From contig NZ_JAKLTQ010000002.1 in the NCBI RefSeq assembly GCF_022012395.1, positions 310,001 to 374,000 of the forward strand: a stretch of DNA of 64,000 nt, in the 5' to 3' direction. Source of the stretch: Arthrobacter hankyongi (GTDB lineage: Bacteria; Actinomycetota; Actinomycetes; Actinomycetales; Micrococcaceae). Within the stretch, counting starts at the first letter, position 1, and the number at the start of each line of letters is the position of its first letter. The position numbers and the translations under genes are program-made. Shown here piece after piece: positions 1-64,000 of the stretch. The notes under the pieces were generated by a model. That model worked only from the letters and a program-made list of their open reading frames with translations. It ran no database searches and had not been told where the DNA came from.

Positions 1-1
1 C

Positions 2-172
2 ATCAACGAAGGCGGAGCTGGCATGGGCAGCCTGGCCGTTTCGGGCAAGGTTGGAGACGAAGCTGTGGCGCTATGCATTGTTGGTCCCACGGAGCGGGTC
101 GCCGAGAACCTCGATGAGTACCGCAAACTGATCCTGGACGTTCGCAGCACGGTCTTCGAGAACGCACAATAG
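2..172 (+). CDS. IclR-family transcriptional regulator, C-terminal fragment
   Basis: This is the last 56 codons of a gene that begins before the window; the frame is open from base 2 to the TAG at 170-172. The residues match the end of the IclR effector-binding (GAF-like) domain: a Gly-rich stretch, a beta strand ending in VGPTERV, then the helix ENLDEYRKLILDVRS. IclR proteins bind DNA through an N-terminal winged helix, which is outside the window, so the regulon cannot be inferred. A strong hairpin follows at 222-252. The family call is fairly secure; the function is unknown. Confidence 0.75.
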   Translation: MNEGGAGMGSLAVSGKVGDEAVALCIVGPTERVAENLDEYRKLILDVRSTVFENAQ

Positions 173-221
173 CGGCTGACCTGCGCCCGTCCGCCGGCAC
201 TTAGCGGCGCGAGCCCGGCGT

Positions 222-252
222 GGTGCCCGGCTCCGCTTCGGAGCCGGGCACC
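222..252 (+). terminator. Hairpin terminator after the IclR fragment
   Basis: Perfect 14-bp inverted repeat: GGTGCCCGGCTCCG at 222-235, loop CTT, complement at 239-252, followed by GTTGTTGG. It lies 50 bp after the IclR stop codon and 21 bp before the transporter start, so it probably separates the two transcripts. Confidence 0.75.
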
Positions 253-273
253 GTTGTTGGCTAGGGTTGGTCG

Positions 274-1569
274 GTGAGTTATTTCGAACGCAAACCGTGG
301 CGGGGGCGCATCGGCGCCCTGCTCGGCATCCTGGTGATGGCGGTCAGCCTCCGTCCGGCAGTGTCCGTGGTCTCGCCGCTGCTGGGCGTCATGGGCCCGG
401 AACTGGGGTTCGACCCGGTGACCATCGGAGTGCTGGCGATGCTGCCTCCGCTGGTCTTTGCCGCGGCCGGGCTGGGAACGCCGACGCTGATCCGCCGGCT
501 GGGGCTTGAATCCGTGCTGGTGACCGCCGTGGTGCTGGCCGTAGCGGGGCAGTTGGCGCGTGCTGCGGTTGGCAGCGTGTGGCCGTTCCTGCTGCTGTCC
601 GCAGTGGTCATGGCCGGCTACGGCCTGGGCAATGTGGTGCTGCCGCCGCTGGTGAAGAAGTATTTCCCGGACCGCCTGGGTCTGGTCACGGCAGGGTACG
701 TCACGCTGCTGGCGGTGGGTACCGCCGCCAGTCCGCAGCTGGCTGTGCCGCTGGACAGGGTGGCGGGCTGGCGCGCTTCGATCGCCGTCTGGTCACTGAT
801 GAGCGCCCTGGTGCTGGTGCCCTGGCTGATGCAGCTGCTGCGGGACCGCCGGGCCAAACAAGCCGAGGCCGGCCGCACCGGGATGCCTGGTGACGGGATG
901 GCTGCACCGGCCGCTGCCCGGCCGGTGCAGCAGCTGAATCCGTGGCGTTCACCGATGGCCTGGGGGCTGGCGATCTTCCTGGCCGGGAACTCGGCACAGA
1001 CCTACGTGTACTTCGCCTGGCTGCCGCCCTACCTTGTCAGCCAGGGCATGGACGAGTCCACAGCCGGCTCCATGCTGGCCTACTTCGCGATCCTGGGCTT
1101 GCCCGTGAGCCTGCTGGTTCCGCTGATCGTGCCGCGCATGCGCAACCCCATCGTCGCCATCCTGGTCTTCACCGCCTGCTGGGTCGGCGGACATCTGGGG
1201 CTCTACCTGTCGCCGGTGGCCGGGACCATGTGGTGGACGACCCTGGCAGGCCTGGGCCAGGGCACGTTCGCCACCGCGCTGCTGATGGTGAACCTGCGCT
1301 CGCGCACCACCCACGGCGCCTCGGTGCTCTCCGGTTTCAGCCAGGGCATCGGCTACGCCGGGGCCGGCATCGCCCCGCTGCTGTTTGGTATCGTCCACCA
1401 AGCGGCAGGCGGCTGGGGCGCGTCCTTCGCCCTGCTCGGGGCCTGCGTGCTGGTCATGCTGGCCGGGGCTGTGATGATCAATCGCCGGCGCTACATCGAG
1501 GACACCGCAGCCCCCGAGCCCGACAACCGGCCGGTGGATGCTGTGGCCGGATCAGGAGGCTGCCGGTAG
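274..1569 (+). CDS. MFS transporter, CynX/NimT-like
   Basis: 431-residue integral membrane protein with about 12 hydrophobic segments, the usual length of the major facilitator superfamily. The N-terminal segment has LRPAVSVVSPLL, typical of the CynX/NimT (cyanate, 2-nitroimidazole) branch, where the Arg lies in TM1. There is a hydrophilic central loop of about 35 residues (around 195-230). The substrate cannot be read from the sequence. The GTG start at 274 follows the terminator closely and has only a weak ribosome binding site. Its 3' end overlaps the convergent small membrane protein gene by 18 bp. The neighbouring IclR fragment might regulate it, but the hairpin between them argues against co-transcription. 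Confidence 0.8.
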   Translation: MSYFERKPWRGRIGALLGILVMAVSLRPAVSVVSPLLGVMGPELGFDPVTIGVLAMLPPLVFAAAGLGTPTLIRRLGLESVLVTAVVLAVAGQLARAAVGSVWPFLLLSAVVMAGYGLGNVVLPPLVKKYFPDRLGLVTAGYVTLLAVGTAASPQLAVPLDRVAGWRASIAVWSLMSALVLVPWLMQLLRDRRAKQAEAGRTGMPGDGMAAPAAARPVQQLNPWRSPMAWGLAIFLAGNSAQTYVYFAWLPPYLVSQGMDESTAGSMLAYFAILGLPVSLLVPLIVPRMRNPIVAILVFTACWVGGHLGLYLSPVAGTMWWTTLAGLGQGTFATALLMVNLRSRTTHGASVLSGFSQGIGYAGAGIAPLLFGIVHQAAGGWGASFALLGACVLVMLAGAVMINRRRYIEDTAAPEPDNRPVDAVAGSGGCR

Positions 1570-1872
1570 CTGCTGCCGCCGGCGACCGAAGACCAGCGAA
1601 GCCAGGGCAGTGGCGGCGGTGACCGTGTAGACCGAGGGCCAGGCGCCGATCTTCTTGGCCAGCGGGTGGGACAGGCCGAAGGCAGCCAGATAGACGCCGG
1701 TCAGCGCCGCGGCCGTCCCGGTCCCGGCGTCGCGCTTCCACAGGCTGAAGGCGGCTCCTCCGGCGGCGGCGAGCACCGCGCCGCCCAGCGGCCGGTTGCC
1801 GGTGGCGCGGGCGGTCTGGAAACCGCCGATCAGCCCGACGCTGGTGACGAGGGGGGTCAGAAGGGAACTCAT
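1552..1872 (-). CDS. Small four-helix membrane protein of unknown function
   Basis: 106 residues with four hydrophobic segments (about 4-20, 29-46, 55-74, 82-96) and a basic GRRRQQ tail, so probably an inner-membrane protein. I recognise no functional domain; similar short hypothetical membrane proteins occur in actinobacteria. The ATG at 1872 is chosen because AGGAG lies five bases upstream (1878-1882); the frame stays open upstream but without such a signal. The stop codon lies inside the last codons of the convergent MFS gene, an 18-bp tail-to-tail overlap. The upstream hairpin at 1917-1956 separates it from the UDG-like gene. Confidence 0.65.
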   Translation of the reverse strand: MSSLLTPLVTSVGLIGGFQTARATGNRPLGGAVLAAAGGAAFSLWKRDAGTGTAAALTGVYLAAFGLSHPLAKKIGAWPSVYTVTAATALASLVFGRRRQQLPAAS

Positions 1873-1916
1873 GGCATCTCCTACGGTTCGGGACGCCCCC
1901 AGCCTAGCGTTAACGG

Positions 1917-1956
1917 CGACGGCGGGGGCAGGCACCAACGCCCGCCCCCGCCGTCG
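1917..1956 (-). terminator. Hairpin terminator of the UDG-like gene
   Basis: 13-bp perfect stem (CGACGGCGGGGGC at 1917-1929 with its complement at 1944-1956) directly after the UDG-like stop codon. It carries the ACGGCGG/CCGCCGT core shared by five other hairpins in the window. Confidence 0.75.
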
Positions 1957-1962
1957 TGGGTA

Positions 1963-2652
1963 TTACTGTCCGCGCCGCGGCAGCCCGCAGCGTGCCATCG
2001 CGTCCGCGTAGGCCTGCTGCATATCGTCCAGCCACTGCGCCTGCCTGGCCGGGGACCCGGCGAAGCTACGGCCGCTGAGCGAACGGACCTTGTAGACCTT
2101 GAAGCCGCGGCGCCAGAGCAGCGGGTTCTCCGTCTTCAGCAGCAGGGCGGCGAGCTTGTGGGCCTCGGTGCCGTGCGCCACCAGCGCTGAGGCGCGGGGG
2201 ACCAGCGCGAGCATGCGCAGCAGGGGCTTGAGGCCGGCCGCGATCTGCTCGGGCGCCAGCTTGCCATTGGGCTGTCCCGGGGTGTACCACGGGTGGACGT
2301 TCCACGGCATCACGTATTCCGGCCGGAGCCCCAGCTGCCACTGGATGCCCAGCATGCGCGTGACCGCCTCCTGGTCCCCGGCCTCGATGAAGCCGGAACC
2401 GGGAGCGCTGCCGATATTGGAAAAGAGGCTCACCACACGGGTTTCCTCGGCGTTGTGGATCGGGTCCACGTAGGACACCTCGGTGCCCGGCTTGAGGTCC
2501 CTGAAAGAATCACAGAGGCGGTTGATGTCGGCGATGTGGTCGTCGAACCGTTGGTCGTTGAGCTGTTCGTGGACGGGTTCAGTAGCCAAGCCGTGCATAT
2601 AGTGGTGTGTCTCCTGCGGGGTGTTGCGGGCACGATCCTGAGCCGCGGACAT
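1963..2652 (-). CDS. Uracil-DNA glycosylase superfamily protein
   Basis: About 229 residues. The arrangement FSNIGSAPGSGFIEAGDQ, then YVMPWNVHPWY, then LVPRASALVAHGTEAHKLA, matches the compact UDG-like fold found in actinobacterial proteins: a glycine-rich first loop, the NxHPWY segment near residues 120-125, and a hydrophobic strand before the C-terminal His-containing loop. UDG enzymes remove uracil or related bases in repair, but the usual catalytic motif of family 1 (GQDPYH) is absent, so activity is not certain. The ATG at 2652 gives the longest protein but has no good ribosome binding site; an ATG at 2598 has AGGAG 12 bases upstream and is an alternative. It follows the Hsp15-like gene on the same strand at a distance of 108 bp. 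Confidence 0.65.
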   Translation of the reverse strand: MSAAQDRARNTPQETHHYMHGLATEPVHEQLNDQRFDDHIADINRLCDSFRDLKPGTEVSYVDPIHNAEETRVVSLFSNIGSAPGSGFIEAGDQEAVTRMLGIQWQLGLRPEYVMPWNVHPWYTPGQPNGKLAPEQIAAGLKPLLRMLALVPRASALVAHGTEAHKLAALLLKTENPLLWRRGFKVYKVRSLSGRSFAGSPARQAQWLDDMQQAYADAMARCGLPRRGQ

Positions 2653-2760
2653 GCTGCGGTCGGGAAGGTGCTGTGGGGCGGCAGCTGCGGGAGCCTTTCG
2701 GCTCGGGCCGGCCGCCGGAACGGGTCGTACAAGTGTAGCAAGCGCTGCCGGCCGCCGCGG

Positions 2761-3153
2761 TCAGTGCTGGCCGCGCAGGCGTTCCATCTCGCGGCGGTCC
2801 TTCTTGGTGGGCCGGCCGGTGCCGCGGTCCCGCTGCGGCAGGCCCAGGGCCGGCATGGGCGGGCGTTCCGGGGTGTGGTCGGTGAAGCAATGGGAAGCAG
2901 CCTCGGCCCCGACCCGCTTGGCGATCAGGCGCCGGACCTCCAGGATGCGCTCGTAGCCGGGCTGCCGGACCCGGAGGGTGTCTCCAGGCACCACCGGCTG
3001 GGAGGCCTTGACCGGGTTGCCGTTCAGCCGCACATGGCCGGCCCGGCAGGCGGCCGTTGCCGCGGAGCGGGTCTTATAGGCGCGGATGGCCCACAGCCAG
3101 GCGTCCACGCGGACGGTGGCCGGTGAATTGGAGGTGCTGCCGGGAGTGCTCAT
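2761..3153 (-). CDS. S4-domain RNA-binding protein, Hsp15-like
   Basis: 130 residues. The first 60 form an S4 RNA-binding domain (RVDAWLWAIRAYKTRSAAT, then AGHVRLNGNPVKASQPVVPGDTLRV). It continues with a long basic tail ending in GRPTKKDRREMERLRGQH. This is the layout of Hsp15 (HslR), which binds stalled 50S subunits carrying nascent chains. The start codon overlaps the stop codon of the IclR gene (ATGA at 3150-3153), implying translational coupling to a transcription factor, an unusual pairing. The family assignment is firm; the ribosome-recycling role is inferred from the family. Confidence 0.8.
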   Translation of the reverse strand: MSTPGSTSNSPATVRVDAWLWAIRAYKTRSAATAACRAGHVRLNGNPVKASQPVVPGDTLRVRQPGYERILEVRRLIAKRVGAEAASHCFTDHTPERPPMPALGLPQRDRGTGRPTKKDRREMERLRGQH

Positions 3154-4055
3154 GGTCCGAACGAGTCTAGTACGTTGCGTGGTGCTCGCTGCCGGACGGC
3201 CGGCCGGGGCGCGCGGGGCAGGTACTGCATTGAATCCAGGGAGGAGCTCACCAGCGGGCGGTAGCGGCCGCCCGGTGTCGCCGAGGGATCGGCTGCCGGC
3301 GCGTAGGCGGCGTGCAGGTCCTGGCTGATGGCTTGCGAAGCGGCCTGCAGCAGTCGGACGAAAGGTGCCGTGGCGGCGTCGTCGTTAGGAACCACCACGC
3401 TGATAGCCGCCACCACGACGTTATTGACGCCGCGGATCGGGACCGCGATCCCCCGGGCATCGGGATGGATGTAGCCGTTGGCGCACACGAAGCCATCCTG
3501 CCGGATCTTCCGCAGGACGGTCCGCAGTTCCCCGGAGTTCTGGATGGTGTCCGGCGTATAGCGGAACAGGCCTCCGGAGAGCACTTCTTCCTGCACCGGC
3601 CGATCGGCATAGGCCAGCAGCACCAGGCCGCTGCTGGAGGCATGAAGCGGCAGGCGCCCGCCCACGAGTGTCACATTGACCACCGCCTCGCGTGCCGACA
3701 GGCGCTCCAGGAACAGGACCTCCTGGCCTTCGAGTATCCCGAGCTGGGTGTGCTGGCGGATCCGGGCTTGGACTTCCTGCAGATGGGGCATGGCGATTTC
3801 GCGCAGGCCCAGGGCGCCGGGCGTCCGGCAGGCGATTTCCCATAACCGTACGCCGAGGCGGTAGGTCTTGTCCGGCTGGCGTTCGAGCAGCCCAAACTGT
3901 TCCATCTCAGCGACCAGCCGGTGGGTGGTGGCCAAGGCCAGGCCGCTGCGGGCGGAGAGCTGCGAGATGGTCAGGAAGACCGCATCCACATCGAACGCGG
4001 CGAAGATCTGCATGATGCGGCTCAGCGAGGAGCGGCCATCGGACGACCTTGCCAC
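3150..4055 (-). CDS. IclR-family transcriptional regulator
   Basis: 301 residues, longer than the usual ~260 because of an Arg/Pro-rich tail of about 40 residues. The N-terminal winged helix (LSRIMQIFAAF, then LTISQLSARSGLALATTHRLVAEM) is followed by the effector domain (EIAMPHLQEVQARI, VNVTLVGGRLPLHASSSG, RGIAVPIRGVNNVVVAAISVVVP). The GTG at 4055 is used: AAAGGA lies nine bases upstream. It is divergent from the binding-protein/P450 operon, so it most likely controls that operon and itself. A palindrome, TTTCA-TG-TGAAA, lies at 4066-4077 just upstream. The end overlaps the Hsp15-like start by 4 bp. Confidence 0.85.
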   Translation of the reverse strand: MARSSDGRSSLSRIMQIFAAFDVDAVFLTISQLSARSGLALATTHRLVAEMEQFGLLERQPDKTYRLGVRLWEIACRTPGALGLREIAMPHLQEVQARIRQHTQLGILEGQEVLFLERLSAREAVVNVTLVGGRLPLHASSSGLVLLAYADRPVQEEVLSGGLFRYTPDTIQNSGELRTVLRKIRQDGFVCANGYIHPDARGIAVPIRGVNNVVVAAISVVVPNDDAATAPFVRLLQAASQAISQDLHAAYAPAADPSATPGGRYRPLVSSSLDSMQYLPRAPRPAVRQRAPRNVLDSFGP

Positions 4056-4065
4056 AACTTTTTCC

Positions 4066-4077
4066 TTTCATGTGAAA
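4066..4077. promoter_or_regulatory. Candidate IclR operator
   Basis: Palindrome TTTCA-TG-TGAAA in the 126-bp divergent region, directly before the IclR ribosome binding site. Family members bind short A/T-flanked palindromes of this kind. The site itself is visible; its use by this regulator is inferred. Confidence 0.35.
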
Positions 4078-4181
4078 ACCGGCTGGTTCCCTATTGTGGC
4101 ACGGCTCATAGTTTGGGGTGTGCCGGCGGTGTGCCGGGAAGGACGGAGTCGGGGCCAGCGCCCCGCCAGGGGAGGACAGAG

Positions 4182-5147
4182 ATGATTCGACGGGGAAACA
4201 TCACCGCAGCCGCAACCGTCGCGGTGCTTGCATCGGCGGTGCTCGCACTGAGCGCCTGCAGCAGCGGAGGCGCCGCTGCCGGAACGGATGCAGGTTCGGC
4301 GCAGACCCTTCAGGTGGGCTATTTCCCTCTGGTGCACACCGCTACGGCGGTCAATGCCGAAGCAGCCGGGATTTTCACCAGGAACGGGCTGGAGGTGGAA
4401 CTGGTGCCGACCCAGGGCGGCGCCGCAGCGATCCCGGCCTTGGTGTCCGGCAGCGTGGACTTCACCTACACCAACTACACCTCCGCCCTGCTGGCGGTGG
4501 AGAAGGGGCTGCCCATCCGCCTGGTGTCGGGCAACGACGTCGGCAGCACCGACCATGGCATCTTCGTGGCGGCCGATTCGGGCATCTCAACGGTAGCCGA
4601 CCTGAAGGGCAAGACCTTCGCGGTGAACAACCTGCAGAATATCGGCACCGTAGCCATCAAGGCCCTGCTGGAGGACGCCGGGTTGTCCGCCGGCGACGTC
4701 AAGCTCGTCGAGATGCCGTATCCGGACATGCAGGCGGCCCTTGAACGCGGCGCGGTGGATGCCATCTGGCAGGTGGAGCCGTTCCAAGCCAGCGCCAAGG
4801 CCGGCGGCCTGGTCAAGATCGGAGACCTGTTCACCGGTCCGGTAGCGGACATTCCCGTGGCCGGCTGGGTGACCACCGAACAGTTCGCCAAGGAACACCC
4901 CGAGGCGGTCGAGGCCTTCCAAGCCTCCATCTCCGAGTCCGCCAAGGAACTGGAAGGCAACCGGGACCGGCTGGTCGAGCTGGTGCCCACGTACACCAAG
5001 GTTCCGGCTGACGTCGTCAAGGCAGTGGAAATGCCCCGGTTCGACGGCGGGTTGGATACCGCACAGCTGCAGAAGACCGCCGATTTGATGAAGAAGTACG
5101 AGATCACCAGCGCAAACCTGGACGTTGCGTCCGCGCTGGCCAAGTAG
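4182..5147 (+). CDS. NitT/TauT-type ABC substrate-binding lipoprotein (orphan)
   Basis: 321 residues. Signal peptide with lipobox LSAC, lipidated at Cys26, then the periplasmic binding-protein fold of the nitrate/sulfonate/taurine family: LQVGYFPLVHTATAVNA, ALVSGSVDFTYTNYTSALLAVEKG, DLKGKTFAVNNLQNIG, AVDAIWQVEPFQA. Its ligand is unknown. ATG 4182 is preceded by GGGGAGGA at 4169-4176. No permease or ATPase follows; the P450 gene starts 10 bp downstream. The protein must borrow a transporter, perhaps the one at 30.9-33.3 kb, or act as a sensor. Co-transcription with the P450 suggests that the ligand is the P450 substrate or its precursor (inference). Confidence 0.85.
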   Translation: MIRRGNITAAATVAVLASAVLALSACSSGGAAAGTDAGSAQTLQVGYFPLVHTATAVNAEAAGIFTRNGLEVELVPTQGGAAAIPALVSGSVDFTYTNYTSALLAVEKGLPIRLVSGNDVGSTDHGIFVAADSGISTVADLKGKTFAVNNLQNIGTVAIKALLEDAGLSAGDVKLVEMPYPDMQAALERGAVDAIWQVEPFQASAKAGGLVKIGDLFTGPVADIPVAGWVTTEQFAKEHPEAVEAFQASISESAKELEGNRDRLVELVPTYTKVPADVVKAVEMPRFDGGLDTAQLQKTADLMKKYEITSANLDVASALAK

Positions 5148-5157
5148 GAGCCGAGCA

Positions 5158-6366
5158 ATGACTGCACAACCTGCCACCGCCGCGGTGCCGGAACTGGATC
5201 TGGACCCATTTAGCGACGAATTCCTGACCACGCCCTATCCGGCGCACGAGCAAATGCGCGAAACCGGGCCGGTGTTCCGGCTGGAACGCTACGGGGTGTG
5301 GGGCGTGGCCCGGTACGACGAGGTCTCCCGGGTCTTGGCCGCGCATGAAACATTCGTGTCGTCCCGGGGCGTCGGCATCTCCGATTTCGCCAAAGAGAAG
5401 CCGTGGCGTCCGCCGAGCCTGTTGCTCGAGGCGGATCCGCCGCACCATACCAAGGCCCGCCACGTGGTCACCCAGATCATGACGCCGAAGCTGCTGCGCT
5501 CGCTCAAGGACGGCTTCCAGCAGCGCGCCGACGAACTGATTGCCCGCGTGGCGTCCCGTGGCGGCGAGATCGACGGCGTCGCCGACCTGGCCGAGGCCTA
5601 CCCGTTGGAAGTCTTCCCGGACTTCATCGGCCTGCCGAAGGACGGCCGCGAGAACCTGCTGCCCTACGGGTCCATGGTCTTCAATACCTTCGGACCGCGG
5701 AATAGCCATTTCGAACGGGCCTTGGAGCGCGGCGCCAAGGCCCAAGGCTGGATCATGGAGCAGTGCCGGCCGGGAGCACCGGCACCGGACGGGCTGGGCG
5801 CGAAGATCCACGCGGCCGCGGCCGACGCCGGCTACAGCGCCGAAGACCAGGCCAAACTGCTGCGCTCCTTTCTGTCCGCCGGCGTTGACACCACGGTGCA
5901 TGGAATAGGCAACGCGCTGCAGTGCCTGGCCGACAACCCGGAACAGTTCGCGGCCCTGCGCAAGGACCCCTCGCTGGCGCGGGCGGCCTTCGAGGAAACC
6001 GTGCGCTATTCCTCGCCGGTGCAGACGTTCTTCCGGACCACCAGCAAGGACACCGAACTGTCAGGTGTTCCGCTTCCCGAAGGATCGAAGGTTCTGATGT
6101 TCCTGGCGGCGGCGAACCGCGACCCGCGCCGGTGGGAGAACCCGGAGCGCTTCGATATTCGGCGCAAGGCGGCAGGGCACGTCGGTTTCGGATTCGGTGT
6201 CCACGCCTGCCTGGGCCAGATGCTGGCGCGGCTGGAAGGCGAATGCTTCCTGTCCGCGCTGGCCCGGAACGTGGCCGGAATCGAGCTGGCCGGCGAGCCG
6301 GTGCAGCAGTTGAACAACACCCTGCGCGGGCTGGACAGCCTGCCGCTGCGGCTTACCGCCGCCTGA
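5158..6366 (+). CDS. Cytochrome P450
   Basis: 402 residues, typical bacterial soluble P450. I-helix AGVDTT carries the acid-alcohol pair for O2 activation, the K-helix ExxR is ETVR (in FEETVRYSSP), and the haem loop FGFGVHACLG places the axial thiolate at Cys351. The overall look (PYPAHEQMRETGPV, LLLEADPPHHTKAR) resembles the CYP199-like group that oxidises substituted benzoates, but the substrate cannot be deduced. It is the second gene of an operon with a binding protein upstream and its electron partners, ferredoxin and reductase, immediately downstream, making a complete three-component class I system. Confidence 0.92.
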   Translation: MTAQPATAAVPELDLDPFSDEFLTTPYPAHEQMRETGPVFRLERYGVWGVARYDEVSRVLAAHETFVSSRGVGISDFAKEKPWRPPSLLLEADPPHHTKARHVVTQIMTPKLLRSLKDGFQQRADELIARVASRGGEIDGVADLAEAYPLEVFPDFIGLPKDGRENLLPYGSMVFNTFGPRNSHFERALERGAKAQGWIMEQCRPGAPAPDGLGAKIHAAAADAGYSAEDQAKLLRSFLSAGVDTTVHGIGNALQCLADNPEQFAALRKDPSLARAAFEETVRYSSPVQTFFRTTSKDTELSGVPLPEGSKVLMFLAAANRDPRRWENPERFDIRRKAAGHVGFGFGVHACLGQMLARLEGECFLSALARNVAGIELAGEPVQQLNNTLRGLDSLPLRLTAA

Positions 6367-6401
6367 GCACCCGCCTGAGCAACATCTGGAAGGATCCGAC
6401 A

Positions 6402-6716
6402 ATGCCCAAAGTAACCTTCATCCAGCCGGACGGCATGCAGACCGTGCTGGAGGCCGACACCGGTACCAGCGTGATGCGCACGGCCGCTGCCAACGGTGTG
6501 CCCGGCATCGTGGCCGAATGCGGTGGTTCTGCGATGTGCGCCACCTGCCACGTCTACGTCGAAGACGCTTACCTCGACGGATTGCCCGAGGTCAGCGAGG
6601 TCGAGGACGAGATGCTCGACTGTACCGCCTCGGCGCGCTGCGCCAACAGCAGGCTCTCCTGCCAGCTGAACATCGAATCGGACATCGCCGTGCGGATTCC
6701 GGAAGCGCAGGTCTGA
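6402..6716 (+). CDS. [2Fe-2S] ferredoxin, putidaredoxin type
   Basis: 104 residues. Cluster ligands Cys40, Cys46, Cys49 (CGGSAMCATC) and Cys87 (RLSCQL) have the vertebrate/putidaredoxin spacing. An acidic helix (EVSEVEDEMLDCT) before the last ligand is the usual docking face for P450 and reductase. Ribosome binding site GGAAGGA eight bases before ATG 6402. It sits between P450 and reductase and would carry single electrons from the reductase to the P450. Confidence 0.93.
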   Translation: MPKVTFIQPDGMQTVLEADTGTSVMRTAAANGVPGIVAECGGSAMCATCHVYVEDAYLDGLPEVSEVEDEMLDCTASARCANSRLSCQLNIESDIAVRIPEAQV

Positions 6717-6718
6717 AC

Positions 6719-7975
6719 ATGGCTGCTGATTCCGGCACACTGATCGTGGGCGCCTGCCAGGCCGGAGTGCAGCTGGCCGCGAGCCTGCGCGAACTCGGCG
6801 ACTGCTCCCCGATCACCTTGGTGGGGGCGGAGCCGCACGCACCGTACCAGCGCCCGCCGCTCTCCAAGGACCTGCACGGCGGAACCGTCGATGCGGCAGC
6901 GCTCGCGTTCCGCACGGCGGACTGGTACGGGCGCCAGGACATCGACCTCGTGACCGGGGAACAGATCGTGCGCCTGGAGCGGAATGACGACGGCGGCGTG
7001 GCGGTTTCCGCCGGAGGGCGCCGGTTCCGCTTCGCGCGGCTTGCGCTGGCCACCGGCGCCGCAGTGCGCCGGCTGCAACTGGAGGGCACGGAGCTGGACG
7101 GCGTGCACTACCTGCGTGATGCCGCGGAGGCCGACCGTCTGGCGGCCGGTCTCGCCGCTGCCCGGAAGGTGGCCGTCGTCGGCGGCGGATTCATCGGGCT
7201 CGAAGTCGCTGCCGGCGCCCGCGCGGCGGGCAAGCAGGTCACCGTACTTGAGGCAGCACCGCGGCTGGTCGGCCGGGCGGTTGCGGAGCAGACCAGCGAG
7301 TATTTCCGGGCCGCGCATCTGCGGCGCGGGACCGAGGTAGTCCTGCAGGCGAAGATCAGCCGCCTCACCGGCTCCGGCGGGAAGGTGACCGGGGTGGAAC
7401 TGGGCGATGGCACCCACGTGGCTGCCGACGTCGTACTGATCGGCGTCGGGGTGCTGCCACGCACCGAGCTGGCCGGCCAGCTCGGACTGGCAGTGGACAA
7501 TGGCATCGTCGTGGACGAATTCGGCCTGTGCTCCGACGGCATGACGGTGGCGGCCGGAGACTGTGCCAACCTGCCTAATCCCTATGTCCGCGGAGACGGC
7601 GGCCGCCTGCGGCTGGAGTCGGTGCCGCACGCGATCGAACACGCCAGGACGGCGGCCGCTGCGCTGCTCGGCCGCCGCGCCCCCTATCGCATGATGCCGT
7701 GGTTCTGGTCCGACCAAGCCGACATCAAGCTCCAGATCGCCGGCCTTTCCGCCGGGTACGACCAGACAGTGCTGCGGGGCGACCCCGATGCGGACAAGTT
7801 CTCGCTGCTCTACTACCGTGCCGGCCGGATCATCGCTGCGGACTGCATCAACTCGCCGGCCGACTTCATGGCCGTCAAGACGGCGCTGGCCAAGGACCGG
7901 GACATCCCGGCCGATGCAGCAGCCGACCCCGGCGTCCGGCTCAGGCAGCTCATTGCCGAACCCGCCGTGCGGTGA
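6719..7975 (+). CDS. FAD/NADH-dependent ferredoxin reductase
   Basis: 418 residues. N-terminal FAD-binding Rossmann motif (LIVGACQAGVQLAASLR; the usual second Gly is Cys), the PYQRPPLSKD segment typical of putidaredoxin/rubredoxin reductases, an NADH-binding Rossmann motif (VVGGGFIGLEVAAGAR), the FAD motif GDCANLPNP, and a C-terminal domain with WFWSDQADIKLQIAG. It would pass electrons from NADH to the ferredoxin encoded 2 bp upstream. The family is certain; the partner assignment rests on the operon. Confidence 0.93.
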   Translation: MAADSGTLIVGACQAGVQLAASLRELGDCSPITLVGAEPHAPYQRPPLSKDLHGGTVDAAALAFRTADWYGRQDIDLVTGEQIVRLERNDDGGVAVSAGGRRFRFARLALATGAAVRRLQLEGTELDGVHYLRDAAEADRLAAGLAAARKVAVVGGGFIGLEVAAGARAAGKQVTVLEAAPRLVGRAVAEQTSEYFRAAHLRRGTEVVLQAKISRLTGSGGKVTGVELGDGTHVAADVVLIGVGVLPRTELAGQLGLAVDNGIVVDEFGLCSDGMTVAAGDCANLPNPYVRGDGGRLRLESVPHAIEHARTAAAALLGRRAPYRMMPWFWSDQADIKLQIAGLSAGYDQTVLRGDPDADKFSLLYYRAGRIIAADCINSPADFMAVKTALAKDRDIPADAAADPGVRLRQLIAEPAVR

Positions 7976-8038
7976 CACCGGTTCCTGCCAGCGGTACATT
8001 GGGTGGCGGGGCCATTACCGGCGGAGGCGAAGTAAGCC

Positions 8039-8902
8039 ATGGCGGAGAACCCGGGCACTGACGGAAATGTTCGCGAAGGCGCACCTGCGGACCGGCTGCG
8101 GCGGCACAATCTGGCAAGCGAGCTCGGGGCCCTGGAACAGAGCCTCCTGCGGCGCGTCTCGGATTTCGACGACCCGCGCCAGGAATGGCGGCGCCTGTAC
8201 TCCGAACTGTACGGGACGTTCCTGCTCGTGGTCGTTGCTGCCGGCGGCGGGATGATGAGCCAGGCCTTCCCCGGAACGATCAGCCGAACCGCCGCCGTGA
8301 TCGCCCCGGGCCTGATGGTGATGGGCATCATCCTGTTCATGGGCAAGGTGTCCGGGGCTCACCTGAACCCTGCAGTCAGCATCGCCTTCGCGCTCCGCGG
8401 TGACTTCCAGTGGCGCCGCGTGCCGGGCTACATCCTCGTCCAGCTGATCGGGGCGACGTTGGCCTGCCTGCTGCTGCAGGCCGTGATCGGGGTGCCGGCC
8501 AGCTACGGGTCGAACTATCCGGCGGCGGACTATTCGGCGGGTGCCGCGTACTGGATGGAGGCGCTGCTGACGCTGGGGCTGGTCAGTGTCATCCTCGGAA
8601 CCGCATCGGGGGCGCAGAACGTCGGGCTGCTTGGCGCCTTCGGGGTCGGCGGCTATATTGCCTTGGCCGGCCTGTGGGGCAGCCCGATCTCGGGCACCTC
8701 GATGAACCCGGCCAGGACGTTCGGCCCCGACCTGGTCGGCACGAACTTCAGCGACTACTGGGTGTACGTCGCCGGCCCGCTGACCGGGGCGGTAGTCGCC
8801 GTCGGCATCGCCTTCGTCCTGCGCGGCGCGGGCGGCGGCAAGGCGGGGTCCGGAGCCGCGCAGGGAGCCCTCTTCACCGAAACGGCCAGGGAGCAGCCGT
8901 AG
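8039..8902 (+). CDS. MIP-family channel (aquaporin)
   Basis: 287 residues, six membrane helices plus two half-helices carrying the NPA boxes (HLNPAVS near residue 105; SMNPARTFGPD near 225). A hydrophilic N-terminal extension of about 55 residues precedes TM1, which is long for the family. The TM5/selectivity region (GLWGSPISGTSMNPAR) looks more aquaporin than glycerol facilitator, but this is not decisive. ATG 8039 has GGCGGAGGCG upstream. It lies 63 bp after the ferredoxin reductase in the same direction and may be read with that operon, though no functional tie is apparent. Confidence 0.85.
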   Translation: MAENPGTDGNVREGAPADRLRRHNLASELGALEQSLLRRVSDFDDPRQEWRRLYSELYGTFLLVVVAAGGGMMSQAFPGTISRTAAVIAPGLMVMGIILFMGKVSGAHLNPAVSIAFALRGDFQWRRVPGYILVQLIGATLACLLLQAVIGVPASYGSNYPAADYSAGAAYWMEALLTLGLVSVILGTASGAQNVGLLGAFGVGGYIALAGLWGSPISGTSMNPARTFGPDLVGTNFSDYWVYVAGPLTGAVVAVGIAFVLRGAGGGKAGSGAAQGALFTETAREQP

Positions 8903-8947
8903 GCGCGGGCACCGCCTGCGCGCTGCCGCGGTTCTGCCCGGACGACG

Positions 8948-8987
8948 ACGGCGGCAGGGGCCCGCCGGTGCGGGACCCCGCCGCCGT
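8948..8987. terminator. Bidirectional hairpin terminator
   Basis: ACGGCGGC, one bulged A, then GGGG pair with CCCC-GCCGCCGT (8948-8960 with 8976-8987). It sits between the convergent aquaporin and aldehyde dehydrogenase genes and contains the shared ACGGCGG core. Confidence 0.75.
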
Positions 8988-9002
8988 GGCCGTTTCGGGC
9001 GG

Positions 9003-10403
9003 TCAGTCAGCGATGTAGAGCAGGCGTTTGTTGACGAATTCGTCCATGCCCAGGGGGCCGAGTTCGCGGCCGAAGCCCGAGCGCTTGACCCCGCCGAAGG
9101 GCATGTCTGCGCCTTCGCCGGCGGCGGCGTTGACGTTGGTCATGCCGGTGTCCAGCCGTTCGGCGATCTTCCGGGCGCGGTCCGTGTCGGTGCTGAAGAC
9201 GGCGCCGCCCAGACCGTAGGGGGTGTCGTTGGCCAAGGCCAGGGCTTCCTCGTCGGAGGAGACCTTGTAGACCACGGCCACCGGGCCGAAGAGCTCCTCG
9301 GTCCAGGCGCGCATGTCCTTGGTGACGCCGGTGAGCACGGCCGGTTCGAGGTAGGCGGCCGGTCCGTCCAGCAGCCGGCCGCCGGCGTGCAGGGTGGCGC
9401 CCTTGTTCACCGCGTCGCGCAGCTGTTCGGCCAGGGCCTCGGCGGCGGTGCGGGAGGAGAGCGGGGCGAAGGTGCCCGGCGCCTCCTCGGCCGGGTTGCC
9501 GGGGGCGAGGCCCTTGGCCTGGTTGGTGAGTTCGGCGACGAATTCGTCGTAGATGTCCTCCATGACGATCAGGCGCTTATTGGAGTTGCAGGCCTGTCCG
9601 GTGTTCTCCATCCGGGTTTCCCAGGCCGCGGCCGCGGAGGCCTTGACATCCGCCGAGTCGAGCACCACGTAGGGGTCCGAGCCGCCGAGCTCCAGCACGG
9701 CCTTCTTCAGGTTCTTCCCGGCGATCTCGCCGATGATGGCCCCGGCGCGTTCGGAGCCGGTGAGCGAGACGCCCTGGATCCGCGGGTCCGCGATGATGTC
9801 GGCGACCTGGTCATGGGACGCGAAGACGTTGAGGTAGGCGCCGGCCGGGACCCCGGCGTCGTCCATGATCTGCTGGATCGCCAGCGCCGAGCGCGGGCAG
9901 GTCTCGGCGTGCTTGAGGATGATGGTGTTGCCCAGCACCAGGTTGGGGGCGGCGAAGCGGGCCACCTGGTAGTAGGGGTAGTTCCACGGCATGATGCCCA
10001 GCAGCGCGCCGACCGGGCGCTTCTGGATCACGGCCTTGCCGCCGCCGATGGGTGTGATCGGCTGGTCCGCGGCCAGGGCCGGGCCCTCGGTGGCGAAGTA
10101 GTTGAAGATGTCGGTGCAGAACTCTGCCTCGCCCTTGGACTGGGAGAGCGGCTTGCCCATTTCCTCGGTGATGATCGCGGCCAGTTCGTCCGCCCGCTCG
10201 GTGAACAGTTCGCCGATCCGGGCTGCCACCTTGGCGCGTTCGGCGATGGGCACGTCGCGCCAGGACCGGTACGCCTGTTCGGCTGCGGCCAGGGCCTCCT
10301 GGACCTGCGCGTCGGTGGCGGTGGGGAATTCCTCCACCACCTCGCCGGTGGCCGGATTCAGTACACGGTATGCCGTTGCGGTCGACTGGGAAGTGGTTGT
10401 CAC
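9003..10403 (-). CDS. NAD(P)-dependent aldehyde dehydrogenase, succinate-semialdehyde type
   Basis: 466 residues. Family landmarks: GIMPWNYPYYQVARF, the Glu loop LELGGSDPYVVL, catalytic Cys in GQACNSNKR, and the C-terminal FGGVKRSGFGRELGPLGMDEFVN. The pattern matches succinate-semialdehyde dehydrogenases (GabD-like), which make succinate from the GABA-shunt aldehyde, but related short-chain aldehydes are possible. The GTG at 10403 is preferred over an in-frame TTG at 10409 because AGGAG (10412-10416) lies eight bases from the GTG but only two from the TTG. It is a single-gene unit; a palindrome at 10492-10506 may be its operator. Confidence 0.85.
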   Translation of the reverse strand: MTTTSQSTATAYRVLNPATGEVVEEFPTATDAQVQEALAAAEQAYRSWRDVPIAERAKVAARIGELFTERADELAAIITEEMGKPLSQSKGEAEFCTDIFNYFATEGPALAADQPITPIGGGKAVIQKRPVGALLGIMPWNYPYYQVARFAAPNLVLGNTIILKHAETCPRSALAIQQIMDDAGVPAGAYLNVFASHDQVADIIADPRIQGVSLTGSERAGAIIGEIAGKNLKKAVLELGGSDPYVVLDSADVKASAAAAWETRMENTGQACNSNKRLIVMEDIYDEFVAELTNQAKGLAPGNPAEEAPGTFAPLSSRTAAEALAEQLRDAVNKGATLHAGGRLLDGPAAYLEPAVLTGVTKDMRAWTEELFGPVAVVYKVSSDEEALALANDTPYGLGGAVFSTDTDRARKIAERLDTGMTNVNAAAGEGADMPFGGVKRSGFGRELGPLGMDEFVNKRLLYIAD

Positions 10404-10491
10404 TGCCAAGGCTCCTATCTGGTCTCAAGGCGCGGCCGGTCAAGGAGGGCCGCCCTGATGCCATCATTTCGCGGAAGTCCGGAAATGTGAA

Positions 10492-10506
10492 ATGAATAAC
10501 ATTCAT
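10492..10506. promoter_or_regulatory. Palindrome upstream of the aldehyde dehydrogenase
   Basis: ATGAAT-AAC-ATTCAT in an AT-rich patch of an otherwise GC-rich 231-bp region between the aldehyde dehydrogenase and the divergent VOC gene. It resembles GntR- or TetR-type operators; no cognate regulator gene is adjacent. Confidence 0.3.
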
Positions 10507-10634
10507 AAATGTATCTGGTTGCCGGGCGTTTGGGAATGGCTGTTCCCAATGTCGTATCCGGCTGCTAGATTCACGGATGCAACGGCCCTTCGGCGGCCGC
10601 CGGCCGTCCCCGAACCAGTTCCAGGAGCGCAGCC

Positions 10635-11438
10635 ATGCCAGTCCGCAACGAGTCCTGGCCCGCCGGGGCCCCCTGCTGGGTCGACTGCCAGGTCGACGAT
10701 GTCCAAGCCGCCCGCGCCTTCTATGCCGGTCTCTTCGGCTGGGACATCCGCGATGCCCCGCCGGAGGCCGGCGGCTACCTGATGGCCACGCTCGGCGGCC
10801 AGCCGGTGGCCGGCATCGGCCCCAAGCCGCAGAACCTGGGCCCGATGCCGAGCGTCTGGACCACCTACCTCGCCACCGACGACGCGGATGCCACGGCCGG
10901 GGCAGTCACCGAAGCCGGCGGCAGCGTGATGATGCCGCCCTTCGATGTGCTGGATATCGGCCGCATGACCGTGGCCGCGGACAGCGGCGGCGCGGTCTTC
11001 GGCCTGTGGCAGGCCAAGGCCCACAAAGGCATCGGCCGCGTCGGCGAGCCGGGCACACTGGTCTGGAGCGAGCTGCACACCCGGGACTATTGGGCCGCGC
11101 GGGCGTTCTATGCCAAGGTCTTTGGCTACACCTATGAGGACCTTGGCGACACCGACGAGTTCCGCTACACCCAGTTCAAGCCCGCGGCCGGCGAAACGGC
11201 CGGCGGCTTCCACCATGACCGGTCGATTTCCGAGGGAGCGCCGAACTACTGGCTGGCCTGGTTCGCGGTGGAGGATGTGGATGCCACGGCCGCCCAGGCG
11301 CAGGAACAGGGGGCGCAGGTCCTGTTTCCGCCGACCGACAGCCCGTATGGACGGATGTCCATTTTCGCCGGCGCCCAGGGCGAAGTGTTCGCCGTGATTG
11401 CCCCGCAGATGCCCGACGCCGGCGGCGCGGCCGGCTGA
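10635..11438 (+). CDS. Two-domain VOC (glyoxalase/dioxygenase fold) protein
   Basis: 267 residues containing two VOC modules in tandem, roughly 10-125 and 140-258. Each starts with a strand and the AraC-like ARAFYAxxFGW/GY helix motif (AARAFYAGLFGWDI; AARAFYAKVFGYTY) and ends in DxxGAVFGLWQ or GAQGEVFAVI. Actinobacterial proteins of this kind are often annotated as glyoxalase or hydroxylase-like, including a family linked to antibiotic or hydroperoxide tolerance; the reaction is unknown. It is preceded by a weak purine-rich site and stands alone between divergent and co-directional genes. Confidence 0.8.
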   Translation: MPVRNESWPAGAPCWVDCQVDDVQAARAFYAGLFGWDIRDAPPEAGGYLMATLGGQPVAGIGPKPQNLGPMPSVWTTYLATDDADATAGAVTEAGGSVMMPPFDVLDIGRMTVAADSGGAVFGLWQAKAHKGIGRVGEPGTLVWSELHTRDYWAARAFYAKVFGYTYEDLGDTDEFRYTQFKPAAGETAGGFHHDRSISEGAPNYWLAWFAVEDVDATAAQAQEQGAQVLFPPTDSPYGRMSIFAGAQGEVFAVIAPQMPDAGGAAG

Positions 11439-11539
11439 GCAGCGCGCCGGCGCTGCCGCGAGTGCCCACACCCCGGTCCGGCCGCGGGCGCCGCCGGGGC
11501 GAGGCCTGGACTATGAGCAGCCTGGTTTAAGATCGGTGG

Positions 11540-12832
11540 GTGATTGCCCGGAAGCTGAGAACCGTCCACCCGGCGTGGATCGTCGCCGCGCTGACCCTGC
11601 TGGCGCTCGTGGCCGGCGCCGCCTTCCGGTCCACGACCGGGGCGCTCTTCGAGCCGCTGGAGACCGAGTTCGGCTGGACCCGCACCGGCACCAGCGGTGC
11701 CGTGACGCTGAACCTGATCGTCTATGGCCTGACGGCGCCGTTCGCTGCTGCAGCGATGGAGCGGCTGGGGGTCAAGCGGGTCGTCCTGGCCGGGCTGGCC
11801 CTAACCGCGCTGGGCAGCGGCCTGACGGTGGTGCTGACACAGCTGTGGCAGCTGTGGGTGCTCTGGGGCCTGTTCGTCGGGGTGGGTACCGGTGTCATGG
11901 CGCTGGTATTCGGCTCGATCGTGGCCAACCGCTGGTTCGTCCGGCACCGCGGCCTGGTCATGGGCCTGTTTTCCGGCGCCAATGCCTGCGGACAGCTGGT
12001 CTTCCTGCCGCTGATCGTGGCGCTGGCACATCATCCCGGCTGGCGTGCGGCCACGCTGGCCACGGCGTTGGTGGCCGCAGCGATTATTCCCCTCGTGGCG
12101 CTGTTCTTCGCCGACCGTCCGCAGGCCATCGGCCGGCGCCCGTTCGGAGAGGACCCGGCGCACCCGGCACCCGAGCCGCAGCGCCCGGCGGTACCCGCCG
12201 GACGGCTGGCGCTGGCCGTGCTCCGCGACAGCCTGCGGTCGCGCGCCTTCTGGATCCTGGTCTTCACCTTCTGGGTCTGCGGCTGGTCCACTAACGGGCT
12301 CATCCAGACGCATTTCATTCCGGCCGCGCATGACCATGGGATGCCGGCCACCACGGCGGCCGGACTGCTGGCCCTGATCGGCGTGTTCGACGTCGTCGGC
12401 ACGGTGGCCTCCGGCTGGCTGACGGACCGCTTCAACCCCGCGGTGCTGTTGGTGGCGTATTACGCGCTGCGCGGGATGTCGCTGGTCTTCGTCAACACCG
12501 TGCTCGGGCCGGACATCGCGCCGCCCTTGTGGTTCTTCATTGTCTTCTACGGGCTGGACTGGGTGGCCACCGTCCCGCCGACCGCGGCGCTGTGCCGGAT
12601 CCACTTCGGCATCGAGCGGGCGGGCATCGTGTTTGGCTGGGTCTTTGCCTCCCACATGGTCGGTGCCGGCATTTCGGCGGCCGCCGCCGGCTGGATCCGC
12701 GAGAGCACCGGCAGCTACCTGCCGGCCTGGATCACCGCGGCGGCCCTGTGCGGGCTGGCGGCACTGTCGCTGCTGTGGCTCCGGCGGGCTCCGGTCCAGG
12801 AACGCGAGCTCGTACCGGACGCGGCGGCCTGA
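11540..12832 (+). CDS. MFS transporter, monocarboxylate (OFA/MCT-like) type
   Basis: 430 residues with 12 predicted membrane segments and a charged central loop (about 195-225). The first helix motif FRSTTGALFEPLETEFGWTR, together with SGANACGQLVFLPL, is the pattern seen in oxalate/formate- and monocarboxylate-type MFS carriers. GTG 11540 is used; the ribosome binding site is weak. No adjacent gene points to a substrate. An ACGGCGG-type hairpin directly follows at 12838. Confidence 0.82.
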   Translation: MIARKLRTVHPAWIVAALTLLALVAGAAFRSTTGALFEPLETEFGWTRTGTSGAVTLNLIVYGLTAPFAAAAMERLGVKRVVLAGLALTALGSGLTVVLTQLWQLWVLWGLFVGVGTGVMALVFGSIVANRWFVRHRGLVMGLFSGANACGQLVFLPLIVALAHHPGWRAATLATALVAAAIIPLVALFFADRPQAIGRRPFGEDPAHPAPEPQRPAVPAGRLALAVLRDSLRSRAFWILVFTFWVCGWSTNGLIQTHFIPAAHDHGMPATTAAGLLALIGVFDVVGTVASGWLTDRFNPAVLLVAYYALRGMSLVFVNTVLGPDIAPPLWFFIVFYGLDWVATVPPTAALCRIHFGIERAGIVFGWVFASHMVGAGISAAAAGWIRESTGSYLPAWITAAALCGLAALSLLWLRRAPVQERELVPDAAA

Positions 12833-12837
12833 GCGGA

Positions 12838-12872
12838 ACGGCGGCCGGACGTCCGCTGCCGGCTCCCGCCGT
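12838..12872 (+). terminator. Hairpin terminator after the MFS gene
   Basis: ACGGCGG (12838-12844) pairs with CCGCCGT (12866-12872) around a GC-rich inner loop that itself contains the palindrome CGGACGTCCG. It starts six bases after the MFS stop codon. Confidence 0.6.
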
Positions 12873-13195
12873 CGTCGTGCCCGTCTGCCCGCAGCCGTAA
12901 CCCCGCCCTGCTCACACTCCGCTCGCCCGCACCCCGCCCCCACCCGTACATTGACTGTGCTCGAATCCTCCGTTCGGATCACTGAGTGTGCGCCAAACCC
13001 GCATCTGAGCTCCGAAACGTGGGTCTGCTGCACAGTGAACGGCGCAACGAACCGGAAAGCACCCGACCCGGCATGCCCCGGCCGGACCGTGAACGCTGTC
13101 GTCCTCTTGCGTCCGGACGCAACGGGCGTATCGTACGGAATGGGGGACAGCGTAGGGAATCCGGACCATCCGGCCCCGCGGTTAGGGAGCATGTT
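12873..13195. other. Intergenic stretch without a gene
   Basis: With the preceding hairpin this makes 363 bp between the MFS gene and the small basic protein. No frame here has a credible start or codon pattern. A TTGACT at about 12951 could be a -35 box for the small gene or a leader transcript, but no convincing -10 follows at the right distance. Confidence 0.4.
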
Positions 13196-13336
13196 ATGCC
13201 AGACAAATCGCCTCATCAGCACGAGCCGAAGAAGCAGGCCAAGGGCGCAACGATCAAGCAGAAACGGGCGGAAAAGCGCGCCAAAGGCGCGGCGGGCGCA
13301 CCCGCCGACCCCGTGGCGCACATGAAGAAGCGCTGA
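13196..13336 (+). CDS. Short lysine-rich conserved protein
   Basis: 46 residues, strongly basic and probably disordered: MPDKSPHQHEPKKQ, then AKGATIKQKRAEKRAKG and a C-terminal HMKKR. Proteins starting MPDKSP with the repeated K(Q/E)KRAEKRAK pattern are common and short in actinobacteria; their role is not known, though the charge suggests nucleic-acid contact. ATG 13196 is preceded by TAGGGAG. A small hairpin (GGACCC-GGAA-GGGTCC) follows at 13346. Confidence 0.7.
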   Translation: MPDKSPHQHEPKKQAKGATIKQKRAEKRAKGAAGAPADPVAHMKKR

Positions 13337-13345
13337 GGCCTGCCC

Positions 13346-13361
13346 GGACCCGGAAGGGTCC
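13346..13361 (+). terminator. Small hairpin after the lysine-rich gene
   Basis: Six-base-pair stem GGACCC/GGGTCC closed by the tetraloop GGAA, ten bases after the stop codon and followed by TT. Short but well placed. Confidence 0.45.
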
Positions 13362-13479
13362 TTGGACGGCGGCATCCGGACTGATTGAAAGCAGCCCGGG
13401 TGCCGTCCTGGTGTATGGCGGGGCGGAGCATGCGGTGGCCGGCCACGGGCCGCCAGACGAATATGGGGTCCCGCCGCCC

Positions 13480-14007
13480 TCAGGAGCCGCCGCGGTGCGG
13501 TTCCAGGCCGGCCAGCAGTGTGCGCAGGTCGCGTGCCAGCCCCCGGGCCGTGGACGCGGACAGCCCGGCGAGCAGCCCGGCCTCGAATTCCAGTACTGAT
13601 TCCATGATCGGCCGCAGCAGCCCGTCCGCCTTGTCCGTCATGTGGATCAGGGCGCCGCGGCCGTCCTGCGGGTTGGTTTCCCGCCGGATCAGCCCGGCTT
13701 CCTGGAGCTTCTTGAGCCGTTTGGTGGCGCCGGCGCCGGAGATGAGCAATTCGCTGGCCAGTTCGGTCGGGGTCATCGGCCGCCCGGTCCGGGCCAGCAG
13801 CGAGAGCATGTCGAATTCGGCCCGGGTGATTCCGGCGGCCGCCAGCACCGTATCGCTGCGCAGTTGGATGATGTGGGCAATGCGGTTGATCCGGCCGACG
13901 ATGGCCATCGGTTCCGTGTCCACGGTGGGGAAGAGGTGAGCCCACTGCTGGCGGACATTGTCAATGAAGTCCGAGCCACTCCCGGCTTCAGGGGTGGTGC
14001 TGGACAT
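13480..14007 (-). CDS. MarR-family transcriptional regulator
   Basis: 175 residues. Dimerisation helices flank a winged helix-turn-helix (TRAEFDMLSLLARTGRPMTPTELASELLISGAGATKRLKKLQEAGLIRRE, about residues 60-110) and the wing NPQDGRGALIHMTDKADGL. Family members usually repress genes next to them in response to small phenolic ligands, but here neither neighbour (small basic protein; DUF1918 protein) is an obvious target. The start ATG at 14007 follows GGAGGA on the minus strand. Regulon unknown. Confidence 0.85.
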   Translation of the reverse strand: MSSTTPEAGSGSDFIDNVRQQWAHLFPTVDTEPMAIVGRINRIAHIIQLRSDTVLAAAGITRAEFDMLSLLARTGRPMTPTELASELLISGAGATKRLKKLQEAGLIRRETNPQDGRGALIHMTDKADGLLRPIMESVLEFEAGLLAGLSASTARGLARDLRTLLAGLEPHRGGS

Positions 14008-14176
14008 CGCGGGCTCCTCCTGGCCTCAGCCCCAGGCTGCGGCTGTCTCATCTACCGGAAAATACCACTTACTTTACCGGGACAGAGGCATCCGGCGGCC
14101 GGGGGTACCGCAGCGGGTCCGGCCTGTTCCCCGCGGCGCTGCCGATCCGTACCCTAGGCATAGGAGGTGATAGGCC

Positions 14177-14365
14177 ATGAATGCAGCGCAAGGCGACCGG
14201 ATCGTCATCCGGGGCAGGACAGTGGAGTCCGCGGACCGGCACGGGGAAATCCTCGAAGTCAGGGGCGAAGACGGGGCACCCCCGTATTTCGTCCGTTTCG
14301 ACGACGGGCACGAGTCTGTCGTATTCCCCGGCGGGGACTTCGTCGTCGAGAAGACCGGTTCCTGA
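14177..14365 (+). CDS. DUF1918-domain protein
   Basis: 62 residues, the full length of the DUF1918 family: GDRIVIRGRTVESADRHGEILEV at the start, then PYFVRFDDGHESVVFPGGDFVVE. This is a single small beta-barrel-like domain widespread in actinobacteria and without an established role. The ribosome binding site AGGAGGT is near perfect and ten bases before ATG 14177, suggesting high translation. It is convergent with the ROK gene; palindromic repeat copy 1 lies between them. Confidence 0.85.
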   Translation: MNAAQGDRIVIRGRTVESADRHGEILEVRGEDGAPPYFVRFDDGHESVVFPGGDFVVEKTGS

Positions 14366-14399
14366 CCGGATCGGCCCGAAGGTATGATACCAACGCATT

Positions 14400-14453
14400 T
14401 TGGGCGGGATAGATGCTGTTTTCAGGCTCCATAACAGCATCTATCCCGCCCAA
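14400..14453. repeat. Palindromic repeat, copy 1
   Basis: Perfect 21-bp inverted repeat: the arm at 14400-14420 (starting TTGGGCGGGATAGATGCT) is complementary to 14433-14453, with a 12-base loop. The arms are identical to those of copy 2 at 16887-16946 while the loop sequences differ. It lies between the convergent DUF1918 and ROK genes, so it may terminate both transcripts, but its exact duplication 2.5 kb away marks it as a dispersed element (REP/MITE-like) or a protein binding site. Confidence 0.85.
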
Positions 14454-14477
14454 GTTCGGGGATGCTGGAGAACTCGG

Positions 14478-15674
14478 TCACCCGGCCGGGGTGAGCCCCA
14501 ACGCGTTCTGCTCGACGTAATCCAACGCCAGCCGTACCGCACCCGTTGCCACAATGGCGGCGCCCAGCGGCGAAACGGCCACCCGGGGCGGGGTCCCGGT
14601 CAGCCGGGGGAGCTCGGCGGCGATGGTCGGCAGCAGCATCGCGGCCGAGGCGGCCACCGCGCCGCCGATGACCACCAGCTCCGGGTTGAGGAGTGTGGCC
14701 AGCAGCGAGATCACCCGCGCCATCCGCCGGGCAATCCGCTCCAGGATCTGCTGTGCAGCGGCATCCCCGCCGGCCGCGGCCTCGAAGACGAACCGGGCAG
14801 ACACCCGCGTGGTGCCCGGTCCCACCAGTTCCCGGATCCTGGTCTCCGCCCCGGACGCCAGCAGTTCGGTACCCCAGACCCGTGCCAGCTTCGCGATACC
14901 GTCGTGGCTGCCCACGCCGTCGACCAGTTCCAGGCTGCCAACCTCGCCCGCTCCGCCGTTGCTGCCGTGCAGCAGCCGCCCGGATTCGATCAGGCCGGTG
15001 GCGATGCGTTCGCCGGCCAGCATCGCGGCCAAGTCGTCGACGCCGGTGCCGACGCCGCACCAGCGTTCGGCCAGGGCCGCGAGCTTGGCATCGTTTTCCA
15101 GCAGGACCGGCCAGCCGTGCTGCTGCCAGACTTCCGTCTGCAGGCCGAGGTCGAAACTTGCCGACAGCGGCCGGCCCTGGACCACGTTGCCGTGCCGGTC
15201 GACCGCCGTCGCCACGCCGATGCCTGCCGCCAGAACCGCCGAGGGGCCCAGCCCGGCCGCTGCCAGGGCAGTGTCGGCGGCCCGGGAGATGGTGCCGCGG
15301 CGTGCGTCGGCGCTTGCGTTCTTGCTGAACCGTTCCGAACTCCTCGCCAGGATGCGGCCCTTCAGGTCTGCCACCAGCACCGTGGTGGTGGCCATGCCGA
15401 CATCGAGCCCCAGCACGCAGCCGGCGGATTCGTTGAATTCGAAGTAGCGGGCGGGCCGGCCCTTTTGCGGCCCCGGGCCCTTGGGCGCGTTCAGTTCCCG
15501 CACCCAGCCACGGCGGATTAGGTCGTCGCAGACGGCAATCACCGTTGCCCGGGTCAGTCCGGTGGCCTCGATCAAGTCCGTTCCGGTCAGAGCGGCGGAT
15601 TCCCGCATGACGCCGAGCACTGCGGTGAGATTGGTCCGGCGCAGCACCTGCGGCGTGGTTGCCGTCCTGTCCAC
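14478..15674 (-). CDS. ROK-family transcriptional repressor
   Basis: 398 residues. N-terminal helix-turn-helix (LTGTDLIEATGLTRATVIAVCDDLIRRGWV), then a sugar-kinase-like ROK domain: LGLDVGMATTTVLVADLKG, the ENDAKLAALAE segment and LVVIGGAVAAS. The ROK zinc signature (CxCGxxGC) is not seen, so zinc binding is doubtful. GTG 15674 is chosen because AAGGGG lies seven bases upstream and because the likely promoter (-10 at 15711-15716) lies upstream of it; a GTG at 15710 would sit at or before the transcript start. It is divergent from gap and probably represses both, with a sugar or sugar phosphate as effector (inference). Confidence 0.82.
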   Translation of the reverse strand: MDRTATTPQVLRRTNLTAVLGVMRESAALTGTDLIEATGLTRATVIAVCDDLIRRGWVRELNAPKGPGPQKGRPARYFEFNESAGCVLGLDVGMATTTVLVADLKGRILARSSERFSKNASADARRGTISRAADTALAAAGLGPSAVLAAGIGVATAVDRHGNVVQGRPLSASFDLGLQTEVWQQHGWPVLLENDAKLAALAERWCGVGTGVDDLAAMLAGERIATGLIESGRLLHGSNGGAGEVGSLELVDGVGSHDGIAKLARVWGTELLASGAETRIRELVGPGTTRVSARFVFEAAAGGDAAAQQILERIARRMARVISLLATLLNPELVVIGGAVAASAAMLLPTIAAELPRLTGTPPRVAVSPLGAAIVATGAVRLALDYVEQNALGLTPAG

Positions 15675-15702
15675 AAAATCACCCCTTGACGTTCCGTGGC
15701 TG

Positions 15703-15727
15703 TGTTCCACATAATACTAATGGAACA
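15703..15727. promoter_or_regulatory. ROK operator candidate
   Basis: Inverted repeat TGTTCCA-N11-TGGAACA (15703-15709 and 15721-15727) between the divergent ROK and gap genes. It spans the -10 box of the ROK promoter, so a bound protein would block ROK transcription and could also act on gap. The repeat is directly visible; the binding protein is inferred. Confidence 0.6.
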
Positions 15728-15740
15728 TAAATTTAGACAA
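15711..15740 (-). promoter_or_regulatory. ROK gene promoter
   Basis: On the minus strand, TTGTCT (15740-15735), an 18-base spacer and TATTAT (15716-15711) make a close match to the housekeeping promoter consensus, in an AT-rich patch unlike its surroundings. It supports translation from GTG 15674. Confidence 0.55.
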
Positions 15741-15761
15741 TAAATAAAAGTTCTGCACTAA

Positions 15762-16808
<1,047 letters not shown>

Positions 16809-16821
16809 CCTCTCCCTGATC

Positions 16822-16864
16822 ACGGCGGCGGGAGGCCGGCAAGCACAGCCCCTCCCGCCGTCGT
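16822..16864 (+). terminator. Hairpin terminator after gap
   Basis: 14-bp stem with one G-U pair (16822-16835 with 16851-16864), containing ACGGCGG and CCGCCGT at the ends. Begins 13 bp after the gap stop codon. Confidence 0.7.
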
Positions 16865-16886
16865 TCCCCACCCCCCTCCTCCTGCA

Positions 16887-16946
16887 AACTTGGGCGGGAT
16901 AGATGCTGTTCTGGGGCGCAATAACAGCATCTATCCCGCCCAAGTT
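16887..16946. repeat. Palindromic repeat, copy 2
   Basis: 24-bp perfect inverted repeat (16887-16910 with 16923-16946) around a 12-base loop; the inner 21 bp are identical to copy 1 at 14400-14453. The complementarity continues for six more bases each side if one A is bulged. It lies between the gap terminator and the alpha/beta-hydrolase start, where a second terminator is not needed, which argues that the element is not simply a terminator. Confidence 0.85.
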
Positions 16947-16995
16947 GCAGGATTGGGGCCTCCCGCAGACGCCGTTCCGGACTTACGCTTGGGTA

Positions 16996-18045
16996 ATGGC
17001 ACAAGTCTTACCGGGCGGCCAAGCCTTCACCGGCAGCCCGGAGCCAGCACGCATTGCCCCCGCCGCGGCTGCCGGCGCCGTTGCCGCCACGCTGGCCGCG
17101 TCCACGGTGCTGTGGTTCCTGAACAGTCCCCGGCCGGCCACCTGGCTCATCCGGCGGCTGGGCAGCGCAGGCACCCGGCGGCTGGCGCAGGCCATGGCCA
17201 GGCACGTGCCCGACGGCGTCAGCGAGGTGCTGGACCTGCAGTACCTGGCCGACCATCAACTGACGTACCTGGACGTCTTTTTTCCGTCCGGAGTGCAGCA
17301 CCAGGCGCAGCGGCTGCCGACCATCGTCTGGGTGCACGGCGGCGCCTGGATCGCGGGCAGCAAGAGCGACGTCGCCAACTACCTGCGGGTCCTGGCCTCC
17401 TCCGGGTTCACCGTCGTCGGGGTCGGCTATTCGCTGGCCCACGAATACCGGTACCCGGAACCGGTCCGCCAGACGGCCGCGGCCCTGCAGTACCTGCAGG
17501 AGAATGCGGAGCGGCTGCATGTGGACCCGGACCGGTTCGTGCTGGCCGGGGATTCCGCCGGCGCGCAGATCGCCTCCCAACTGGCGCTGGTGGTCTCGGA
17601 CCCGGCCTACGCGGAGCGGCTGGGCATCGCCGCCCCCATTGCCCGGGACCGGCTGCGCGCCGCGCTGCTGTATTGCGGGGCGTACGACCTGTCGCTGATC
17701 AACGCCGCCGGTGCCGCCCGGCGCAGGTACGAGCATTCGGTGCTCTGGTCCTACACCGGGTTCCGGAACTACTCGGAACTGCCCTATATCGGGCTGGCCT
17801 CCGTGAGCCGGCATGTGGGCAGGGACTTTCCGCCGTCGTTCGTTGCCGCCGGCAACGCGGATCCGATGCTGGCGCACTCGGTCGGGTTCGCCGACGTTCT
17901 GGCCGCCGCCGGGGTGGAAACGGACACGTTCTTCCCCCGCAGCGAACGCGGCCTGCCGCATGAGTTCCAGTTCCATCTGGAAGAGGAAGCGGCCTGGACC
18001 GCGTTGACCCGCAGCATCGAGTTCCTGCGCCGCCACACCGACTGA
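16996..18045 (+). CDS. Alpha/beta-hydrolase (esterase/lipase, HSL-like)
   Basis: About 349 residues. Hydrophobic segment near the N terminus (AAAAGAVAATLAASTVLWFL), then the alpha/beta-hydrolase core: oxyanion motif IVWVHGGAWIAGS, nucleophile elbow LAGDSAGAQIA, Asp in AAGNADPML, and the catalytic His probably in RGLPHEFQF near the end. Such enzymes hydrolyse esters of short acyl chains or act on lipids; the substrate is unknown. The N-terminal hydrophobic stretch may anchor it in the membrane. The start is uncertain: ATG 16996 avoids translating repeat copy 2, but no strong ribosome binding site is present. Confidence 0.78.
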   Translation: MAQVLPGGQAFTGSPEPARIAPAAAAGAVAATLAASTVLWFLNSPRPATWLIRRLGSAGTRRLAQAMARHVPDGVSEVLDLQYLADHQLTYLDVFFPSGVQHQAQRLPTIVWVHGGAWIAGSKSDVANYLRVLASSGFTVVGVGYSLAHEYRYPEPVRQTAAALQYLQENAERLHVDPDRFVLAGDSAGAQIASQLALVVSDPAYAERLGIAAPIARDRLRAALLYCGAYDLSLINAAGAARRRYEHSVLWSYTGFRNYSELPYIGLASVSRHVGRDFPPSFVAAGNADPMLAHSVGFADVLAAAGVETDTFFPRSERGLPHEFQFHLEEEAAWTALTRSIEFLRRHTD

Positions 18046-18089
18046 GCCTGGCCGGGACGGGGACGCACGCCGCGGGCGCCAGGACGGCT

Positions 18090-19010
18090 TCAGGACCCGG
18101 CCTGAAGCTGGTTCCGGGCCAGCCGGGCCGCTGTTTCGGCCCGGATCGTGGCCGCTGCCGCAGCTTCGAACTGCTCTTCGGCCGCGGCCTCTTCCTGTTC
18201 GACGCCGGAGACCTCGCGTTCCAGCGCGGTGATCCGGCGCTTGAGCCCGGCAATCTGGTCTTCGAGTTCCCCGCGCCGGTCCGCCAGTTCGTCCAACCGG
18301 ACCTGGAGCCGCTGCTGTCGTTCTTCGGCCCGGCCCAGCCGCTCTTCCGCCCGGTCCAGCTCGGCCTCCGCCCGCCGGCGGCGCCGTGCGGCTTCATCTT
18401 TCCCGCGGGGCACCGTCTGCCCGGCAGCCTTGGCCGGGCGACGGATCGTCCCGGCCACCGTCGGCAGGCCCGGCCCCGGACCGGGGGAGGCGGGGGCGCC
18501 AGCGGCGCCGGGAACGGCGAGCCGGCCCGCCAGGTCGACCGGATCAATGCCATTGGACGAAAGCGAAGCAGTCAGCAGGCCACTGGCCGCCGCAGCCGCG
18601 GCCTGCGGATCGGCCATCGCGGCGTGCAGCGTTTGCTCCACCTCCGGGAGTACGGCCGCACCCACCGGGTGGCCCAGCTCCTGCGCCAAGGCACGGGCCT
18701 GCTCGGCCGCGGCGGCCAGCAGTCCGCGGCGCTGCCCGCCCAGCTGCTGCAGCCGCTGCGGATCCCGCTGTTCCTGTGCCTCGCTCAGCTCCCGGCCGAG
18801 CTGGACGACGGCATCGACCGTGTCCCGGCGGTGCAGCGCCAGCATGTTCACCAGCCAGGCCGCGGCCGAGGGCTTCGGCAGCGCCTTGAGCTGCCCGGCC
18901 AGCTCCTTGTTTCCCTCCTGCGCCGAGGCCTTGGCCTTGGCGTTGCGTGCCGCGGTGAACTCCCCGGGCAGCAACGAATACAGTTCCCGCGCCGCACCCT
19001 CCAGCTCCAT
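18090..19010 (-). CDS. Conserved coiled-coil protein of unknown function
   Basis: 306 residues. The first 160 are helical and include KELAGQLKALPKPSAAAWLVNMLA, a sequence recurrent in actinobacterial proteins of unknown role. A Pro/Gly-rich linker (about 170-190) follows, then a long charged coiled coil with heptad-like Glu/Arg/Leu (about 205-290: RAEAELDRAEERLGRAEERQ and onward). No signal peptide or membrane segment. It is likely a structural or DNA-associated cytoplasmic protein, but nothing more can be supported. Transcribed alone on the minus strand. Confidence 0.65.
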   Translation of the reverse strand: MELEGAARELYSLLPGEFTAARNAKAKASAQEGNKELAGQLKALPKPSAAAWLVNMLALHRRDTVDAVVQLGRELSEAQEQRDPQRLQQLGGQRRGLLAAAAEQARALAQELGHPVGAAVLPEVEQTLHAAMADPQAAAAAASGLLTASLSSNGIDPVDLAGRLAVPGAAGAPASPGPGPGLPTVAGTIRRPAKAAGQTVPRGKDEAARRRRRAEAELDRAEERLGRAEERQQRLQVRLDELADRRGELEDQIAGLKRRITALEREVSGVEQEEAAAEEQFEAAAAATIRAETAARLARNQLQAGS

Positions 19011-19064
19011 GCCATCAGCCTAGGACCATTGGCGCCGGCCCGTTCCGGAAGCTGCGGGTCAGGC

Positions 19065-19262
19065 CTATTTCCTGACAGATGTGGACGTTGCGGCCGTAAC
19101 CGTGGAGGTCTGCGGAGGACCACCCGGTACGTAGCCTCCGCGGACTTCTTGAAGGTGTGGCTGGCCTTGCCCTTGGACAGGCTGACAGTCTTGGTGCCGG
19201 ACCGCGGCCAGCCGTGCCGCGAATTCGGCGGGGGAGAAGAGCTCCCCGCTGCCACTATCCAC
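19065..19262 (-). pseudogene. Remnant of a secreted repeat-domain protein C-terminus
   Basis: Two overlapping minus frames together read as one protein end. One frame gives TKTVSLSKGKASHTFKKSAE followed by ATYRVV; the other resumes with QTSTVTAATSTSVRK and a TAG at 19065-19067. Joined, they resemble the final Ig-like beta-sandwich of surface or secreted actinobacterial proteins (KGKAxxTFKKxxxATYRV then TVTAATSTSV). A frameshift near 19125 and the lack of any upstream gene body mark it as a decayed fragment. The parent protein is not identified. Confidence 0.4.
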
Positions 19263-19362
19263 CGCGCCTCCTCATCCGCGTGGCACGCCACGCCCAGTTG
19301 CCGGCGGCTTGCCAACAACGTAGTGGCCGGTGCGCGCCGGGACAAGGGGCGCACCGGCGGCC

Positions 19363-22326
19363 TCACCGGCCGGAACCGGATCCGGCGGACGGCCCGGGAT
19401 CCAGCAGCTGGGCCAGATGCAGCCCCGGCCGGTCCGGTGCCAGCTGCCTGACCTGCAGGGAGCAGGAGAAGCCGTCGGTCAGCACGGCCGTGTCCTGGCC
19501 GGTCCGCCGCAGCGCCGGGGCCAGGGCGTGTCCGGCTACCTGCATGCTCACCGCGAAGTGCTCCCGCTCGAAGCCGAAGTTGCCGGCCACCCCGCAGCAG
19601 CCGGCGGCGTCCACCACTTCGGCGATGCCAACGGCGGCGAGCGCCTGCCGCTGGGTGCCGGCACCGAAGACGGAGTACTCGTGGCAGTGCGTCTGCAGCA
19701 CCACCCGGTCCGGCAGCGGCCGCGCCGGTGCCGGCTGCCAGCCCGCCTGGGCCAGCTGGCGGACATGGGCGGCGAAGCTGCGCACCCGGGCCGCCACCCG
19801 GCGGGCCTGGTCGGTGGGCACCAGCTCCGGCAGGTCTTTGCGCAGCGCCGCCGCGCAGCTGGGTTCGACGACGACGATCGGCCGCTCGGTGCCGTCGTCG
19901 AGCGCCGCTGCGGCCCGGCCCAGCAGCTTCCGCGCGGTGCCTAGCTGCCCGGTGGAGATCCAGGTCAGCCCGCAGCAGGCCTCCGCGGCGCATTCGGCGC
20001 GCTCGCCGGCGGCCGCCAGCACGCGGGCTGCGGCACCGGCCACCTCGGGCCGGAAGCCGCGGGTGAAGGTGTCCGCGAACAGCACGACGCCGTCCGGCGG
20101 CTGGGCGCCGCCCCGCCCGGCCGGCGGGATCCCGGCGGCCGCCAGTTCCCGGCGCCAGGCCCCGGCGGCGGCGAAGTGCGGCAGCGTGCGCCCGGGGCTG
20201 AGCCCGCCCAGGCCTGCGGCCGCCCTGCCCAGCGGCGTGCCCAGCATGGCATTGACCGCCGGCGCGGCGGCACCGGCGAGCTTCAGCCAGCGCGGCAGCC
20301 AGCCGAGCGAGTAGTGCGAAACCGGCCGCAGCCGGCCCCGGTAGTAATGGTCGAAGAATTCGGCCTTGTAGGTGGCCATGTCCACGCCGGTCGGGCAGTC
20401 GCTGGCGCAGGCCTTGCAGGACAGGCACAGGTCCAGCACTTCGCGGACCGCCTTGGATTTCCAGCCCGTAGCTTCCGTCGCGGCGCCGCGGACCATTTCC
20501 TGCAGGACCCGGGCGCGGCCGCGGGTGGAGTCCTTCTCGTCCCGGGTCGCGCGGTAGCTGGGGCACATGACGCCGCCGGCCGGGGCGCGGCAGCGGCCCA
20601 CACCGATGCAGCCCTGGACCGCGTGCACCCACGGGTCCACGGCGCTGCCGGCGGCGGGATCCTCCGTCCCGGCCCCCAGCGGGCGCAGGTCGAAGCTGGT
20701 GCGCCACTGCCGCGCCGGCACGCCGGCCAGCGCCAGTTGGGCGTCGATCGGGTCCGGGTCGGTGAGCAGGCCGGGGTTCAGGATCCCCGCCGGGTCCCAG
20801 AGCCGCCGGTACGCGGCGAACGCGGCCAGCAGTGTCGGCGAATACATCACCGGCAGCAGTTCCGAGCGGGCGCGTCCGTCCCCATGTTCGCCCGAGAGCG
20901 AGCCGCCGTGGCGGACCACCAGCTCGGCCGCCTCCTGCGAAAACGCCCGGAAGACGGTCCGGCCGGCCTCGCTGCGCAGGTCGTAGGTGATCCGGATGTG
21001 GACGCAGCCGGCGCCGAAGTGCCCGTACATCACGCCGGTTAGCCCGTGCCGGGCCAGCAGGCCGCGGAAGTCGTCCAGGTAGTCCGCCAGCTTTTCGGGC
21101 GCGACGGCGGCATCCTCCCAGCCGGGCCAGGACTCACCGCCGGTGGACAGCCGGGAGGACAGCCCGGCGCCGTCTTCGCGCACCCGCCAGAGCGATGCCC
21201 GTTCGGCCGGGTCCGGGACGGCGCGTCCATCCAGCAGGCGGCCGTTCTGCCGCAGCCGGGCCAGCAGCCGCTGCGCCTTGGCGGCCACCGCGGCCGGCTC
21301 GTCGCCGTCCAGCTCCACGTATAGCCAGGCCCGGCCGCCGGGCAGGCCGCGGACGGCATCCGGACCCCGGCGGAAGCGCATCGTGTCCGCGATCGCCTCG
21401 TCGCTGCCTTCCACGGCGGCGGGGGAGAAGGCCAGGATGTCCGGAATATCCCGGGCCGCCTGCACCACATCCGCATAGCCCAGGCAGACCAGCAGGGCGT
21501 TGGCCGGTTTCGGCACGATCTTCATCCGGGCGCCGACCACCACGGCGCAGGTGCCCTCGGAGCCCACCAGCGAGCGGGCCACGTCGAAGCCCCGCTCGGG
21601 CAGCAGGTGGCCCAGCTGGTAGCCGGAGACCTGGCGCTGGATCCGGCCCAGCTCGGTGCGGAACGCCGCCAGGTGCTGCCGGGCCAGGTCCTGCAGCCCC
21701 GCGGTGAGCCCGGCGGCCCGGGCGGCCGAGACGGCATCCGCCGGGTCCGTGGCGCGCAGCTGCCCGGCGGACGCGGTGAGCCGGGCGCCGTCGGAGGTGA
21801 CGACGTCGAGCTCCAGCACGTGGTCCGAGGTCCGTCCGTAGCGCACCGAATGGTTGCCGCAGGCGTCGTTGCCCACCGCGCCGCCGACCGTGGCCCGGCT
21901 GCGCGAGGACGGGTCCGGGGCGAAGCTGGCCCGGCCCCCGGTGGCCCGCTCCACCTCCCGGGTGAGTTCCGCCAGCACCGCGCCCGGTTCCACGGACACC
22001 GTGCCGGCGGCCTCGTCGATGCGGTGGATCCGGTTCAGGTGCCGGGAGAAGTCCAGCACCACGCCCGGGCCTACCGCATTGCCGGCTATCGAGGTGCCGC
22101 CGCCCCGGCTGACCAGCGGCGTGCCGGAGTCCCGGCAGGCGGCAACGGCGGCCACGACGTCGTCGATGCTGCGCGGGAACACCACCGCCAGCGGCGGCAC
22201 CCGGTAGTTGGAGGCATCGTAGGAGTATTCGGCGAGTCGGCGGGGCGAGTCATCGGCGGCCAGCCCTGCCGCGGCGAGGCGGGCCAGCACCGGTGGCCGG
22301 ACGTTGGCGGAGCGCGGGCTGGTCAT
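19363..22326 (-). CDS. FAD-linked oxidase fused to Fe-S subunit (D-2-hydroxyacid dehydrogenase type)
   Basis: 987 residues joining two modules. The N-terminal half is an FAD_binding_4 domain (VSRGGGTSIAGNAVGPG near residue 77; TVGGAVGNDACGNHS) and the GlcD/Dld-type cap. The C-terminal half has an iron-sulfur segment (CRAPAGGVMCPSYR near 580; CLSCKACASDCP near 635, a CxxCxxCxxxCP motif) and two CCG domains (CCGLTW near 784; CCGVAGNFGFE near 909). Fused proteins of this type oxidise D-lactate, 2-hydroxyglutarate or glycolate and pass electrons to the respiratory chain. ATG 22326 is chosen because a longer frame would run into the divergent hydroxyacid dehydrogenase gene. Confidence 0.85.
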   Translation of the reverse strand: MTSPRSANVRPPVLARLAAAGLAADDSPRRLAEYSYDASNYRVPPLAVVFPRSIDDVVAAVAACRDSGTPLVSRGGGTSIAGNAVGPGVVLDFSRHLNRIHRIDEAAGTVSVEPGAVLAELTREVERATGGRASFAPDPSSRSRATVGGAVGNDACGNHSVRYGRTSDHVLELDVVTSDGARLTASAGQLRATDPADAVSAARAAGLTAGLQDLARQHLAAFRTELGRIQRQVSGYQLGHLLPERGFDVARSLVGSEGTCAVVVGARMKIVPKPANALLVCLGYADVVQAARDIPDILAFSPAAVEGSDEAIADTMRFRRGPDAVRGLPGGRAWLYVELDGDEPAAVAAKAQRLLARLRQNGRLLDGRAVPDPAERASLWRVREDGAGLSSRLSTGGESWPGWEDAAVAPEKLADYLDDFRGLLARHGLTGVMYGHFGAGCVHIRITYDLRSEAGRTVFRAFSQEAAELVVRHGGSLSGEHGDGRARSELLPVMYSPTLLAAFAAYRRLWDPAGILNPGLLTDPDPIDAQLALAGVPARQWRTSFDLRPLGAGTEDPAAGSAVDPWVHAVQGCIGVGRCRAPAGGVMCPSYRATRDEKDSTRGRARVLQEMVRGAATEATGWKSKAVREVLDLCLSCKACASDCPTGVDMATYKAEFFDHYYRGRLRPVSHYSLGWLPRWLKLAGAAAPAVNAMLGTPLGRAAAGLGGLSPGRTLPHFAAAGAWRRELAAAGIPPAGRGGAQPPDGVVLFADTFTRGFRPEVAGAAARVLAAAGERAECAAEACCGLTWISTGQLGTARKLLGRAAAALDDGTERPIVVVEPSCAAALRKDLPELVPTDQARRVAARVRSFAAHVRQLAQAGWQPAPARPLPDRVVLQTHCHEYSVFGAGTQRQALAAVGIAEVVDAAGCCGVAGNFGFEREHFAVSMQVAGHALAPALRRTGQDTAVLTDGFSCSLQVRQLAPDRPGLHLAQLLDPGPSAGSGSGR

Positions 22327-22391
22327 GACCACTATCGTGCGGCCGGATCCGGCCGGCGGCAAGCTTCCCGGGGCGCGCGTACCGTGGTGGG

Positions 22392-23381
22392 GTGAGAGCT
22401 GCCGCACCGCCCCGCCGTCCCCGCGTCGTGATCCTTGCCGCCGGGGGACAGGAGCCGCCCCGGAACCTGGCCGAGCTTCGGGCGCGTGCCGACGTGGTCC
22501 TCGCCGACGCGGCCGGCCTGCCGGCCGTCCTGCCCGGGGCCGACGTGCTGTTCCTCTGGGACTTCTTCTCCCCGGCCCTGCGCGCGGCCTGGCCGCAGGC
22601 GGGCGCCTTGCGCTGGGTCCACGTGGCCGCGGCCGGCGTGGATGCGGTGCTGTTCGAGGAACTGCGCGGCTCGCCGGTGGTCCTCACCAATGCGCACGGG
22701 GTCTTCGACGCGCCCATCGCCGAATTCGTGCTGGCCTCGATCCTGGCGCACGACAAGCAGCTGCACCTGAGCAAGAGCCTGCAGCGGCAGGGGCAGTGGC
22801 GGCACCGCGAGCCCACCCGGACCGCCGGCTCGCGCGCGCTCGTGGTCGGCACCGGCGGCATCGGGCGGGCCACCGCCCGGCTGCTGCGCGCCGTCGGGCT
22901 GCAGGTCCGCGGCGCCGGCCGCACCGCCCGCGGGCAGGACCAGGATTTCGGCACCGTGGTGCCCAGCGCCGAGCTGGCGGCGCACGCCGGCTGGGCGGAC
23001 CATTTGGTGCTGGCCGCGCCGCTGACCGCCCAGACGCACCATCTGGTCGACGCCCGCGTGCTGGCGGCCATGCAGCCGGCCGCGCACCTGGTCAATGTCG
23101 GCCGCGGGGCCTTGCTGGACGAGGCGGCGCTGCTGGAGGCGCTGCGGAGCGGCCGGATCGCCGCCGCTTCGCTGGACGTGTTCGAGCAGGAGCCGCTGCC
23201 GGCCGGGCACCCGTTCTGGCAGCTGGAGAACGTGCACGTCTCCGCGCACCTGTCCGGGGACGTGGCCGGCTGGCGCGACGCGCTGGCGGACCAGTTCCGG
23301 GCCAACCTGGACCGCTACGTCGCCGGTGCGCCGCTGGCCAACGTGGTGGACAAGGCCCTCGGCTACCTCCCCTCCTCCTGA
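22392..23381 (+). CDS. D-isomer-specific 2-hydroxyacid dehydrogenase
   Basis: 329 residues. The NAD Rossmann motif (ALVVGTGGIGRATARLLRAVG) starts near residue 153; catalytic Arg in NVGRGALLD, Glu in FEQEPLPAGHPFW, and His in VSAHLSGD complete the Arg-Glu-His set of the family. It reduces a 2-oxo acid or oxidises a D-2-hydroxy acid; specificity unknown. GTG 22392 is 65 bp from the divergent FAD/Fe-S oxidase start, so the two may share control and interconvert the same hydroxyacid (inference). The segment AHGVFDAPIAEF is the usual substrate loop. Confidence 0.85.
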   Translation: MRAAAPPRRPRVVILAAGGQEPPRNLAELRARADVVLADAAGLPAVLPGADVLFLWDFFSPALRAAWPQAGALRWVHVAAAGVDAVLFEELRGSPVVLTNAHGVFDAPIAEFVLASILAHDKQLHLSKSLQRQGQWRHREPTRTAGSRALVVGTGGIGRATARLLRAVGLQVRGAGRTARGQDQDFGTVVPSAELAAHAGWADHLVLAAPLTAQTHHLVDARVLAAMQPAAHLVNVGRGALLDEAALLEALRSGRIAAASLDVFEQEPLPAGHPFWQLENVHVSAHLSGDVAGWRDALADQFRANLDRYVAGAPLANVVDKALGYLPSS

Positions 23382-23505
23382 CAAATGGCTCGGTCTTTGG
23401 TCCGGGCCGGCGGCGCCGGAGCCGATGACCTGTAACGGTGCGGGCCTACCGTGAAGTGTCAGTGCCGCTCCAGTGGCGGACGTATTCTACGGACGGATCT
23501 GCATC

Positions 23506-24621
23506 ATGGGATGGAAATTTTCCGACCTGACCACCCTGGCCGGCACGCCGCAGGCGACCTTCGGGCCGGCGGCCTATCTCTTCGCCCAGTTCACCCGCCA
23601 TGCCATTTTCCACGGCTTCACTGCGACGCAGGGATCCACCGGCCACCTCTACGAGCTTTACTGGACCCCGGGCAACAACGAATGGCGTTACGAGGACCTG
23701 ACCGACGACGCCGGCGCCCCGCTCGCCACCGGCCAGCCGTCCGCCTACATATTTCCCAACCAGGGCAACCAGCATGTGCTGTACCAGGGCCAGCAGGCAG
23801 GCGGCGGCGACGACGGCCGCGTCCACGAAATCTGGTGGGACGAAGACGGCCAGCACCACCACGACCTCACCGCAGCCACCGGGGCGCCCCCGGCCAACGG
23901 AACCGCCGAGGGGTACATCTTCTACGCGCAGAACACCCAGCACGCCGTCTACCAGGGCCGGGACGGCCATATCCATGAGCTGTGGTGGCAGAACGGCACC
24001 TGGCACCACGGCGACCTGTCCGCCGCGACCGGGGCACCGCGGGCCGGCAGTGCCCCGGGGGCCTACATGTTTGACGCCCAAGGCACCCAGCATGTCGACT
24101 ACCACGGCACGGACGGCCGCCTCCACGAACTGTGGTGGGACGCCACCGGCTGGCACCACAATGACCTCTCCGCTGCGGCCCAGGCACCGCCGGCCAGCGA
24201 CCAGCCGTCAGGCTACGTGTTCCGCGGACAGGGCACCCAGCACGTGGACTACCGCGGCACCGACGGCCACATCCACGAACTCTGGTGGGACGCCAACGGC
24301 TGGCACCATTCCAGTCTGTCCGCCGTTACCGGTGCCCCCAAGGCCGCCCCGGGCAGCCGTCCGTCCGGCTACGCCTTCGAGGCGCAGACACTGCAGCCGG
24401 ATCCGACCCAGCACGTGGTCTACCTGGGCGTGGACAGCCGGATCCACGAGCTCTGGTGGAATTCCACCGGCTGGCACCACCACGACCTCACCACCGCTGC
24501 CCATGCACCGCTGGCGATCAGCAGCCCGGCGGGTTTCGTCGAGGTGGACGATGCCACCCAGCACGTCTACTACAACTCCTCGGACCACCACATCATCGAG
24601 CTCTCATGGAAGGCGCCGTAA
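23506..24621 (+). CDS. Seven-bladed beta-propeller protein, lectin-like
   Basis: 371 residues made of seven ~48-residue repeats. Each repeat carries QHVxYxGxDGxIHELWW, then GWHHxDLT/S, then AxxAPxA. Counting blades: seven (I/L)(H/Y)EL(W/Y)W-type strands and seven WxxxDL(T/S) strands, with the first DLT strand at the N terminus and the last EL strand at the C terminus, so the ring closes by exchange. The repeat resembles PLL/AAL-type fucose-binding propellers, but sugar binding is not shown. No signal peptide. ATG 23506 has GGACGGA eight bases upstream; a GTG at 23473 lacks one. Confidence 0.75.
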   Translation: MGWKFSDLTTLAGTPQATFGPAAYLFAQFTRHAIFHGFTATQGSTGHLYELYWTPGNNEWRYEDLTDDAGAPLATGQPSAYIFPNQGNQHVLYQGQQAGGGDDGRVHEIWWDEDGQHHHDLTAATGAPPANGTAEGYIFYAQNTQHAVYQGRDGHIHELWWQNGTWHHGDLSAATGAPRAGSAPGAYMFDAQGTQHVDYHGTDGRLHELWWDATGWHHNDLSAAAQAPPASDQPSGYVFRGQGTQHVDYRGTDGHIHELWWDANGWHHSSLSAVTGAPKAAPGSRPSGYAFEAQTLQPDPTQHVVYLGVDSRIHELWWNSTGWHHHDLTTAAHAPLAISSPAGFVEVDDATQHVYYNSSDHHIIELSWKAP

Positions 24622-24688
24622 AACCTGCCGGTGTTAACCCGGCCATTTTGCCGGTGTGAGCGGCGTCCGCCGTTCGTAGCCTTTGGAC

Positions 24689-25180
24689 ATGGAAACTTTG
24701 ACCCCAACCTTCATCAGCAACTACCTGGTCGGCGGGGCGGTCAACTCCCTGCCCATGCTGGCCGCCGCCTTCCTGTTGTCGCGCTTCGTCCGGGACGCCT
24801 GGGGCCGGTTCGTCCTGGCCTTCTTCCTGTGCGTGGCCGGCGCCATGTACCTCGTCTTCGCCGCCGGGGCGCAGGCCGGTACCGGCTGGATGCTGCTCGA
24901 GCTGGCCCAGGTCCTGGTCCTGGGCGTTCTGGCGGTGCTGGGCATGCGCCGGTCCCCGTACTGGCTGGCCGCCGGGTGGGCGCTGCACCCCTTCTGGGAT
25001 ATTCCGCTGCACCTGTTCGGTCCCGGACAGGAATTCGCCCCGGCCGCCTATGCCATCTCCTGCCTGACCTGGGACTGGGTCGTGGCCCTCTACATCGTGG
25101 TGGCCTACCGGCCCGGCGGGCAGAGCCGGTTCGGCTTCCGCCAGGGAGCGCCCAAGGCCAAGGCCGAAGCCGCGGCCTGA
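24689..25180 (+). CDS. Small integral membrane protein of unknown function (DUF6010-like)
   Basis: 163 residues with four to five hydrophobic helices (about 12-32, 40-60, 65-85, 95-110, 122-140) and a basic Lys/Ala tail. The segment GWALHPFWDIPLHLF, with His, Asp and His in the membrane region, recalls the DUF6010 family; this recall is tentative. No function is known. The ATG at 24689 is preferred over an in-frame TTG at 24683; no strong ribosome binding site precedes either. It is convergent with the adenine deaminase gene across a 16-bp-stem terminator. Confidence 0.6.
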   Translation: METLTPTFISNYLVGGAVNSLPMLAAAFLLSRFVRDAWGRFVLAFFLCVAGAMYLVFAAGAQAGTGWMLLELAQVLVLGVLAVLGMRRSPYWLAAGWALHPFWDIPLHLFGPGQEFAPAAYAISCLTWDWVVALYIVVAYRPGGQSRFGFRQGAPKAKAEAAA

Positions 25181-25183
25181 GCC

Positions 25184-25220
25184 GGCCGGCGACGGCGGCA
25201 CCGGGCCGCCGTCGCCGGCC
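25184..25220. terminator. Bidirectional hairpin terminator
   Basis: 16-bp perfect stem (25184-25199 with 25205-25220) around a five-base loop, filling the gap between two convergent stop codons. It contains GACGGCGG and CCGCCGTC. Confidence 0.8.
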
Positions 25221-25221
25221 G

Positions 25222-26217
25222 TCAGCCTTGGGCCAGCCGCCAATCCTCGATCTCGCCCAGCAGCGCCTCGCGGCGCTGCTGGGCGACGAAGGCCGAGCGC
25301 ACCGAGTTGGCCGCGAGCGTGGCCAGCTCGTCCGCCGACAGCCCGAAGGTCTCGCGCAGCTGGCCGAAGTTGTCGTCCACATAGCCGCCGAAGTAGGCGG
25401 GATCGTCCGAGTTCACGCAGACATTCAGTCCCCGCGCCAGCATGGCCGGCAGCGGATGGTCCTTCAGCGTATCGACCGCGCGCAGCCGGACATTGGACAG
25501 CGGGCAGACCGTCAGCGGCACCTGCTCCGCGGCCAGCCGCTCGACCAGCGCATCGTCCTCCAGGCAGCGGATGCCGTGGTCGATCCGCTCGACCCCCAGC
25601 AGGTCCAGCGCTTCCCACACGTATTCCGGCGGACCTTCCTCGCCGGCATGGGCGATGCGCCGGAGCCCCGCGGCGCGGGCCCGCTCGTACACCGCCACGA
25701 AGCCGCTGGGCGGATGGCCGACCTCGGCCGAATCCAGCCCGATGCCGATGATCGGCGCGTCCATGGCCAGCAGCTCCTCCAGCACCTGCAGCGCCTCGCC
25801 GGCCGGGCGGTCGCGCAGGAAGGCGGCAATCAGCCCCGTGCTGACCCCGAACTCGGCCTCGCTGCCGGCCAGGGCCGAGGCGACGCCATTGACGCAGGTC
25901 TCCAGCGCGACGCCGCGGACCAGATGGGCCTGCGGGTCCATCATGATCTCCGCGTGCCGCACCCCGGCGGCCGCCGCACGCCGCAGGTAGGCCCGGGTTA
26001 TGTCCGCGAAATCCGCTTCCGTGCGCAGCACGTCCATGTTGCTGTAGTAGAGGTCCAGGAAGGACTGCAGGTCGGTGAACTCGTAGCGGTCCCTGAGATC
26101 GGCCAGGTCCGCGTAGGGCAGGGCGATGCCGTTGCGTTCCGCGAGTTCGAAAATCAGCTCGGGCTCGAGCGTGCCTTCGATGTGCAGGTGGAGTTCGGCG
26201 CTGGGAAGCTGGAGCAT
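25222..26217 (-). CDS. Adenine/adenosine deaminase family hydrolase, probably adenine deaminase
   Basis: 331 residues. Metal site HLHIEGTLEPE at the start, HAGEEGPPEYV with the metal His and catalytic Glu, IDHGIRCLEDD, CPLSNVRL and NSDDPAYFGGYV with the metal Asp. The HxEGTLEPE and DDPAYFGGY forms are those of the adenine deaminases (Aah1/ADE type) rather than adenosine deaminases (HLDGxxR), so hydrolysis of adenine to hypoxanthine and ammonia is the likely reaction. A role in purine salvage follows from the family. Single gene, closed by the hairpin at 25184. Confidence 0.85.
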   Translation of the reverse strand: MLQLPSAELHLHIEGTLEPELIFELAERNGIALPYADLADLRDRYEFTDLQSFLDLYYSNMDVLRTEADFADITRAYLRRAAAAGVRHAEIMMDPQAHLVRGVALETCVNGVASALAGSEAEFGVSTGLIAAFLRDRPAGEALQVLEELLAMDAPIIGIGLDSAEVGHPPSGFVAVYERARAAGLRRIAHAGEEGPPEYVWEALDLLGVERIDHGIRCLEDDALVERLAAEQVPLTVCPLSNVRLRAVDTLKDHPLPAMLARGLNVCVNSDDPAYFGGYVDDNFGQLRETFGLSADELATLAANSVRSAFVAQQRREALLGEIEDWRLAQG

Positions 26218-26337
26218 GGGGCCTCATTCGGTTTGGTGCAGTGCAGCTCTAAAGTAGGCGGTAACAGGTAGAAACGCCACCGGGACGGTTGGTGGGAGGC
26301 CTGGATACTTGGATCGCCGAAGTGTTGAGGAGAAAGC

Positions 26338-27276
26338 ATGTCCTGTTGCGGTACCCCGTCCCGTCCCGCCGCGGAACCGGGCGGGCAGCCGGAGCCGTTG
26401 GGGGCCGGACGGGGAAGTGCCGGAGCGCTGCACGAGGATGTGCTGCTGCCGGGCGGCAGGTTCCGGATGGGCGACCACTTCGGCGAGGGGTATCCGGAGG
26501 ACGGGGAGGTGCCCGTGCACGATGTGGTCCTGCCCGCCTTCCGCATGGATGCCACCGCGGTGACCAACCGCCAGTTCGCCCGGTTCGTGGCGGCCACCGG
26601 CTATCGCACCGAGTCCGAGCGCTTCGGCTCCTCGGCGGTCTTCCAGTTGCAGGTTCAGGCGGCGCCGGAGGACATTTTCGGCCCGGTGCAGGCGGCGCCG
26701 TGGTGGCTGACCGTCCGCGGCGCGGACTGGGCCCATCCGGCCGGACCGCTCTCGCACTGGGAGGAGATACCGGACCACCCGGTGGTGCAGGTGTCCTGGC
26801 ACGACGCCGTGGCCTACTGCCGCTGGGCCGGCCGGCGCCTGCCCGCCGAGGCGGAGTGGGAGTACGCCGCCCGCGGCGGACTTGAAGGCAAGCGCTACGC
26901 CTGGGGCGATGAGCTGTATGGGGAAGCGGGGCAGCACCTGTGCAACATCTGGCAGGGCGAGTTCCCAGGCGTCAACACGGTCGAGGACGGCTTCCTGGCC
27001 ACCGCCCCGGTGCGCAGCTTCCCGCCCAACGGCTTCGGGCTGTACGAGGTCAGCGGCAACGTCTGGGAATGGTGCAGCGACTGGTTCCTGCCCAAGTACT
27101 ACCGCAACGCGCCGCCGGAGAATCCGCAGGGGCCGACCATCGGCCGCGGGAAGGTGATGCGCGGCGGGTCCTTCCTCTGCCACGACTCCTACTGCAACCG
27201 CTACCGGGTAGCCGCCCGCAGCTCCAACTCCCCGGACTCGGCCAGCAGCAACTGCGGCTTCCGCACCGCAGCCTGA
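26338..27276 (+). CDS. Formylglycine-generating enzyme (sulfatase activator)
   Basis: 312 residues, FGE-sulfatase fold. Landmarks: LLPGGRFRMGD, TAVTNRQFARFVAATGY, WHDAVAYCRWAGRRLPAEAEWEYAAR and FGLYEVSGNVWEWCSDWF. The catalytic Cys pair lies in SFLCHDSYCNRYR (Cys281 and Cys286, spaced as in known FGEs). The enzyme uses O2 and copper to turn the Cys of a CxPxR motif into formylglycine. Two such targets are encoded here: the sulfatases at 33337 and 60033. RBS GAGGAGA before ATG 26338. The N terminus MSCCG carries two extra cysteines of unknown meaning. Confidence 0.92.
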   Translation: MSCCGTPSRPAAEPGGQPEPLGAGRGSAGALHEDVLLPGGRFRMGDHFGEGYPEDGEVPVHDVVLPAFRMDATAVTNRQFARFVAATGYRTESERFGSSAVFQLQVQAAPEDIFGPVQAAPWWLTVRGADWAHPAGPLSHWEEIPDHPVVQVSWHDAVAYCRWAGRRLPAEAEWEYAARGGLEGKRYAWGDELYGEAGQHLCNIWQGEFPGVNTVEDGFLATAPVRSFPPNGFGLYEVSGNVWEWCSDWFLPKYYRNAPPENPQGPTIGRGKVMRGGSFLCHDSYCNRYRVAARSSNSPDSASSNCGFRTAA

Positions 27277-27292
27277 GTCCCGGGACGGCCCG

Positions 27293-27931
27293 TCAGCGGG
27301 CAGTGGCCGTCCGGGTGTCCTCGGCGTAACTGAAGGATCCGGCAACGGCGTCGGCCAGCATCCGGACCAGCGCGGCCGAGCGCTCCGGGTCCGGGTCGGC
27401 CAGATGCTGCATGCTGATCCCGTCGATCCCGGAAATGAACAGCCGTGCGGCCAGTTCCAGGTTCTCCGGGACCGGCTCCCCGGCGCCGACGGCGGCGGAT
27501 TCGAACAGTTCGCTGGTGGACTTGACCCAGCCGGCATACATGGACCGGTTCATCGCCAGCGCCTGAGGTTCCTCGTCCGCCGTGACCCGGAACCTGCGCA
27601 GCAGCAGTTCGAACGTGGTCACCTGTTCGTGCGGTTCGGCGAGCATGCGTTCCCAGACCCGCTGCGCATGCGCGCGGACGACGGAGCCAAGGCCGGCACC
27701 GCCGTCCGGCACCGGCGGCAGGGCCTGGGCGTAGTCGCGGCTGAGGTAGTAGTAGACCTCCTGCAGCAGTTCGTCCTTGCTGCGGAAGCAGTAGTGCAGT
27801 GAGGCCAGCGGTGCGTCGGCCTCCGCGGCGATGCGCCGCGTGGTGGCCGCAGCCAGCCCGTCATGGGCAATGACCCGGGCAGCTGCACGGACGAACTGCA
27901 GCCGCCGTTCGGCAGTAGGGACACGGGCCAA
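27293..27931 (-). CDS. TetR-family transcriptional regulator
   Basis: 212 residues. Helix-turn-helix in FVRAAARVIAHDGLAAATTRRIAAEADAPLASLHYCFRSKDELLQEV (about residues 14-60), followed by an all-helical ligand-binding domain. The TTG at 27931 is chosen: GGAGG (27940-27944) lies eight bases upstream, whereas the GTG at 27938-27940 overlaps that ribosome binding site. It is divergent from the amidohydrolase/ABC/sulfatase operon and most likely its repressor. A perfect palindrome at 28105-28118 in the shared 241-bp region is a candidate operator. Confidence 0.85.
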   Translation of the reverse strand: MARVPTAERRLQFVRAAARVIAHDGLAAATTRRIAAEADAPLASLHYCFRSKDELLQEVYYYLSRDYAQALPPVPDGGAGLGSVVRAHAQRVWERMLAEPHEQVTTFELLLRRFRVTADEEPQALAMNRSMYAGWVKSTSELFESAAVGAGEPVPENLELAARLFISGIDGISMQHLADPDPERSAALVRMLADAVAGSFSYAEDTRTATAR

Positions 27932-28104
27932 TGGATTCACCTCCGGGTATGCAGTCCATCCTATCGAGCGGGACAGGCCCTATCGTGTCGCCGGCGCGCC
28001 ACGCTGGGGCCCGGCTGCCCCGCTCTTGCATGCAGTCTTGAGCCTGTCCCGCTCCAGCGCAGTGGTGCGGAAATGTCTCGAACAAAGATTTTATCGAAAA
28101 AAGA

Positions 28105-28118
28105 TGGTCAAGTGACCA
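28105..28118. promoter_or_regulatory. Candidate TetR operator
   Basis: TGGTCA-AG-TGACCA, a perfect 6+2+6 palindrome in the AT-rich part of the region between the TetR gene and the operon it faces, 55 bp before the amidohydrolase start. Confidence 0.45.
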
Positions 28119-28172
28119 AGTCATGCGACATACTTGTTCGAGCCAGTAACGCACATCACAGAAAGGCCGTCC

Positions 28173-29867
28173 ATGGAGCTACCGAATGCAGCCGGGCTGG
28201 TCATCATCAACAGCAAGCTGCCGGAGATGGCAGGCAGCGTCAACGTCGCGGTGGGCGGGGGCAGGATCCTCGCCGTCGGCGGGGACGAGGTGCTGTCGCT
28301 GGTGGATCCGGGCACCCGGGTGATCGACGCCGAGGGCGGTGCCGTACTGCCGGGGATCAACGATGGCCACCTGCATTTCATCGCGTCGGCGATGGCGAAG
28401 TTCGGCTACTTCAATGTCGGCGCCACGGCGGCCTCGAGCTGGCTGCAGGTCGCCGCCCTGCTGCGGGGCGCCTCGCCCGGAGCGGACGGCTGGATCCGCG
28501 CCCACGGCTGGGACGAGGTGGTCCTCGGTCCCGGCGGCGCGGACGTACTTCGCGGCCTGCGCCCTGACACCCCGGTGGTGGTCTTCGACCAGACCGGCCA
28601 CCAACTGCTGGCCAACCAGGCAGCCATGACGGCCGCGGGTATCGGACGGTCTCCAGCGGTGCCCGCCGGCGGTGTCATCGGCCGTACCGCATCCGGAGAG
28701 CCCAGCGGCCTGTTCGTGGACGCCGCCATGGAGATGATCACCGAGGCCCTGCCTCCGGTCCCGCGCCAGGATCTGCGTGCTGCGGCGCTGAACTTCCAGC
28801 GTCTGCTGCATGCCCAAGGCATTACCTCGCTGACCGAACCCGGGCTCGGCCCCGGCGGCAAGGCGCTCATCGGCGGGGCCTGCACCACCGATGCGCTGGA
28901 ACTGCTCGGGGACCTGGCCGCCGGCGGCGAGCTCACCGTGCGCATCAATACGCTCCTGCTCTTCGCCGGCACCGGCGGAGTCTCCGCCGAGGCGGTCGGC
29001 GCCGGGCTGGCCTCCGGCCTGCAGCACCTTTATGCCGACCGGGGCATCGACCCGCGGCTGCTGCGCATCGCCGGCGTCAAGGTCTTCGCCGACGGCACGC
29101 CGCGCAGCGGCACCGCCTGGATGAGCGAACCCTACGGCGGCGAGTGCAACCACGGGTCCCTGGTGGTCGCCGGCGCCTCGGATGCCGAGCGGGTCGCCGA
29201 GCTGCATGAAATCATCCGGCTGATCCACGGCGCGGGCCTGCAGGCGGGCATCCACGCCACCGGCGACGCGGCCACCGAGTCCGCCGTCGACGCCATCATT
29301 GCCGCCCAGGCAGATGGGCCTGCCGGCCGGCACTACATCATCCACGGGGCGTTCCGCAGCAATGAGTCGCTGGCCCGGCTCGCCGCCAACCAGATCGGCT
29401 ACAGCACCAACCCGGCCATCCGTGCCGCTGCCGGCGACCTGCTGAAGCGTCTGCTCGGCGAGGAGCGCTACGGCCGCCACCAGCCGCTGCTGTCGGCCCT
29501 GCGCGCCGGGGTCAAGCTGAACATCGCCTCCGACTCGCCGGTGACCGACACGGACTGGCGGCGCACGGTGGCGGCGGCGGTCACCCGCGACACCGTGCAC
29601 GAACCCGGGCGCCCGGACGATCCGGAGCGGATCTCCACCACCCAGGCGCTGCTGGCCATGACCGCCCTGCCCGCCTGGCAGGACCACGCGGAAACGTTCA
29701 AGGGCCGGCTGGTCCCGGGGATGGCCGCGGATCTCTGCGTGCTCGACGGCGCCTGGCCGGATACCGACATCGACGAATTGGCCGAGCGCAAGGTCGCTTG
29801 GACCATCGCCGCCGGCAGCATCGTCCACGAACCCGGCTGGGCCGCTGCGGGCCGGGGCCGGTCCTGA
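28173..29867 (+). CDS. Amidohydrolase, YtcJ-like
   Basis: 564 residues, metal-dependent hydrolase (TIM barrel). Metal ligands HxH in GINDGHLHF near residue 68; the GIHATGDAATE motif carries a His of the YtcJ-like group; IASDSPVTDTDW supplies the last Asp; a C-terminal strand (RLVPGMAADLCVLDG) closes the small beta domain typical of imidazolone/urease-like amidohydrolases. Substrates in this group are varied amides or cyclic ureas; unknown here. ATG 28173 follows GAAAGG by six bases. First gene of the operon with an ABC transporter and sulfatase. Confidence 0.85.
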   Translation: MELPNAAGLVIINSKLPEMAGSVNVAVGGGRILAVGGDEVLSLVDPGTRVIDAEGGAVLPGINDGHLHFIASAMAKFGYFNVGATAASSWLQVAALLRGASPGADGWIRAHGWDEVVLGPGGADVLRGLRPDTPVVVFDQTGHQLLANQAAMTAAGIGRSPAVPAGGVIGRTASGEPSGLFVDAAMEMITEALPPVPRQDLRAAALNFQRLLHAQGITSLTEPGLGPGGKALIGGACTTDALELLGDLAAGGELTVRINTLLLFAGTGGVSAEAVGAGLASGLQHLYADRGIDPRLLRIAGVKVFADGTPRSGTAWMSEPYGGECNHGSLVVAGASDAERVAELHEIIRLIHGAGLQAGIHATGDAATESAVDAIIAAQADGPAGRHYIIHGAFRSNESLARLAANQIGYSTNPAIRAAAGDLLKRLLGEERYGRHQPLLSALRAGVKLNIASDSPVTDTDWRRTVAAAVTRDTVHEPGRPDDPERISTTQALLAMTALPAWQDHAETFKGRLVPGMAADLCVLDGAWPDTDIDELAERKVAWTIAAGSIVHEPGWAAAGRGRS

Positions 29868-29906
29868 CCTTTCCGTTCCACCCATACCTGAGCTGAAGGA
29901 AGAACT

Positions 29907-30908
29907 ATGCGAATGAAGAAACTCTCCGTCGCCCTGGCCGCCGCGGCAGCCCTTGCCCTGGCCGGCTGCGGCGGCAGCAGCGCCGGCTCCAGCGGGCCGG
30001 AGGCCTCCGGCGGCGCTGCCACGCTGAAGGTGGGCACCATCGGCATCGGCTCGGACGCCGCGCTCAAGCTGGCGATCGACAAGGGGTACTTCAAGGAAGA
30101 GGGCCTGAACGTGGAGACCAGCGTAGTGGCCAACCCGCCCGCCGGCGTCGCCGCCGCCCAGAGCGGACAGCTGGACCTGACGTACTCACCGTCGATCCCG
30201 ATGCTGAACGCGATGAGCCAGAACGTGCCGCTGAAGATTGTCGCCGCCGCGGACGGTTATGCGCCCAAGGACCAGCAGCCCGAGGACCTGGCCCAGGTCG
30301 ACGACACCGGTCTGTTCATCCCCAACGGCAGCAGCATCACCAGCCCAAAGGACCTGGAGGGCAAGTCTGTTTCAGTACCGGCCCGCAAGGCCCAGATGGA
30401 GGTGACCGTCGCCAAGGCGGTCAAGGATGCCGGCGGGGATCCGGCCAAGGTCAACTGGATGGTGCTGGACCCGGCCTCGGCGCTGCAGTCGCTGGATTCC
30501 CAGCGCGTCGACGCCGCCACGCTGATCGCCCCGTTCACGTCCCAGGCCGAGTCCAAGGGCCACGAGCGCCTGGCCTCGCCCGGCGTCGAGTTCTTCCAGG
30601 AAGGTGCGGTGGGCCTCTGGGTGGCCGGAGCCAGGACCGTGGACAGCAAGCAGGACCAGCTGGCGGCGTTCGCCCGGGCCATCTACAAGGCCAACGATTA
30701 CGCGAACAAGCACAAGGACGAAGCCCAGAAGGTTTCGGCCCAGCTGACGGGCGTGCCGCTGGCCACCATCCAGAAGGGCGCCGAGACGTACTGGCCCACC
30801 GAGGTGAAGCTGGAGGAAATCCAACGGGTCAACCAGCAGTTGGCGGAGCTGGGCTTCCTGGCCAAGGAAGTTCCCGTGGACGACAGCCTGGTTCTCGGCG
30901 CGAAATAG
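29907..30908 (+). CDS. NitT/TauT-type ABC substrate-binding lipoprotein
   Basis: 333 residues. Signal peptide ending in lipobox LAGC (Cys near 21), a Gly/Ser-rich linker, then the sulfonate/nitrate/taurine binding-protein fold: KVGTIGIGSDAALKLAIDKGYFKEEGLNVE, AAAQSGQLDLTYSP, SPKDLEGKSVSVPARK, DAATLIAPFTSQA. ATG 29907 follows AAGGAAG. Next come both permeases and the ATPase, so this is a complete importer. The sulfatase at the end of the operon suggests that the ligand is a sulfate ester or sulfonate (inference). Confidence 0.88.
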   Translation: MRMKKLSVALAAAAALALAGCGGSSAGSSGPEASGGAATLKVGTIGIGSDAALKLAIDKGYFKEEGLNVETSVVANPPAGVAAAQSGQLDLTYSPSIPMLNAMSQNVPLKIVAAADGYAPKDQQPEDLAQVDDTGLFIPNGSSITSPKDLEGKSVSVPARKAQMEVTVAKAVKDAGGDPAKVNWMVLDPASALQSLDSQRVDAATLIAPFTSQAESKGHERLASPGVEFFQEGAVGLWVAGARTVDSKQDQLAAFARAIYKANDYANKHKDEAQKVSAQLTGVPLATIQKGAETYWPTEVKLEEIQRVNQQLAELGFLAKEVPVDDSLVLGAK

Positions 30909-30939
30909 GCCCGCGCAAGTCCCTTTTGGAGAAGAGTCC

Positions 30940-31713
30940 ATGAACAGAAAACTGAGGCTGCCGGTCAGTGCCGGCGGCGTGGCGGCCGCCCTGGCCCTGT
31001 GGCAGCTCATTGCTACCGGACCGATGGCCGGCGGCCCGCTGCCCACCGTGGCCGACACCTTCGCCGAACTGGCCGGGCTGCTGGCCGGTGGGGCCTTCTG
31101 GGCCGCGCTGGCCGACACCCTGGTCATCGCCCTGGCCGGCCTGGCCGCGGCGGCCGCTGCCGGCGTCGTCACGGGCGTGCTGATCGGCAGCTTCGAGCCT
31201 GTCCGGTACGCCACCGCCGCGGTGCTGGAATTCCTTAAGCCGATCCCGCCGATCGTCATCCTGCCGCTGGTGGTGCTGATCTTCGGTCCGACCACGCCGA
31301 TGTCCTGGTTCCTGGTGTTCTTCGGCTGCGTGCTGCCGATCATTATGCAGACGGTGGCCGGCGTGCACGACGCCGATCCGGTCACCCTGGACACGGCACG
31401 CTCCTACGGGCTGGGCCGGGTGGAAATCCTGGCCCGGGTCACCCTGCCCAGTGCCATGCCGTTCATTGGCACGGCGATGCGGGTGGCCGCCCCGGCCGCC
31501 CTGATCATCACCGTGGTGGCCGGACTGCTCGGCGGCGGGCCCGGCCTGGGCCGGAGCATCTACCAGGCCCAGGCCAGCGGCGACTACCCGGTGCTGTACG
31601 CCTACGTCGTCGTCCTGGGCGTGCTCGGCCTGGCCTTCCAAGGTGCCAGCGCCCTGGCCGAGCGCCGTTTGCTCCACTGGCACGCGTCCTACCGTGAGGT
31701 GCTGACCCCATGA
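30940..31713 (+). CDS. ABC transporter permease (SsuC/TauC-like), first
   Basis: 257 residues, about six membrane helices. Contains the inner-membrane EAA loop that docks on the ATPase ([24 protein letters not shown], about 150-172). Start at ATG 30940 with GGAGAAGAG before it. The stop codon overlaps the next start (ATGA at 31710-31713), implying translational coupling with the second permease, with which it should form a heterodimeric pore. Confidence 0.88.
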
Positions 31714-32483
31714 ACCGCAGACTGATCAACTGGACCCTCGGCGTCGGCACGCCCCTGTTGCTGGTCACCGCCTGGTGGGTGCTGTCGGAGAACTCGACCA
31801 ACACCTTCTTCCCGCCGCTGAGCGCGACCCTGGAACGCTTCCAGGCGCTTTGGCTCTTCGACCACTTCGGCTCGGACGTGATGCTCAGCCTGCGGAACCT
31901 GGTCATCGGCTACGCGCTGGCCACCGTGATCGGCGTCGGACTCGGCTTCGCCACCGCGCTGGTGCCGGTGGCCCGCTGGGCGCTGGACCCGCTGATCCAC
32001 TTCCTGCGCGGTATCCCGCCGGTGGCGCTGGTGCCGATCTTCATTTCCCTGATTGGCTTCGGCCTCGAGATGCGCCTGGTCAGCATCACGCTCGCGGCGG
32101 TCTTCCCCACGCTGATCGCCACCGTGGACGGCATCCGCAGCGTGGACTCCACGCTCAAGGACGTCAGCGCCGTCTACCGGCTCAGCCGCGGCGAGAAGCT
32201 GGCCCAGGTCTACCTGCCGGCGGCCGGGCCGCAGATCGCCTCCGGCATGCAGGTCAGCCTGCAGGTGGCGTTCATCGTGATGATCGCCTCCGAGATGCTC
32301 GGCTCCTCCCAGGGCATCGGCGCCATGACCCTGCTGGCGCAGCAGAGCTTCATGACCTCGGACATGTGGGCCGGGATCCTGCTGCTGGGCGTCATCGGCT
32401 TCGGCGCCAACCTGGTCTTCGAAGTCATCAAGAACAAAGTCCTGGCCTGGTATGTGGGCTCGAAGCGGCTGGCTCGCTCATGA
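31710..32483 (+). CDS. ABC transporter permease (SsuC/TauC-like), second
   Basis: 257 residues, six helices; EAA loop [25 protein letters not shown] (about 150-174). It differs clearly from the first permease, so the pore is heterodimeric, unlike the homodimeric SsuC/TauC of enterobacteria. Starts within the previous stop codon and ends 44 bp before the preferred ATPase start. Confidence 0.88.
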
Positions 32484-32527
32484 CCCGCACTCTGGCCACG
32501 CACCACCACCCCGGCATGGAGAATTCA

Positions 32528-33340
32528 ATGGAACTACAAGAGAACCCGGTGGCCCTCGGCACCGCCGCGGCCCGGCCCCGGCTGGAAGTCACCGCACTGT
32601 CCAAGACCTACGGGTCCGGTCCGAACGCCAAGTGCGTGATCGAGGACCTGACCTTCACCGTCACCACCGGCGAGGTGGTCTGCATCGTCGGCCCGTCAGG
32701 CGTCGGCAAGACCACCTTGCTCAAGTGCCTGGCCGGTCTGCAGCCAGCCACCTCCGGCACCGCCGCGATCGACGGGCGCAGGATCGACGGCCCGCCGCCG
32801 GAAATGGCGCTGGTCTTCCAGGACTACAGCCGCTCGCTGATGCCGTGGCTGACCGTGCGCAAGAACGTGCGCCTGCCGCTGCGCCACCTGCGGCTGCCGG
32901 CCCAGGAAATGAACCAGCGCATCGACGACGCTCTGCGGGCCGTGGGCCTGGACGGGTCGGACGGCAAGTACCCGTGGCAGCTCTCCGGCGGCATGCAGCA
33001 GCGCGTGGCCATTGCCCGCGCGCTGGCCTACCGGCCGGAGATCCTGATCATGGACGAGCCCTTCGCCTCAGTGGACGCCCAGACCCGGTTCGAACTTGAG
33101 GACCTGTGCCTGAAGATCCGGGACGACTTTGGCATGACCATCCTGGTGGTCACCCACGACATCGACGAGGCCGTCTACCTGTCCGACCGGGTTGTCGTAC
33201 TCGGCGCCAAACCGGCCCGGGTGCTCGACGTCATCGGCATCGATTTGCCTGCCCCGCGCGACCAGATTTCCACCCGTTCCCTGCCTGAATTCGCCGAGCA
33301 GCGCACCACCGTGCTGTCGATGATCCGGAAGCCGGCATGA
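32528..33340 (+). CDS. ABC transporter ATP-binding protein (SsuB/TauB-like)
   Basis: 270 residues. Walker [11 protein letters not shown]-loop in [12 protein letters not shown], signature LSGGMQQR, Walker B LIMDEPFA and H-loop His in [13 protein letters not shown]: all intact. ATG 32528 has GGAG six bases upstream and is preferred; ATG 32516 is also possible, and ATG 32480 overlaps the permease stop codon (ATGA), so coupling there cannot be excluded. The end overlaps the sulfatase start by four bases. Confidence 0.88.
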
Positions 33341-34929
33341 CCGGCGCGAAGCGGCCCAATGTGCTGGTCTTCATCGCTGACCAGCTGCGGGCCGACCATC
33401 TGGGCTTCGCCGGCAACACCATGGTCCGGACCCCGAACCTGGACAAGTTGGCCGCCGACAGCATGGTTTTCACCGAGGCTACCGTCACCAACCCCACCTG
33501 CATGCCCAACCGGGCCAGCCTGCTCACCGGGCGCTGGCCCTCCGCGCACGGCACCCGGTGCAACGGGATTCCCCTGGACCCGGACGCCGGCAATATGGTG
33601 CGCAGCCTGTCCTGCGGTGGGTACCTGACCGCCGCCGTCGGCAAACTGCACCACCAGAACATGGGCTGGGACTTCGAACCGCCCCAGCTGGCCGAGATCC
33701 TGGCCACCGACCCGCTGCTGGCCGATCCCGACGCCGCCGACGCCAGGACCCGGCCGCGCCCGGCGGGCTGGGACAAGTGGGAGGACAAGGCCGCCCACGA
33801 CGAGCGGTTCATCCCGCTGCCCGATGACTACTACGGCTACCGGCATGTGGACCTGGTGATCGGGCACGGGGACCGGCCCGGCGGGCATTACGTGCACTGG
33901 GCGCGCGAGCGCGGCGTGGACCCGCTGGCCGTGGGCGGGCCCGGCAACGCCCCGCGCCGGCTGGACAGCTGGGACCAGGTCTACGAAACCGCCATCCCGG
34001 CGGACCTGCACCCCAGCGCCTACGTGGGGGAGCGCGCCGTCGAACGCCTGGCCGGGCTTGCCGGCACCGGTGAGCCGTTCTTCCTGTTCGTTTCCTTCCC
34101 GGACCCGCACCACCCCTTCTCCCCGCCGGAGGGGTACGCGGACCTGTATTCGCCGGAGGAGGTTCAGCTGCCGGTAGGTTTCTACCAGGACCATGCCAAA
34201 TCCCCGCCGCACATCCGGCACATGGTCGGGAACCGCGGGGTGCCCAACGAGGACCCGACCATGACCTTCGCCGCGGACGAGGAGCAGTTCCGCCGGGCAG
34301 CCGCCGCCCAGTACGGGCTGATCACCCTGATGGACGAGCAGATCGGCCGGGTCCTCGCTGCGCTCGAGGAGAACGGACTGGCCGAGGACACCATCGTGGT
34401 CTTTACCAGCGACCATGGGGACTTGTTCGGGGATCACGGGCTGATGCTCAAGCATTTCAGCCACTACCGGGCGGTGACCAACGTTCCGCTGAGCATCAAG
34501 GTCCCGGGCAGGCCGGCCGGCACCAGCGACGCGCTGGTAGCCACCGCGGATCTGGCCCCCACACTGCTGGAACTCACCGGCACCCGGACCTACCGCGGCA
34601 TCCAGGGCAGGTCCCTCGTGCCCCTGCTGGAGGGGGTGGCCGGTTCGATCCGGGAGGCGCTGATCATCGAAGAGGACCAGCCGTTCGGCCTGCCCGGCCT
34701 GCCCGGCCCGGTCCGTACCCGCTCGGTGCTGACTCGGGAGGGACGGCTGACCCGTTACTTCGGCACGGACATCACCGAGTTGTACGACCACTCGGTGGAC
34801 CGGGAAGAGCTGGACAATGTGGCGGGCGAGCCGAAGTTCAAGGAGCTGCAGGACTCGCTGACTGCGGCCATGCTCGAGGGGATGGCCGCGCTGGCCGACG
34901 AAGGGACCGCCCCGACGGCGGCGGCATAG
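33337..34929 (+). CDS. Cys-type sulfatase
   Basis: 530 residues. Alkaline-phosphatase-like fold with metal Asp in [13 protein letters not shown], the modification motif C55-M-P57-N-R59 in [14 protein letters not shown], and the second metal site in [12 protein letters not shown]. Cys55 must be converted to formylglycine, presumably by the enzyme at 26338. No signal peptide, so it acts in the cytoplasm on an imported ester. It resembles choline-sulfatase/arylsulfatase relatives; the substrate is unknown. It overlaps the ATPase gene by ATGA, tying desulfation to uptake. Function may be sulfur or carbon scavenging. Confidence 0.88.
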
Positions 34930-34938
34930 GCAAAGGTG

Positions 34939-34988
34939 CGACGGCGGTGCTCGGGTTCCCGCCTAAGGGAACCCGGGCACCGCCGTCG
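34939..34988. terminator. Long hairpin terminator
   Basis: 22-bp stem interrupted by one U-G pair (34939-34960 with 34967-34988) and closed by a six-base loop, between the convergent sulfatase and phosphatase-family genes. The outer stem contains GACGGCGG/CCGCCGTC. Confidence 0.85.
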
Positions 34989-35000
34989 GCCCGGGCGGCG

Positions 35001-35693
35001 TTAGCCGGCTGGTGCGGGAGGCTCGGCCGCGTATTCGGCCGACACCAGAATGGGCAGATGATCCGACAGTCCGCGCGGCAGCGTCTCGATACTCTCGATC
35101 TTCAGCCCGAGCGAGGTAGCAAAGTCGAAGTGGCCCTTGAAGACGGCATAGCGCGTGTAGGTCCTGCGGTTGCTCAGCGTCAGGTCGTAGCCGGCCTTCT
35201 TCGCCCGGGCGGCGAGGTTCTTGATGAAGAAGGGGTAGTTGAAATCGCCCACCATCAGGTGCATGGATTCCCCGCCCATCTTGACCAGTTCCTGGTGGGC
35301 GGCCCGGATCTGATGCCGCCGCAGCGAATTGGAAGCGGACAGCGGGGCCGCGTGGAATGAACCGATCACCAGTCCGTGCTGTGTCTCGTTGTCGATCAGC
35401 CGCACCCCGACCAGCCGCTCGTGTGCCGGGGCGAGCACCCGGTCATGCATGGACTTTTTTAACGCGAAGGCGTTTGTTTCCAGGACCGTAAAGCGGGACT
35501 GGCGGTAGTAGATGGCCAGGCCCAGCCGGTTTCCCTTGGTGGAATCGGCCAAATGCAGGGGACCCACGGTGTGGGGCAGGTCATCGGTGTCGCATTCCTG
35601 CAGGCACATGACATCGGCATCGAAATTCCGGGCCAGGTCGATCAGTTCGCCGCTCGCACTGTGCTCGCGAAGGTTGTAACTGATGACTTTCAT
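35001..35693 (-). CDS. Endonuclease/exonuclease/phosphatase-family protein
   Basis: 230 residues. EEP fold: MKVISYNLREH (first strand and Asn), VMCLQECDTDD (metal Glu), GSFHAAPLSAS with the catalytic His, VGDFNYPFF (Asp/Asn pair) and GLSDHLPILVSAEY (terminal Asp-His). All catalytic residues are in place, so it hydrolyses phosphodiesters or phosphomonoesters; whether DNA, RNA, lipid or inositol phosphate is unknown. ATG 35693 is chosen because the protein begins directly with the first catalytic strand; an upstream frame of 15 codons is not conserved in such proteins. Confidence 0.8.
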   Translation of the reverse strand: MKVISYNLREHSASGELIDLARNFDADVMCLQECDTDDLPHTVGPLHLADSTKGNRLGLAIYYRQSRFTVLETNAFALKKSMHDRVLAPAHERLVGVRLIDNETQHGLVIGSFHAAPLSASNSLRRHQIRAAHQELVKMGGESMHLMVGDFNYPFFIKNLAARAKKAGYDLTLSNRRTYTRYAVFKGHFDFATSLGLKIESIETLPRGLSDHLPILVSAEYAAEPPAPAG

Positions 35694-35801
35694 CCGCGGA
35701 GCACCTCTTCCGTGTGGATCACTACACCACCGTGCCACAGACTCCGGTGCCCATCTAGTGCACAGGCCCCCAAAATTCCGGCACGAGGATCGTCCGGCGG
35801 C

Positions 35802-36275
35802 TCAGGCCGGGCCGTTTAGCTTCCCCAGCAGGTCCGCCAGCCGGCGCAGTTCCTCCGGCTCCCAGGCCATGAGCTTGCCGGTGAAGACCTCGCGTTCCTC
35901 CCGGCTGGCCGCCTGGAAACGCCGCGATCCCTCGTCGGTCAGCCCGAGCAGGAAGGCCCGCCGGTCGTCCGGGTCCGGCTTCCGGGCGGCCAGGCCAAGA
36001 CCGACGAGCCGCTTGGCCGAGCGGCTGACCATCGACTTGTCCGTGGCCAGCAGTTCGGCCAGTCTGCCCTGCTGCAGGGTCCCGCTGCGGTCGAGCACCG
36101 CGAGGATCTTGTAGTCGAAGGGCAGCAGCGCCGGGTCGATGGCCGCGGCCCGGCTGCGGATCCAGTTGCGCGCGCCGATGACCAGCCGGGAGAACTCGTG
36201 TTCGACGTCGGCGATCAGCGCGGATTTGTCCCCGCCGGCTGCCTCCGGGCCCGGCGGATCGGGCAGTCCGGCCAT
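35802..36275 (-). CDS. MarR-family transcriptional regulator of the adjacent exporter
   Basis: 157 residues. Winged HTH (GTLQQGRLAELLATDKSMVSRSAKRLVGLGLAARKPDPDDRRAFLLGLTDEG). ATG 36275 begins one base after the exporter stop codon (TAG at 36277-36279), so the two are translated together. MarR proteins of this type repress their own exporter operon until a phenolic or cationic drug binds. Two operators for it are visible upstream of the exporter at 38076-38125. Confidence 0.85.
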   Translation of the reverse strand: MAGLPDPPGPEAAGGDKSALIADVEHEFSRLVIGARNWIRSRAAAIDPALLPFDYKILAVLDRSGTLQQGRLAELLATDKSMVSRSAKRLVGLGLAARKPDPDDRRAFLLGLTDEGSRRFQAASREEREVFTGKLMAWEPEELRRLADLLGKLNGPA

Positions 36276-36276
36276 T

Positions 36277-38049
36277 CTACCCACCGCTGCCTTCCCCGGG
36301 GCCGGCGGACGGCCGCCGGCGGCCCGGTTCCGGCCCGTCCGCGTGCGGCCGGACCGCCAGGGCCTCCTCCAGCCCGGCTCCGGCTTCCGCCGCCCTTTCC
36401 GGTTCGACGACGGCGGTGGTGGCCAGCCCCGCGGTTGCCCCGGCGGAGGCAGCTTTCTCCTCCGTGACGCGCTCATGCCGGGTCTTGGTGCTCAGCGGCA
36501 GGTTCGGCAGGAACGCCACGGCCAGGAGGGTGAGCAGCCCCAGCGGAGCAGCGACCAGGAATACCCTGGCCACGGCGTCGCCATAGATGCCCTCGATGAT
36601 CCCGCGCAGCGGTTCGGGCAGTTCGTGGACCACCGGCACGGTGCCGCTGGCAAAGCCCTGCGCGATCTCGGCCCCCCGGATACCCAGCGAGGCGATGGCC
36701 GTGCCGATCCGGTCCGCACGCTCGGCGAACAGCTCCGGGATCCTGGCGGCCAGCAACGCCCCGAGGGCGGCGACGCCGACGGTGCCGCCGAGGCTGCGGA
36801 AGAAGGTGACGGCGGAGCTGGCCACCCCGAGCTCGCGCTGCGGCACCGCGTTCTGCACCACCAGCACCAGGTTCTGCATCACCATGCCGACGCCGGCGCC
36901 GAGCAGGAACATGTAGGCCGAGACGAGCAGGAAATTGGTGTCGTAGTGGATGGTGCCGAGCAGGAACAGGCCCGCGGTCTGCAGCGCCGCTCCGGTGACC
37001 ACGAAGGCCTTCCACTTGCCGCGCTTGCTGATCAGCGCGCCGGCGATGGTGGAGACGATCAGCAGGCCGGCCATCATCGGAATGGTCATCAGTCCCGACT
37101 GGGTGGCGTTCGCGCCGCGGGCCAGCTGCATGTACTGGGCCAGGAACACAGCGGTGCCGAACATGGACACGCCTACCGAGATGGACGCGATGACGCTGAG
37201 CGTGAAGGTGGCGTTGCGGAAGAGCTGGAGGTTGATCAGCGGCTCGGGCGCCCTGAGCTCGACGGCGGTGAAGGCGGCGAGGGCGGCCACGGCGCCGCCG
37301 ACCATCCACGCAGTGGTGGCACTGGCCCAGTCGAAGCTGTTGCCGGCCAGCGAGACCCAGATCAGCAGCAGGGACACGCCGGCCGAGAGCAGGACGATGC
37401 CGGGGTAGTCGATCCTGACCCGGCGCGGCTCCAGCCTGGGCAGGTGCAGCGTCCGCTGGATCAGGAAAATGGCGACGACGGCGAACGGCAGCGCGATGAA
37501 GAAGTTCCAGCGCCAGTTGATCGTGTCGGTAATGAAGCCGCCCACCAGCGGCCCGCCCACGGTGCCCAGCGCCATCACGGCGCCGAACAGGCCCATGTAC
37601 TTGCCGCGGTCCCGCGGGCTGATGATGTCTGCCATGACGATCTGGCTCAGTGCGGCCATGCCGCCGCCGCCCAGGCCCTGGAACACGCGCATGGTGATCA
37701 GCATCGTGGTGTCCTGGGAGAACCCGGCGATGGCTGAGGACAACACGAATACGGCCAGGGCCAGCTGCAGCAGCAGCTTGCGGTCGAAGAGGTCCGCCAG
37801 CTTGCCCCAGATCGGGGTGGAGATGGTGGTGGCCAGCAGCGTGGCGGTGACCACCCAGGTGTAGGCGGTCTGGTCGCCGTGCAGGTCCGAGACGATGACC
37901 GGCAGCGAGGTGCTGACCACGGTGCCGGCCAGGATGGAGACAAACATGCCCATCAGCAGGCCGGTCAGGGACTGCAATACCTGCCGGTGCGACATGGCGG
38001 CGGGGGCACGGTGTTCCCCGGCCGGGGGCGAAGGGGGCGGCGAAGACAC
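36277..38049 (-). CDS. DHA2-family (EmrB/QacA) multidrug exporter, 14-TM
   Basis: 590 residues with 14 hydrophobic segments. Motif C-like GGPLVGGFI near residue 160; TM1 motif AGTVVSTSLPVIVSDL; motif A GKLADLFDRKLLL. A Ser/Pro-rich N terminus of about 18 residues and a long charged tail (about 70 residues) are extra. The GTG at 38049 is chosen since AGGAG lies seven bases upstream; an inner ATG lacks this. Function: proton-coupled export of lipophilic or cationic compounds (family knowledge). Transcribed with its MarR regulator. Confidence 0.85.
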   Translation of the reverse strand: MSSPPPSPPAGEHRAPAAMSHRQVLQSLTGLLMGMFVSILAGTVVSTSLPVIVSDLHGDQTAYTWVVTATLLATTISTPIWGKLADLFDRKLLLQLALAVFVLSSAIAGFSQDTTMLITMRVFQGLGGGGMAALSQIVMADIISPRDRGKYMGLFGAVMALGTVGGPLVGGFITDTINWRWNFFIALPFAVVAIFLIQRTLHLPRLEPRRVRIDYPGIVLLSAGVSLLLIWVSLAGNSFDWASATTAWMVGGAVAALAAFTAVELRAPEPLINLQLFRNATFTLSVIASISVGVSMFGTAVFLAQYMQLARGANATQSGLMTIPMMAGLLIVSTIAGALISKRGKWKAFVVTGAALQTAGLFLLGTIHYDTNFLLVSAYMFLLGAGVGMVMQNLVLVVQNAVPQRELGVASSAVTFFRSLGGTVGVAALGALLAARIPELFAERADRIGTAIASLGIRGAEIAQGFASGTVPVVHELPEPLRGIIEGIYGDAVARVFLVAAPLGLLTLLAVAFLPNLPLSTKTRHERVTEEKAASAGATAGLATTAVVEPERAAEAGAGLEEALAVRPHADGPEPGRRRPSAGPGEGSGG

Positions 38050-38075
38050 AGTGGTACTCCTGCGGGCTGGCGAAA

Positions 38076-38125
38076 ATGGTTGTCTTTTGTCAACCATAAG
38101 CAAGTTGGTTGATTTACGCAACCAA
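38076..38125. promoter_or_regulatory. Two MarR-type operators at the exporter promoter
   Basis: Site 1: ATGGTTG-N8-CAACCAT (38076-38097). Site 2: TTGGTTG-N7-CAACCAA (38105-38125). Both share the half-site TGGTTG/CAACCA and are about 28 bp apart centre to centre. On the minus strand TTGCGT, 17 bases and TATGGT make a possible promoter within them. Confidence 0.65.
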
Positions 38126-38274
38126 TTGTCATCGCCCGCGCCGGCCGGGGCATTGGCGCCGCCACCGTCCGGGAAGTGAGCTGCCCGGGGTCCCCGTGCG
38201 CGAAGCGCGCGGGGCAGGCAGCGAATGCTAGCCTTTCGGTCAAGGCTGTCCCGCACCCCCAAAGGAGCGAACCG

Positions 38275-38757
38275 ATGCGTGCCTCTACCCTCGCCAAGAC
38301 CGCCCTCGCGACCACCGCTGCGGCAGCGGCCGGCTCGGTCGCCACCGAACCCTCCGGCAGCTGGTACCTCAGCCTGCGCAAGCCACCCTTCCAGCCGCCC
38401 TCCGCCGTCTTCCCCATCGTCTGGACGGCCCTCTACGCGGATATTGCCCTGACCGGAGCCAAGGCGCTGGACGGACTGGCGGACCGGAACCAGCCGGCAG
38501 AACGCCGCCGCTACCGGCGTGCGCTGGCCGCGAACCTGCTGCTCAACGGCGCCTGGAGCTGGCTGTTCTGGCGTGCCCGCAGCCCGTGGCTGGCTGCCGC
38601 GGAATGCGCGGTGCTGGCCGTCAGCAGCGCCGACCTGGTCCGGCGTACCGGCCGGATCTCGCCGGCAGCGGGCGCCGCACTGGCGCCGTACGCGCTGTGG
38701 TGCGGCTTTGCGACCGTGCTCACGACGGCGATTGCGCGGCGCAATCCGGGACGCTGA
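38275..38757 (+). CDS. tspO: TspO/MBR-family membrane protein
   Basis: 160 residues, five membrane helices. Family marks: SWYLSLRKPPFQPPSAVFPIVWTALY in loop 1/TM2, NLLLNGAWSWLFWRARSPWLAAAE in TM3-4. TspO proteins bind porphyrins and other tetrapyrroles and may degrade or transport them under stress. ATG 38275 follows AAAGGAG. It faces away from the exporter; their shared region has no clear link between them. Confidence 0.88.
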   Translation: MRASTLAKTALATTAAAAAGSVATEPSGSWYLSLRKPPFQPPSAVFPIVWTALYADIALTGAKALDGLADRNQPAERRRYRRALAANLLLNGAWSWLFWRARSPWLAAAECAVLAVSSADLVRRTGRISPAAGAALAPYALWCGFATVLTTAIARRNPGR

Positions 38758-38940
38758 CCACCCGATGTCGACGCCGGCGTCTGCGCCGGGGCGGGGTATG
38801 GCGGTTTTCCGGCCGTCACATGGTGTCGTTATTCGTTTCAGCTATTCCCAACTCCGCAGGAACGGCATATGGTTCGATGACGCAACTAGTGTGAATTTCG
38901 ACATAACGCCGCCACAACATTGGGGTGTTGGAGGGGGATC

Positions 38941-39213
38941 ATGAACCATCGGCTGCACGAAGCCTTAGCCATCCTCGGGGATATCGATGCCGAAGACGCC
39001 AGCACCGATGCGCGGGGCCGGCGTGCCCATGCGCGCGTCATCGCCACGATTGAGTTTGCCGACGAAGTATCCGGCCTCCGGCGCGAGCAGCGGATTGCGA
39101 ATCTGCTGACGCTCGCCCAGCTGGGCAAAAAGGACTCCCAGGCGGCTCTGGACGAGGCCCGGCGCCTGCTGGCGCTGGACAAAGACTCCAAGGCCCTGAA
39201 AGGCGTCGCCTGA
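38941..39213 (+). CDS. Small hypothetical protein
   Basis: 90 residues, wholly helical in appearance, with many Ala, Arg and Glu/Asp and no Cys or membrane segment. It has GGAGGGGG six bases before ATG 38941, a good ribosome binding site, and a codon pattern like its neighbours, so it is likely real. I recognise no domain. It is followed 136 bp later by the transhydrogenase operon. Confidence 0.6.
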   Translation: MNHRLHEALAILGDIDAEDASTDARGRRAHARVIATIEFADEVSGLRREQRIANLLTLAQLGKKDSQAALDEARRLLALDKDSKALKGVA

Positions 39214-39349
39214 CCTGACCGCAAGGAGCGATCCGCCGCCGACGCCGGCCCGCACTGAATAGTTGCCCCTGGGCACTCGACCAGCACGCCGCAGCAGGCT
39301 ACTTTGAGTTCAAGTGGTCCCGGCCGCCTGGTTGGAGAGGGGTCGCACG

Positions 39350-40498
39350 GTGCTGATATCACTGCTGCGCGAGCGCGCACCGGAGGAGACCCGGGTTGGC
39401 CTCGTACCGGACGCCGTGGCGAAACTGGCGGCTGCCGGGCACCGGGTACTGCTGGAATCCGGTGCGGGGGCACGGTCGGATTTCGGCGATGCGGAATACC
39501 TGCAGGCCGGTGCCGAAATAGCCACGGACGGCCCGGAGCGCGCCGACCTTGCCGTGTCGGTACGGCCGCCGGCTGGCGAAACCGTGGCCCGGCTGCGCCG
39601 CGGTGCGGCCACCATGTCCTTCCTGCCGGCGGCCCAGTCCCTTGACCTGGTCCGCCAGCTGGCCGGCGGCGGCATCGCCTCCTTCGCGCTGGAGCTGGTG
39701 CCGCGGATTTCCCGGGCGCAGTCGATGGATGCCCTCTCCTCGCAGGCCCTGGTGGCAGGCTACCGCTGCGCCATCGTGGCCGCGGACCTGCTGCCGCGGA
39801 TGTTCCCGCTGAACATGACCGCCGCCGGCACCTTGCAGCCGGCGCAGGTGCTGGTCCTGGGTGCCGGCGTCGCCGGCCTCCAGGCCATCGCCACCTGCCG
39901 GCGCCTGGGCGCCGTCGTGCAGGCCTACGACGTGCGGACGGCCGCGGCCGAGGAGATCCGCTCGGTCGGCGGCAAGCCCGTCGAGCTCAAGCTGGAGACC
40001 CTGGACGGTGCCGGCGGGTACGCCCGCGAGATGACAGCGGAGCGGGCCCGGCGGCAGCAGGAACTGCTGATGCCCTACGTCGCCGCCGCCGACGCGCTGA
40101 TCACCACTGCGGCGGTGCCCGGCCGGCAGGCCCCGCAGCTGGTCACCGCCCAGGCCGTCCGGCAGATGAAGGCAGGCGCCATCGTGGTGGATCTCGCGGC
40201 TGAATCCGGCGGCAATGTGGAGGGTTCGGTGCCCGGGGAGATCGTCCGGATCGGCCAGGCCCGGGTCTGGGGCGGCCGGAACGTCCCCGGCCAGCTGCCC
40301 GGCCCGGCCAGCCGGTTGCTGGCCCAGAACATCGTGAACCTGATCGGCCTGATCACCGATGCCGAGGCAGGGTTCCACGCCGACTTCGCGGACGAGATCG
40401 TCGCCGGCACCTGCGTCACCTACGGCGGGCAGGTCCGCCACGAAGCCACCCGGGCCCTGCTGCAGGGACCGTTGGACGCCGAAAGACCCGCCGGATGA
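39350..40498 (+). CDS. pntAA: NAD(P) transhydrogenase subunit alpha part 1
   Basis: 382 residues. NAD(H)-binding dI component: alanine-dehydrogenase-like fold with LLRERAPEETRVGLVPDAVAKL at the start, the Rossmann loop VLVLGAGVAGLQAIATCRRLGA near residue 170 and the mobile loop GYAREMTAERARRQQ. GTG 39350 follows GGAGAGGGG. It overlaps pntAB by ATGA. With pntAB and pntB it forms the proton-driven transhydrogenase that makes NADPH from NADH. The three-gene split is usual in actinobacteria. Confidence 0.92.
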   Translation: MLISLLRERAPEETRVGLVPDAVAKLAAAGHRVLLESGAGARSDFGDAEYLQAGAEIATDGPERADLAVSVRPPAGETVARLRRGAATMSFLPAAQSLDLVRQLAGGGIASFALELVPRISRAQSMDALSSQALVAGYRCAIVAADLLPRMFPLNMTAAGTLQPAQVLVLGAGVAGLQAIATCRRLGAVVQAYDVRTAAAEEIRSVGGKPVELKLETLDGAGGYAREMTAERARRQQELLMPYVAAADALITTAAVPGRQAPQLVTAQAVRQMKAGAIVVDLAAESGGNVEGSVPGEIVRIGQARVWGGRNVPGQLPGPASRLLAQNIVNLIGLITDAEAGFHADFADEIVAGTCVTYGGQVRHEATRALLQGPLDAERPAG

Positions 40499-40842
40499 AC
40501 GATGCAGTGGTCTGGCTGACCATCCTGGTCCTGAGCATCTTCGTGGGTCTCGAAGTCATTTCGAAGGTCTCCTCCACCCTGCACACGCCCCTGATGTCCG
40601 GCACCAACGCCATCCACGGCATCATCCTGATCGGCGCCATCTCCGTGGCCGGGACGGCGGACTCCGCGCCGGTACTGGTGCTGGGCCTGGTGGCCACGGT
40701 GCTTGCGGCGGTCAACCTGGTGGGCGGCTTCGTGGTCACCGACCGGATGCTCAAGATGTTCACCGCCCGTCGCAAGGCACCACCGAAGAGACTGCAGGAA
40801 GCGCCCGGGAAGGAACCCACCGGGAAGGACAAGGCACCGTGA
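40495..40842 (+). CDS. pntAB: NAD(P) transhydrogenase subunit alpha part 2 (membrane)
   Basis: 115 residues with three membrane helices (about 5-20, 40-55, 62-80) and the conserved SxxLHTPLMSGTNAIHGIILIGA segment. Overlaps the preceding and following genes by four bases each, so the subunits are translated in sequence. Confidence 0.92.
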   Translation: MNDAVVWLTILVLSIFVGLEVISKVSSTLHTPLMSGTNAIHGIILIGAISVAGTADSAPVLVLGLVATVLAAVNLVGGFVVTDRMLKMFTARRKAPPKRLQEAPGKEPTGKDKAP

Positions 40843-42218
40843 TCCCGGTCTGGGTGCAGGTGGTCTACCTGGTCGCCGCGGTCTGCTTCATCCTCGCGCT
40901 CAAGGGCCTGTCCTCACCGAAGACGGCACGGCGCGGGAACCTGATCGGCGCCGCCGGCGCGCTGGTGGCTACCGCCGTCGTCTTCTTCGAACGCCCCCTC
41001 GGCAACATCGTCCCCATCCTCATCGCCGTCGGCCTCGGCGCGGTACTCGGCGCCGTCGGGGCACGGCGCGTGCAGATGACCCAGATGCCCCAGCTGGTGG
41101 CGCTGTTCAACGGCGTCGGCGGCGGCGCTGCCGCCATCGTCGCGGTCGCGGAACTGCACGGCTTCGACCGGGAACCGGCGCCCTCCGCGGTGACGACGAC
41201 GGCGGCAGCCTTCACCGTCGTCGTCGGCGCGGTCAGCTTCGCAGGCTCGCTGGTGACCTTCGCCAAACTGCAGGGACTGATGACCACCCGGCCGGTGGTG
41301 TTCCCCGGCCTGCCGGTGCTGTTCGCGGCCACCATCCTCACGGCCATTGCCGCCATCGTGATCGCGGCGGTGGATCCGGGCCTGATACCGGCGATCGCGC
41401 TGGCCGTGCTGGGGCTGCTGGCCGGCGTGCTGCTGGTGCTGCCCGTCGGGGGAGCGGACGTGCCGATCGTCATCTCGCTGCTGAACGCGTTCACCGGACT
41501 GACCGTCGCGGCCGGCGGCTACGTCCTGGGCAATGTCCTGCTGCTGATCGCCGGCACCTTGGTCGGTGCCTCCGGCACGCTGCTGACCGTGATGATGGCC
41601 CGGGGCATGGGCCGGTCCGTGACCAGCACGCTCTTCGGCGCGCTCCGGGGCGGCTCCACGCTCGGCGCCGGCACGGCGAGCGACCGGCCGGTACGCTCGG
41701 CCACCGCGCAGGACATCGCCATCATGCTCGGCTATGCCAGCCGCGTCATCATCGTCCCGGGCTACGGCCTGGCCGTGGCGCAGGCCCAGCACGCCCTGCG
41801 CGAACTGGTGGACGTGCTGACCGAACGGGGCATCGAGGTGGACTACGCGATCCACCCGGTGGCCGGACGGATGCCCGGGCACATGAACGTCCTGCTGGCC
41901 GAGGCCCAGGTCCCGTACGAGCAGCTGGTCGAGATGGATGACATCAACCCGAGGTTCAAGCACAGCGACGTGGTGCTGGTGGTCGGCGCCAACGACGTGG
42001 TGAACCCGGCCGCGAAGACCACTCCGGGTGCCCCGATCTACGGCATGCCGATCCTGAAGGTGGACGAGGCCAAGCAGGTCGTCTTCATGAAGCGGTCCAT
42101 GCGTCCGGGCTTCGCCGGGATCGAGAACGAGCTGCTGTACGACCCGAAGACGACGCTGCTCTTCGGCGATGCGAAGGAGACCATGGACAAGCTGCTCAGC
42201 GCGGTCAAGGCGCTGTGA
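40839..42218 (+). CDS. pntB: NAD(P) transhydrogenase subunit beta
   Basis: 459 residues: about nine membrane helices, then the NADP(H)-binding domain (GYGLAVAQAQHALREL; YAIHPVAGRMPGHMNVLLAEA; VGANDVVNPAA; KRSMRPGFAGIENELLY). GTG 40839 overlaps the pntAB stop codon (GTGA). A longer frame upstream is only the pntAA/pntAB coding region read in another phase. Confidence 0.92.
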   Translation: MIPVWVQVVYLVAAVCFILALKGLSSPKTARRGNLIGAAGALVATAVVFFERPLGNIVPILIAVGLGAVLGAVGARRVQMTQMPQLVALFNGVGGGAAAIVAVAELHGFDREPAPSAVTTTAAAFTVVVGAVSFAGSLVTFAKLQGLMTTRPVVFPGLPVLFAATILTAIAAIVIAAVDPGLIPAIALAVLGLLAGVLLVLPVGGADVPIVISLLNAFTGLTVAAGGYVLGNVLLLIAGTLVGASGTLLTVMMARGMGRSVTSTLFGALRGGSTLGAGTASDRPVRSATAQDIAIMLGYASRVIIVPGYGLAVAQAQHALRELVDVLTERGIEVDYAIHPVAGRMPGHMNVLLAEAQVPYEQLVEMDDINPRFKHSDVVLVVGANDVVNPAAKTTPGAPIYGMPILKVDEAKQVVFMKRSMRPGFAGIENELLYDPKTTLLFGDAKETMDKLLSAVKAL

Positions 42219-42221
42219 GCG

Positions 42222-42447
42222 TCATCGCTGCGCCACTGCCATGAGTGCAGCCACCGAGCGCTGGGTGGCACTCGCCTTTTGCATGCTCTCCCAGAGTCAT
42301 TGCACTAAAGGCGTCCGATGCCGCGATGCCTGCATGTACATGCAGCGTGACGACGGCGTCCTCGCCTTCTTTGGCCAGCAGTCGGGCGTCATTGGCAACC
42401 TGCCGGAACTGTCTGGCTTTTCAGTAGTCCCCGCCGGACTGCATCAT
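42222..42447 (-). pseudogene. Decayed gene of a HEPN-like actinobacterial protein
   Basis: From an ATG at 42447 the minus strand reads MMQSGGDY, then a TGA stop (42421-42423), then continues in frame with KARQFRQVANDARLLAKE and DAVVTLHVHAGIAASDAFSA, up to CHPAL. The other frame then gives KASATQRSVAALMAVAQR and a stop at 42222. Together these match the start and the end of a common actinobacterial helical protein (YxRKAxxF, VTLxVHAGIAAxDAxxxxxLG) related to HEPN domains, with about 45 middle residues missing, one in-frame stop and one frameshift. It is a dead copy. Confidence 0.5.
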
Positions 42448-42641
42448 CGGCCGGAATCCATCTACTTCAGTACATCCGTGTTTACTTTAGTTTCCGCCCA
42501 GAGTGTGTCCGGCAGCGGCCCGGCCGGGTATCCAGCAGCCTGCGCTGGATGGGCCGCGGCCGTCCGGACTTTGGACATTGAAGGCGGCCGCGTGCACCCG
42601 GTAGCTTGGTCCAAGCACGCACACTGACGATCGGAATACGG

Positions 42642-44426
42642 GTGGCAAAGAAGAGCAGCAAGGGGCGCCCGCACCGGGGCACGCGGGGACCCGGTCACCG
42701 TGGCGACCGGCAGGCTGCGGATCGGCAGGCAGTGTCCGTGAACGACTACCGTGTTGCCCGGGCCATCGAGGCGTTGACCCCGGACTTCGTGCGCTGGTTC
42801 GAGGAGGACATCGGGCCGGCCGAGGACGCACTTACCTGCCTCGGGCTGGTCCAGGCCATCTCCGTGGATTATCAGGAGGAGGCCGGAACCACGGATGTCA
42901 CGGCTTTCCAGGCCGGGCTCCTGGCGGACATGTTCCAGCAGATCGACGACGTCGACCCTGGCATGGTGGACGTGGTGGTCGAAATGTTCCACCTGTACAT
43001 CGACTTCCTGCACGAGACCGGCCGCTGGACCGGCACGGACGAGGATTATGAAGAAGTCCATGCTTTCCTGCTGGGGCAGGCAGGCCCCGGGCTTCCGGTG
43101 ATCGAAATTCCGCAGCTGGACGATGAGCGGGAAGTGCAGGGATTCGCCGCCTTGCCGCTGATCGCCCATGCTCGGGCCCTGCTGGACTGGATCGGCGCCG
43201 GCAGGCCCGTCACCAGCACCGGTGTGCTGCAGCTGAAGGACATCGAGGCAGCCGCCGCGAGCATCGGCGTGGCGGCCCGCGGGATCCGCAAGCGCAGCGC
43301 CGAGGTTCTGGACGCGGCCGGCGACACCATCCTGGCACAGTCGATGCGGGAGGTGCCTTTGCTCTACCCGCTGTGGACGGCGCTCGAGGCCGCCGGCATA
43401 CTCGAGGTCCGTTCCACCAAGGTGGTTCCCGGCGAGGGAGCCCGGCGCTTTCTGGCCGGAAGTCCGGCAGAGCAACTGGAGCAATGCCGCTATGTCACTA
43501 CGTGGTTCCTGCGCCAGGCGGTGCATGCCCGTGGCCTGATCGAGGCCTGGGACCAGGCCGCGGCTACGGTCCTGGTCAGCGTGATCGTGGCGGCCGCCTC
43601 GCCCGAGCCGCCGCTGCTGGATCGCGTCCTGCACCTTGCCGACAATGTGCCGGAGGAGGAGCGGACGGTGGCCATGCTGGCCACGCTGATGCTCCCCGGG
43701 CAGCTGGAAGAGTTGGCCGGACTCGGCCTGCTGGTCCTGGACGATCACGTCCGCGTCCCGGCGGTGGTCATCCAGTGCGTGGCCGGGGCCTTCGAGGACG
43801 AATTCGATCTCGATGTCACCTACCCGGACAGCACCGGACAGCGCGCGGCAGCGGCGCCGTCGTCGGTCTTCCAGCTCAAGATCATGCTCAAAGGTTCCAA
43901 ACCACCCGTCTGGCGGCGGGTGCTCGTCGGCTCCAACATGCGCCTTGGGACCCTGCACCAGGTCATCCAGCTGGTCTTCGGCTGGGAGGACTATCACCTG
44001 CACAGTTTCCGGACCGGTGGTTGGCCCGGGACCGAATACGGGCCGGCAGGCCAGGAGAGACTCCTCGGCGAGCCGCCGGTCAACGAGGACAGAGTCCCGA
44101 TCGGCGAAGTTCTCACCGGCGAAGGGGGCAAGCTCGCCTACACCTACGACTTCGGCGACGACTGGGAGCACATCATCACCCTGGAAAAGATCCTGGCGCC
44201 CGACGGCGGCCCGCTGCCGCGCTGCACCGGCGGCCGGGGTGCGGCTCCGGCCGAGGACAGCGGCGGCGTGTGGGGCTGGATGGACCTAGTGGAGGCCGTG
44301 AACAACCCCGCCGACGAGCGCCACGAGGAACTGCGCGAGTGGCTGGGCCTAGCGCCGGGCGAAACGCTGGACCCGAAGAAGTTCGCCGTTGAGGAGACGG
44401 ACGCCGCCCTCGATGCACTGCGCTGA
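42642..44426 (+). CDS. pRiA4b ORF-3-like domain protein
   Basis: 594 residues. The basic N-terminal ~25 residues are followed by a large helical region of unknown family (about 30-400) and a C-terminal plasmid pRiA4b ORF-3-like domain (about 405-590): VFQLKIMLKGSKPPVWRRVLV, then LGTLHQVIQLVFGWEDYHLHSF and AYTYDFGDDWEHIITLEK, which are its signature. The domain is common on plasmids and in transposon neighbourhoods, but chromosomal copies are frequent and its role is unknown. GTG 42642 has no clear ribosome binding site. Convergent with an MFS gene 17 bp away. Confidence 0.75.
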   Translation: MAKKSSKGRPHRGTRGPGHRGDRQAADRQAVSVNDYRVARAIEALTPDFVRWFEEDIGPAEDALTCLGLVQAISVDYQEEAGTTDVTAFQAGLLADMFQQIDDVDPGMVDVVVEMFHLYIDFLHETGRWTGTDEDYEEVHAFLLGQAGPGLPVIEIPQLDDEREVQGFAALPLIAHARALLDWIGAGRPVTSTGVLQLKDIEAAAASIGVAARGIRKRSAEVLDAAGDTILAQSMREVPLLYPLWTALEAAGILEVRSTKVVPGEGARRFLAGSPAEQLEQCRYVTTWFLRQAVHARGLIEAWDQAAATVLVSVIVAAASPEPPLLDRVLHLADNVPEEERTVAMLATLMLPGQLEELAGLGLLVLDDHVRVPAVVIQCVAGAFEDEFDLDVTYPDSTGQRAAAAPSSVFQLKIMLKGSKPPVWRRVLVGSNMRLGTLHQVIQLVFGWEDYHLHSFRTGGWPGTEYGPAGQERLLGEPPVNEDRVPIGEVLTGEGGKLAYTYDFGDDWEHIITLEKILAPDGGPLPRCTGGRGAAPAEDSGGVWGWMDLVEAVNNPADERHEELREWLGLAPGETLDPKKFAVEETDAALDALR

Positions 44427-44443
44427 GCAGCACATCGCCGGAC

Positions 44444-45973
44444 TCAGTTGCCGATGGGGGGAGGAGCGACGATTTCGGGCTTCGCCTCCTCTTCCTCTTT
44501 CGGCCGGTGCGCCGGCACAGCGACGATGATCGACGCGATGGCGATCAGGACCATGAACACGTTGAACAGCAGGCCGACGGCCCCGCCGAAGCGCAGCGCC
44601 ACATTGTCCTGGCGGCCGAGGAAAATCCCCCAGGACTGGATCAGTTGGGGGTCCACGGCCTGGGCGGCCACGAAGAGCGCGGCGGAGATGGCCACGCCGA
44701 TCGCGTTGCCCAGCGACGAGGCCATCTTGTAAATGCCGGCCGCCGCGCCGACCTGCGCCTGCGGCACGTTGGACAGCGCCGCATCCGTGGATGGCGTGGC
44801 ATAGAAGCCCAGGCCGATGCCGAACAGCGTGAAGCCGATGAAGCTGACCACGATGTACTGGCCGATCAGCAGGAAGGTCATCGAGCACATCAGGATGCCC
44901 ACTGCGGTGATGATGCTCCCCCAGATCATCGGCTTCTTCGGGCCGAAGCGTTGCAGCAGCTTCTCGCCCACCCTGATGGTGGCCAGGATGGCGATCAGAT
45001 AGCCGAGGGTGAGCAGCCCGGACTGCAGCGAATTCATCCCGGCCGCGATCTGAACCAGCCCGAGCGACACGATGAGGGTGCCGGCGGCGCCGTTGAGCAT
45101 GAAATTGGACAGCGTGGCGCCGGTGAAGGTGCCGTTGCGGAACAGCTTCAGGTCGACGAAGGCGCCGCTGCGGCTCGTTTCGATCTGCAGGAAGACCAGC
45201 AGGAACACCACGAACAGGGCGACCAGCACGATCCCGGTCCAGCTCACCCAGCCGATGATCGGGCCCTGCGAGATGTAGATGTTGATCGCCACCAGCATGA
45301 TGATGAAGCAGATCAGTCCCGCCCAGTCGAAGTGGTGCGCCGCGGCCTGCGGATCGGCATCGGCCCGCGACTCCGGGGTGCCGCGGAGCAGGAACAGGGC
45401 CAGCACGGACAGCACGATCGAGATCCAGAAGATGGACCGCCAGCCGAGGAAGGAGGACGCCATCAGGCCGCCGAACAGCGAGCAGAAACCGGACCCGCCC
45501 CACGAACCGATGGACCAGAACGACAGCGCCCGCTGCCGGTCCTTGCCCTCGTAGTAGGTTTTCACCAATGCCATGGTGGAGGGCATGATGCACGCGGCGG
45601 ACAGGCCCTGGACGATGCGGCCGCCGAGCAGCATGGCATCGGTCACCCAGCCAAGGTTCTCCGGGGTGAGCGCGATCAGCAGCGAGCCCAGAATGCTCAG
45701 GTAGATGCCGGCATACATGATCTTGACCCGGCCGATCCGGTCGGCCAGGCCGCCGGCAACAACAATGAAGATGCCGGAGAACAGCGAGGTGAGCGACACG
45801 GCCAGGTTGCCCAGCGTCCGCTCGACGCCGAGCTCGCCCTGGATGCCGGGGATCACATTGAGCAAGGTCTGGGCGAAGAGCCAGAAGTTGATGACGGCCA
45901 GGACAATGCCCAGCAGCCACTTGTCGTTCGGTTTCCAATCGGCCTTGATGCTGGCCGGGACCTGCGTAGCCAC
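44444..45973 (-). CDS. MFS transporter, drug:H+ antiporter type
   Basis: 509 residues, 14 hydrophobic segments. TM2-3 motif A is GGLADRIGRVKIMYAG; SAACIMPSTMALVKTYY is the motif C region; the end is acidic/Pro-rich (EEEEAKPEIVAPPP). Starts 12 bp after the M20 amidohydrolase, so the two are one transcript. The substrate could be the amide that the hydrolase splits or its product; export of drugs is the family default. Confidence 0.83.
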   Translation of the reverse strand: MATQVPASIKADWKPNDKWLLGIVLAVINFWLFAQTLLNVIPGIQGELGVERTLGNLAVSLTSLFSGIFIVVAGGLADRIGRVKIMYAGIYLSILGSLLIALTPENLGWVTDAMLLGGRIVQGLSAACIMPSTMALVKTYYEGKDRQRALSFWSIGSWGGSGFCSLFGGLMASSFLGWRSIFWISIVLSVLALFLLRGTPESRADADPQAAAHHFDWAGLICFIIMLVAINIYISQGPIIGWVSWTGIVLVALFVVFLLVFLQIETSRSGAFVDLKLFRNGTFTGATLSNFMLNGAAGTLIVSLGLVQIAAGMNSLQSGLLTLGYLIAILATIRVGEKLLQRFGPKKPMIWGSIITAVGILMCSMTFLLIGQYIVVSFIGFTLFGIGLGFYATPSTDAALSNVPQAQVGAAAGIYKMASSLGNAIGVAISAALFVAAQAVDPQLIQSWGIFLGRQDNVALRFGGAVGLLFNVFMVLIAIASIIVAVPAHRPKEEEEAKPEIVAPPPIGN

Positions 45974-45985
45974 GGACCCAACTCC

Positions 45986-47212
45986 TTACTTGGAGAGATA
46001 AGACAGTGCCGCCACGACCTGTGCCTGGGTGGCCGTCCCAAGCGTCGGGTCGATGGCCGGCGCGAAGAACGGCGAGTGGTTGGCCGGAATGTCCTGCGAC
46101 ACGGTGCCGTTTTCGACGGCGCGGCGGTAGGCCTCGGGCGGGACCGACCCCACGATCCAGTAGGTGTACGGGACTCCGAAGGCCGCCGGGATCCGGCTGA
46201 AGTCCTCCGAGGCGGTGACCGGGTCCGCGTGGAACACTGCATCCGCCCCGAAATGCTCCGTGAACGCCGCCGTGACCCGCTGCGTGGTGTCCGCGTCGTT
46301 GCTGGTGAGCGGGAACTGGTCGTAGTACTCGAACTCGGGTTCCCGGGGCGAACCAGCGGCCGCACATTCGCCCTTCACGATCCGCTCGATGGACGCCATG
46401 ATCCGTTTCCGCAGCGCCTCGTCGTAGGTGCGCAGGTTCAGCAGCAGTTCCGCCCGGTCCGGGATGATGTTCGACTTCGTCCCGGCGTTGGAGGCGCCGA
46501 CGGTGACGACGGCGAATTCACCCGGCTGGGTCTCGCGCGAGACGATCGTCTGCAGCCGCAGCACGATCGAGGCGGCCAGCACCACCGGGTCCACCGCAAG
46601 GTGCGGCATCGAGCCGTGGGCGCCGCGGCCGAAAACGGTGATCTTGAGCGAATCCCCCGCGGAGAGCACGGGCCCCGCCGTGGTGCCGATCATGCCGGCT
46701 TCCTTCGGCATGACGTGCTGGGCGAAGGCCACGTCCGGGCGCGGCACCTTGTCCGCCAGCCCGTCGTCGACCATCGCCCGGGAGCCGGCCGCCGTCTCTT
46801 CGGCCGGCTGGAACAGCGCCACGTAGGTGCCGGACCAGGCGTCCCGGCCGCCGGCCATCAGCTTCGCGGCACCCAGCAGGGAGACGATGTGCATGTCGTG
46901 GCCGCAGGCATGCATGACGCCCTCCACCGTGGAGGCATAGTCGAGTCCGGTGGCCTCCGTGACCGGCAGGGCATCGGTATCCGCCCGCGCCAGCACAGTG
47001 CTGCCGGGCCCGTTGGCCAGCACGCCGACGACGCCGGTGCCGCCGATGCGCTGCACGTTGTAGCCGAAGCCGGACAGCTCCTGTTCGATGCGCCCGGCGG
47101 TGCGCTCCTCCTGCAGGCTCAGTTCGGGATGCCGGTGTAGGTCCTTGTACAGTTCGCGCTGCCAGACCAGTTCCTGGTCCAGGCTGCCAAGGACGCTCTT
47201 CGCATTCGCCAT
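45986..47212 (-). CDS. M20-family amidohydrolase (aminoacylase/hippurate hydrolase type)
   Basis: 408 residues. Zinc/manganese ligands in RADTDALPV, HACGHDMHI and LFQPAEE (catalytic Glu pair); a dimerisation domain carries FGRGAHGSMPHLAVDPV, the His that contacts substrate; ASEDFSRIP is the last metal segment. The family cleaves N-acyl amino acids, hippurate or indole-acetyl amino acids. ATG 47212 follows AAGG at nine bases; the frame extends upstream but without homologous content. It lies between an oxidase gene and an MFS gene on one strand. Confidence 0.87.
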   Translation of the reverse strand: MANAKSVLGSLDQELVWQRELYKDLHRHPELSLQEERTAGRIEQELSGFGYNVQRIGGTGVVGVLANGPGSTVLARADTDALPVTEATGLDYASTVEGVMHACGHDMHIVSLLGAAKLMAGGRDAWSGTYVALFQPAEETAAGSRAMVDDGLADKVPRPDVAFAQHVMPKEAGMIGTTAGPVLSAGDSLKITVFGRGAHGSMPHLAVDPVVLAASIVLRLQTIVSRETQPGEFAVVTVGASNAGTKSNIIPDRAELLLNLRTYDEALRKRIMASIERIVKGECAAAGSPREPEFEYYDQFPLTSNDADTTQRVTAAFTEHFGADAVFHADPVTASEDFSRIPAAFGVPYTYWIVGSVPPEAYRRAVENGTVSQDIPANHSPFFAPAIDPTLGTATQAQVVAALSYLSK

Positions 47213-47324
47213 AGTCAGGCCTTCCAGCTGCGTCGCACGCGGAAGGCACGGTGCGCGCGGCTTCCGGAGGCACGGTCTAGTCCCACGGTAGGCTTCCGGC
47301 CGCGCGGCGTCTACGTTTTGGCCG

Positions 47325-48497
47325 TCAGCCCAGCCGGAACACCGGGACGAAGTCCGGATCCGTGATCGCAGGACGCAGTAGGCTGAACGGCTCAATGTCG
47401 TGCTCCGTGCTGCCCGTCAGCATCAGGTCCGCGAGGATCTGCCCGATCAGGCTGGCGAACTTGCCCGCATGCCCGGCCCCGTTGAACACCGCCACATTCG
47501 GGTGCTCCGGCAGGGTGTCCAGCACGAACTCGCGGTCCGCGGCCATGTCGTAGACACAGGTCTTGTTCGCCAGCGCGGGCCCGGCGGCCCCCGGCAGGTG
47601 CCGCTCCAGGAAGCCTCGCAGGACCGCCGCCTCGGTCTCGTCGCCGTCGAACACCCGGTCCTCGCTGGCGATGAACCGCCCGCGCATGTCCCGGGCCAGC
47701 TTCACGCCGGCCTCTCCATACACCGGGAAGCCGTAGAGCACCTCGGTATCGTGGTAGATCCAGATCGGGAACTTCTCCGGGGTGAACTCGGCCAGCCGGC
47801 GCGAGGCGAAATAGCTGACCTGCTCCTGGGACAGCGTCAAGTTGAAGTCCAGACCCAGGTCCAGCATCAGCTCGCCCAGCCAGGAGGCCGCGGCGACAAC
47901 CAAATGGTCGGCGGTGAAACGGCCGGCCGACGTCGCGACTTCCACGGTGCCCTCGCCGAGCGACACCGACTCCACCTTGGTGCGCGGCAGGAAATCGACG
48001 CCGCGGGCCAGCGCCAGCGAAGTATGGGCCGAGACCGACTTGCGGATGTCCAGCAGGCCGCCCTCGGCCTGGAACATGCCGGTTACGTCGTCGTCGATCC
48101 GCCACTGCGGCCACGCCTCGCGGATCTGCTCCGCGGTCAGCCTCTCGTAGGGGATGCCGACGGCGTCCATCGCCGCCTGGTAGCCGGCCAGCTCGGCCGC
48201 ACCCTTGCCCGGGGTGGCCAGGTCCAGCCCGCCGGTGGTGGTCACCAGCTTCAGCCCGGACTCGGACTCGACCTGCTTCCACACCTCGAACATGGCACGC
48301 GTCAGCTTCGTGTAGGCGGTGCTGTGGTACGCATGCCGGATGATCCGCGAGTGGTCCCCGGACGAGCCGAGGGTGTTGACCAGGTCGTATTGCTCCAGCA
48401 TCAGCACGCGCTCGGCACCCCGGGCGGCCAGCCAGTACGCGGCGGCCGAGCCGATGGCTCCGGCGCCGATGACAATGTGCGAATAGCCGCGGGGCAT
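47325..48497 (-). CDS. FAD-dependent amine oxidase, sarcosine oxidase/SolA-like
   Basis: 390 residues, the length of monomeric sarcosine oxidase and N-methyltryptophan oxidase. FAD motif VIGAGAIGSAAAYWLA at residues 9-24; SSGDHSRIIRHAYH follows as in MSOX; Cys314 in KTCVYDMAADREFVLD stands where MSOX holds FAD covalently; AVFNGAGHAGKFAS closes the site. It oxidises N-methyl or secondary amino acids to the amino acid, formaldehyde and H2O2 (family). ATG 48497 has GGAGGAG five bases before it. It may be co-transcribed with the M20 and MFS genes 112 bp downstream. Confidence 0.87.
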   Translation of the reverse strand: MPRGYSHIVIGAGAIGSAAAYWLAARGAERVLMLEQYDLVNTLGSSGDHSRIIRHAYHSTAYTKLTRAMFEVWKQVESESGLKLVTTTGGLDLATPGKGAAELAGYQAAMDAVGIPYERLTAEQIREAWPQWRIDDDVTGMFQAEGGLLDIRKSVSAHTSLALARGVDFLPRTKVESVSLGEGTVEVATSAGRFTADHLVVAAASWLGELMLDLGLDFNLTLSQEQVSYFASRRLAEFTPEKFPIWIYHDTEVLYGFPVYGEAGVKLARDMRGRFIASEDRVFDGDETEAAVLRGFLERHLPGAAGPALANKTCVYDMAADREFVLDTLPEHPNVAVFNGAGHAGKFASLIGQILADLMLTGSTEHDIEPFSLLRPAITDPDFVPVFRLG

Positions 48498-49028
48498 GGG
48501 ACTCCTCCGGTCGATGTGGTCCATCCATTGTCGCGGCATCGGGTGCCAGCCGAAACCTAGGCAGCAGCAACCGGAAACATCGTCGACGGCGGTGCACCGT
48601 CTTTGGTGCCGGTGCTCCATCTTCCTTGAGCGTGCCAGGGCCGAGGAAGATCACGTCGATGTCCGGCAAAGTAGTCTCATCAAATACCTGATGCACACTC
48701 TTGATCACTTGCGCTGAATCATCCGGATAGGACGGTTCGCCCCGGCATCGGTGTGCTGGTGACCAGCCATCGCTTCCCGGGGGTGGCCCAGGTCATTTCG
48801 GCGGTCATGTTCGCCGGCGGAGTTGCTATAGGAAACCCTCCTCCGAGGAGCCGGGGCATGGGACCCGAGTTCGCGGCGCTGTTCGCCGTCCTGGCTGAGC
48901 CTGGGTGCGTCGCCGTACTTCCGGGGCAGGCCCACGGCTGCTGTGCCGCATGGAGATCAACCGGGGCGATGGTCCCCGTAAAGTACGACGAGATCATCGT
49001 TACCCATTAGCTCCGAAGGACTGCCGAC
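48498..49028. other. 531-bp region without an intact gene; possible coding remnant
   Basis: The region between the divergent oxidase and LysR genes is far longer than a promoter region needs. One minus-strand frame (about 48755 down to 48585) reads naturally, including SYPDDSAQVIKSVHQVFDE and, further on, IDVIFLGPGTLKEDGAPAPK, and lacks a start signal; I cannot name the family. Other frames overlapping it look like noise. It is probably the debris of a lost gene plus the LysR and oxidase promoters. Confidence 0.35.
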
Positions 49029-49934
49029 ATGGATTTCCGCCAACTTGAGTACTTTAAAGCCGTGGTCGAGGCCGGATCGGTCTCGCAGGCTGCGAAGAAC
49101 CTCAGCATGACCCAGCCGCCCGTGAGCCTCGCGATTGCGAAGCTGGAACGCGAGCTGGGCGTCCGGCTGCTGGACCGGACCGCGAAGGGCGTCCATCCCA
49201 CGAATGCGGGCCTGTACCTGCTGGCCAACGGCGGCCGGCTGGTGGCCGATCGGGACCGGCTGGTGGGCACGCTGTCCATGATGGGTGAGGGCGTGGTCGG
49301 CGACCTGCGCATCGGCGTCGAGCCGATGGTGGTCAACGAGGTGGTCGCTGATGTCCTGGCCGAGTTTATCGAGCAGACGCCGCGCGTGCGCGTGAGCCTG
49401 ACCGACGCCGCCCCCGATGCCATCCTGCGCGGGCTCCGGGTCGGCGAGCTGGATATGGCCTGCGTCCCGTTCAGGCCGGATGAGTTCGCCGATTTCGTGT
49501 CCGATATCTGCGAATGGCAGACCATCGTGAAAATCGATGTGAAGCTCGCGGTTCCCCGCTGGCGGGCCCGGGAATACCACCCGGGCGGCCGGGGCTGGGG
49601 TCGGTGGATTCTGCCGTACCGGCTGGCAGCATTCCAAGGCATGCCGGAAGCGGTGGAGGGGGCCCTGTCCGATGACAAATCCTTCGAGGTCCTCGAAGTC
49701 TCCACGCCGCAGACCGCCCTGCCCTTCGTGGCGGCCGGCCTTGGCGTCGCGCCGGTAACGCAGCGCATCGCGGAGAAGTATGAAGCGGTGGCGCTCGTGG
49801 ATGCGCCCCAATGGCTGGAACCGATGCAGGCGACGCTGCTCTGGCGGCGGGGAGCCGAAATCACCCCGGTAATGCAACGGTGGCTGGACGTCACCCGGAA
49901 GGTCGGAGCGCGCCGCCAGGCGCAGGAAATGTGA
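49029..49934 (+). CDS. LysR-family transcriptional regulator
   Basis: 301 residues. N-terminal winged HTH (MDFRQLEYFKAVVEAGSVSQAAKNLSMTQPPVSLAIAKLERELGVRLLDR) and a periplasmic-binding-like effector domain. LysR proteins activate divergent or nearby catabolic genes upon binding a pathway metabolite. It stands between the leftward oxidase-M20-MFS unit and the rightward hydroxylase operon and could govern either or both. Start ATG 49029 follows GAAGGA. Confidence 0.9.
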   Translation: MDFRQLEYFKAVVEAGSVSQAAKNLSMTQPPVSLAIAKLERELGVRLLDRTAKGVHPTNAGLYLLANGGRLVADRDRLVGTLSMMGEGVVGDLRIGVEPMVVNEVVADVLAEFIEQTPRVRVSLTDAAPDAILRGLRVGELDMACVPFRPDEFADFVSDICEWQTIVKIDVKLAVPRWRAREYHPGGRGWGRWILPYRLAAFQGMPEAVEGALSDDKSFEVLEVSTPQTALPFVAAGLGVAPVTQRIAEKYEAVALVDAPQWLEPMQATLLWRRGAEITPVMQRWLDVTRKVGARRQAQEM

Positions 49935-50292
49935 CCAGAGCCATATAGAAAACTTTTCCCCCTTTAATCTCGGCGAATATAGCAAAGCCTGAAAGACGTC
50001 AAACCAAATCTCAAATAGTGGACGCTTTTAATTGTGATATACATCACATAAAACGGGTCATATCTGAGGGTGTGGAAGGCCGCCCGATTTCGGATATAAC
50101 GCCTAGCCAGCCTGTCTTTTTCGCCCTTCCGTGAAGCCTCTGGGTGGGCTTCAATTTATGGTCCCGGCCCGCCCGGACCGATGTGAGATCCCTCTTGCCC
50201 TGTCGACCAGTTGCCTGGGTCACACCCCTGTGTAAATGTCATCGGCAGCCGGAGCCAGCACGACGCCGGCAGCGAAGAAAGGATCTCCAGCA
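49935..50292. other. AT-rich control region of the hydroxylase operon
   Basis: 358 bp with no gene and with base composition much richer in A/T than the rest of the window (for example 49945-50080). It carries the CRP/GlxR-like palindrome at 50033-50048 and, at 50092-50100, GGATATAAC, a possible -10 box. LysR binding sites (T-N11-A) are too degenerate to place. A 5' leader of about 150 bases precedes the first gene. Confidence 0.5.
50033..50048. promoter_or_regulatory. CRP/GlxR-type binding site
   Basis: TGTGA-TATACA-TCACA, a perfect match to the CRP palindrome TGTGA-N6-TCACA and to the GlxR form with central TA. It lies 245 bp before the first gene of the catabolic operon, pointing to cAMP-dependent global carbon control in addition to LysR. 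Confidence 0.6.
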
Positions 50293-51858
50293 ATGAGCGT
50301 GATGAGCGCGGAGCGGTCAGAAGACACCGTGGCGAACAAGGACTACATCCCCTTCACCGGCCAGGAATACCTCGACAGCCTCAACGACGGCCGCGAGGTG
50401 TGGATCTACGGGGAGCGGGTGGAAAACATCACCGAGCACCCGGCCTTCCGGAACTCGGCCCGGATGATCGCCCGCATGTACGACGCGCTCCACGATCCGG
50501 CGCGCAAGGACATCCTGACCATCCCCACCGAGTGGGGCGGCTTCACCCACCGCTTCTACCGCGCCCCCGGCTCGGCCGAGGAACAGTTGGCCCAGCGCGA
50601 CGCCATCGCCGAGTGGCAGAAGATCGCCTGGGGCTGGATGGGCCGTTCGCCCGACTACAAGGGCTGCTTCCTGGGCACGCTGGGCGCCAACGCCGAGTTC
50701 TACCGCGGTTTCGAGGACAACGCGCGCAACTGGTACCGCAAGGCTCAGGAAAAGACCTGGTACGTCAACCATGCCATCATGAACCCGCCGGTGGACCGCG
50801 GCATGGGCGAAAATGCCGGCAAGGACGTCTTCGTCCGGGTCACCAAGGAAACCGATGAGGGCATTTACGTCACCGGCGCCAAGGTGGTGGCCACCGGCTC
50901 GGCCCTGACCCACTACACCTTCGTCGGCCACGTCGGCCAGGTGGCAGTCCAGGACCCGGCGTTCTCGCCGGTCTTCATCACCCCCACCAATGCCCCGGGC
51001 ATCAAGCTGATCTGCCGCACCTCGAACGAGTACCGCGCGGCCGTGCTGGGCAGCCCGTTCGACTACCCGCTCTCCAGTCGGCTGGACGAGAATGACGCGA
51101 TCCTGGTCATGGACAACGTGTTCGTCCCCTGGGAGAACGTTTTTATCCACAACGACCTGGAGCAGGCGAACCGGTACAACATCCACTCCGGCTACCTCGA
51201 GCGCGCCTCGCTGCACGGCTGCACCCGCTTCGCGGTCAAGATGGACTTCCTCGTCGGCATGCTGACCCGCGCCCTCGAGGTCACCGGCGCCCGCGAGTTC
51301 CACGGCGTCAAGTCCCAGCTCGGCGAGGTCATCGCCTGGCGCAACACCTTCTGGGCGCTCTCCGACGCCATGGCCAAGAGCGAGGTCCCGTGGAAGAACG
51401 GGATGATCCAGCCCGATCCGCAGTTCGCCGGCGCCTACCGGGTGATGAACCAGCTGGCCATGCCCAAGATCAAGAACATCATCGAGCAGGTGGTGGCCTC
51501 GGGCCTGATCTACCTGAACTCGCACGTGAATGACTTCAAGGCCTCCGAGATCCGCGGCTACCTGGACACCTACGTCCGCGGTACCGGCGGCATCGACGCC
51601 GAAGAACGCGTCAAGGTCATGAAGATGCTCTGGGACGCGATCGGCACCGAGTTCGGCTCCCGCCACGAGCTGTACGAGATCAACTACATCGGCAGCAACG
51701 ACGTCACCCGCCAGACCAACCTGTTCGGCGCGATGGGCAACGGCGTCCTGGACTACTGCAAGGGCTTCGCGCAGAGCGCGATGGACGAATACAACCTGGA
51801 CGGCTGGACCGTTCCGGACCTGGTGGGCCCGGAAGACGTCAGCGTTCTGAAGTCCTAA
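50293..51858 (+). CDS. 4-hydroxyphenylacetate 3-hydroxylase-family oxygenase (FADH2-dependent)
   Basis: 521 residues, HpaB/PvcC/HadA family with an acyl-CoA-dehydrogenase-like fold. Family marks: FTGQEYLDSLNDGREVWIYGERV at the start; NHAIMNPPVDR; VTGAKVVATGSALTHYTFVG; DYPLSSRLDENDAILVMDNVFVPWENVFI; ARQTNLF-like RQTNLFGAMGNG near the C terminus. These enzymes use reduced FAD from a separate reductase (here 57620) to hydroxylate a phenol ortho to its OH. The true substrate is not deducible; the following ring-cleavage gene implies a catechol-like product. ATG 50293 follows AAGGA by ten bases. Confidence 0.88.
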   Translation: MSVMSAERSEDTVANKDYIPFTGQEYLDSLNDGREVWIYGERVENITEHPAFRNSARMIARMYDALHDPARKDILTIPTEWGGFTHRFYRAPGSAEEQLAQRDAIAEWQKIAWGWMGRSPDYKGCFLGTLGANAEFYRGFEDNARNWYRKAQEKTWYVNHAIMNPPVDRGMGENAGKDVFVRVTKETDEGIYVTGAKVVATGSALTHYTFVGHVGQVAVQDPAFSPVFITPTNAPGIKLICRTSNEYRAAVLGSPFDYPLSSRLDENDAILVMDNVFVPWENVFIHNDLEQANRYNIHSGYLERASLHGCTRFAVKMDFLVGMLTRALEVTGAREFHGVKSQLGEVIAWRNTFWALSDAMAKSEVPWKNGMIQPDPQFAGAYRVMNQLAMPKIKNIIEQVVASGLIYLNSHVNDFKASEIRGYLDTYVRGTGGIDAEERVKVMKMLWDAIGTEFGSRHELYEINYIGSNDVTRQTNLFGAMGNGVLDYCKGFAQSAMDEYNLDGWTVPDLVGPEDVSVLKS

Positions 51859-51888
51859 CTCACTTTCGATCCAGCCACAGGAGGACTC

Positions 51889-52824
51889 ATGGCTACAGCA
51901 ATCGACGCCGCCCAGGTCACCTACGAAGCACCGGACCTCGAGCTCATGGAGAAATTCCTGACCGCCTTCGGCATGACCAAGGTGGAAGGCAGCGACGAGA
52001 ACACCCTGTACATGCGGGGAACCGGCACCCAGCACCACATCCACACGACCCGCAAGGCAGCCAAGCAGCGCTTCATCGGTGCGTCCATCGAGGTCGCCGC
52101 CCGGAAGGATCTCGACGAGCTGGCCGCGATGCCCGGATCGTCGCCTGTTCGTGAGGCCGTTGAGCCGGGCGGCGGCTTGGAGGTCGTCATGCACACCCCC
52201 GACGGCATCGAGATCAAGGCGATCTGGGGCCGGGAGAAGCCCGAGCCCCTCAAGGATCGCGAGCCGTTCGCTTTCAATAACATCAGGGACAAGAACCGCG
52301 TCAACGGCACGGTCCGCCAGGGCGTTGCCCCCTGCACGATCGCCCGCCTGGGGCACTTCGTGCTGCATGTCAGTGATCACGATGCGACGCTGGCGTGGTT
52401 GAAAGCGCGCTTCAACTTCCTGGACTCCGACTACTTCCTGCCCCCGGGCGAGGAGGGCCCGATTGTCGGTACCTTCCTCCGACTGGATCTGGGCGAGCAA
52501 CTGGTCGACCACCATTTCATGCTGGTCCTGCAGTCGGACTGGGTGGGCGTGCACCACGCTGCCTACGAGGTCACCGACCTGGATGCGGTGATGTCGTCCC
52601 ACGACTTCCTGCTCCAGGAAGGCTATACGCCGGATGTAGGCGTGGGCCGGCACCTGCTGGGCAGCCAGGTGTTCGACTACTGGAAGGACCCGTTCGGCTT
52701 CCGGATCGAGCACTACACCGACGGCGACGTCGTGGACGCCAGCCACCAGCCCGGCAAGTTCAACGGCACTGCCAGCGAAACCACGCAGTGGGGCAACCGG
52801 CCGCCGCTGGAGTTCTTCCAGTGA
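51889..52824 (+). CDS. Type I extradiol ring-cleavage dioxygenase
   Basis: 311 residues, two VOC domains as in catechol 2,3-dioxygenases. The Fe(II) facial triad is His156 (LGHFVLHV), His222 or His223 (GVHHAAYEV) and Glu274 (FRIEHYTDGD), all in the C-terminal domain as expected. The fold and length fit meta-cleavage of a catechol made by the upstream hydroxylase. AGGAGG sits directly before ATG 51889, suggesting strong expression. The stop codon overlaps the next start. Confidence 0.88.
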   Translation: MATAIDAAQVTYEAPDLELMEKFLTAFGMTKVEGSDENTLYMRGTGTQHHIHTTRKAAKQRFIGASIEVAARKDLDELAAMPGSSPVREAVEPGGGLEVVMHTPDGIEIKAIWGREKPEPLKDREPFAFNNIRDKNRVNGTVRQGVAPCTIARLGHFVLHVSDHDATLAWLKARFNFLDSDYFLPPGEEGPIVGTFLRLDLGEQLVDHHFMLVLQSDWVGVHHAAYEVTDLDAVMSSHDFLLQEGYTPDVGVGRHLLGSQVFDYWKDPFGFRIEHYTDGDVVDASHQPGKFNGTASETTQWGNRPPLEFFQ

Positions 52825-53579
52825 GCGCCGCCATCACAGAGCCGCTGGCCGCCACCGGGCTGGATCCGGCGGTCCGGGAGAAGCTGCTGAAGGTCGGCTC
52901 GGCCAACGTTGCCAACGTCCTGCTCAAGCGCGGCTTCCGGAACGTCATGATGCTGGGTGTGGCTCCGCTGTCCGCGGACCAGCCGCAGTTGGTGGGACCG
53001 GCCTACACGCTCCGGTTCATCCCGGCGCGCGAGGACCTGGACTCGATGGCCAATTACGGCCGCGGGGACAACAAGCACCGCCGCGCGATCGAGGAGTGCC
53101 CGGCCGGTTCCGTCCTGGTGATCGACGCCGGTGGTTCGCTGGCGGCGTCGTCCATGGGGGACATGATGGCCGCCCGCCTGAAGTACCGCGGCGTCAGCGG
53201 CGTGGTGACCGACGGCGGCTACCGCGACGCGGCGGCCATCCGCGGGACGGGCCTGCCCTGCTACCAGGTGCGCAACGCGCCGCCGGCCACCCCGATCGCC
53301 CTGCACCCGGTGGCCCTGGACGAGCCGGTCGGCTGCGCCGGCGTCGCTGTCTACCCGGGCGATGTGATCGTCGGCGACAGCGACGGCGTCGTGGTCATCC
53401 CGTGGCACCTGGCCACGGAAGTGGCGGACGAGGCGCTCGACGCCGTCGAGTACGAGGAGTTCGCCGCCCGGCATATCGCGAATGGCCGGTCCATCTTCGG
53501 GCTCTTCCCGGCCACGCCCCAAAGCCGCGCCGAATACGACGAATGGGTGGCCGCGGGCCGCCCGGAAGTGGAGTCATAG
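52821..53579 (+). CDS. RraA-fold aldolase (class II pyruvate aldolase type)
   Basis: 252 residues. RraA/HMG-aldolase fold: EECPAGSVLVIDAGG, then the D-X20-R-D motif (D in MGDMM and the RD of GGYRD), then YPGDVIVGDSDGVVVIP. The Asp 20 residues ahead of the RD pair marks the 4-hydroxy-4-methyl-2-oxoglutarate/4-carboxy-4-hydroxy-2-oxoadipate aldolases and is lacking in the RNase E inhibitor RraA, so C-C cleavage releasing pyruvate is likely. GTG 52821 overlaps the dioxygenase stop codon (GTGA), so translation is coupled. Confidence 0.83.
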   Translation: MSAAITEPLAATGLDPAVREKLLKVGSANVANVLLKRGFRNVMMLGVAPLSADQPQLVGPAYTLRFIPAREDLDSMANYGRGDNKHRRAIEECPAGSVLVIDAGGSLAASSMGDMMAARLKYRGVSGVVTDGGYRDAAAIRGTGLPCYQVRNAPPATPIALHPVALDEPVGCAGVAVYPGDVIVGDSDGVVVIPWHLATEVADEALDAVEYEEFAARHIANGRSIFGLFPATPQSRAEYDEWVAAGRPEVES

Positions 53580-54001
53580 TGAACGTCAACCCCGAACTGC
53601 TCAAGTCGCTGGAAATCCTCATCCACCAGGGGGACCTGAAGGAGGAGGAGTGGATCGACTACCCCGACTACGGGTTCCGGCAGTACTTCCTGTTCAAGAA
53701 CCCGGAGACCGGGGCCAGCATCGCGCTGCTGGACTACGAGAAGGGCGGGACCATCCCGACCAAGCACACGCATGCGTCCAACCAGTTCATGTACTGCCTC
53801 GAAGGCGACTACGAGTATACGGACTCGGGCCTGCGGCTGAAGCCGGGCTCCTTCTACATGAATCCGAAGGACCACCCGCACGGACCCACCGTGGCCCATG
53901 AGCGCAGCCTGCTGATCGAGATCTACGACGGTCCGCACTACTACGAGAAGCCCGAGTACCACACCGACGAGACCATCGGCGGGTTCCTCGCCAAGGACTG
54001 A
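53579..54001 (+). CDS. Single-domain cupin protein
   Basis: 140 residues. A beta-barrel cupin: motif 1 PTKHTHASNQFMYCLEGDYEY (two His and the Glu ligand set) and motif 2 LKPGSFYMNPKDHPHGPT (final His). This metal site is complete, so it can act as a dioxygenase, isomerase or sensor; ChrR- and dihydroxyacetophenone-dioxygenase-like proteins look similar. The GTG at 53579 overlaps the aldolase stop codon by one base, with GGAG just before. Its step in the pathway is not clear; isomerisation of a cleavage product is a guess. Confidence 0.8.
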   Translation: MNVNPELLKSLEILIHQGDLKEEEWIDYPDYGFRQYFLFKNPETGASIALLDYEKGGTIPTKHTHASNQFMYCLEGDYEYTDSGLRLKPGSFYMNPKDHPHGPTVAHERSLLIEIYDGPHYYEKPEYHTDETIGGFLAKD

Positions 54002-54042
54002 AGCGGCAGCCCGGCCTCGTTGCCACCGACCTGACGAAACGA

Positions 54043-55605
54043 ATGGAAGAGACTTTGCTTACCACCACACAAGCCCTGTTCGACACCGAAGAAGCGCTGG
54101 CCGCCTTCGGGCTGGATAAGGTGCACTCCGGCACCTACTCGGACTCCTTCGGCTGGGGCGCCGTCGAGGGGCGCCCGGTCATCGAAGCGCAGTACCCGGC
54201 CGACGGCGAGATCGTCGGCCGCGTCGCGGCCTCGGACGCCGGCGACTTCGAGAAGATCCTCACCGCATCCGTCGACACGCAGAAGAAGTGGCGCATGGTG
54301 CCGGCACCGCGCCGCGGCGAGTTCGTGCGCCGCATCGGCCAGTTGATCGAGGAAAACCTCGACGCCTTGGCCGCGATCGACTGCCTGGACACCGGCAAGT
54401 CGACCATGGAGGCCAAGGGCGAGCTGCGCGAATGCATCGACATGGCCACGCTGGCCGCCGGCCAGGCGCGGATGATGTACGGCTTCACCCAGCAGTCCCA
54501 GCGTCCCGAGCACCGTATGTACGATCAGTGGCTGCCGCTGGGCGTTGTCGGCATCATCAGCGCCTACAACTTCCCGGCCGCCGTCTGGGCGCAGAACGGC
54601 TTCCTGTCCGCGATCGCCGGCAACACGGTGGTCTGGAAGCCCAGCCCGAAGGTCCCGCTGACCGCCATCGCCATCCAAACCCTGGTCAACCGGGCGGCCA
54701 AGGAAATGGGCTGCGAAGGCGTGTTCTCGCTCTTCATCCCCGCCCAGAACGACGTCGCCGAGAAGCTGGTCACCGACACCCGCATCGCGATGGTCTCCTT
54801 CACCGGTTCCACTTCCGTGGGCAAGAAGGTCGCCAACATCGTCGGCTCCACGCTCGGCCGCCGCTACCAGCTGGAGTGCTCCGGCAACAACGGCTGCATC
54901 GTGGACGAGACTGCCGACCTTGAGCTCGCGGCCAAGGCCCTCACCTTCGGCGTCGTCGGCACCACCGGCCAGCGCTGCACCAGCACCCGCCGCGTAATCG
55001 CCCACTCGAGCATCGCCGACGAGTTGGTCGAGCTGATGAAGAAGTCCTTCGACCAGATCACCATCGGCGATCCGCGCGACCCGGACACCGTCGTCGGCCC
55101 GCTGATCGACGCTCCCGCTGTCGAGGACTACAAGAACATCCTCGCCGGCGCGCAGCGCGACGGCGCCACCGTCGCCTACGGCGGCAACGTCCTGGACCGC
55201 CCGGGCCTGTACGTGGAACCGACCATCGTGACCGGGGTCCAGCCGCACTTCGAGATCGCCCAGGAGGAGACCTTCGCACCGATCGTCTCCGTGCTGACCT
55301 ACGAGACCCTCGACGAGGCCATCGAGATCCACAACGGCGTCGCCCAGGGCCTGGCCTCGGGCATGCACAGCACCAACCTGACCAACATCGAGACCTTCCT
55401 CTCCGCCCGCGGCAGCGACTGCGGCATTGTGCGCATCAACATGGGCACCACCGGCGCCGACGTCGGCTCCGCGTTCGGCGGAGAGAAGGAGACCGGCGGC
55501 GGACGCACGGCCGGTTCCGATGCCTGGAAGGGCTTCATGCGCCGCCAGAGCGTGTGCGTGAACTGGGGCGGCAAGAGCGCCTGGGACAACCGGATCAACC
55601 TCTAA
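54043..55605 (+). CDS. Aldehyde dehydrogenase, ALDH7-like
   Basis: 520 residues, NAD-dependent ALDH. IISAYNFPAAVWAQNGFLSAIAGN; the general-base Glu in LECSGNNGCIV; catalytic Cys in TTGQRCTSTRR; C-terminal GSAFGGEKETGGGRTAGSDAWKGFMRRQ, which is the signature of the ALDH7/alpha-aminoadipic-semialdehyde group. In this operon it should oxidise the semialdehyde made by ring cleavage. The start is uncertain: ATG 54043 has a weak site, while TTG 54055 has GGAAGAG directly upstream. Confidence 0.87.
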   Translation: MEETLLTTTQALFDTEEALAAFGLDKVHSGTYSDSFGWGAVEGRPVIEAQYPADGEIVGRVAASDAGDFEKILTASVDTQKKWRMVPAPRRGEFVRRIGQLIEENLDALAAIDCLDTGKSTMEAKGELRECIDMATLAAGQARMMYGFTQQSQRPEHRMYDQWLPLGVVGIISAYNFPAAVWAQNGFLSAIAGNTVVWKPSPKVPLTAIAIQTLVNRAAKEMGCEGVFSLFIPAQNDVAEKLVTDTRIAMVSFTGSTSVGKKVANIVGSTLGRRYQLECSGNNGCIVDETADLELAAKALTFGVVGTTGQRCTSTRRVIAHSSIADELVELMKKSFDQITIGDPRDPDTVVGPLIDAPAVEDYKNILAGAQRDGATVAYGGNVLDRPGLYVEPTIVTGVQPHFEIAQEETFAPIVSVLTYETLDEAIEIHNGVAQGLASGMHSTNLTNIETFLSARGSDCGIVRINMGTTGADVGSAFGGEKETGGGRTAGSDAWKGFMRRQSVCVNWGGKSAWDNRINL

Positions 55606-55615
55606 GGAGACAACC

Positions 55616-56038
55616 ATGACGGTAGAAACAAAGGCACTGAAGAAGCAGCGGTTTTATTCCGACGCCGTCGGCGAACCCGCCGAGGGCATGTGGTCCAACT
55701 GCCTGCGGATCGGGGACCTGATCACGGTCTCCGGCCTGACGGCCCGCGGTCTCGACGGGCAGACCATCCAGGGCGATGGGGAATACGAGCAGGCCAAGGT
55801 CATCTTCCAGAAGATCAAGGACCTGGTGGAGGCCGCCGGCGCAGCGATGGACGACGTCGTGAAGATGACGATCTTCGTGACCAACATGGCCAACAACTCC
55901 GAGGTCTGGAAGGCCCGCAAGGAGTTCTTCACCGGCGATTTCCCCGCCTGCACCCTGGTCGAGGTTTCCGCCCTGGCCAAGCCCGAGATCCTCGTGGAGA
56001 TCGAGGCCCTCGCAGTCGCCGGCTGCAGCGCCAACTAA
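55616..56038 (+). CDS. RidA/YjgF-family protein (putative deaminase)
   Basis: 140 residues, trimeric Rid fold. GLTARGLDGQTIQGDGEYEQAKVIFQKIKDLVEAAGAAMDDVVKMTIFVTNM, then PACTLVEVSALAKPEILVEIEALAV. In archetypal RidA the second segment has PARTxVEV with an Arg essential for enamine hydrolysis; here this Arg is Cys, so it belongs to another subgroup. 2-Aminomuconate deaminase also has this fold, and a deaminase or tautomerase on the ring-cleavage product is the most fitting role. TAAGGAGA before ATG 55616. A hairpin follows. Confidence 0.85.
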   Translation: MTVETKALKKQRFYSDAVGEPAEGMWSNCLRIGDLITVSGLTARGLDGQTIQGDGEYEQAKVIFQKIKDLVEAAGAAMDDVVKMTIFVTNMANNSEVWKARKEFFTGDFPACTLVEVSALAKPEILVEIEALAVAGCSAN

Positions 56039-56056
56039 TCCCCGGCCAGCCTGATG

Positions 56057-56098
56057 CCGGGCGGGGCGTTGCGCGGCACTGCACAACGCCCCGCCCGG
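56057..56098 (+). terminator. Hairpin between RidA and permease genes
   Basis: 15-bp perfect stem (56057-56071 with 56084-56098) and 12-base loop, 19 bp after the RidA-family stop codon. With no T-run and genes continuing on the same strand, it may be a partial terminator or an mRNA-stabilising structure that lowers expression of the transporter relative to the enzymes. Confidence 0.65.
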
Positions 56099-56125
56099 GT
56101 CCTCTCTTCCCACTTAAGGACAATC

Positions 56126-57583
56126 ATGTCTGCACATTCGAACTCCCCGGAATCGATTGATTCCTCGCTGGCCGTCGCCGCCGAAGACCACGCCCTGGCC
56201 AGCGTGCCGATGGGGGACCGCAAGAGCGGCTTCCAGCTCTCCCTCAGCCCGGTCAGCGTTGCCACGGCCCTGGTCATCTTCGCCATCGGCGGTTTCACGG
56301 TGGTGCTGGCCGGCTTCACCGTGGGCATGATTGCCGGCATCCTCGTGGCGGTCTTCGGCGTGTTCCTTGGCAGGAGCCTGGGCCGGATGGCGTTCAACAC
56401 CGGCATGTCCAGCACCATCACCTCCCGCTTCTTCGGGTTCGGGCTGAAAGGCTCCTCGATCGGCTCGATCATCTTCACCTTCATGATCCTGGGCTTCCTC
56501 GCCATGGAGTCCGCCCTGCTGTACGAGGGCACCCTGCTGATGTTCGGCCTGGACGACACCTGGCCGGTGCGGATCCTCCTCTACGGGCTGATGACACTGC
56601 TGTGGATCGGCCTGGCCATCTTCGGCCTCAAGCTCGCGCTGCGCGCCACCGGCGTCCTGACGCTGATCACCATCCTGGTCGCGGTCTTCATGGTCATCCA
56701 GATCTACGCCGTCCAGGGCGCCAACCCGATGGACGTGTTCACCTACCAGGGCGTTGTCCCCGGCGGGGCCTGGCCCAAGTTCGAGGCCGCGATCGGCGTC
56801 ATGGGCGCCACCGCCGGCACCATCGCCCTGGTCACCACCGACTTCGCCCGCTACTGCCGCACCAACCGCGACGTGAGCATCCTGGCCGTGGCCGGGCCGG
56901 TCACGCAGAACATCATCATGACCGTCCTCGGTGCCCTCATCGTCATCGGCGGCATGCCCAAGGTGATCGACTACCTGATGGCCCGCAATGCCGGCATGAG
57001 CCCGCAGGCCGCAGCCGAGGCCGCCAGCCTGTTCGTCATGCAGAACACCGGCGCCTTCTTCGTGGTCTTCGCCGGCTGGATCGGGTTCATCACCATCTAT
57101 GCCGCCCAGGCCAAGGCCCAGGCCATCAACGCCTACTCCGGCTCGCTGTCCCTGGTGAACCTGGTCGACTCCCTGACCGGCTGGAAGCCGGGCCGCGCGG
57201 TGATGGTCGTCGTCGGCAATTTCATCGCCCTGCTGATGATCGCCGGCGGCATCCTCGGGCAGTTCGCCGCCTACCTTGCCTACCTCGGCTGCATGACGCT
57301 GGGCATGTGCGGCGTGATGATCGCCGACTACTACATCATCCGGCACGGCCGGTACGACGCCGCCACCCACAAGGTGGAGAAGTGGAACTGGGCCGGCGTG
57401 GTCACGCTGGTGGTCTCCGCCGCCGTCGGCATCATCCTGATGGCCACCGGCATCTTCGCCCTCGGCTTCCTGGTCTCGTTCGTGTTGGCCATCGGGCTCT
57501 ACCCGCTGCTGCGCAGCCGGATGCCGGAAGGCACCGCCACTTCCTTCGTGGCCGAAGCCGAAGCCCTGGCCGAAGCCCACTGA
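56126..57583 (+). CDS. NCS1-family permease (purine-cytosine permease-like)
   Basis: 485 residues with 12 membrane helices. NCS1 marks: VATALVIFAIGGFTVVLAGFTVGM in TM1, GMSSTITSRFFGFGLKGS, VTTDFARYCRTNRDV after TM6, GFITIYAAQAKAQAINAYSGSLSL in TM8. NCS1 carriers import cytosine, uracil, allantoin, hydantoins, pyridoxine or thiamine. Its presence among ring-cleavage genes suggests that the substrate is an N-heterocycle (inference). TAAGGA lies five bases before ATG 56126. Confidence 0.87.
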   Translation: MSAHSNSPESIDSSLAVAAEDHALASVPMGDRKSGFQLSLSPVSVATALVIFAIGGFTVVLAGFTVGMIAGILVAVFGVFLGRSLGRMAFNTGMSSTITSRFFGFGLKGSSIGSIIFTFMILGFLAMESALLYEGTLLMFGLDDTWPVRILLYGLMTLLWIGLAIFGLKLALRATGVLTLITILVAVFMVIQIYAVQGANPMDVFTYQGVVPGGAWPKFEAAIGVMGATAGTIALVTTDFARYCRTNRDVSILAVAGPVTQNIIMTVLGALIVIGGMPKVIDYLMARNAGMSPQAAAEAASLFVMQNTGAFFVVFAGWIGFITIYAAQAKAQAINAYSGSLSLVNLVDSLTGWKPGRAVMVVVGNFIALLMIAGGILGQFAAYLAYLGCMTLGMCGVMIADYYIIRHGRYDAATHKVEKWNWAGVVTLVVSAAVGIILMATGIFALGFLVSFVLAIGLYPLLRSRMPEGTATSFVAEAEALAEAH

Positions 57584-57619
57584 ACCCCTTTCACCCCGCT
57601 ATCCCAGGAGGTAGAAACG

Positions 57620-58183
57620 ATGACTGAAGTCCTCTCCGCACCCGTGATCCAGAACCGTGCCGGCGCCAGCTTCCTGTCCGGCGACCGGAACGCCGGCAGC
57701 GAAGCCCCCGCCTTCGACCCGCGCCAGCTGCGCAACACGCTGGGCAACTTCGCCACCGGCGTCACCGTCCTGACCTACGAATCCGCCGGCAGCAACTACG
57801 GGATGACCGTGAACTCGTTCACCTCGGTCTCCCTGGAACCGCCGCTGGTGCTGGTCTCGCTCATGCGCAGCTCGCAGGCGCTGTCCTACCTTATGGAGCG
57901 CCCGTTCGCGATCAACGTGATGGGCGATGATCAGCTCGGCACTGCGCTGCAGTTCGCCGGCAAGCCGCAGGACGATCTGACGATCGACTGGGTGCTGGAC
58001 GAATCCGCCCCGCGCATCAGCGGTTCCCTGGCGCACTTCCAGTGCACCCCGTGGGCGGCGTACGACGGCGGGGACCACGTCCTGCTGCTGGCCCGGGTGG
58101 AGTCCTTCGGCCAGCAGGACGACGGCCGGCCACTGCTGTTCCACCGCGGCCAGTGGGGCGAGCTGGCCAGCAGCGGCCGGTAA
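57620..58183 (+). CDS. Flavin reductase, HpaC-like
   Basis: 187 residues. Flavin-reductase domain with LRNTLGNFATGVTVLTY, GMTVNSFTSVSLEPPLVLVSL and the C-terminal DHVLLLARVESF; about 30 extra N-terminal residues. It uses NAD(P)H to reduce FAD, which then diffuses to the oxygenase encoded at 50293: a two-component monooxygenase split by six genes. AGGAGG lies nine bases before ATG 57620. Confidence 0.88.
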   Translation: MTEVLSAPVIQNRAGASFLSGDRNAGSEAPAFDPRQLRNTLGNFATGVTVLTYESAGSNYGMTVNSFTSVSLEPPLVLVSLMRSSQALSYLMERPFAINVMGDDQLGTALQFAGKPQDDLTIDWVLDESAPRISGSLAHFQCTPWAAYDGGDHVLLLARVESFGQQDDGRPLLFHRGQWGELASSGR

Positions 58184-58300
58184 AGACTGCCGGCCAGTGA
58201 CGGCGGCGTCCGGTGTCCCGATCTATCGCACACCGTGACTCAACATTGCGGCCAAAAGCTCGCCGCACCCCTGCAGCCGTCTAAGATAAAGAGCTCTTTT

Positions 58301-58335
58301 GGCCCCTTCCCCCACCCCGGGCGGGGGAAGGGGCC
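58301..58335 (+). terminator. Hairpin terminator after the flavin reductase
   Basis: 13-bp perfect stem (GGCCCCTTCCCCC at 58301-58313 with 58323-58335) and nine-base loop, but no T-run after it. It would end the hydroxylase operon. Confidence 0.6.
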
Positions 58336-58501
58336 GTGACACCGCCCGGCCGGATCCGGCTTGCGGCCGCCCGGGACCTAACCAGACGCTTTCCTTCAGG
58401 GCGCACGACCGATGCGTGTGCGAACCATGCCGGACCGGCGCGCCCCACTGTTTCTTCCGCCGTCGCGCCACCCCTAAACCGCGCCGGCACTGCACCGCCG
58501 A

Positions 58502-58525
58502 AGGCAGAACGACGTTGTTCTGCCT
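58502..58525. promoter_or_regulatory. Inverted repeat, candidate operator of the MFS-sulfatase-FAH unit
   Basis: AGGCAGAAC-N6-GTTCTGCCT, perfect 9-bp arms, 44 bp before the MFS start codon. Suits a dimeric repressor; none is adjacent except LysR, TetR and IclR genes elsewhere in the window. Confidence 0.45.
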
Positions 58526-58568
58526 GGGGCGGGTGTTTTCCTCCAACAGTTAAAGGACCTTGGAATCA

Positions 58569-60005
58569 ATGGCAACACTCATTTCGCGCCGGGCTACCGA
58601 CGCAGAATCCCGTTCGGGCCGTTCCTCGCTCATGATCGTCCTCTCGATCGTGCTGCTGAGCGAAGTCGCATCGTTCGAATACAACATGGTGAGCCCGGCC
58701 CTGCCCAATATCGCCACCAGCTTCGGGACGACCCAGCCAGGCCTGGTGTTCACGGTACTTTTGATCTGCGGTGCCATGCTGCTGCCGATCCTAGGCAAGC
58801 TCGGTGACGTGATCGGCAAGAAGAAAGTTCTGCTGCTCGGCGCGGGCGCCATGGCCGTGGGCACCCTGATCTGCTCAATCGCCCCCGTGTACAGCATCTT
58901 CCTGGCCGGCCGCGGGATGCAGGCCTTCGGCATGGTGGGCCTGGTGCTCACCTACGGACTGATCCGGGACCTGCTGCCCAAGAAGTGGGTTCCGGTGGCC
59001 ATCGGCGGCATCGGTGCGGGCGTGGGAGTGTCCGGGGTCCTCGGTCCGACCCTCGGCGGGTTCCTCACGCAGAACTACGGCTACAAGAGCGTCTTCGTCT
59101 TCCTGACCGTCTACATCATCGTCACCGTCCTCCTCGTGGCCGTCGTCGTTCCCGAGACGCCGGTGCGGGCCCGCCATAAGATCGACTTCCTCGGCGCGCT
59201 GCTGCTGGGCGGTGGTGCGGCCCTGCTGTGCTACGCCACCGTCAAGTCCCCCTACCAGGCTGTCTCGGCCGTGGCCGGTGCCCTGCTGCTGGTGGCGTTC
59301 ATCCTGGTGGAGCGCCGGGCCGCCGAACCGCTGATGCCGCTGACGCTGATGCGCCAGCGCAAGGTCTGGGCCACCCTGCTGATCTCCTCGCTGCTGGGCT
59401 TCATTTTCAACTCCAACGTGGCCATCATTTCCCAGATGGCCCAGTCCGCCCCGGTGTCCGGCGTTGACTCCGGCCTCGGCCTCTCGCCCGTTGAGTTCTC
59501 GTTGACCTATGCCCTGCCGCTGGGCCTGCTGGGATCTGCTTCCGGTCTGGGCGCCGGATACCTGGCCAAGCGGATCGGGCCGAAGTACCCGATGATCTTC
59601 AGCGCCCTGTGCTGGTTCGCCGGTGCCATGCTGATTGCGCTCGGACTGGTCGGTTCTTCGGGCATGCTGCTGCTGGTGGCCTTCATCTTCGGCCTGGGCA
59701 ACGGCTCCTACCACGCCTCGGCGTCCAACCTGGTGATCGAGGCGGTCCCCGCGACCACCCAGGGCGTCGGTGCCTCCCTGAAGGCAACCTCCGAGCAGCT
59801 GTTCGGAGCCTTCGGCAACGCCATCATCGGTGCGGTCGTCGCGGCCGCGATCATCAGCACCCCCGGCGGGGCCGGGCCGATCTCCTATGACATGGGCGGA
59901 TTCCACCTGGCATACGGTATCTACGCGGCCGTGGCGCTGCTGGCCATCATCGTCACCCTGACGCTGCGGCACGGCAACAAGCCCGCTACCGGCGGCGCTG
60001 CCTAG
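58569..60005 (+). CDS. MFS transporter, DHA2/QacA-like
   Basis: 478 residues, 12 to 14 hydrophobic segments. TM1-2 EVASFEYNMVSPALPNIATSF; motif A GKLGDVIGKKKVLLLG; VGVSGVLGPTLGGFL is the motif C region. ATG 58569 is used; a TTG at 58560 lies too close to the AAAGGA site. It is immediately followed by the arylsulfatase, so import of a sulfated compound or export of a product is the likely role. Confidence 0.85.
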   Translation: MATLISRRATDAESRSGRSSLMIVLSIVLLSEVASFEYNMVSPALPNIATSFGTTQPGLVFTVLLICGAMLLPILGKLGDVIGKKKVLLLGAGAMAVGTLICSIAPVYSIFLAGRGMQAFGMVGLVLTYGLIRDLLPKKWVPVAIGGIGAGVGVSGVLGPTLGGFLTQNYGYKSVFVFLTVYIIVTVLLVAVVVPETPVRARHKIDFLGALLLGGGAALLCYATVKSPYQAVSAVAGALLLVAFILVERRAAEPLMPLTLMRQRKVWATLLISSLLGFIFNSNVAIISQMAQSAPVSGVDSGLGLSPVEFSLTYALPLGLLGSASGLGAGYLAKRIGPKYPMIFSALCWFAGAMLIALGLVGSSGMLLLVAFIFGLGNGSYHASASNLVIEAVPATTQGVGASLKATSEQLFGAFGNAIIGAVVAAAIISTPGGAGPISYDMGGFHLAYGIYAAVALLAIIVTLTLRHGNKPATGGAA

Positions 60006-60032
60006 TTCTCCGCCCAGCGAAAGGAAACGCGC

Positions 60033-62357
60033 ATGACCATTCCCGAGTATGCCCGGGGCTACGAAGGCTACGAGGGCCGGATCGGCAGGACGACGGCGTC
60101 GTCGCAGCCGTCCTGGCCGGCGGAGGCCACGCCGCCCAAGGGGGCCCCCAACGTCATCGTGATCGTGGCCGACGACCTCGGCTACAGCGATATCAGCCCC
60201 TACGGCTCTGAGATTCCGACGCCGAACCTGCAGCGGCTCGCGGACCACGGCGTCAGCATGACGAACTACCACACGGCTCCCATGTGCTCCCCGGCGCGTG
60301 CCTCGCTCCTGACCGGGGTAAACCCCCACCGGGCCGGGTTTGGGTTCGTTTCCAACGTCGACCCGGGCTTCCCCGGCATGCGGATCGAGTTCGGCGAGGA
60401 CATCGCGACCCTGCCGAAGATCCTGCGAGGCCACGGGTACGCCACGATGGCGTTCGGCAAGTGGCACCTGGTGCGGGAAGCCAACATGCATGAGGGTGCC
60501 TCCAAGGAATCCTGGCCGTGCCAGCAGGGATTCGACCACTACTACGGGTCGCTTGAAGGCCTCAACTCCTTCTTCGAGCCGAACCAGCTTGTTGTCGACA
60601 ACACGGTGCTCAACAACGAGGAGTGGCCGGACGACTACTACGTGACCGACGACCTGACCGACCGGGCCGTTTCTCAGATCCTGTCCCTGCGCAGTTCCCA
60701 TCCGGACAAGCCGTTCTTCTGCTATTTCGCCCATATGGCCGTCCACGCGCCGCTGCAGGTACCGGCAGATGTCCTGGCCGAACAGCGCGGGAAGTACGCC
60801 CGGGGCTGGGATGCCCTGCGGGAGGAACGGTTCCGCCGGCAGCGCGAGCTGGGGCTGTTCGGCCCCGACGTGGAGCAGGCCCCCCGGAACGACACCCCCG
60901 GATACGACGTCGGCCCCTGGGACGAGCTGAGCAGGGAAGAGCAGGAGCGCTTCGCCAAGTACATGGAGGCCTATGCGGCGATGGTGGTGACCATCGACCG
61001 GTCCGTGGGCCGGCTGGTGACCCTCCTCGAGGATCTGGGCGAACTGGACAACACGCTCATCGTCTTCACCTCGGACAACGGCGCCTCGGCCGAAGGCGGG
61101 GCCGAGGGCACGAGGTCCTACTATCGGATGTTCCCGCACTCACTGGCCGAGTTCGGCTGGCAGGGTGATACCCCGCTTGATGAAGACCTCATCGGCGGAC
61201 GCGACTCGGCCGCCCACTACCCGCGCGGCTGGGCCCAGACCTCCAACACCCCGTTCCGCTACTACAAGGGACAGACCTTCGCAGGAGGGGTGCGGGTGCC
61301 GTTCCTGGCGTCCTGGCCCGGGGCACCGGCGAAGATGGCGGGCGTGCGGGACCAGTACTCCTATGTGACCGATGTGGTGCCCACGATCCTGGACCTGGTG
61401 GGGATCGGGCATCCGGGTACTGCCTCCGGTGGCGGGCTGACTGCTCCCGACGGCATGTCGGTGGCCGATGTCTGGGCCAGCCCGGAGGCCGACTCCGCCC
61501 ACACGGTGCAGTATTCGGAGATCTCGGGCCACCGCGGGCTGTACTGTGACGGCTGGAAGCTGCTGTCGCTGTATGACAAGAAGGGCCCGGTGGACGAGCC
61601 CAAGTGGCAGCTCTTCGACATGCGCAACGATCCCACCGAGCTGCACGACCTGGCCTCGCAGCATCCTGACCTGGTACGGAAGTTCGCCGCACTCTGGGAC
61701 CGGGAGGGCTGGCGGAACTCCGTGTTCCCGCTTATCGAGGGCAGCGGACCGGGGGCCCGTGTGCTGCCCGGGCGGCGGCCCGCGGACCAGTACCTGGTGG
61801 ACCCGGTGCGGATCCTGCCGGGCACCCCGGTGATGGAACGGTACCGGTCCCTGGAACTGATCCAGTACCGCGATTTCCGGGTACGGATCCTGCTGGGAGG
61901 TTCGGCCGCCTCCGATGAAGGAGTCCTGATCTCCCATGGTGATGTCCAGGGCGGTTATCTGCTGTACGTCGAGGACGGGGACCTGTGGTTCGGCTACAAC
62001 TGCTACGGCGAGCCGCTGCTGGCCCGGGTGGCGCCGTGGGCGGACGGGATCAGGTCCCTGGTCCTGGAGGCCGAGGTTGTGGACCCCTTGCAGTGGACGT
62101 TCCGCGTGCGGATCGGCGACGGCCCGGCCCTGACCGCAATGGATACGGTGCCGCTGATGACCGGCATGGTGCCGTGGACGGGAATCGCCGTCGGGCGCGA
62201 CCCGCGCGGTCCTGTCCTCCGCGAGCTGCGGAACCGGAGGGGAACCTTCCCCTGGACCGGCCTGCTGCGGGAGGTCGTCTACGAACCCGGGAAGCAGCGG
62301 CCGATTTCGGCTCTGCGGGAAAAGATCGAGGTCGAGGCACAGCGCCGGGCCGACTGA
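60033..62357 (+). CDS. Arylsulfatase, large Cys-type
   Basis: 774 residues, AtsA-like length. Metal Asp pair in NVIVIVADDLGYSDI; modification motif C85-S-P87-A-R89 in APMCSPARASLLTG; FGKWHL is the conserved active-site Lys/His segment, and TSDNGASAEGG bears the second metal Asp-Asn. The C-terminal ~240 residues form the extra beta domain of long arylsulfatases. No signal peptide is visible (N terminus MTIPEYARGYEGYEGR), so cytoplasmic. Formylglycine would be supplied by the enzyme at 26338. GAAAGGAAA before ATG 60033. Confidence 0.9.
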   Translation: MTIPEYARGYEGYEGRIGRTTASSQPSWPAEATPPKGAPNVIVIVADDLGYSDISPYGSEIPTPNLQRLADHGVSMTNYHTAPMCSPARASLLTGVNPHRAGFGFVSNVDPGFPGMRIEFGEDIATLPKILRGHGYATMAFGKWHLVREANMHEGASKESWPCQQGFDHYYGSLEGLNSFFEPNQLVVDNTVLNNEEWPDDYYVTDDLTDRAVSQILSLRSSHPDKPFFCYFAHMAVHAPLQVPADVLAEQRGKYARGWDALREERFRRQRELGLFGPDVEQAPRNDTPGYDVGPWDELSREEQERFAKYMEAYAAMVVTIDRSVGRLVTLLEDLGELDNTLIVFTSDNGASAEGGAEGTRSYYRMFPHSLAEFGWQGDTPLDEDLIGGRDSAAHYPRGWAQTSNTPFRYYKGQTFAGGVRVPFLASWPGAPAKMAGVRDQYSYVTDVVPTILDLVGIGHPGTASGGGLTAPDGMSVADVWASPEADSAHTVQYSEISGHRGLYCDGWKLLSLYDKKGPVDEPKWQLFDMRNDPTELHDLASQHPDLVRKFAALWDREGWRNSVFPLIEGSGPGARVLPGRRPADQYLVDPVRILPGTPVMERYRSLELIQYRDFRVRILLGGSAASDEGVLISHGDVQGGYLLYVEDGDLWFGYNCYGEPLLARVAPWADGIRSLVLEAEVVDPLQWTFRVRIGDGPALTAMDTVPLMTGMVPWTGIAVGRDPRGPVLRELRNRRGTFPWTGLLREVVYEPGKQRPISALREKIEVEAQRRAD

Positions 62358-62401
62358 CATCCCAAGAACACATCGATAACAAGAAAGAGGACCTGCACAC
62401 T

Positions 62402-63241
62402 ATGAAGCTCGCAACCCTGCGCACCACCGGGGGCACGGCCGCCGCCCGTCTGGACGGGGACGTTTATACCGAGATCGCCGGGTACCCGGACCTCGGCGCC
62501 CTGCTGGCCGAGGAGAACTGGCAGGAGATTGCCCGCGGCGCAGCCGGGCCGGAGCATCCGGCGGCGGAGGCCGAACTGGCCACGGTGGTGCCGAACCCGT
62601 CCAAGGTGCTGTGCGTGGGGCTCAACTACAAGAGCCACATCCAGGAGATGGGCCGGGAACTGCCCACCCACCCCACCGTGTTCGCGAAGTTCGCCGATAC
62701 CCTGACCGGCCCGGCCGATCCGGTGGAGGCCGTGGCGGAGGACCCGGAGCTGGACTGGGAAGGCGAGCTGGCCATCGTCATCGGACGGACCGCCTACCGG
62801 GTGGGCGAAGCGGAAGCCGGGGATTACATCGCCGGCTATACAGCGGCCAACGATATCTCGATGCGCGGCTGGCAGTTCCGCTCCATCGAATGGCTGCAGG
62901 GTAAAATCTGGGCCCGTTCCACCCCGGTGGGTCCGGTCATGGTCACCTCTGACGAGTTCGACCCGGCCGCCTCAACGCTGCGGACCACCGTCAACGGCGC
63001 CGTCATGCAGGAGCACCCGATCTCGGACCTGCTGTTCAAGCCGAACCAGCTGGTGGCCTACCTGTCCACGATCCTGCCGCTGCGACCCGGCGACCTGATC
63101 CTCACCGGCACCCCCGGCGGCGTGGGCCGGGCGCGCACCCCCGAGCTGTACCTGAAGGCGGGGGACCGGGTCGAGGTGAGCGTGGACGGCATCGGCGTCC
63201 TGTCCACCCCGATCACCGAACCGGCACACCTGCCGGCTTAA
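62402..63241 (+). CDS. Fumarylacetoacetate hydrolase-family enzyme
   Basis: 279 residues. The family core: KVLCVGLNYKSHIQEMG, PTVFAKFADTLTGP, then the metal-binding ExE and Asp in DWEGELAIVIGR and NDISMRGWQF, and DLILTGTPGGVGRAR. FAH-family members act as hydrolases, hydratases (2-oxopent-4-enoate), decarboxylases (4-oxalocrotonate) or isomerases in meta-cleavage routes. With the ring-cleavage dioxygenase and RraA-fold aldolase, one of the latter roles suits best. Last gene of the unit, ending in a terminator. Confidence 0.88.
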   Translation: MKLATLRTTGGTAAARLDGDVYTEIAGYPDLGALLAEENWQEIARGAAGPEHPAAEAELATVVPNPSKVLCVGLNYKSHIQEMGRELPTHPTVFAKFADTLTGPADPVEAVAEDPELDWEGELAIVIGRTAYRVGEAEAGDYIAGYTAANDISMRGWQFRSIEWLQGKIWARSTPVGPVMVTSDEFDPAASTLRTTVNGAVMQEHPISDLLFKPNQLVAYLSTILPLRPGDLILTGTPGGVGRARTPELYLKAGDRVEVSVDGIGVLSTPITEPAHLPA

Positions 63242-63257
63242 GGACGCAGGAACCGCG

Positions 63258-63297
63258 GAGGCGGGCAGTGCGGGTTCCTGCCCGTCCTGCCCGCCTC
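63258..63297. terminator. Hairpin terminator between FAH and nuclease genes
   Basis: 11-bp perfect stem (GAGGCGGGCAG at 63258-63268 with 63287-63297). It ends the FAH transcript and overlaps the stop codon of the convergent nuclease gene by two bases. Confidence 0.7.
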
Positions 63298-64000
63298 AGC
63301 TTTCCGGAGCGTCTTCGCCTCCGCCGGCCAGTTCGGCCTCGATGTCCTCGATGCTCGGCAGGCTGGCGGTGAACTCCTCCGGCAGGGATTCCTCGAGGGC
63401 GCTCTTCCACACGGCTACCCCGATCGGCGTGCTGTAACCGCCCAGCGCGTACTCGACCGCCACATCGTTCCTGGTCTTGCACAGCAGCAGACCAATGGTC
63501 GGCCTGTCCTCCGGGTGGGCCAGCAGATCGGCCAGGGCGGCCATGTACATACCCAGCTGCCCCAAATAGGACGGATCGAATTTCACGGCTTTCAGTTCGA
63601 TAACCACAAAGCAACGAAGCTTGAAGTTGTAGAACAACAGATCCGCGAAGAACTCCTCATCGCCGATCTGCAGCCGCACCTGCTCGCCGACGAACGCGAA
63701 GCCCTGGCCGAGTTCCAGCAGGAATTTCTGCACATGCGTGACCAGATGGGACTCAAGCTCGCGTTCATTGTGTCGGTTCGTCATTGCCACGAAGTCGAAG
63801 ACGTACGGATCCCTGGTCGCCTGCTGTGCCAAGTCCGAGTCTGAGGGCGGGAGCATAGCAGCGAAGTTGCTGATCGCCTTGCCGGATCGCTCGCGAAGCC
63901 GAGTGTCGATGTGGTGGACCAGGACGTTGCGCGACCAGCCGCTTTCGACTGTAGCGGCGGCGTACCATAGACGGGCGCCGGCGTCATCGAGTTTTTCGAT
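63296..64000 (-). CDS. yhcG: YhcG-type PDDEXK nuclease, N terminus beyond the window
   Basis: 234 residues visible, no start codon inside the window. Winged-helix part: GWSRNVLVHHIDTRLRER and KAISNFAAMLP; then DPYVFDFVA, ERELESHLVTHVQKFLLELG, and the PDDEXK core FFADLLFYNFKLRCFVVIELKA with the catalytic Asp and Glu-x-Lys, and GQLGMYMAAL. YhcG/DUF1016 proteins are linked to restriction loci, mobile DNA and conjugation control. Base composition is lower in G/C than the neighbours, in keeping with acquisition. The Asp-Glu-Lys set is intact. Confidence 0.87.
   Translation of the reverse strand: MEKLDDAGARLWYAAATVESGWSRNVLVHHIDTRLRERSGKAISNFAAMLPPSDSDLAQQATRDPYVFDFVAMTNRHNERELESHLVTHVQKFLLELGQGFAFVGEQVRLQIGDEEFFADLLFYNFKLRCFVVIELKAVKFDPSYLGQLGMYMAALADLLAHPEDRPTIGLLLCKTRNDVAVEYALGGYSTPIGVAVWKSALEESLPEEFTASLPSIEDIEAELAGGGEDAPES

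Follow-up and report, generated by a model that had tools for sequence, protein, structure and literature searches.

We describe a cluster of 12 intact ORFs, all on the + strand, at positions 49029–63241 of the window (the whole 64 000 nt stretch of Arthrobacter hankyongi DNA that was analysed). On balance, and with little to spare, we favour reading it as a LysR-controlled operon whose modified meta-cleavage route would break down a hydroxylated ring, probably nitrogen-containing and hydroxypyridine-like, although the sequence does not fix the substrate. We infer every reaction, the order of steps and the substrate from family memberships, conservation and slot exchange that were themselves observed. 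The chances seem to us evenly balanced that the cluster carries a horizontally spread lower pathway for an N-heterocyclic diol (VOC dioxygenase, three-His cupin, arginine-less Rid, RraA and FAH), not described before, onto which three unrelated hydroxylases (HpaB, PhzS-like and molybdenum) and two unrelated aldehyde oxidases have been plugged; if so, the cupin and Rid would count as new ring-fission-product enzymes.

Gene content and organization

The preliminary description of this DNA, made from the letters alone, had outlined the cluster and its gene families, and HMM searches bore these calls out. A LysR-type regulator (49029–49934; PF00126/PF03466) is followed by an HpaB-family reduced-flavin-dependent aromatic hydroxylase (50293–51858; PF11794/PF03241, HpaB_N/HpaB), a type I (VOC) extradiol ring-cleavage dioxygenase (51889–52824; PF00903, 25 bits, over the cut-off), an RraA-fold aldolase/decarboxylase (52821–53579; PF03737, over the cut-off) and a three-His cupin (53573–54001; Cupin_7, with a fold nearest acetylacetone dioxygenase). 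Next come an aldehyde dehydrogenase (ALDH; 54043–55605; PF00171), probably acting on a ring-cleavage semialdehyde, a Rid-fold protein (55616–56038; PF01042), which is a probable enamine/imine hydrolase, an NCS1-type permease (56126–57583; PF02133, 30 bits against a cut-off of 23.5) and a flavin reductase (57620–58183; PF01613), the presumed partner of HpaB. Beyond a 376-base gap lie an MFS transporter (58560–60005; PF07690) and a Cys-type sulfatase (60033–62357; PF00884), both of which we regard as accessory, and an FAH-superfamily hydrolase/decarboxylase/isomerase (62402–63241; PF01557); because of this gap, these last three genes may form a second transcription unit. The hpaB-like ORF opens at 50236, and its start is probably 50293, since a ribosome-site-like aagaaaggat stands just 5' of that position in the intergenic alignment and three relatives align from residues 19–21. 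The permease ORF opens at 56054, with 56126 the probable start.

Regulators 53–73 % identical to the LysR protein are encoded 5' of HpaB in Streptomyces, Leucobacter, Nocardioides and Rhodococcus loci. A candidate LysR site (49940–49959, no strand assigned) has a CCATA half site at 49941–49945, and the right half of the CCATA-N8-TATGG palindrome is degenerate in the window. By an eye count in the alignment of LysR–HpaB intergenic DNA, CCATA occurs in 11 of 13 loci and the full palindrome in five.

Distribution and exchangeable slots

Comparison of gene order with other genomes, proposed earlier as a check, revealed related clusters in many genera: colinear ones on three Streptomyces plasmids (64–87 % protein identity), and homologous ones in Streptomyces, Rhodococcus, Corynebacterium, Leucobacter, Nocardioides, beta- and alphaproteobacteria and Pseudomonas. 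With the cupin as query, 55 loci were found. From 66 loci (L007–L072) we dropped L010, which lacks a cupin, L019, from the species that L012 already represents, and L029, which shares its contig with L011, as well as 13 more without a VOC match, leaving 50 to which Streptomyces (11) and Variovorax (7) contribute disproportionately. Genes were scored as present by tblastn (E ≤ 1e-10) up to ~10 kb each side of the locus, and further for plasmid records, at identity thresholds of 60 % (cupin), 55 % (HpaB), 50 % (ALDH, Rid, RraA, NCS1), 45 % (families c9 and c21), 40 % (VOC, c18) and 30 % (FAH); slot counts come from this scoring because a GC-position heuristic ORF caller missed genes. One candidate scoring across genomes took at most five candidates per genome.

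The core consists of the VOC dioxygenase, cupin, Rid, RraA and usually FAH. The cupin is present in 50/50 loci mostly by construction, because loci L018–L072 came from the cupin search; Rid is matched in 46, the four without a match being three Advenella loci and one Burkholderiales MAG. FAH orthologues are 54–76 % identical in actinobacterial loci having a match, and none was found in L021, L022 and L036. The hydroxylase slot holds HpaB in 29 of the 50 loci, a PhzS-like monooxygenase in 11, an XdhA-like molybdenum enzyme in six and none in four, and two types never occur together (L066, with a c21-family gene below threshold, was scored as none). Similarly, the semialdehyde oxidase slot holds ALDH in 34 (those of L061 and L063 being near the threshold, at 55–56 %), the molybdenum enzyme c9 in 12 and neither in four, with both in no locus. 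By a hypergeometric calculation that ignores shared descent, zero overlap of ALDH and c9 has a chance probability of 1.5e-8 by locus and of 4e-6 over 32 genus-level classes, built from 31 genus or MAG labels assigned from record titles. The cluster has probably spread laterally and is probably mobile.

Hydroxylation, ring cleavage and aldehyde oxidation

The nearest solved structure to HpaB is 4oo2, a chlorophenol-4-monooxygenase entry, and the protein scores 674 bits against TIGR02310, under the cut-off of 885. The PhzS-like enzymes that replace it are relatives of 2rgj/3c96, which we take to be the phenazine hydroxylase PhzS. The molybdenum enzymes in the same slot are xanthine-dehydrogenase-like, a kind that typically hydroxylates N-heterocycles; judging from slot exclusivity they could be the diol-former, and an aldehyde instead of the ring could be their substrate.

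In the VOC dioxygenase, H156, H222/H223, E274, H208, H255 and Y264 are invariant in 40/40 aligned sequences, including that of the window. H156, H222/H223 and E274 are likely the metal ligands; we assume residue roles (2-His-1-Glu metal site, catalytic His/Tyr) by analogy with BphC features. Foldseek matches of the model (pLDDT 92.6) were headed by 3b59, an uncharacterized VOC protein, then catechol 2,3-dioxygenases, and included homoprotocatechuate 2,3-dioxygenase. The two-domain VOC fold, the 2-His-1-Glu site and the catalytic His/Tyr place the protein among type I extradiol enzymes, and the invariant ligands and fold match agree with the earlier proposal of one catabolic unit in which a two-component hydroxylase is paired with type I extradiol cleavage. 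The AmnAB dioxygenase is LigB-type; the cluster enzyme is not, and the four LigB matches of the genome all lie outside the cluster. Against TIGR02295 (HpaD) the dioxygenase reaches 72 bits (cut-off 321). For ALDH, the best NCBIfam match is L-piperidine-6-carboxylate dehydrogenase (585 bits, cut-off 730), and the HpaE score is 260 bits (cut-off 638).

Rid, cupin and RraA

The closest solved relative of the Rid protein is PA3499 (2ig8; rank 1, 82.8 bits), with the 2-aminomuconate deaminase 6izh at rank 35 of 50 (40.6 bits). Furthermore, C, S or A stands in 22/22 aligned sequences where 1xrg has R, presumably the position of R105, the archetypal arginine with which E. coli RidA binds its substrate. 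In this the protein departs from archetypal RidA, and the earlier suggestion of a 2-aminomuconate deaminase was not upheld as it stood. In the cupin, H65, H67, H103 and Gln71 are invariant (39/39 aligned sequences), Gln71 occupying what we take to be the position of the usual motif Glu of three-His cupin dioxygenases. Its model matches 3bal and 5bpx best (TM about 0.6), and its sequence profile gave weak matches only among solved structures; acetylacetone dioxygenase and 2,4'-dihydroxyacetophenone dioxygenase served as comparison families. The RraA protein is 38 % identical to the RraA half of an FAH–RraA fusion protein in the same genome.

Proposed pathway

In the proposed route, the permease would import the compound, which in this strain the sulfatase may free from a sulfate ester. 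HpaB and the flavin reductase would add a second hydroxyl adjacent to the first, the VOC dioxygenase would open the ring beside the diol to a semialdehyde, and ALDH would convert this to an acid. Rid would hydrolyse an enamine/imine, releasing ammonia, whilst FAH and RraA, with the cupin somewhere among the steps, would cleave C–C bonds to pyruvate-type products; FAH and RraA probably act likewise in homoprotocatechuate breakdown.

The nitrogen-containing ring of the preliminary description stands in part: the molybdenum enzyme (6/50) and the PhzS relative (11/50) in the hydroxylase slot favour it indirectly, whereas the NCS1-type permease has orthologues (63–78 % identical) in only 17 of 50 loci. 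Genes for ABC-type transporters lie close by in several other loci. The loci lacking Rid, the missing archetypal arginine and the absence of an obvious amidase or deformylase from the core also speak against nitrogen; pyridine ring opening usually needs one of these two enzymes. Without Rid and the cupin, nothing in the gene set would conflict with a nitrogen-free catechol. A 2,3-dihydroxypyridine route with N-oxalyl intermediates was not preferred because it leaves FAH and RraA idle. Additionally, a corrinoid protein and PurU adjoin the Aminobacter loci L067/L068, and homarine or trigonelline was therefore considered as substrate; our search of the homarine literature found nothing useful.

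Alternative explanations

Elsewhere the genome carries a homoprotocatechuate-like locus (L099) with HpaB, a reductase, the fused FAH–RraA protein and HpaE, its ALDH scoring 643 bits, over the HpaE cut-off. L099 ends at the contig end, and HpaD was not seen in the part before this cut; the HpaB-2 and HpaD cut-offs are reached by no protein of the genome. Given this separate locus, and with the HpaB, HpaD and HpaE cut-offs missed, the cluster is probably not the 4-hydroxyphenylacetate pathway, and we rejected it as such. If the cluster were instead another pathway of homoprotocatechuate type, acting on a para-substituted phenol without nitrogen, and Rid only guarded against reactive intermediates, this would explain the enzyme kinds common to the cluster and L099 (HpaB, reductase, ALDH, FAH, RraA), the homoprotocatechuate 2,3-dioxygenase fold match and the four loci without Rid. 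We consider it rather unlikely, as three further VOC proteins in this genome outscore the cluster dioxygenase against HpaD, none over the cut-off, and as Rid in 46/50 loci, a molybdenum enzyme in the hydroxylase slot and the NCS1-type permease argue against it, like the missed cut-offs. Less probable again is an aminophenol-type pathway in which the nitrogen is a ring substituent, freed by Rid from an aminomuconate: the description of amn (PMC3790839) gives the same order of enzyme kinds, but with a two-subunit dioxygenase and no hydroxylase at the start, and Rid is nearer PA3499 than 6izh. As a sub-case of the hydroxypyridine-like reading, a 4-hydroxypyridine/3,4-dihydroxypyridine route would open the ring to 3-(N-formyl)formiminopyruvate and run on through 3-formylpyruvate (Rid) and oxaloacetate (ALDH) to pyruvate (RraA/FAH). 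It uses every core enzyme on paper, and the intermediates proposed for kpi are identical up to 3-formylpyruvate; however, it requires an N-deformylase, of which none was seen unless the cupin fills the role, KpiA and KpiC come from other families, and in the kpi proposal FAH completes the route with no ALDH. We judge this specific route the least probable of the three.

Whether the sulfatase and MFS genes belong to the pathway is nearly a toss-up, with chance neighbours, and a substrate that never comes as a sulfate ester, only a little the less probable. Neither gene occurs in most loci, so both were rejected as conserved core (no MFS match in L006–L072 at E ≤ 1e-10, few sulfatase matches among relatives' loci), and the Streptomyces plasmid loci carry an acyl-CoA-dehydrogenase-like gene in their place. 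In Advenella, moreover, the sulfatase gene is on the opposite strand and some 5.7 kb away from that of the cupin. On the other side, distantly related sulfatases are encoded close to the cluster in three genera, Enteractinococcus, Corynebacterium and Advenella, and sulfatases are few in the genomes searched. A formylglycine-generating enzyme adjoins the sulfatase in Corynebacterium (PF03781) and, as judged by eye alone, also in Advenella. The window sulfatase has the C-X-P-X-R motif (CSPARASLLTG) and could be activated by the formylglycine-generating enzyme at 26338–27276 (+ strand; PF03781 match at 26434–27270), one of two PF03781 matches in the genome, the other being on contig C7. The sulfate ester suggested earlier thus retains weak support, from the three other genera.

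Meaning and comparison with known systems

That Actinobacteria and Proteobacteria share one core module, to which different first enzymes can be joined, points to a natural compound that is common. In the Streptomyces plasmid records the genes for its breakdown carry no annotation beyond VOC family protein, dimethylmenaquinone methyltransferase, cupin and RidA. Once the compound is named, functions could be assigned together to several families that now have poor names, and one could see whether N-heterocycles are opened by type I extradiol enzymes; should sulfate esters take part, aromatic breakdown would be tied to sulfate scavenging.

No paper describing the full gene set was found among the open-access literature matches listed, in keeping with the earlier statement that no described pathway has this exact set. 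The hpa/hpc pathway shares HpaB and its reductase, an extradiol dioxygenase and a semialdehyde dehydrogenase, besides FAH and an aldolase, which in the fusion protein of this genome is RraA, whereas the cluster has Rid, the cupin and NCS1 in addition and misses the three Hpa cut-offs. The amn pathway for 2-aminophenol, known from Burkholderia xenovorans LB400 and others, begins with an extradiol dioxygenase and a semialdehyde dehydrogenase and continues with 2-aminomuconate deaminase, 4-oxalocrotonate decarboxylase, a hydratase and an aldolase (PMC3790839). The dioxygenase, ALDH, deaminase, decarboxylase and aldolase logic is alike; amn differs in its separate decarboxylase, hydratase and aldolase, besides the dioxygenase and hydroxylase differences given above, and the cluster Rid is not close to the solved deaminase. 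The closest hydroxypyridine cluster that we found in print, kpi of Arthrobacter sp. IN13, is likewise actinobacterial and combines a cytosine/purine-type permease, flavin hydroxylation followed by extradiol opening, and an FAH protein proposed to act last (PMC7356986). It has instead an FAD_binding_3 hydroxylase (KpiA), an amidohydrolase-fold dioxygenase (KpiC) and an alpha/beta hydrolase, and its gene table is without HpaB, VOC, RraA, cupin, Rid and ALDH (PMC7356986); conversely, KpiA/KpiC-type Pfam families are absent among the 12 cluster proteins. Finally, the pyd 3-hydroxy-4-pyridone genes (Rhizobium TAL1145) share the extradiol opening of a dihydroxypyridine, but PydA is of the LigB family (class III type), so a PydA-like cluster dioxygenase was rejected in favour of the VOC assignment.

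Gene cluster and predicted enzymes

Using ORF and HMM family searches of the window, we identified 12 intact genes on the forward strand at 49029–63241, in the order LysR, HpaB-type hydroxylase, type I extradiol (VOC) dioxygenase, RraA, cupin, ALDH, Rid, NCS1-type permease, flavin reductase, MFS, sulfatase and FAH. HpaB and the genes that follow it, up to the flavin reductase, are arranged almost without gaps, and a 376-base gap sets off MFS, sulfatase and FAH. HpaB probably starts at 50293; 5′ of it, a CCATA half site (49941–49945) is kept in 11 of 13 aligned relatives, and the full palindrome CCATA-N8-TATGG, a candidate LysR-type site, in five of them (by-eye counts). Divergent from the LysR gene is an N-methyltryptophan/sarcosine-oxidase-like FAD enzyme (47325–48620; PRK11259, 291.6 bits against a cut-off of 257), and immediately beyond FAH, on the reverse strand, is a YhcG-type PDDEXK nuclease (PF06250; 63296–64000).

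The extradiol metal site of the VOC protein is invariant in all 40 aligned sequences, and the folds nearest its model (pLDDT 92.6) are 3b59, catechol 2,3-dioxygenases and homoprotocatechuate 2,3-dioxygenases. For the cupin (pLDDT 87.2) they are acetylacetone dioxygenase and 2,4′-dihydroxyacetophenone dioxygenase; its alignment has three invariant histidines, with Gln in place of the usual motif Glu. The archetypal Rid arginine is absent from all 22 aligned Rid sequences. The preliminary description had proposed meta-cleavage followed by Rid deamination; the meta-cleavage type is supported, whereas the Rid protein is closest, among solved structures, to PA3499 and not to 2-aminomuconate deaminase (35th among 50 listed).

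Distribution

The cluster is a conserved unit. Its reality, as first described, is borne out by the 12 intact, family-assigned genes and by recurrence in other genomes: genes from LysR to the flavin reductase and FAH, with an acyl-CoA dehydrogenase-like gene before FAH and no MFS or sulfatase in the series, are colinear on three Streptomyces plasmids (64–87 % protein identity), and a cupin-alignment scan that covered 84,980 species detected 55 loci, spread over Actinobacteria, beta- and alphaproteobacteria and Pseudomonas. The unit occurs in two of 197 genomes of the family, A. hankyongi counted (E 1e-40), and in A. hankyongi only among 394 genomes sampled from the class (E 1e-60; five or fewer candidates scored per genome). 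As the distribution is patchy and some copies are on plasmids, lateral spread is suggested. One version with HpaB and a CoxL-type Mo enzyme is on a contig labelled Klebsiella pneumoniae MAG, which is possibly mis-binned.

Core and exchangeable positions

Among 50 loci with a VOC match, we found cupin in 50 (mostly by construction, as most loci were found via cupin), RraA in 48, Rid in 46 (all but three Advenella and one Burkholderiales MAG), FAH in 39 and NCS1 in 17. The hydroxylase position is held by HpaB in 29 loci, an FAD_binding_3 monooxygenase (c18) in 11, a Mo enzyme (c21) in six and none of these in four, never by two at once. The top solved matches of c18 are 2rgj and 3c96, which we take to be the phenazine hydroxylase PhzS. 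The top curated model for c21 is xanthine dehydrogenase XdhA (under cut-off), and its best solved matches are 4-hydroxybenzoyl-CoA reductase, a CO-dehydrogenase-type enzyme, 6-hydroxypseudooxynicotine dehydrogenase and quinoline 2-oxidoreductase. The oxidase position holds ALDH (34), a CoxL-type Mo enzyme (c9; 12) or neither (four), and never both; the chance of zero overlap is 1.5e-8 by locus and 4e-6 at genus level, both ignoring shared descent. By these counts, the lower enzymes vary little, and those of entry and oxidation are exchangeable. A second Rid-like gene (PF14588, under cut-off) accompanies c18 in nine of the 50 loci and never occurs without it. XdhC-type Mo-enzyme maturation genes are found near the cluster (L054, 4844; L056, 3; L041/L044/L048, ∼11750, L048 alone being scanned); no c9 or c21 match was found in L054 and L056.

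Sulfatase genes

The window sulfatase has a Cys-type motif. The genome has just one further sulfatase, which lies in this window too, as does one of its two matches to a formylglycine-generating enzyme. At 26338–34929, a formylglycine-generating enzyme, an NMT1/THI5-type binding protein, two ABC permeases and the second sulfatase form what looks like a separate scavenging locus for sulfate esters or sulfonates. Four of the loci L006–L072 have a sulfatase match: ∼1 kb past LysR in Enteractinococcus helveticum (L029), ∼0.2 kb past the acyl-CoA-dehydrogenase-like gene in Corynebacterium (L036), and ∼5.7 kb from cupin on the opposite strand in Advenella (L041, L044). The first two share 70 % identity, and each has 30 % identity with the window sulfatase; those of Advenella are 34–35 % identical to it. 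A formylglycine-generating enzyme (PF03781) adjoins the Corynebacterium sulfatase, and the gene beside the Advenella one resembles such an enzyme by eye. Any sulfatase match was found in five of six cluster-bearing genomes searched (three or fewer each). Since a rough hand estimate gives ∼1 chance neighbour among the loci, the association is suggestive, yet unproven.

Proposed pathway and substrate

From enzyme families and co-conservation, we propose that the compound would be imported, optionally desulfated, ortho-hydroxylated and opened by extradiol cleavage; the semialdehyde would be oxidized, Rid would hydrolyse an enamine with loss of ammonia, and FAH and RraA would release pyruvate-type products, the cupin having no assigned place. 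A nitrogen-containing ring appears more likely because HpaB is replaced in some loci by a Mo enzyme or by a relative of PhzS; aldehydes too can be oxidized by Mo enzymes, so that this argument is inferential. Counting against this reading, the permease is in a minority of loci, Rid is missing from four, the core contains no deformylase or amidase, and the gene set would also suit a nitrogen-free catechol. In Aminobacter (L067, 11703–15942; L068, 11713–15940), the neighbours of the core hint at an N-methylated substrate: a corrinoid protein, for which glycine-betaine MtgC is the best model (under cut-off), formyltetrahydrofolate deformylase PurU (over cut-off) and a c18 monooxygenase.

Comparison with known systems

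Another A. hankyongi contig encodes HpaB (56 %), flavin reductase (60 %), an FAH–RraA fusion (PRK12764, 837 bits against a cut-off of 444) and HpaE over cut-off. The fusion there pairs FAH with RraA. Given this separate, homoprotocatechuate-like locus, the window cluster is unlikely to be the strain's 4-hydroxyphenylacetate route. The second locus is itself only putatively of the homoprotocatechuate type: no HpaD was seen at it before the contig ends, and the cut-offs for HpaB-2 and HpaD are both above the score of every protein in the genome. The 5.2 Mb genome has seven HpaB-family matches, four scoring 674–684 bits against HpaB-2.

A published pathway with the full gene set had been unknown to the preliminary description, and among the literature matches listed, mostly without subscription journals, no paper apparently describes it, which is weak evidence of absence. 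Within meta-cleavage catabolism, the cluster is a new variant, whose substrate the sequence does not fix. The 4-hydroxypyridine (kpi) cluster of Arthrobacter sp. IN13 (PMC7356986) shares its permease type and FAH with the window cluster, but differs in hydroxylase and dioxygenase families.
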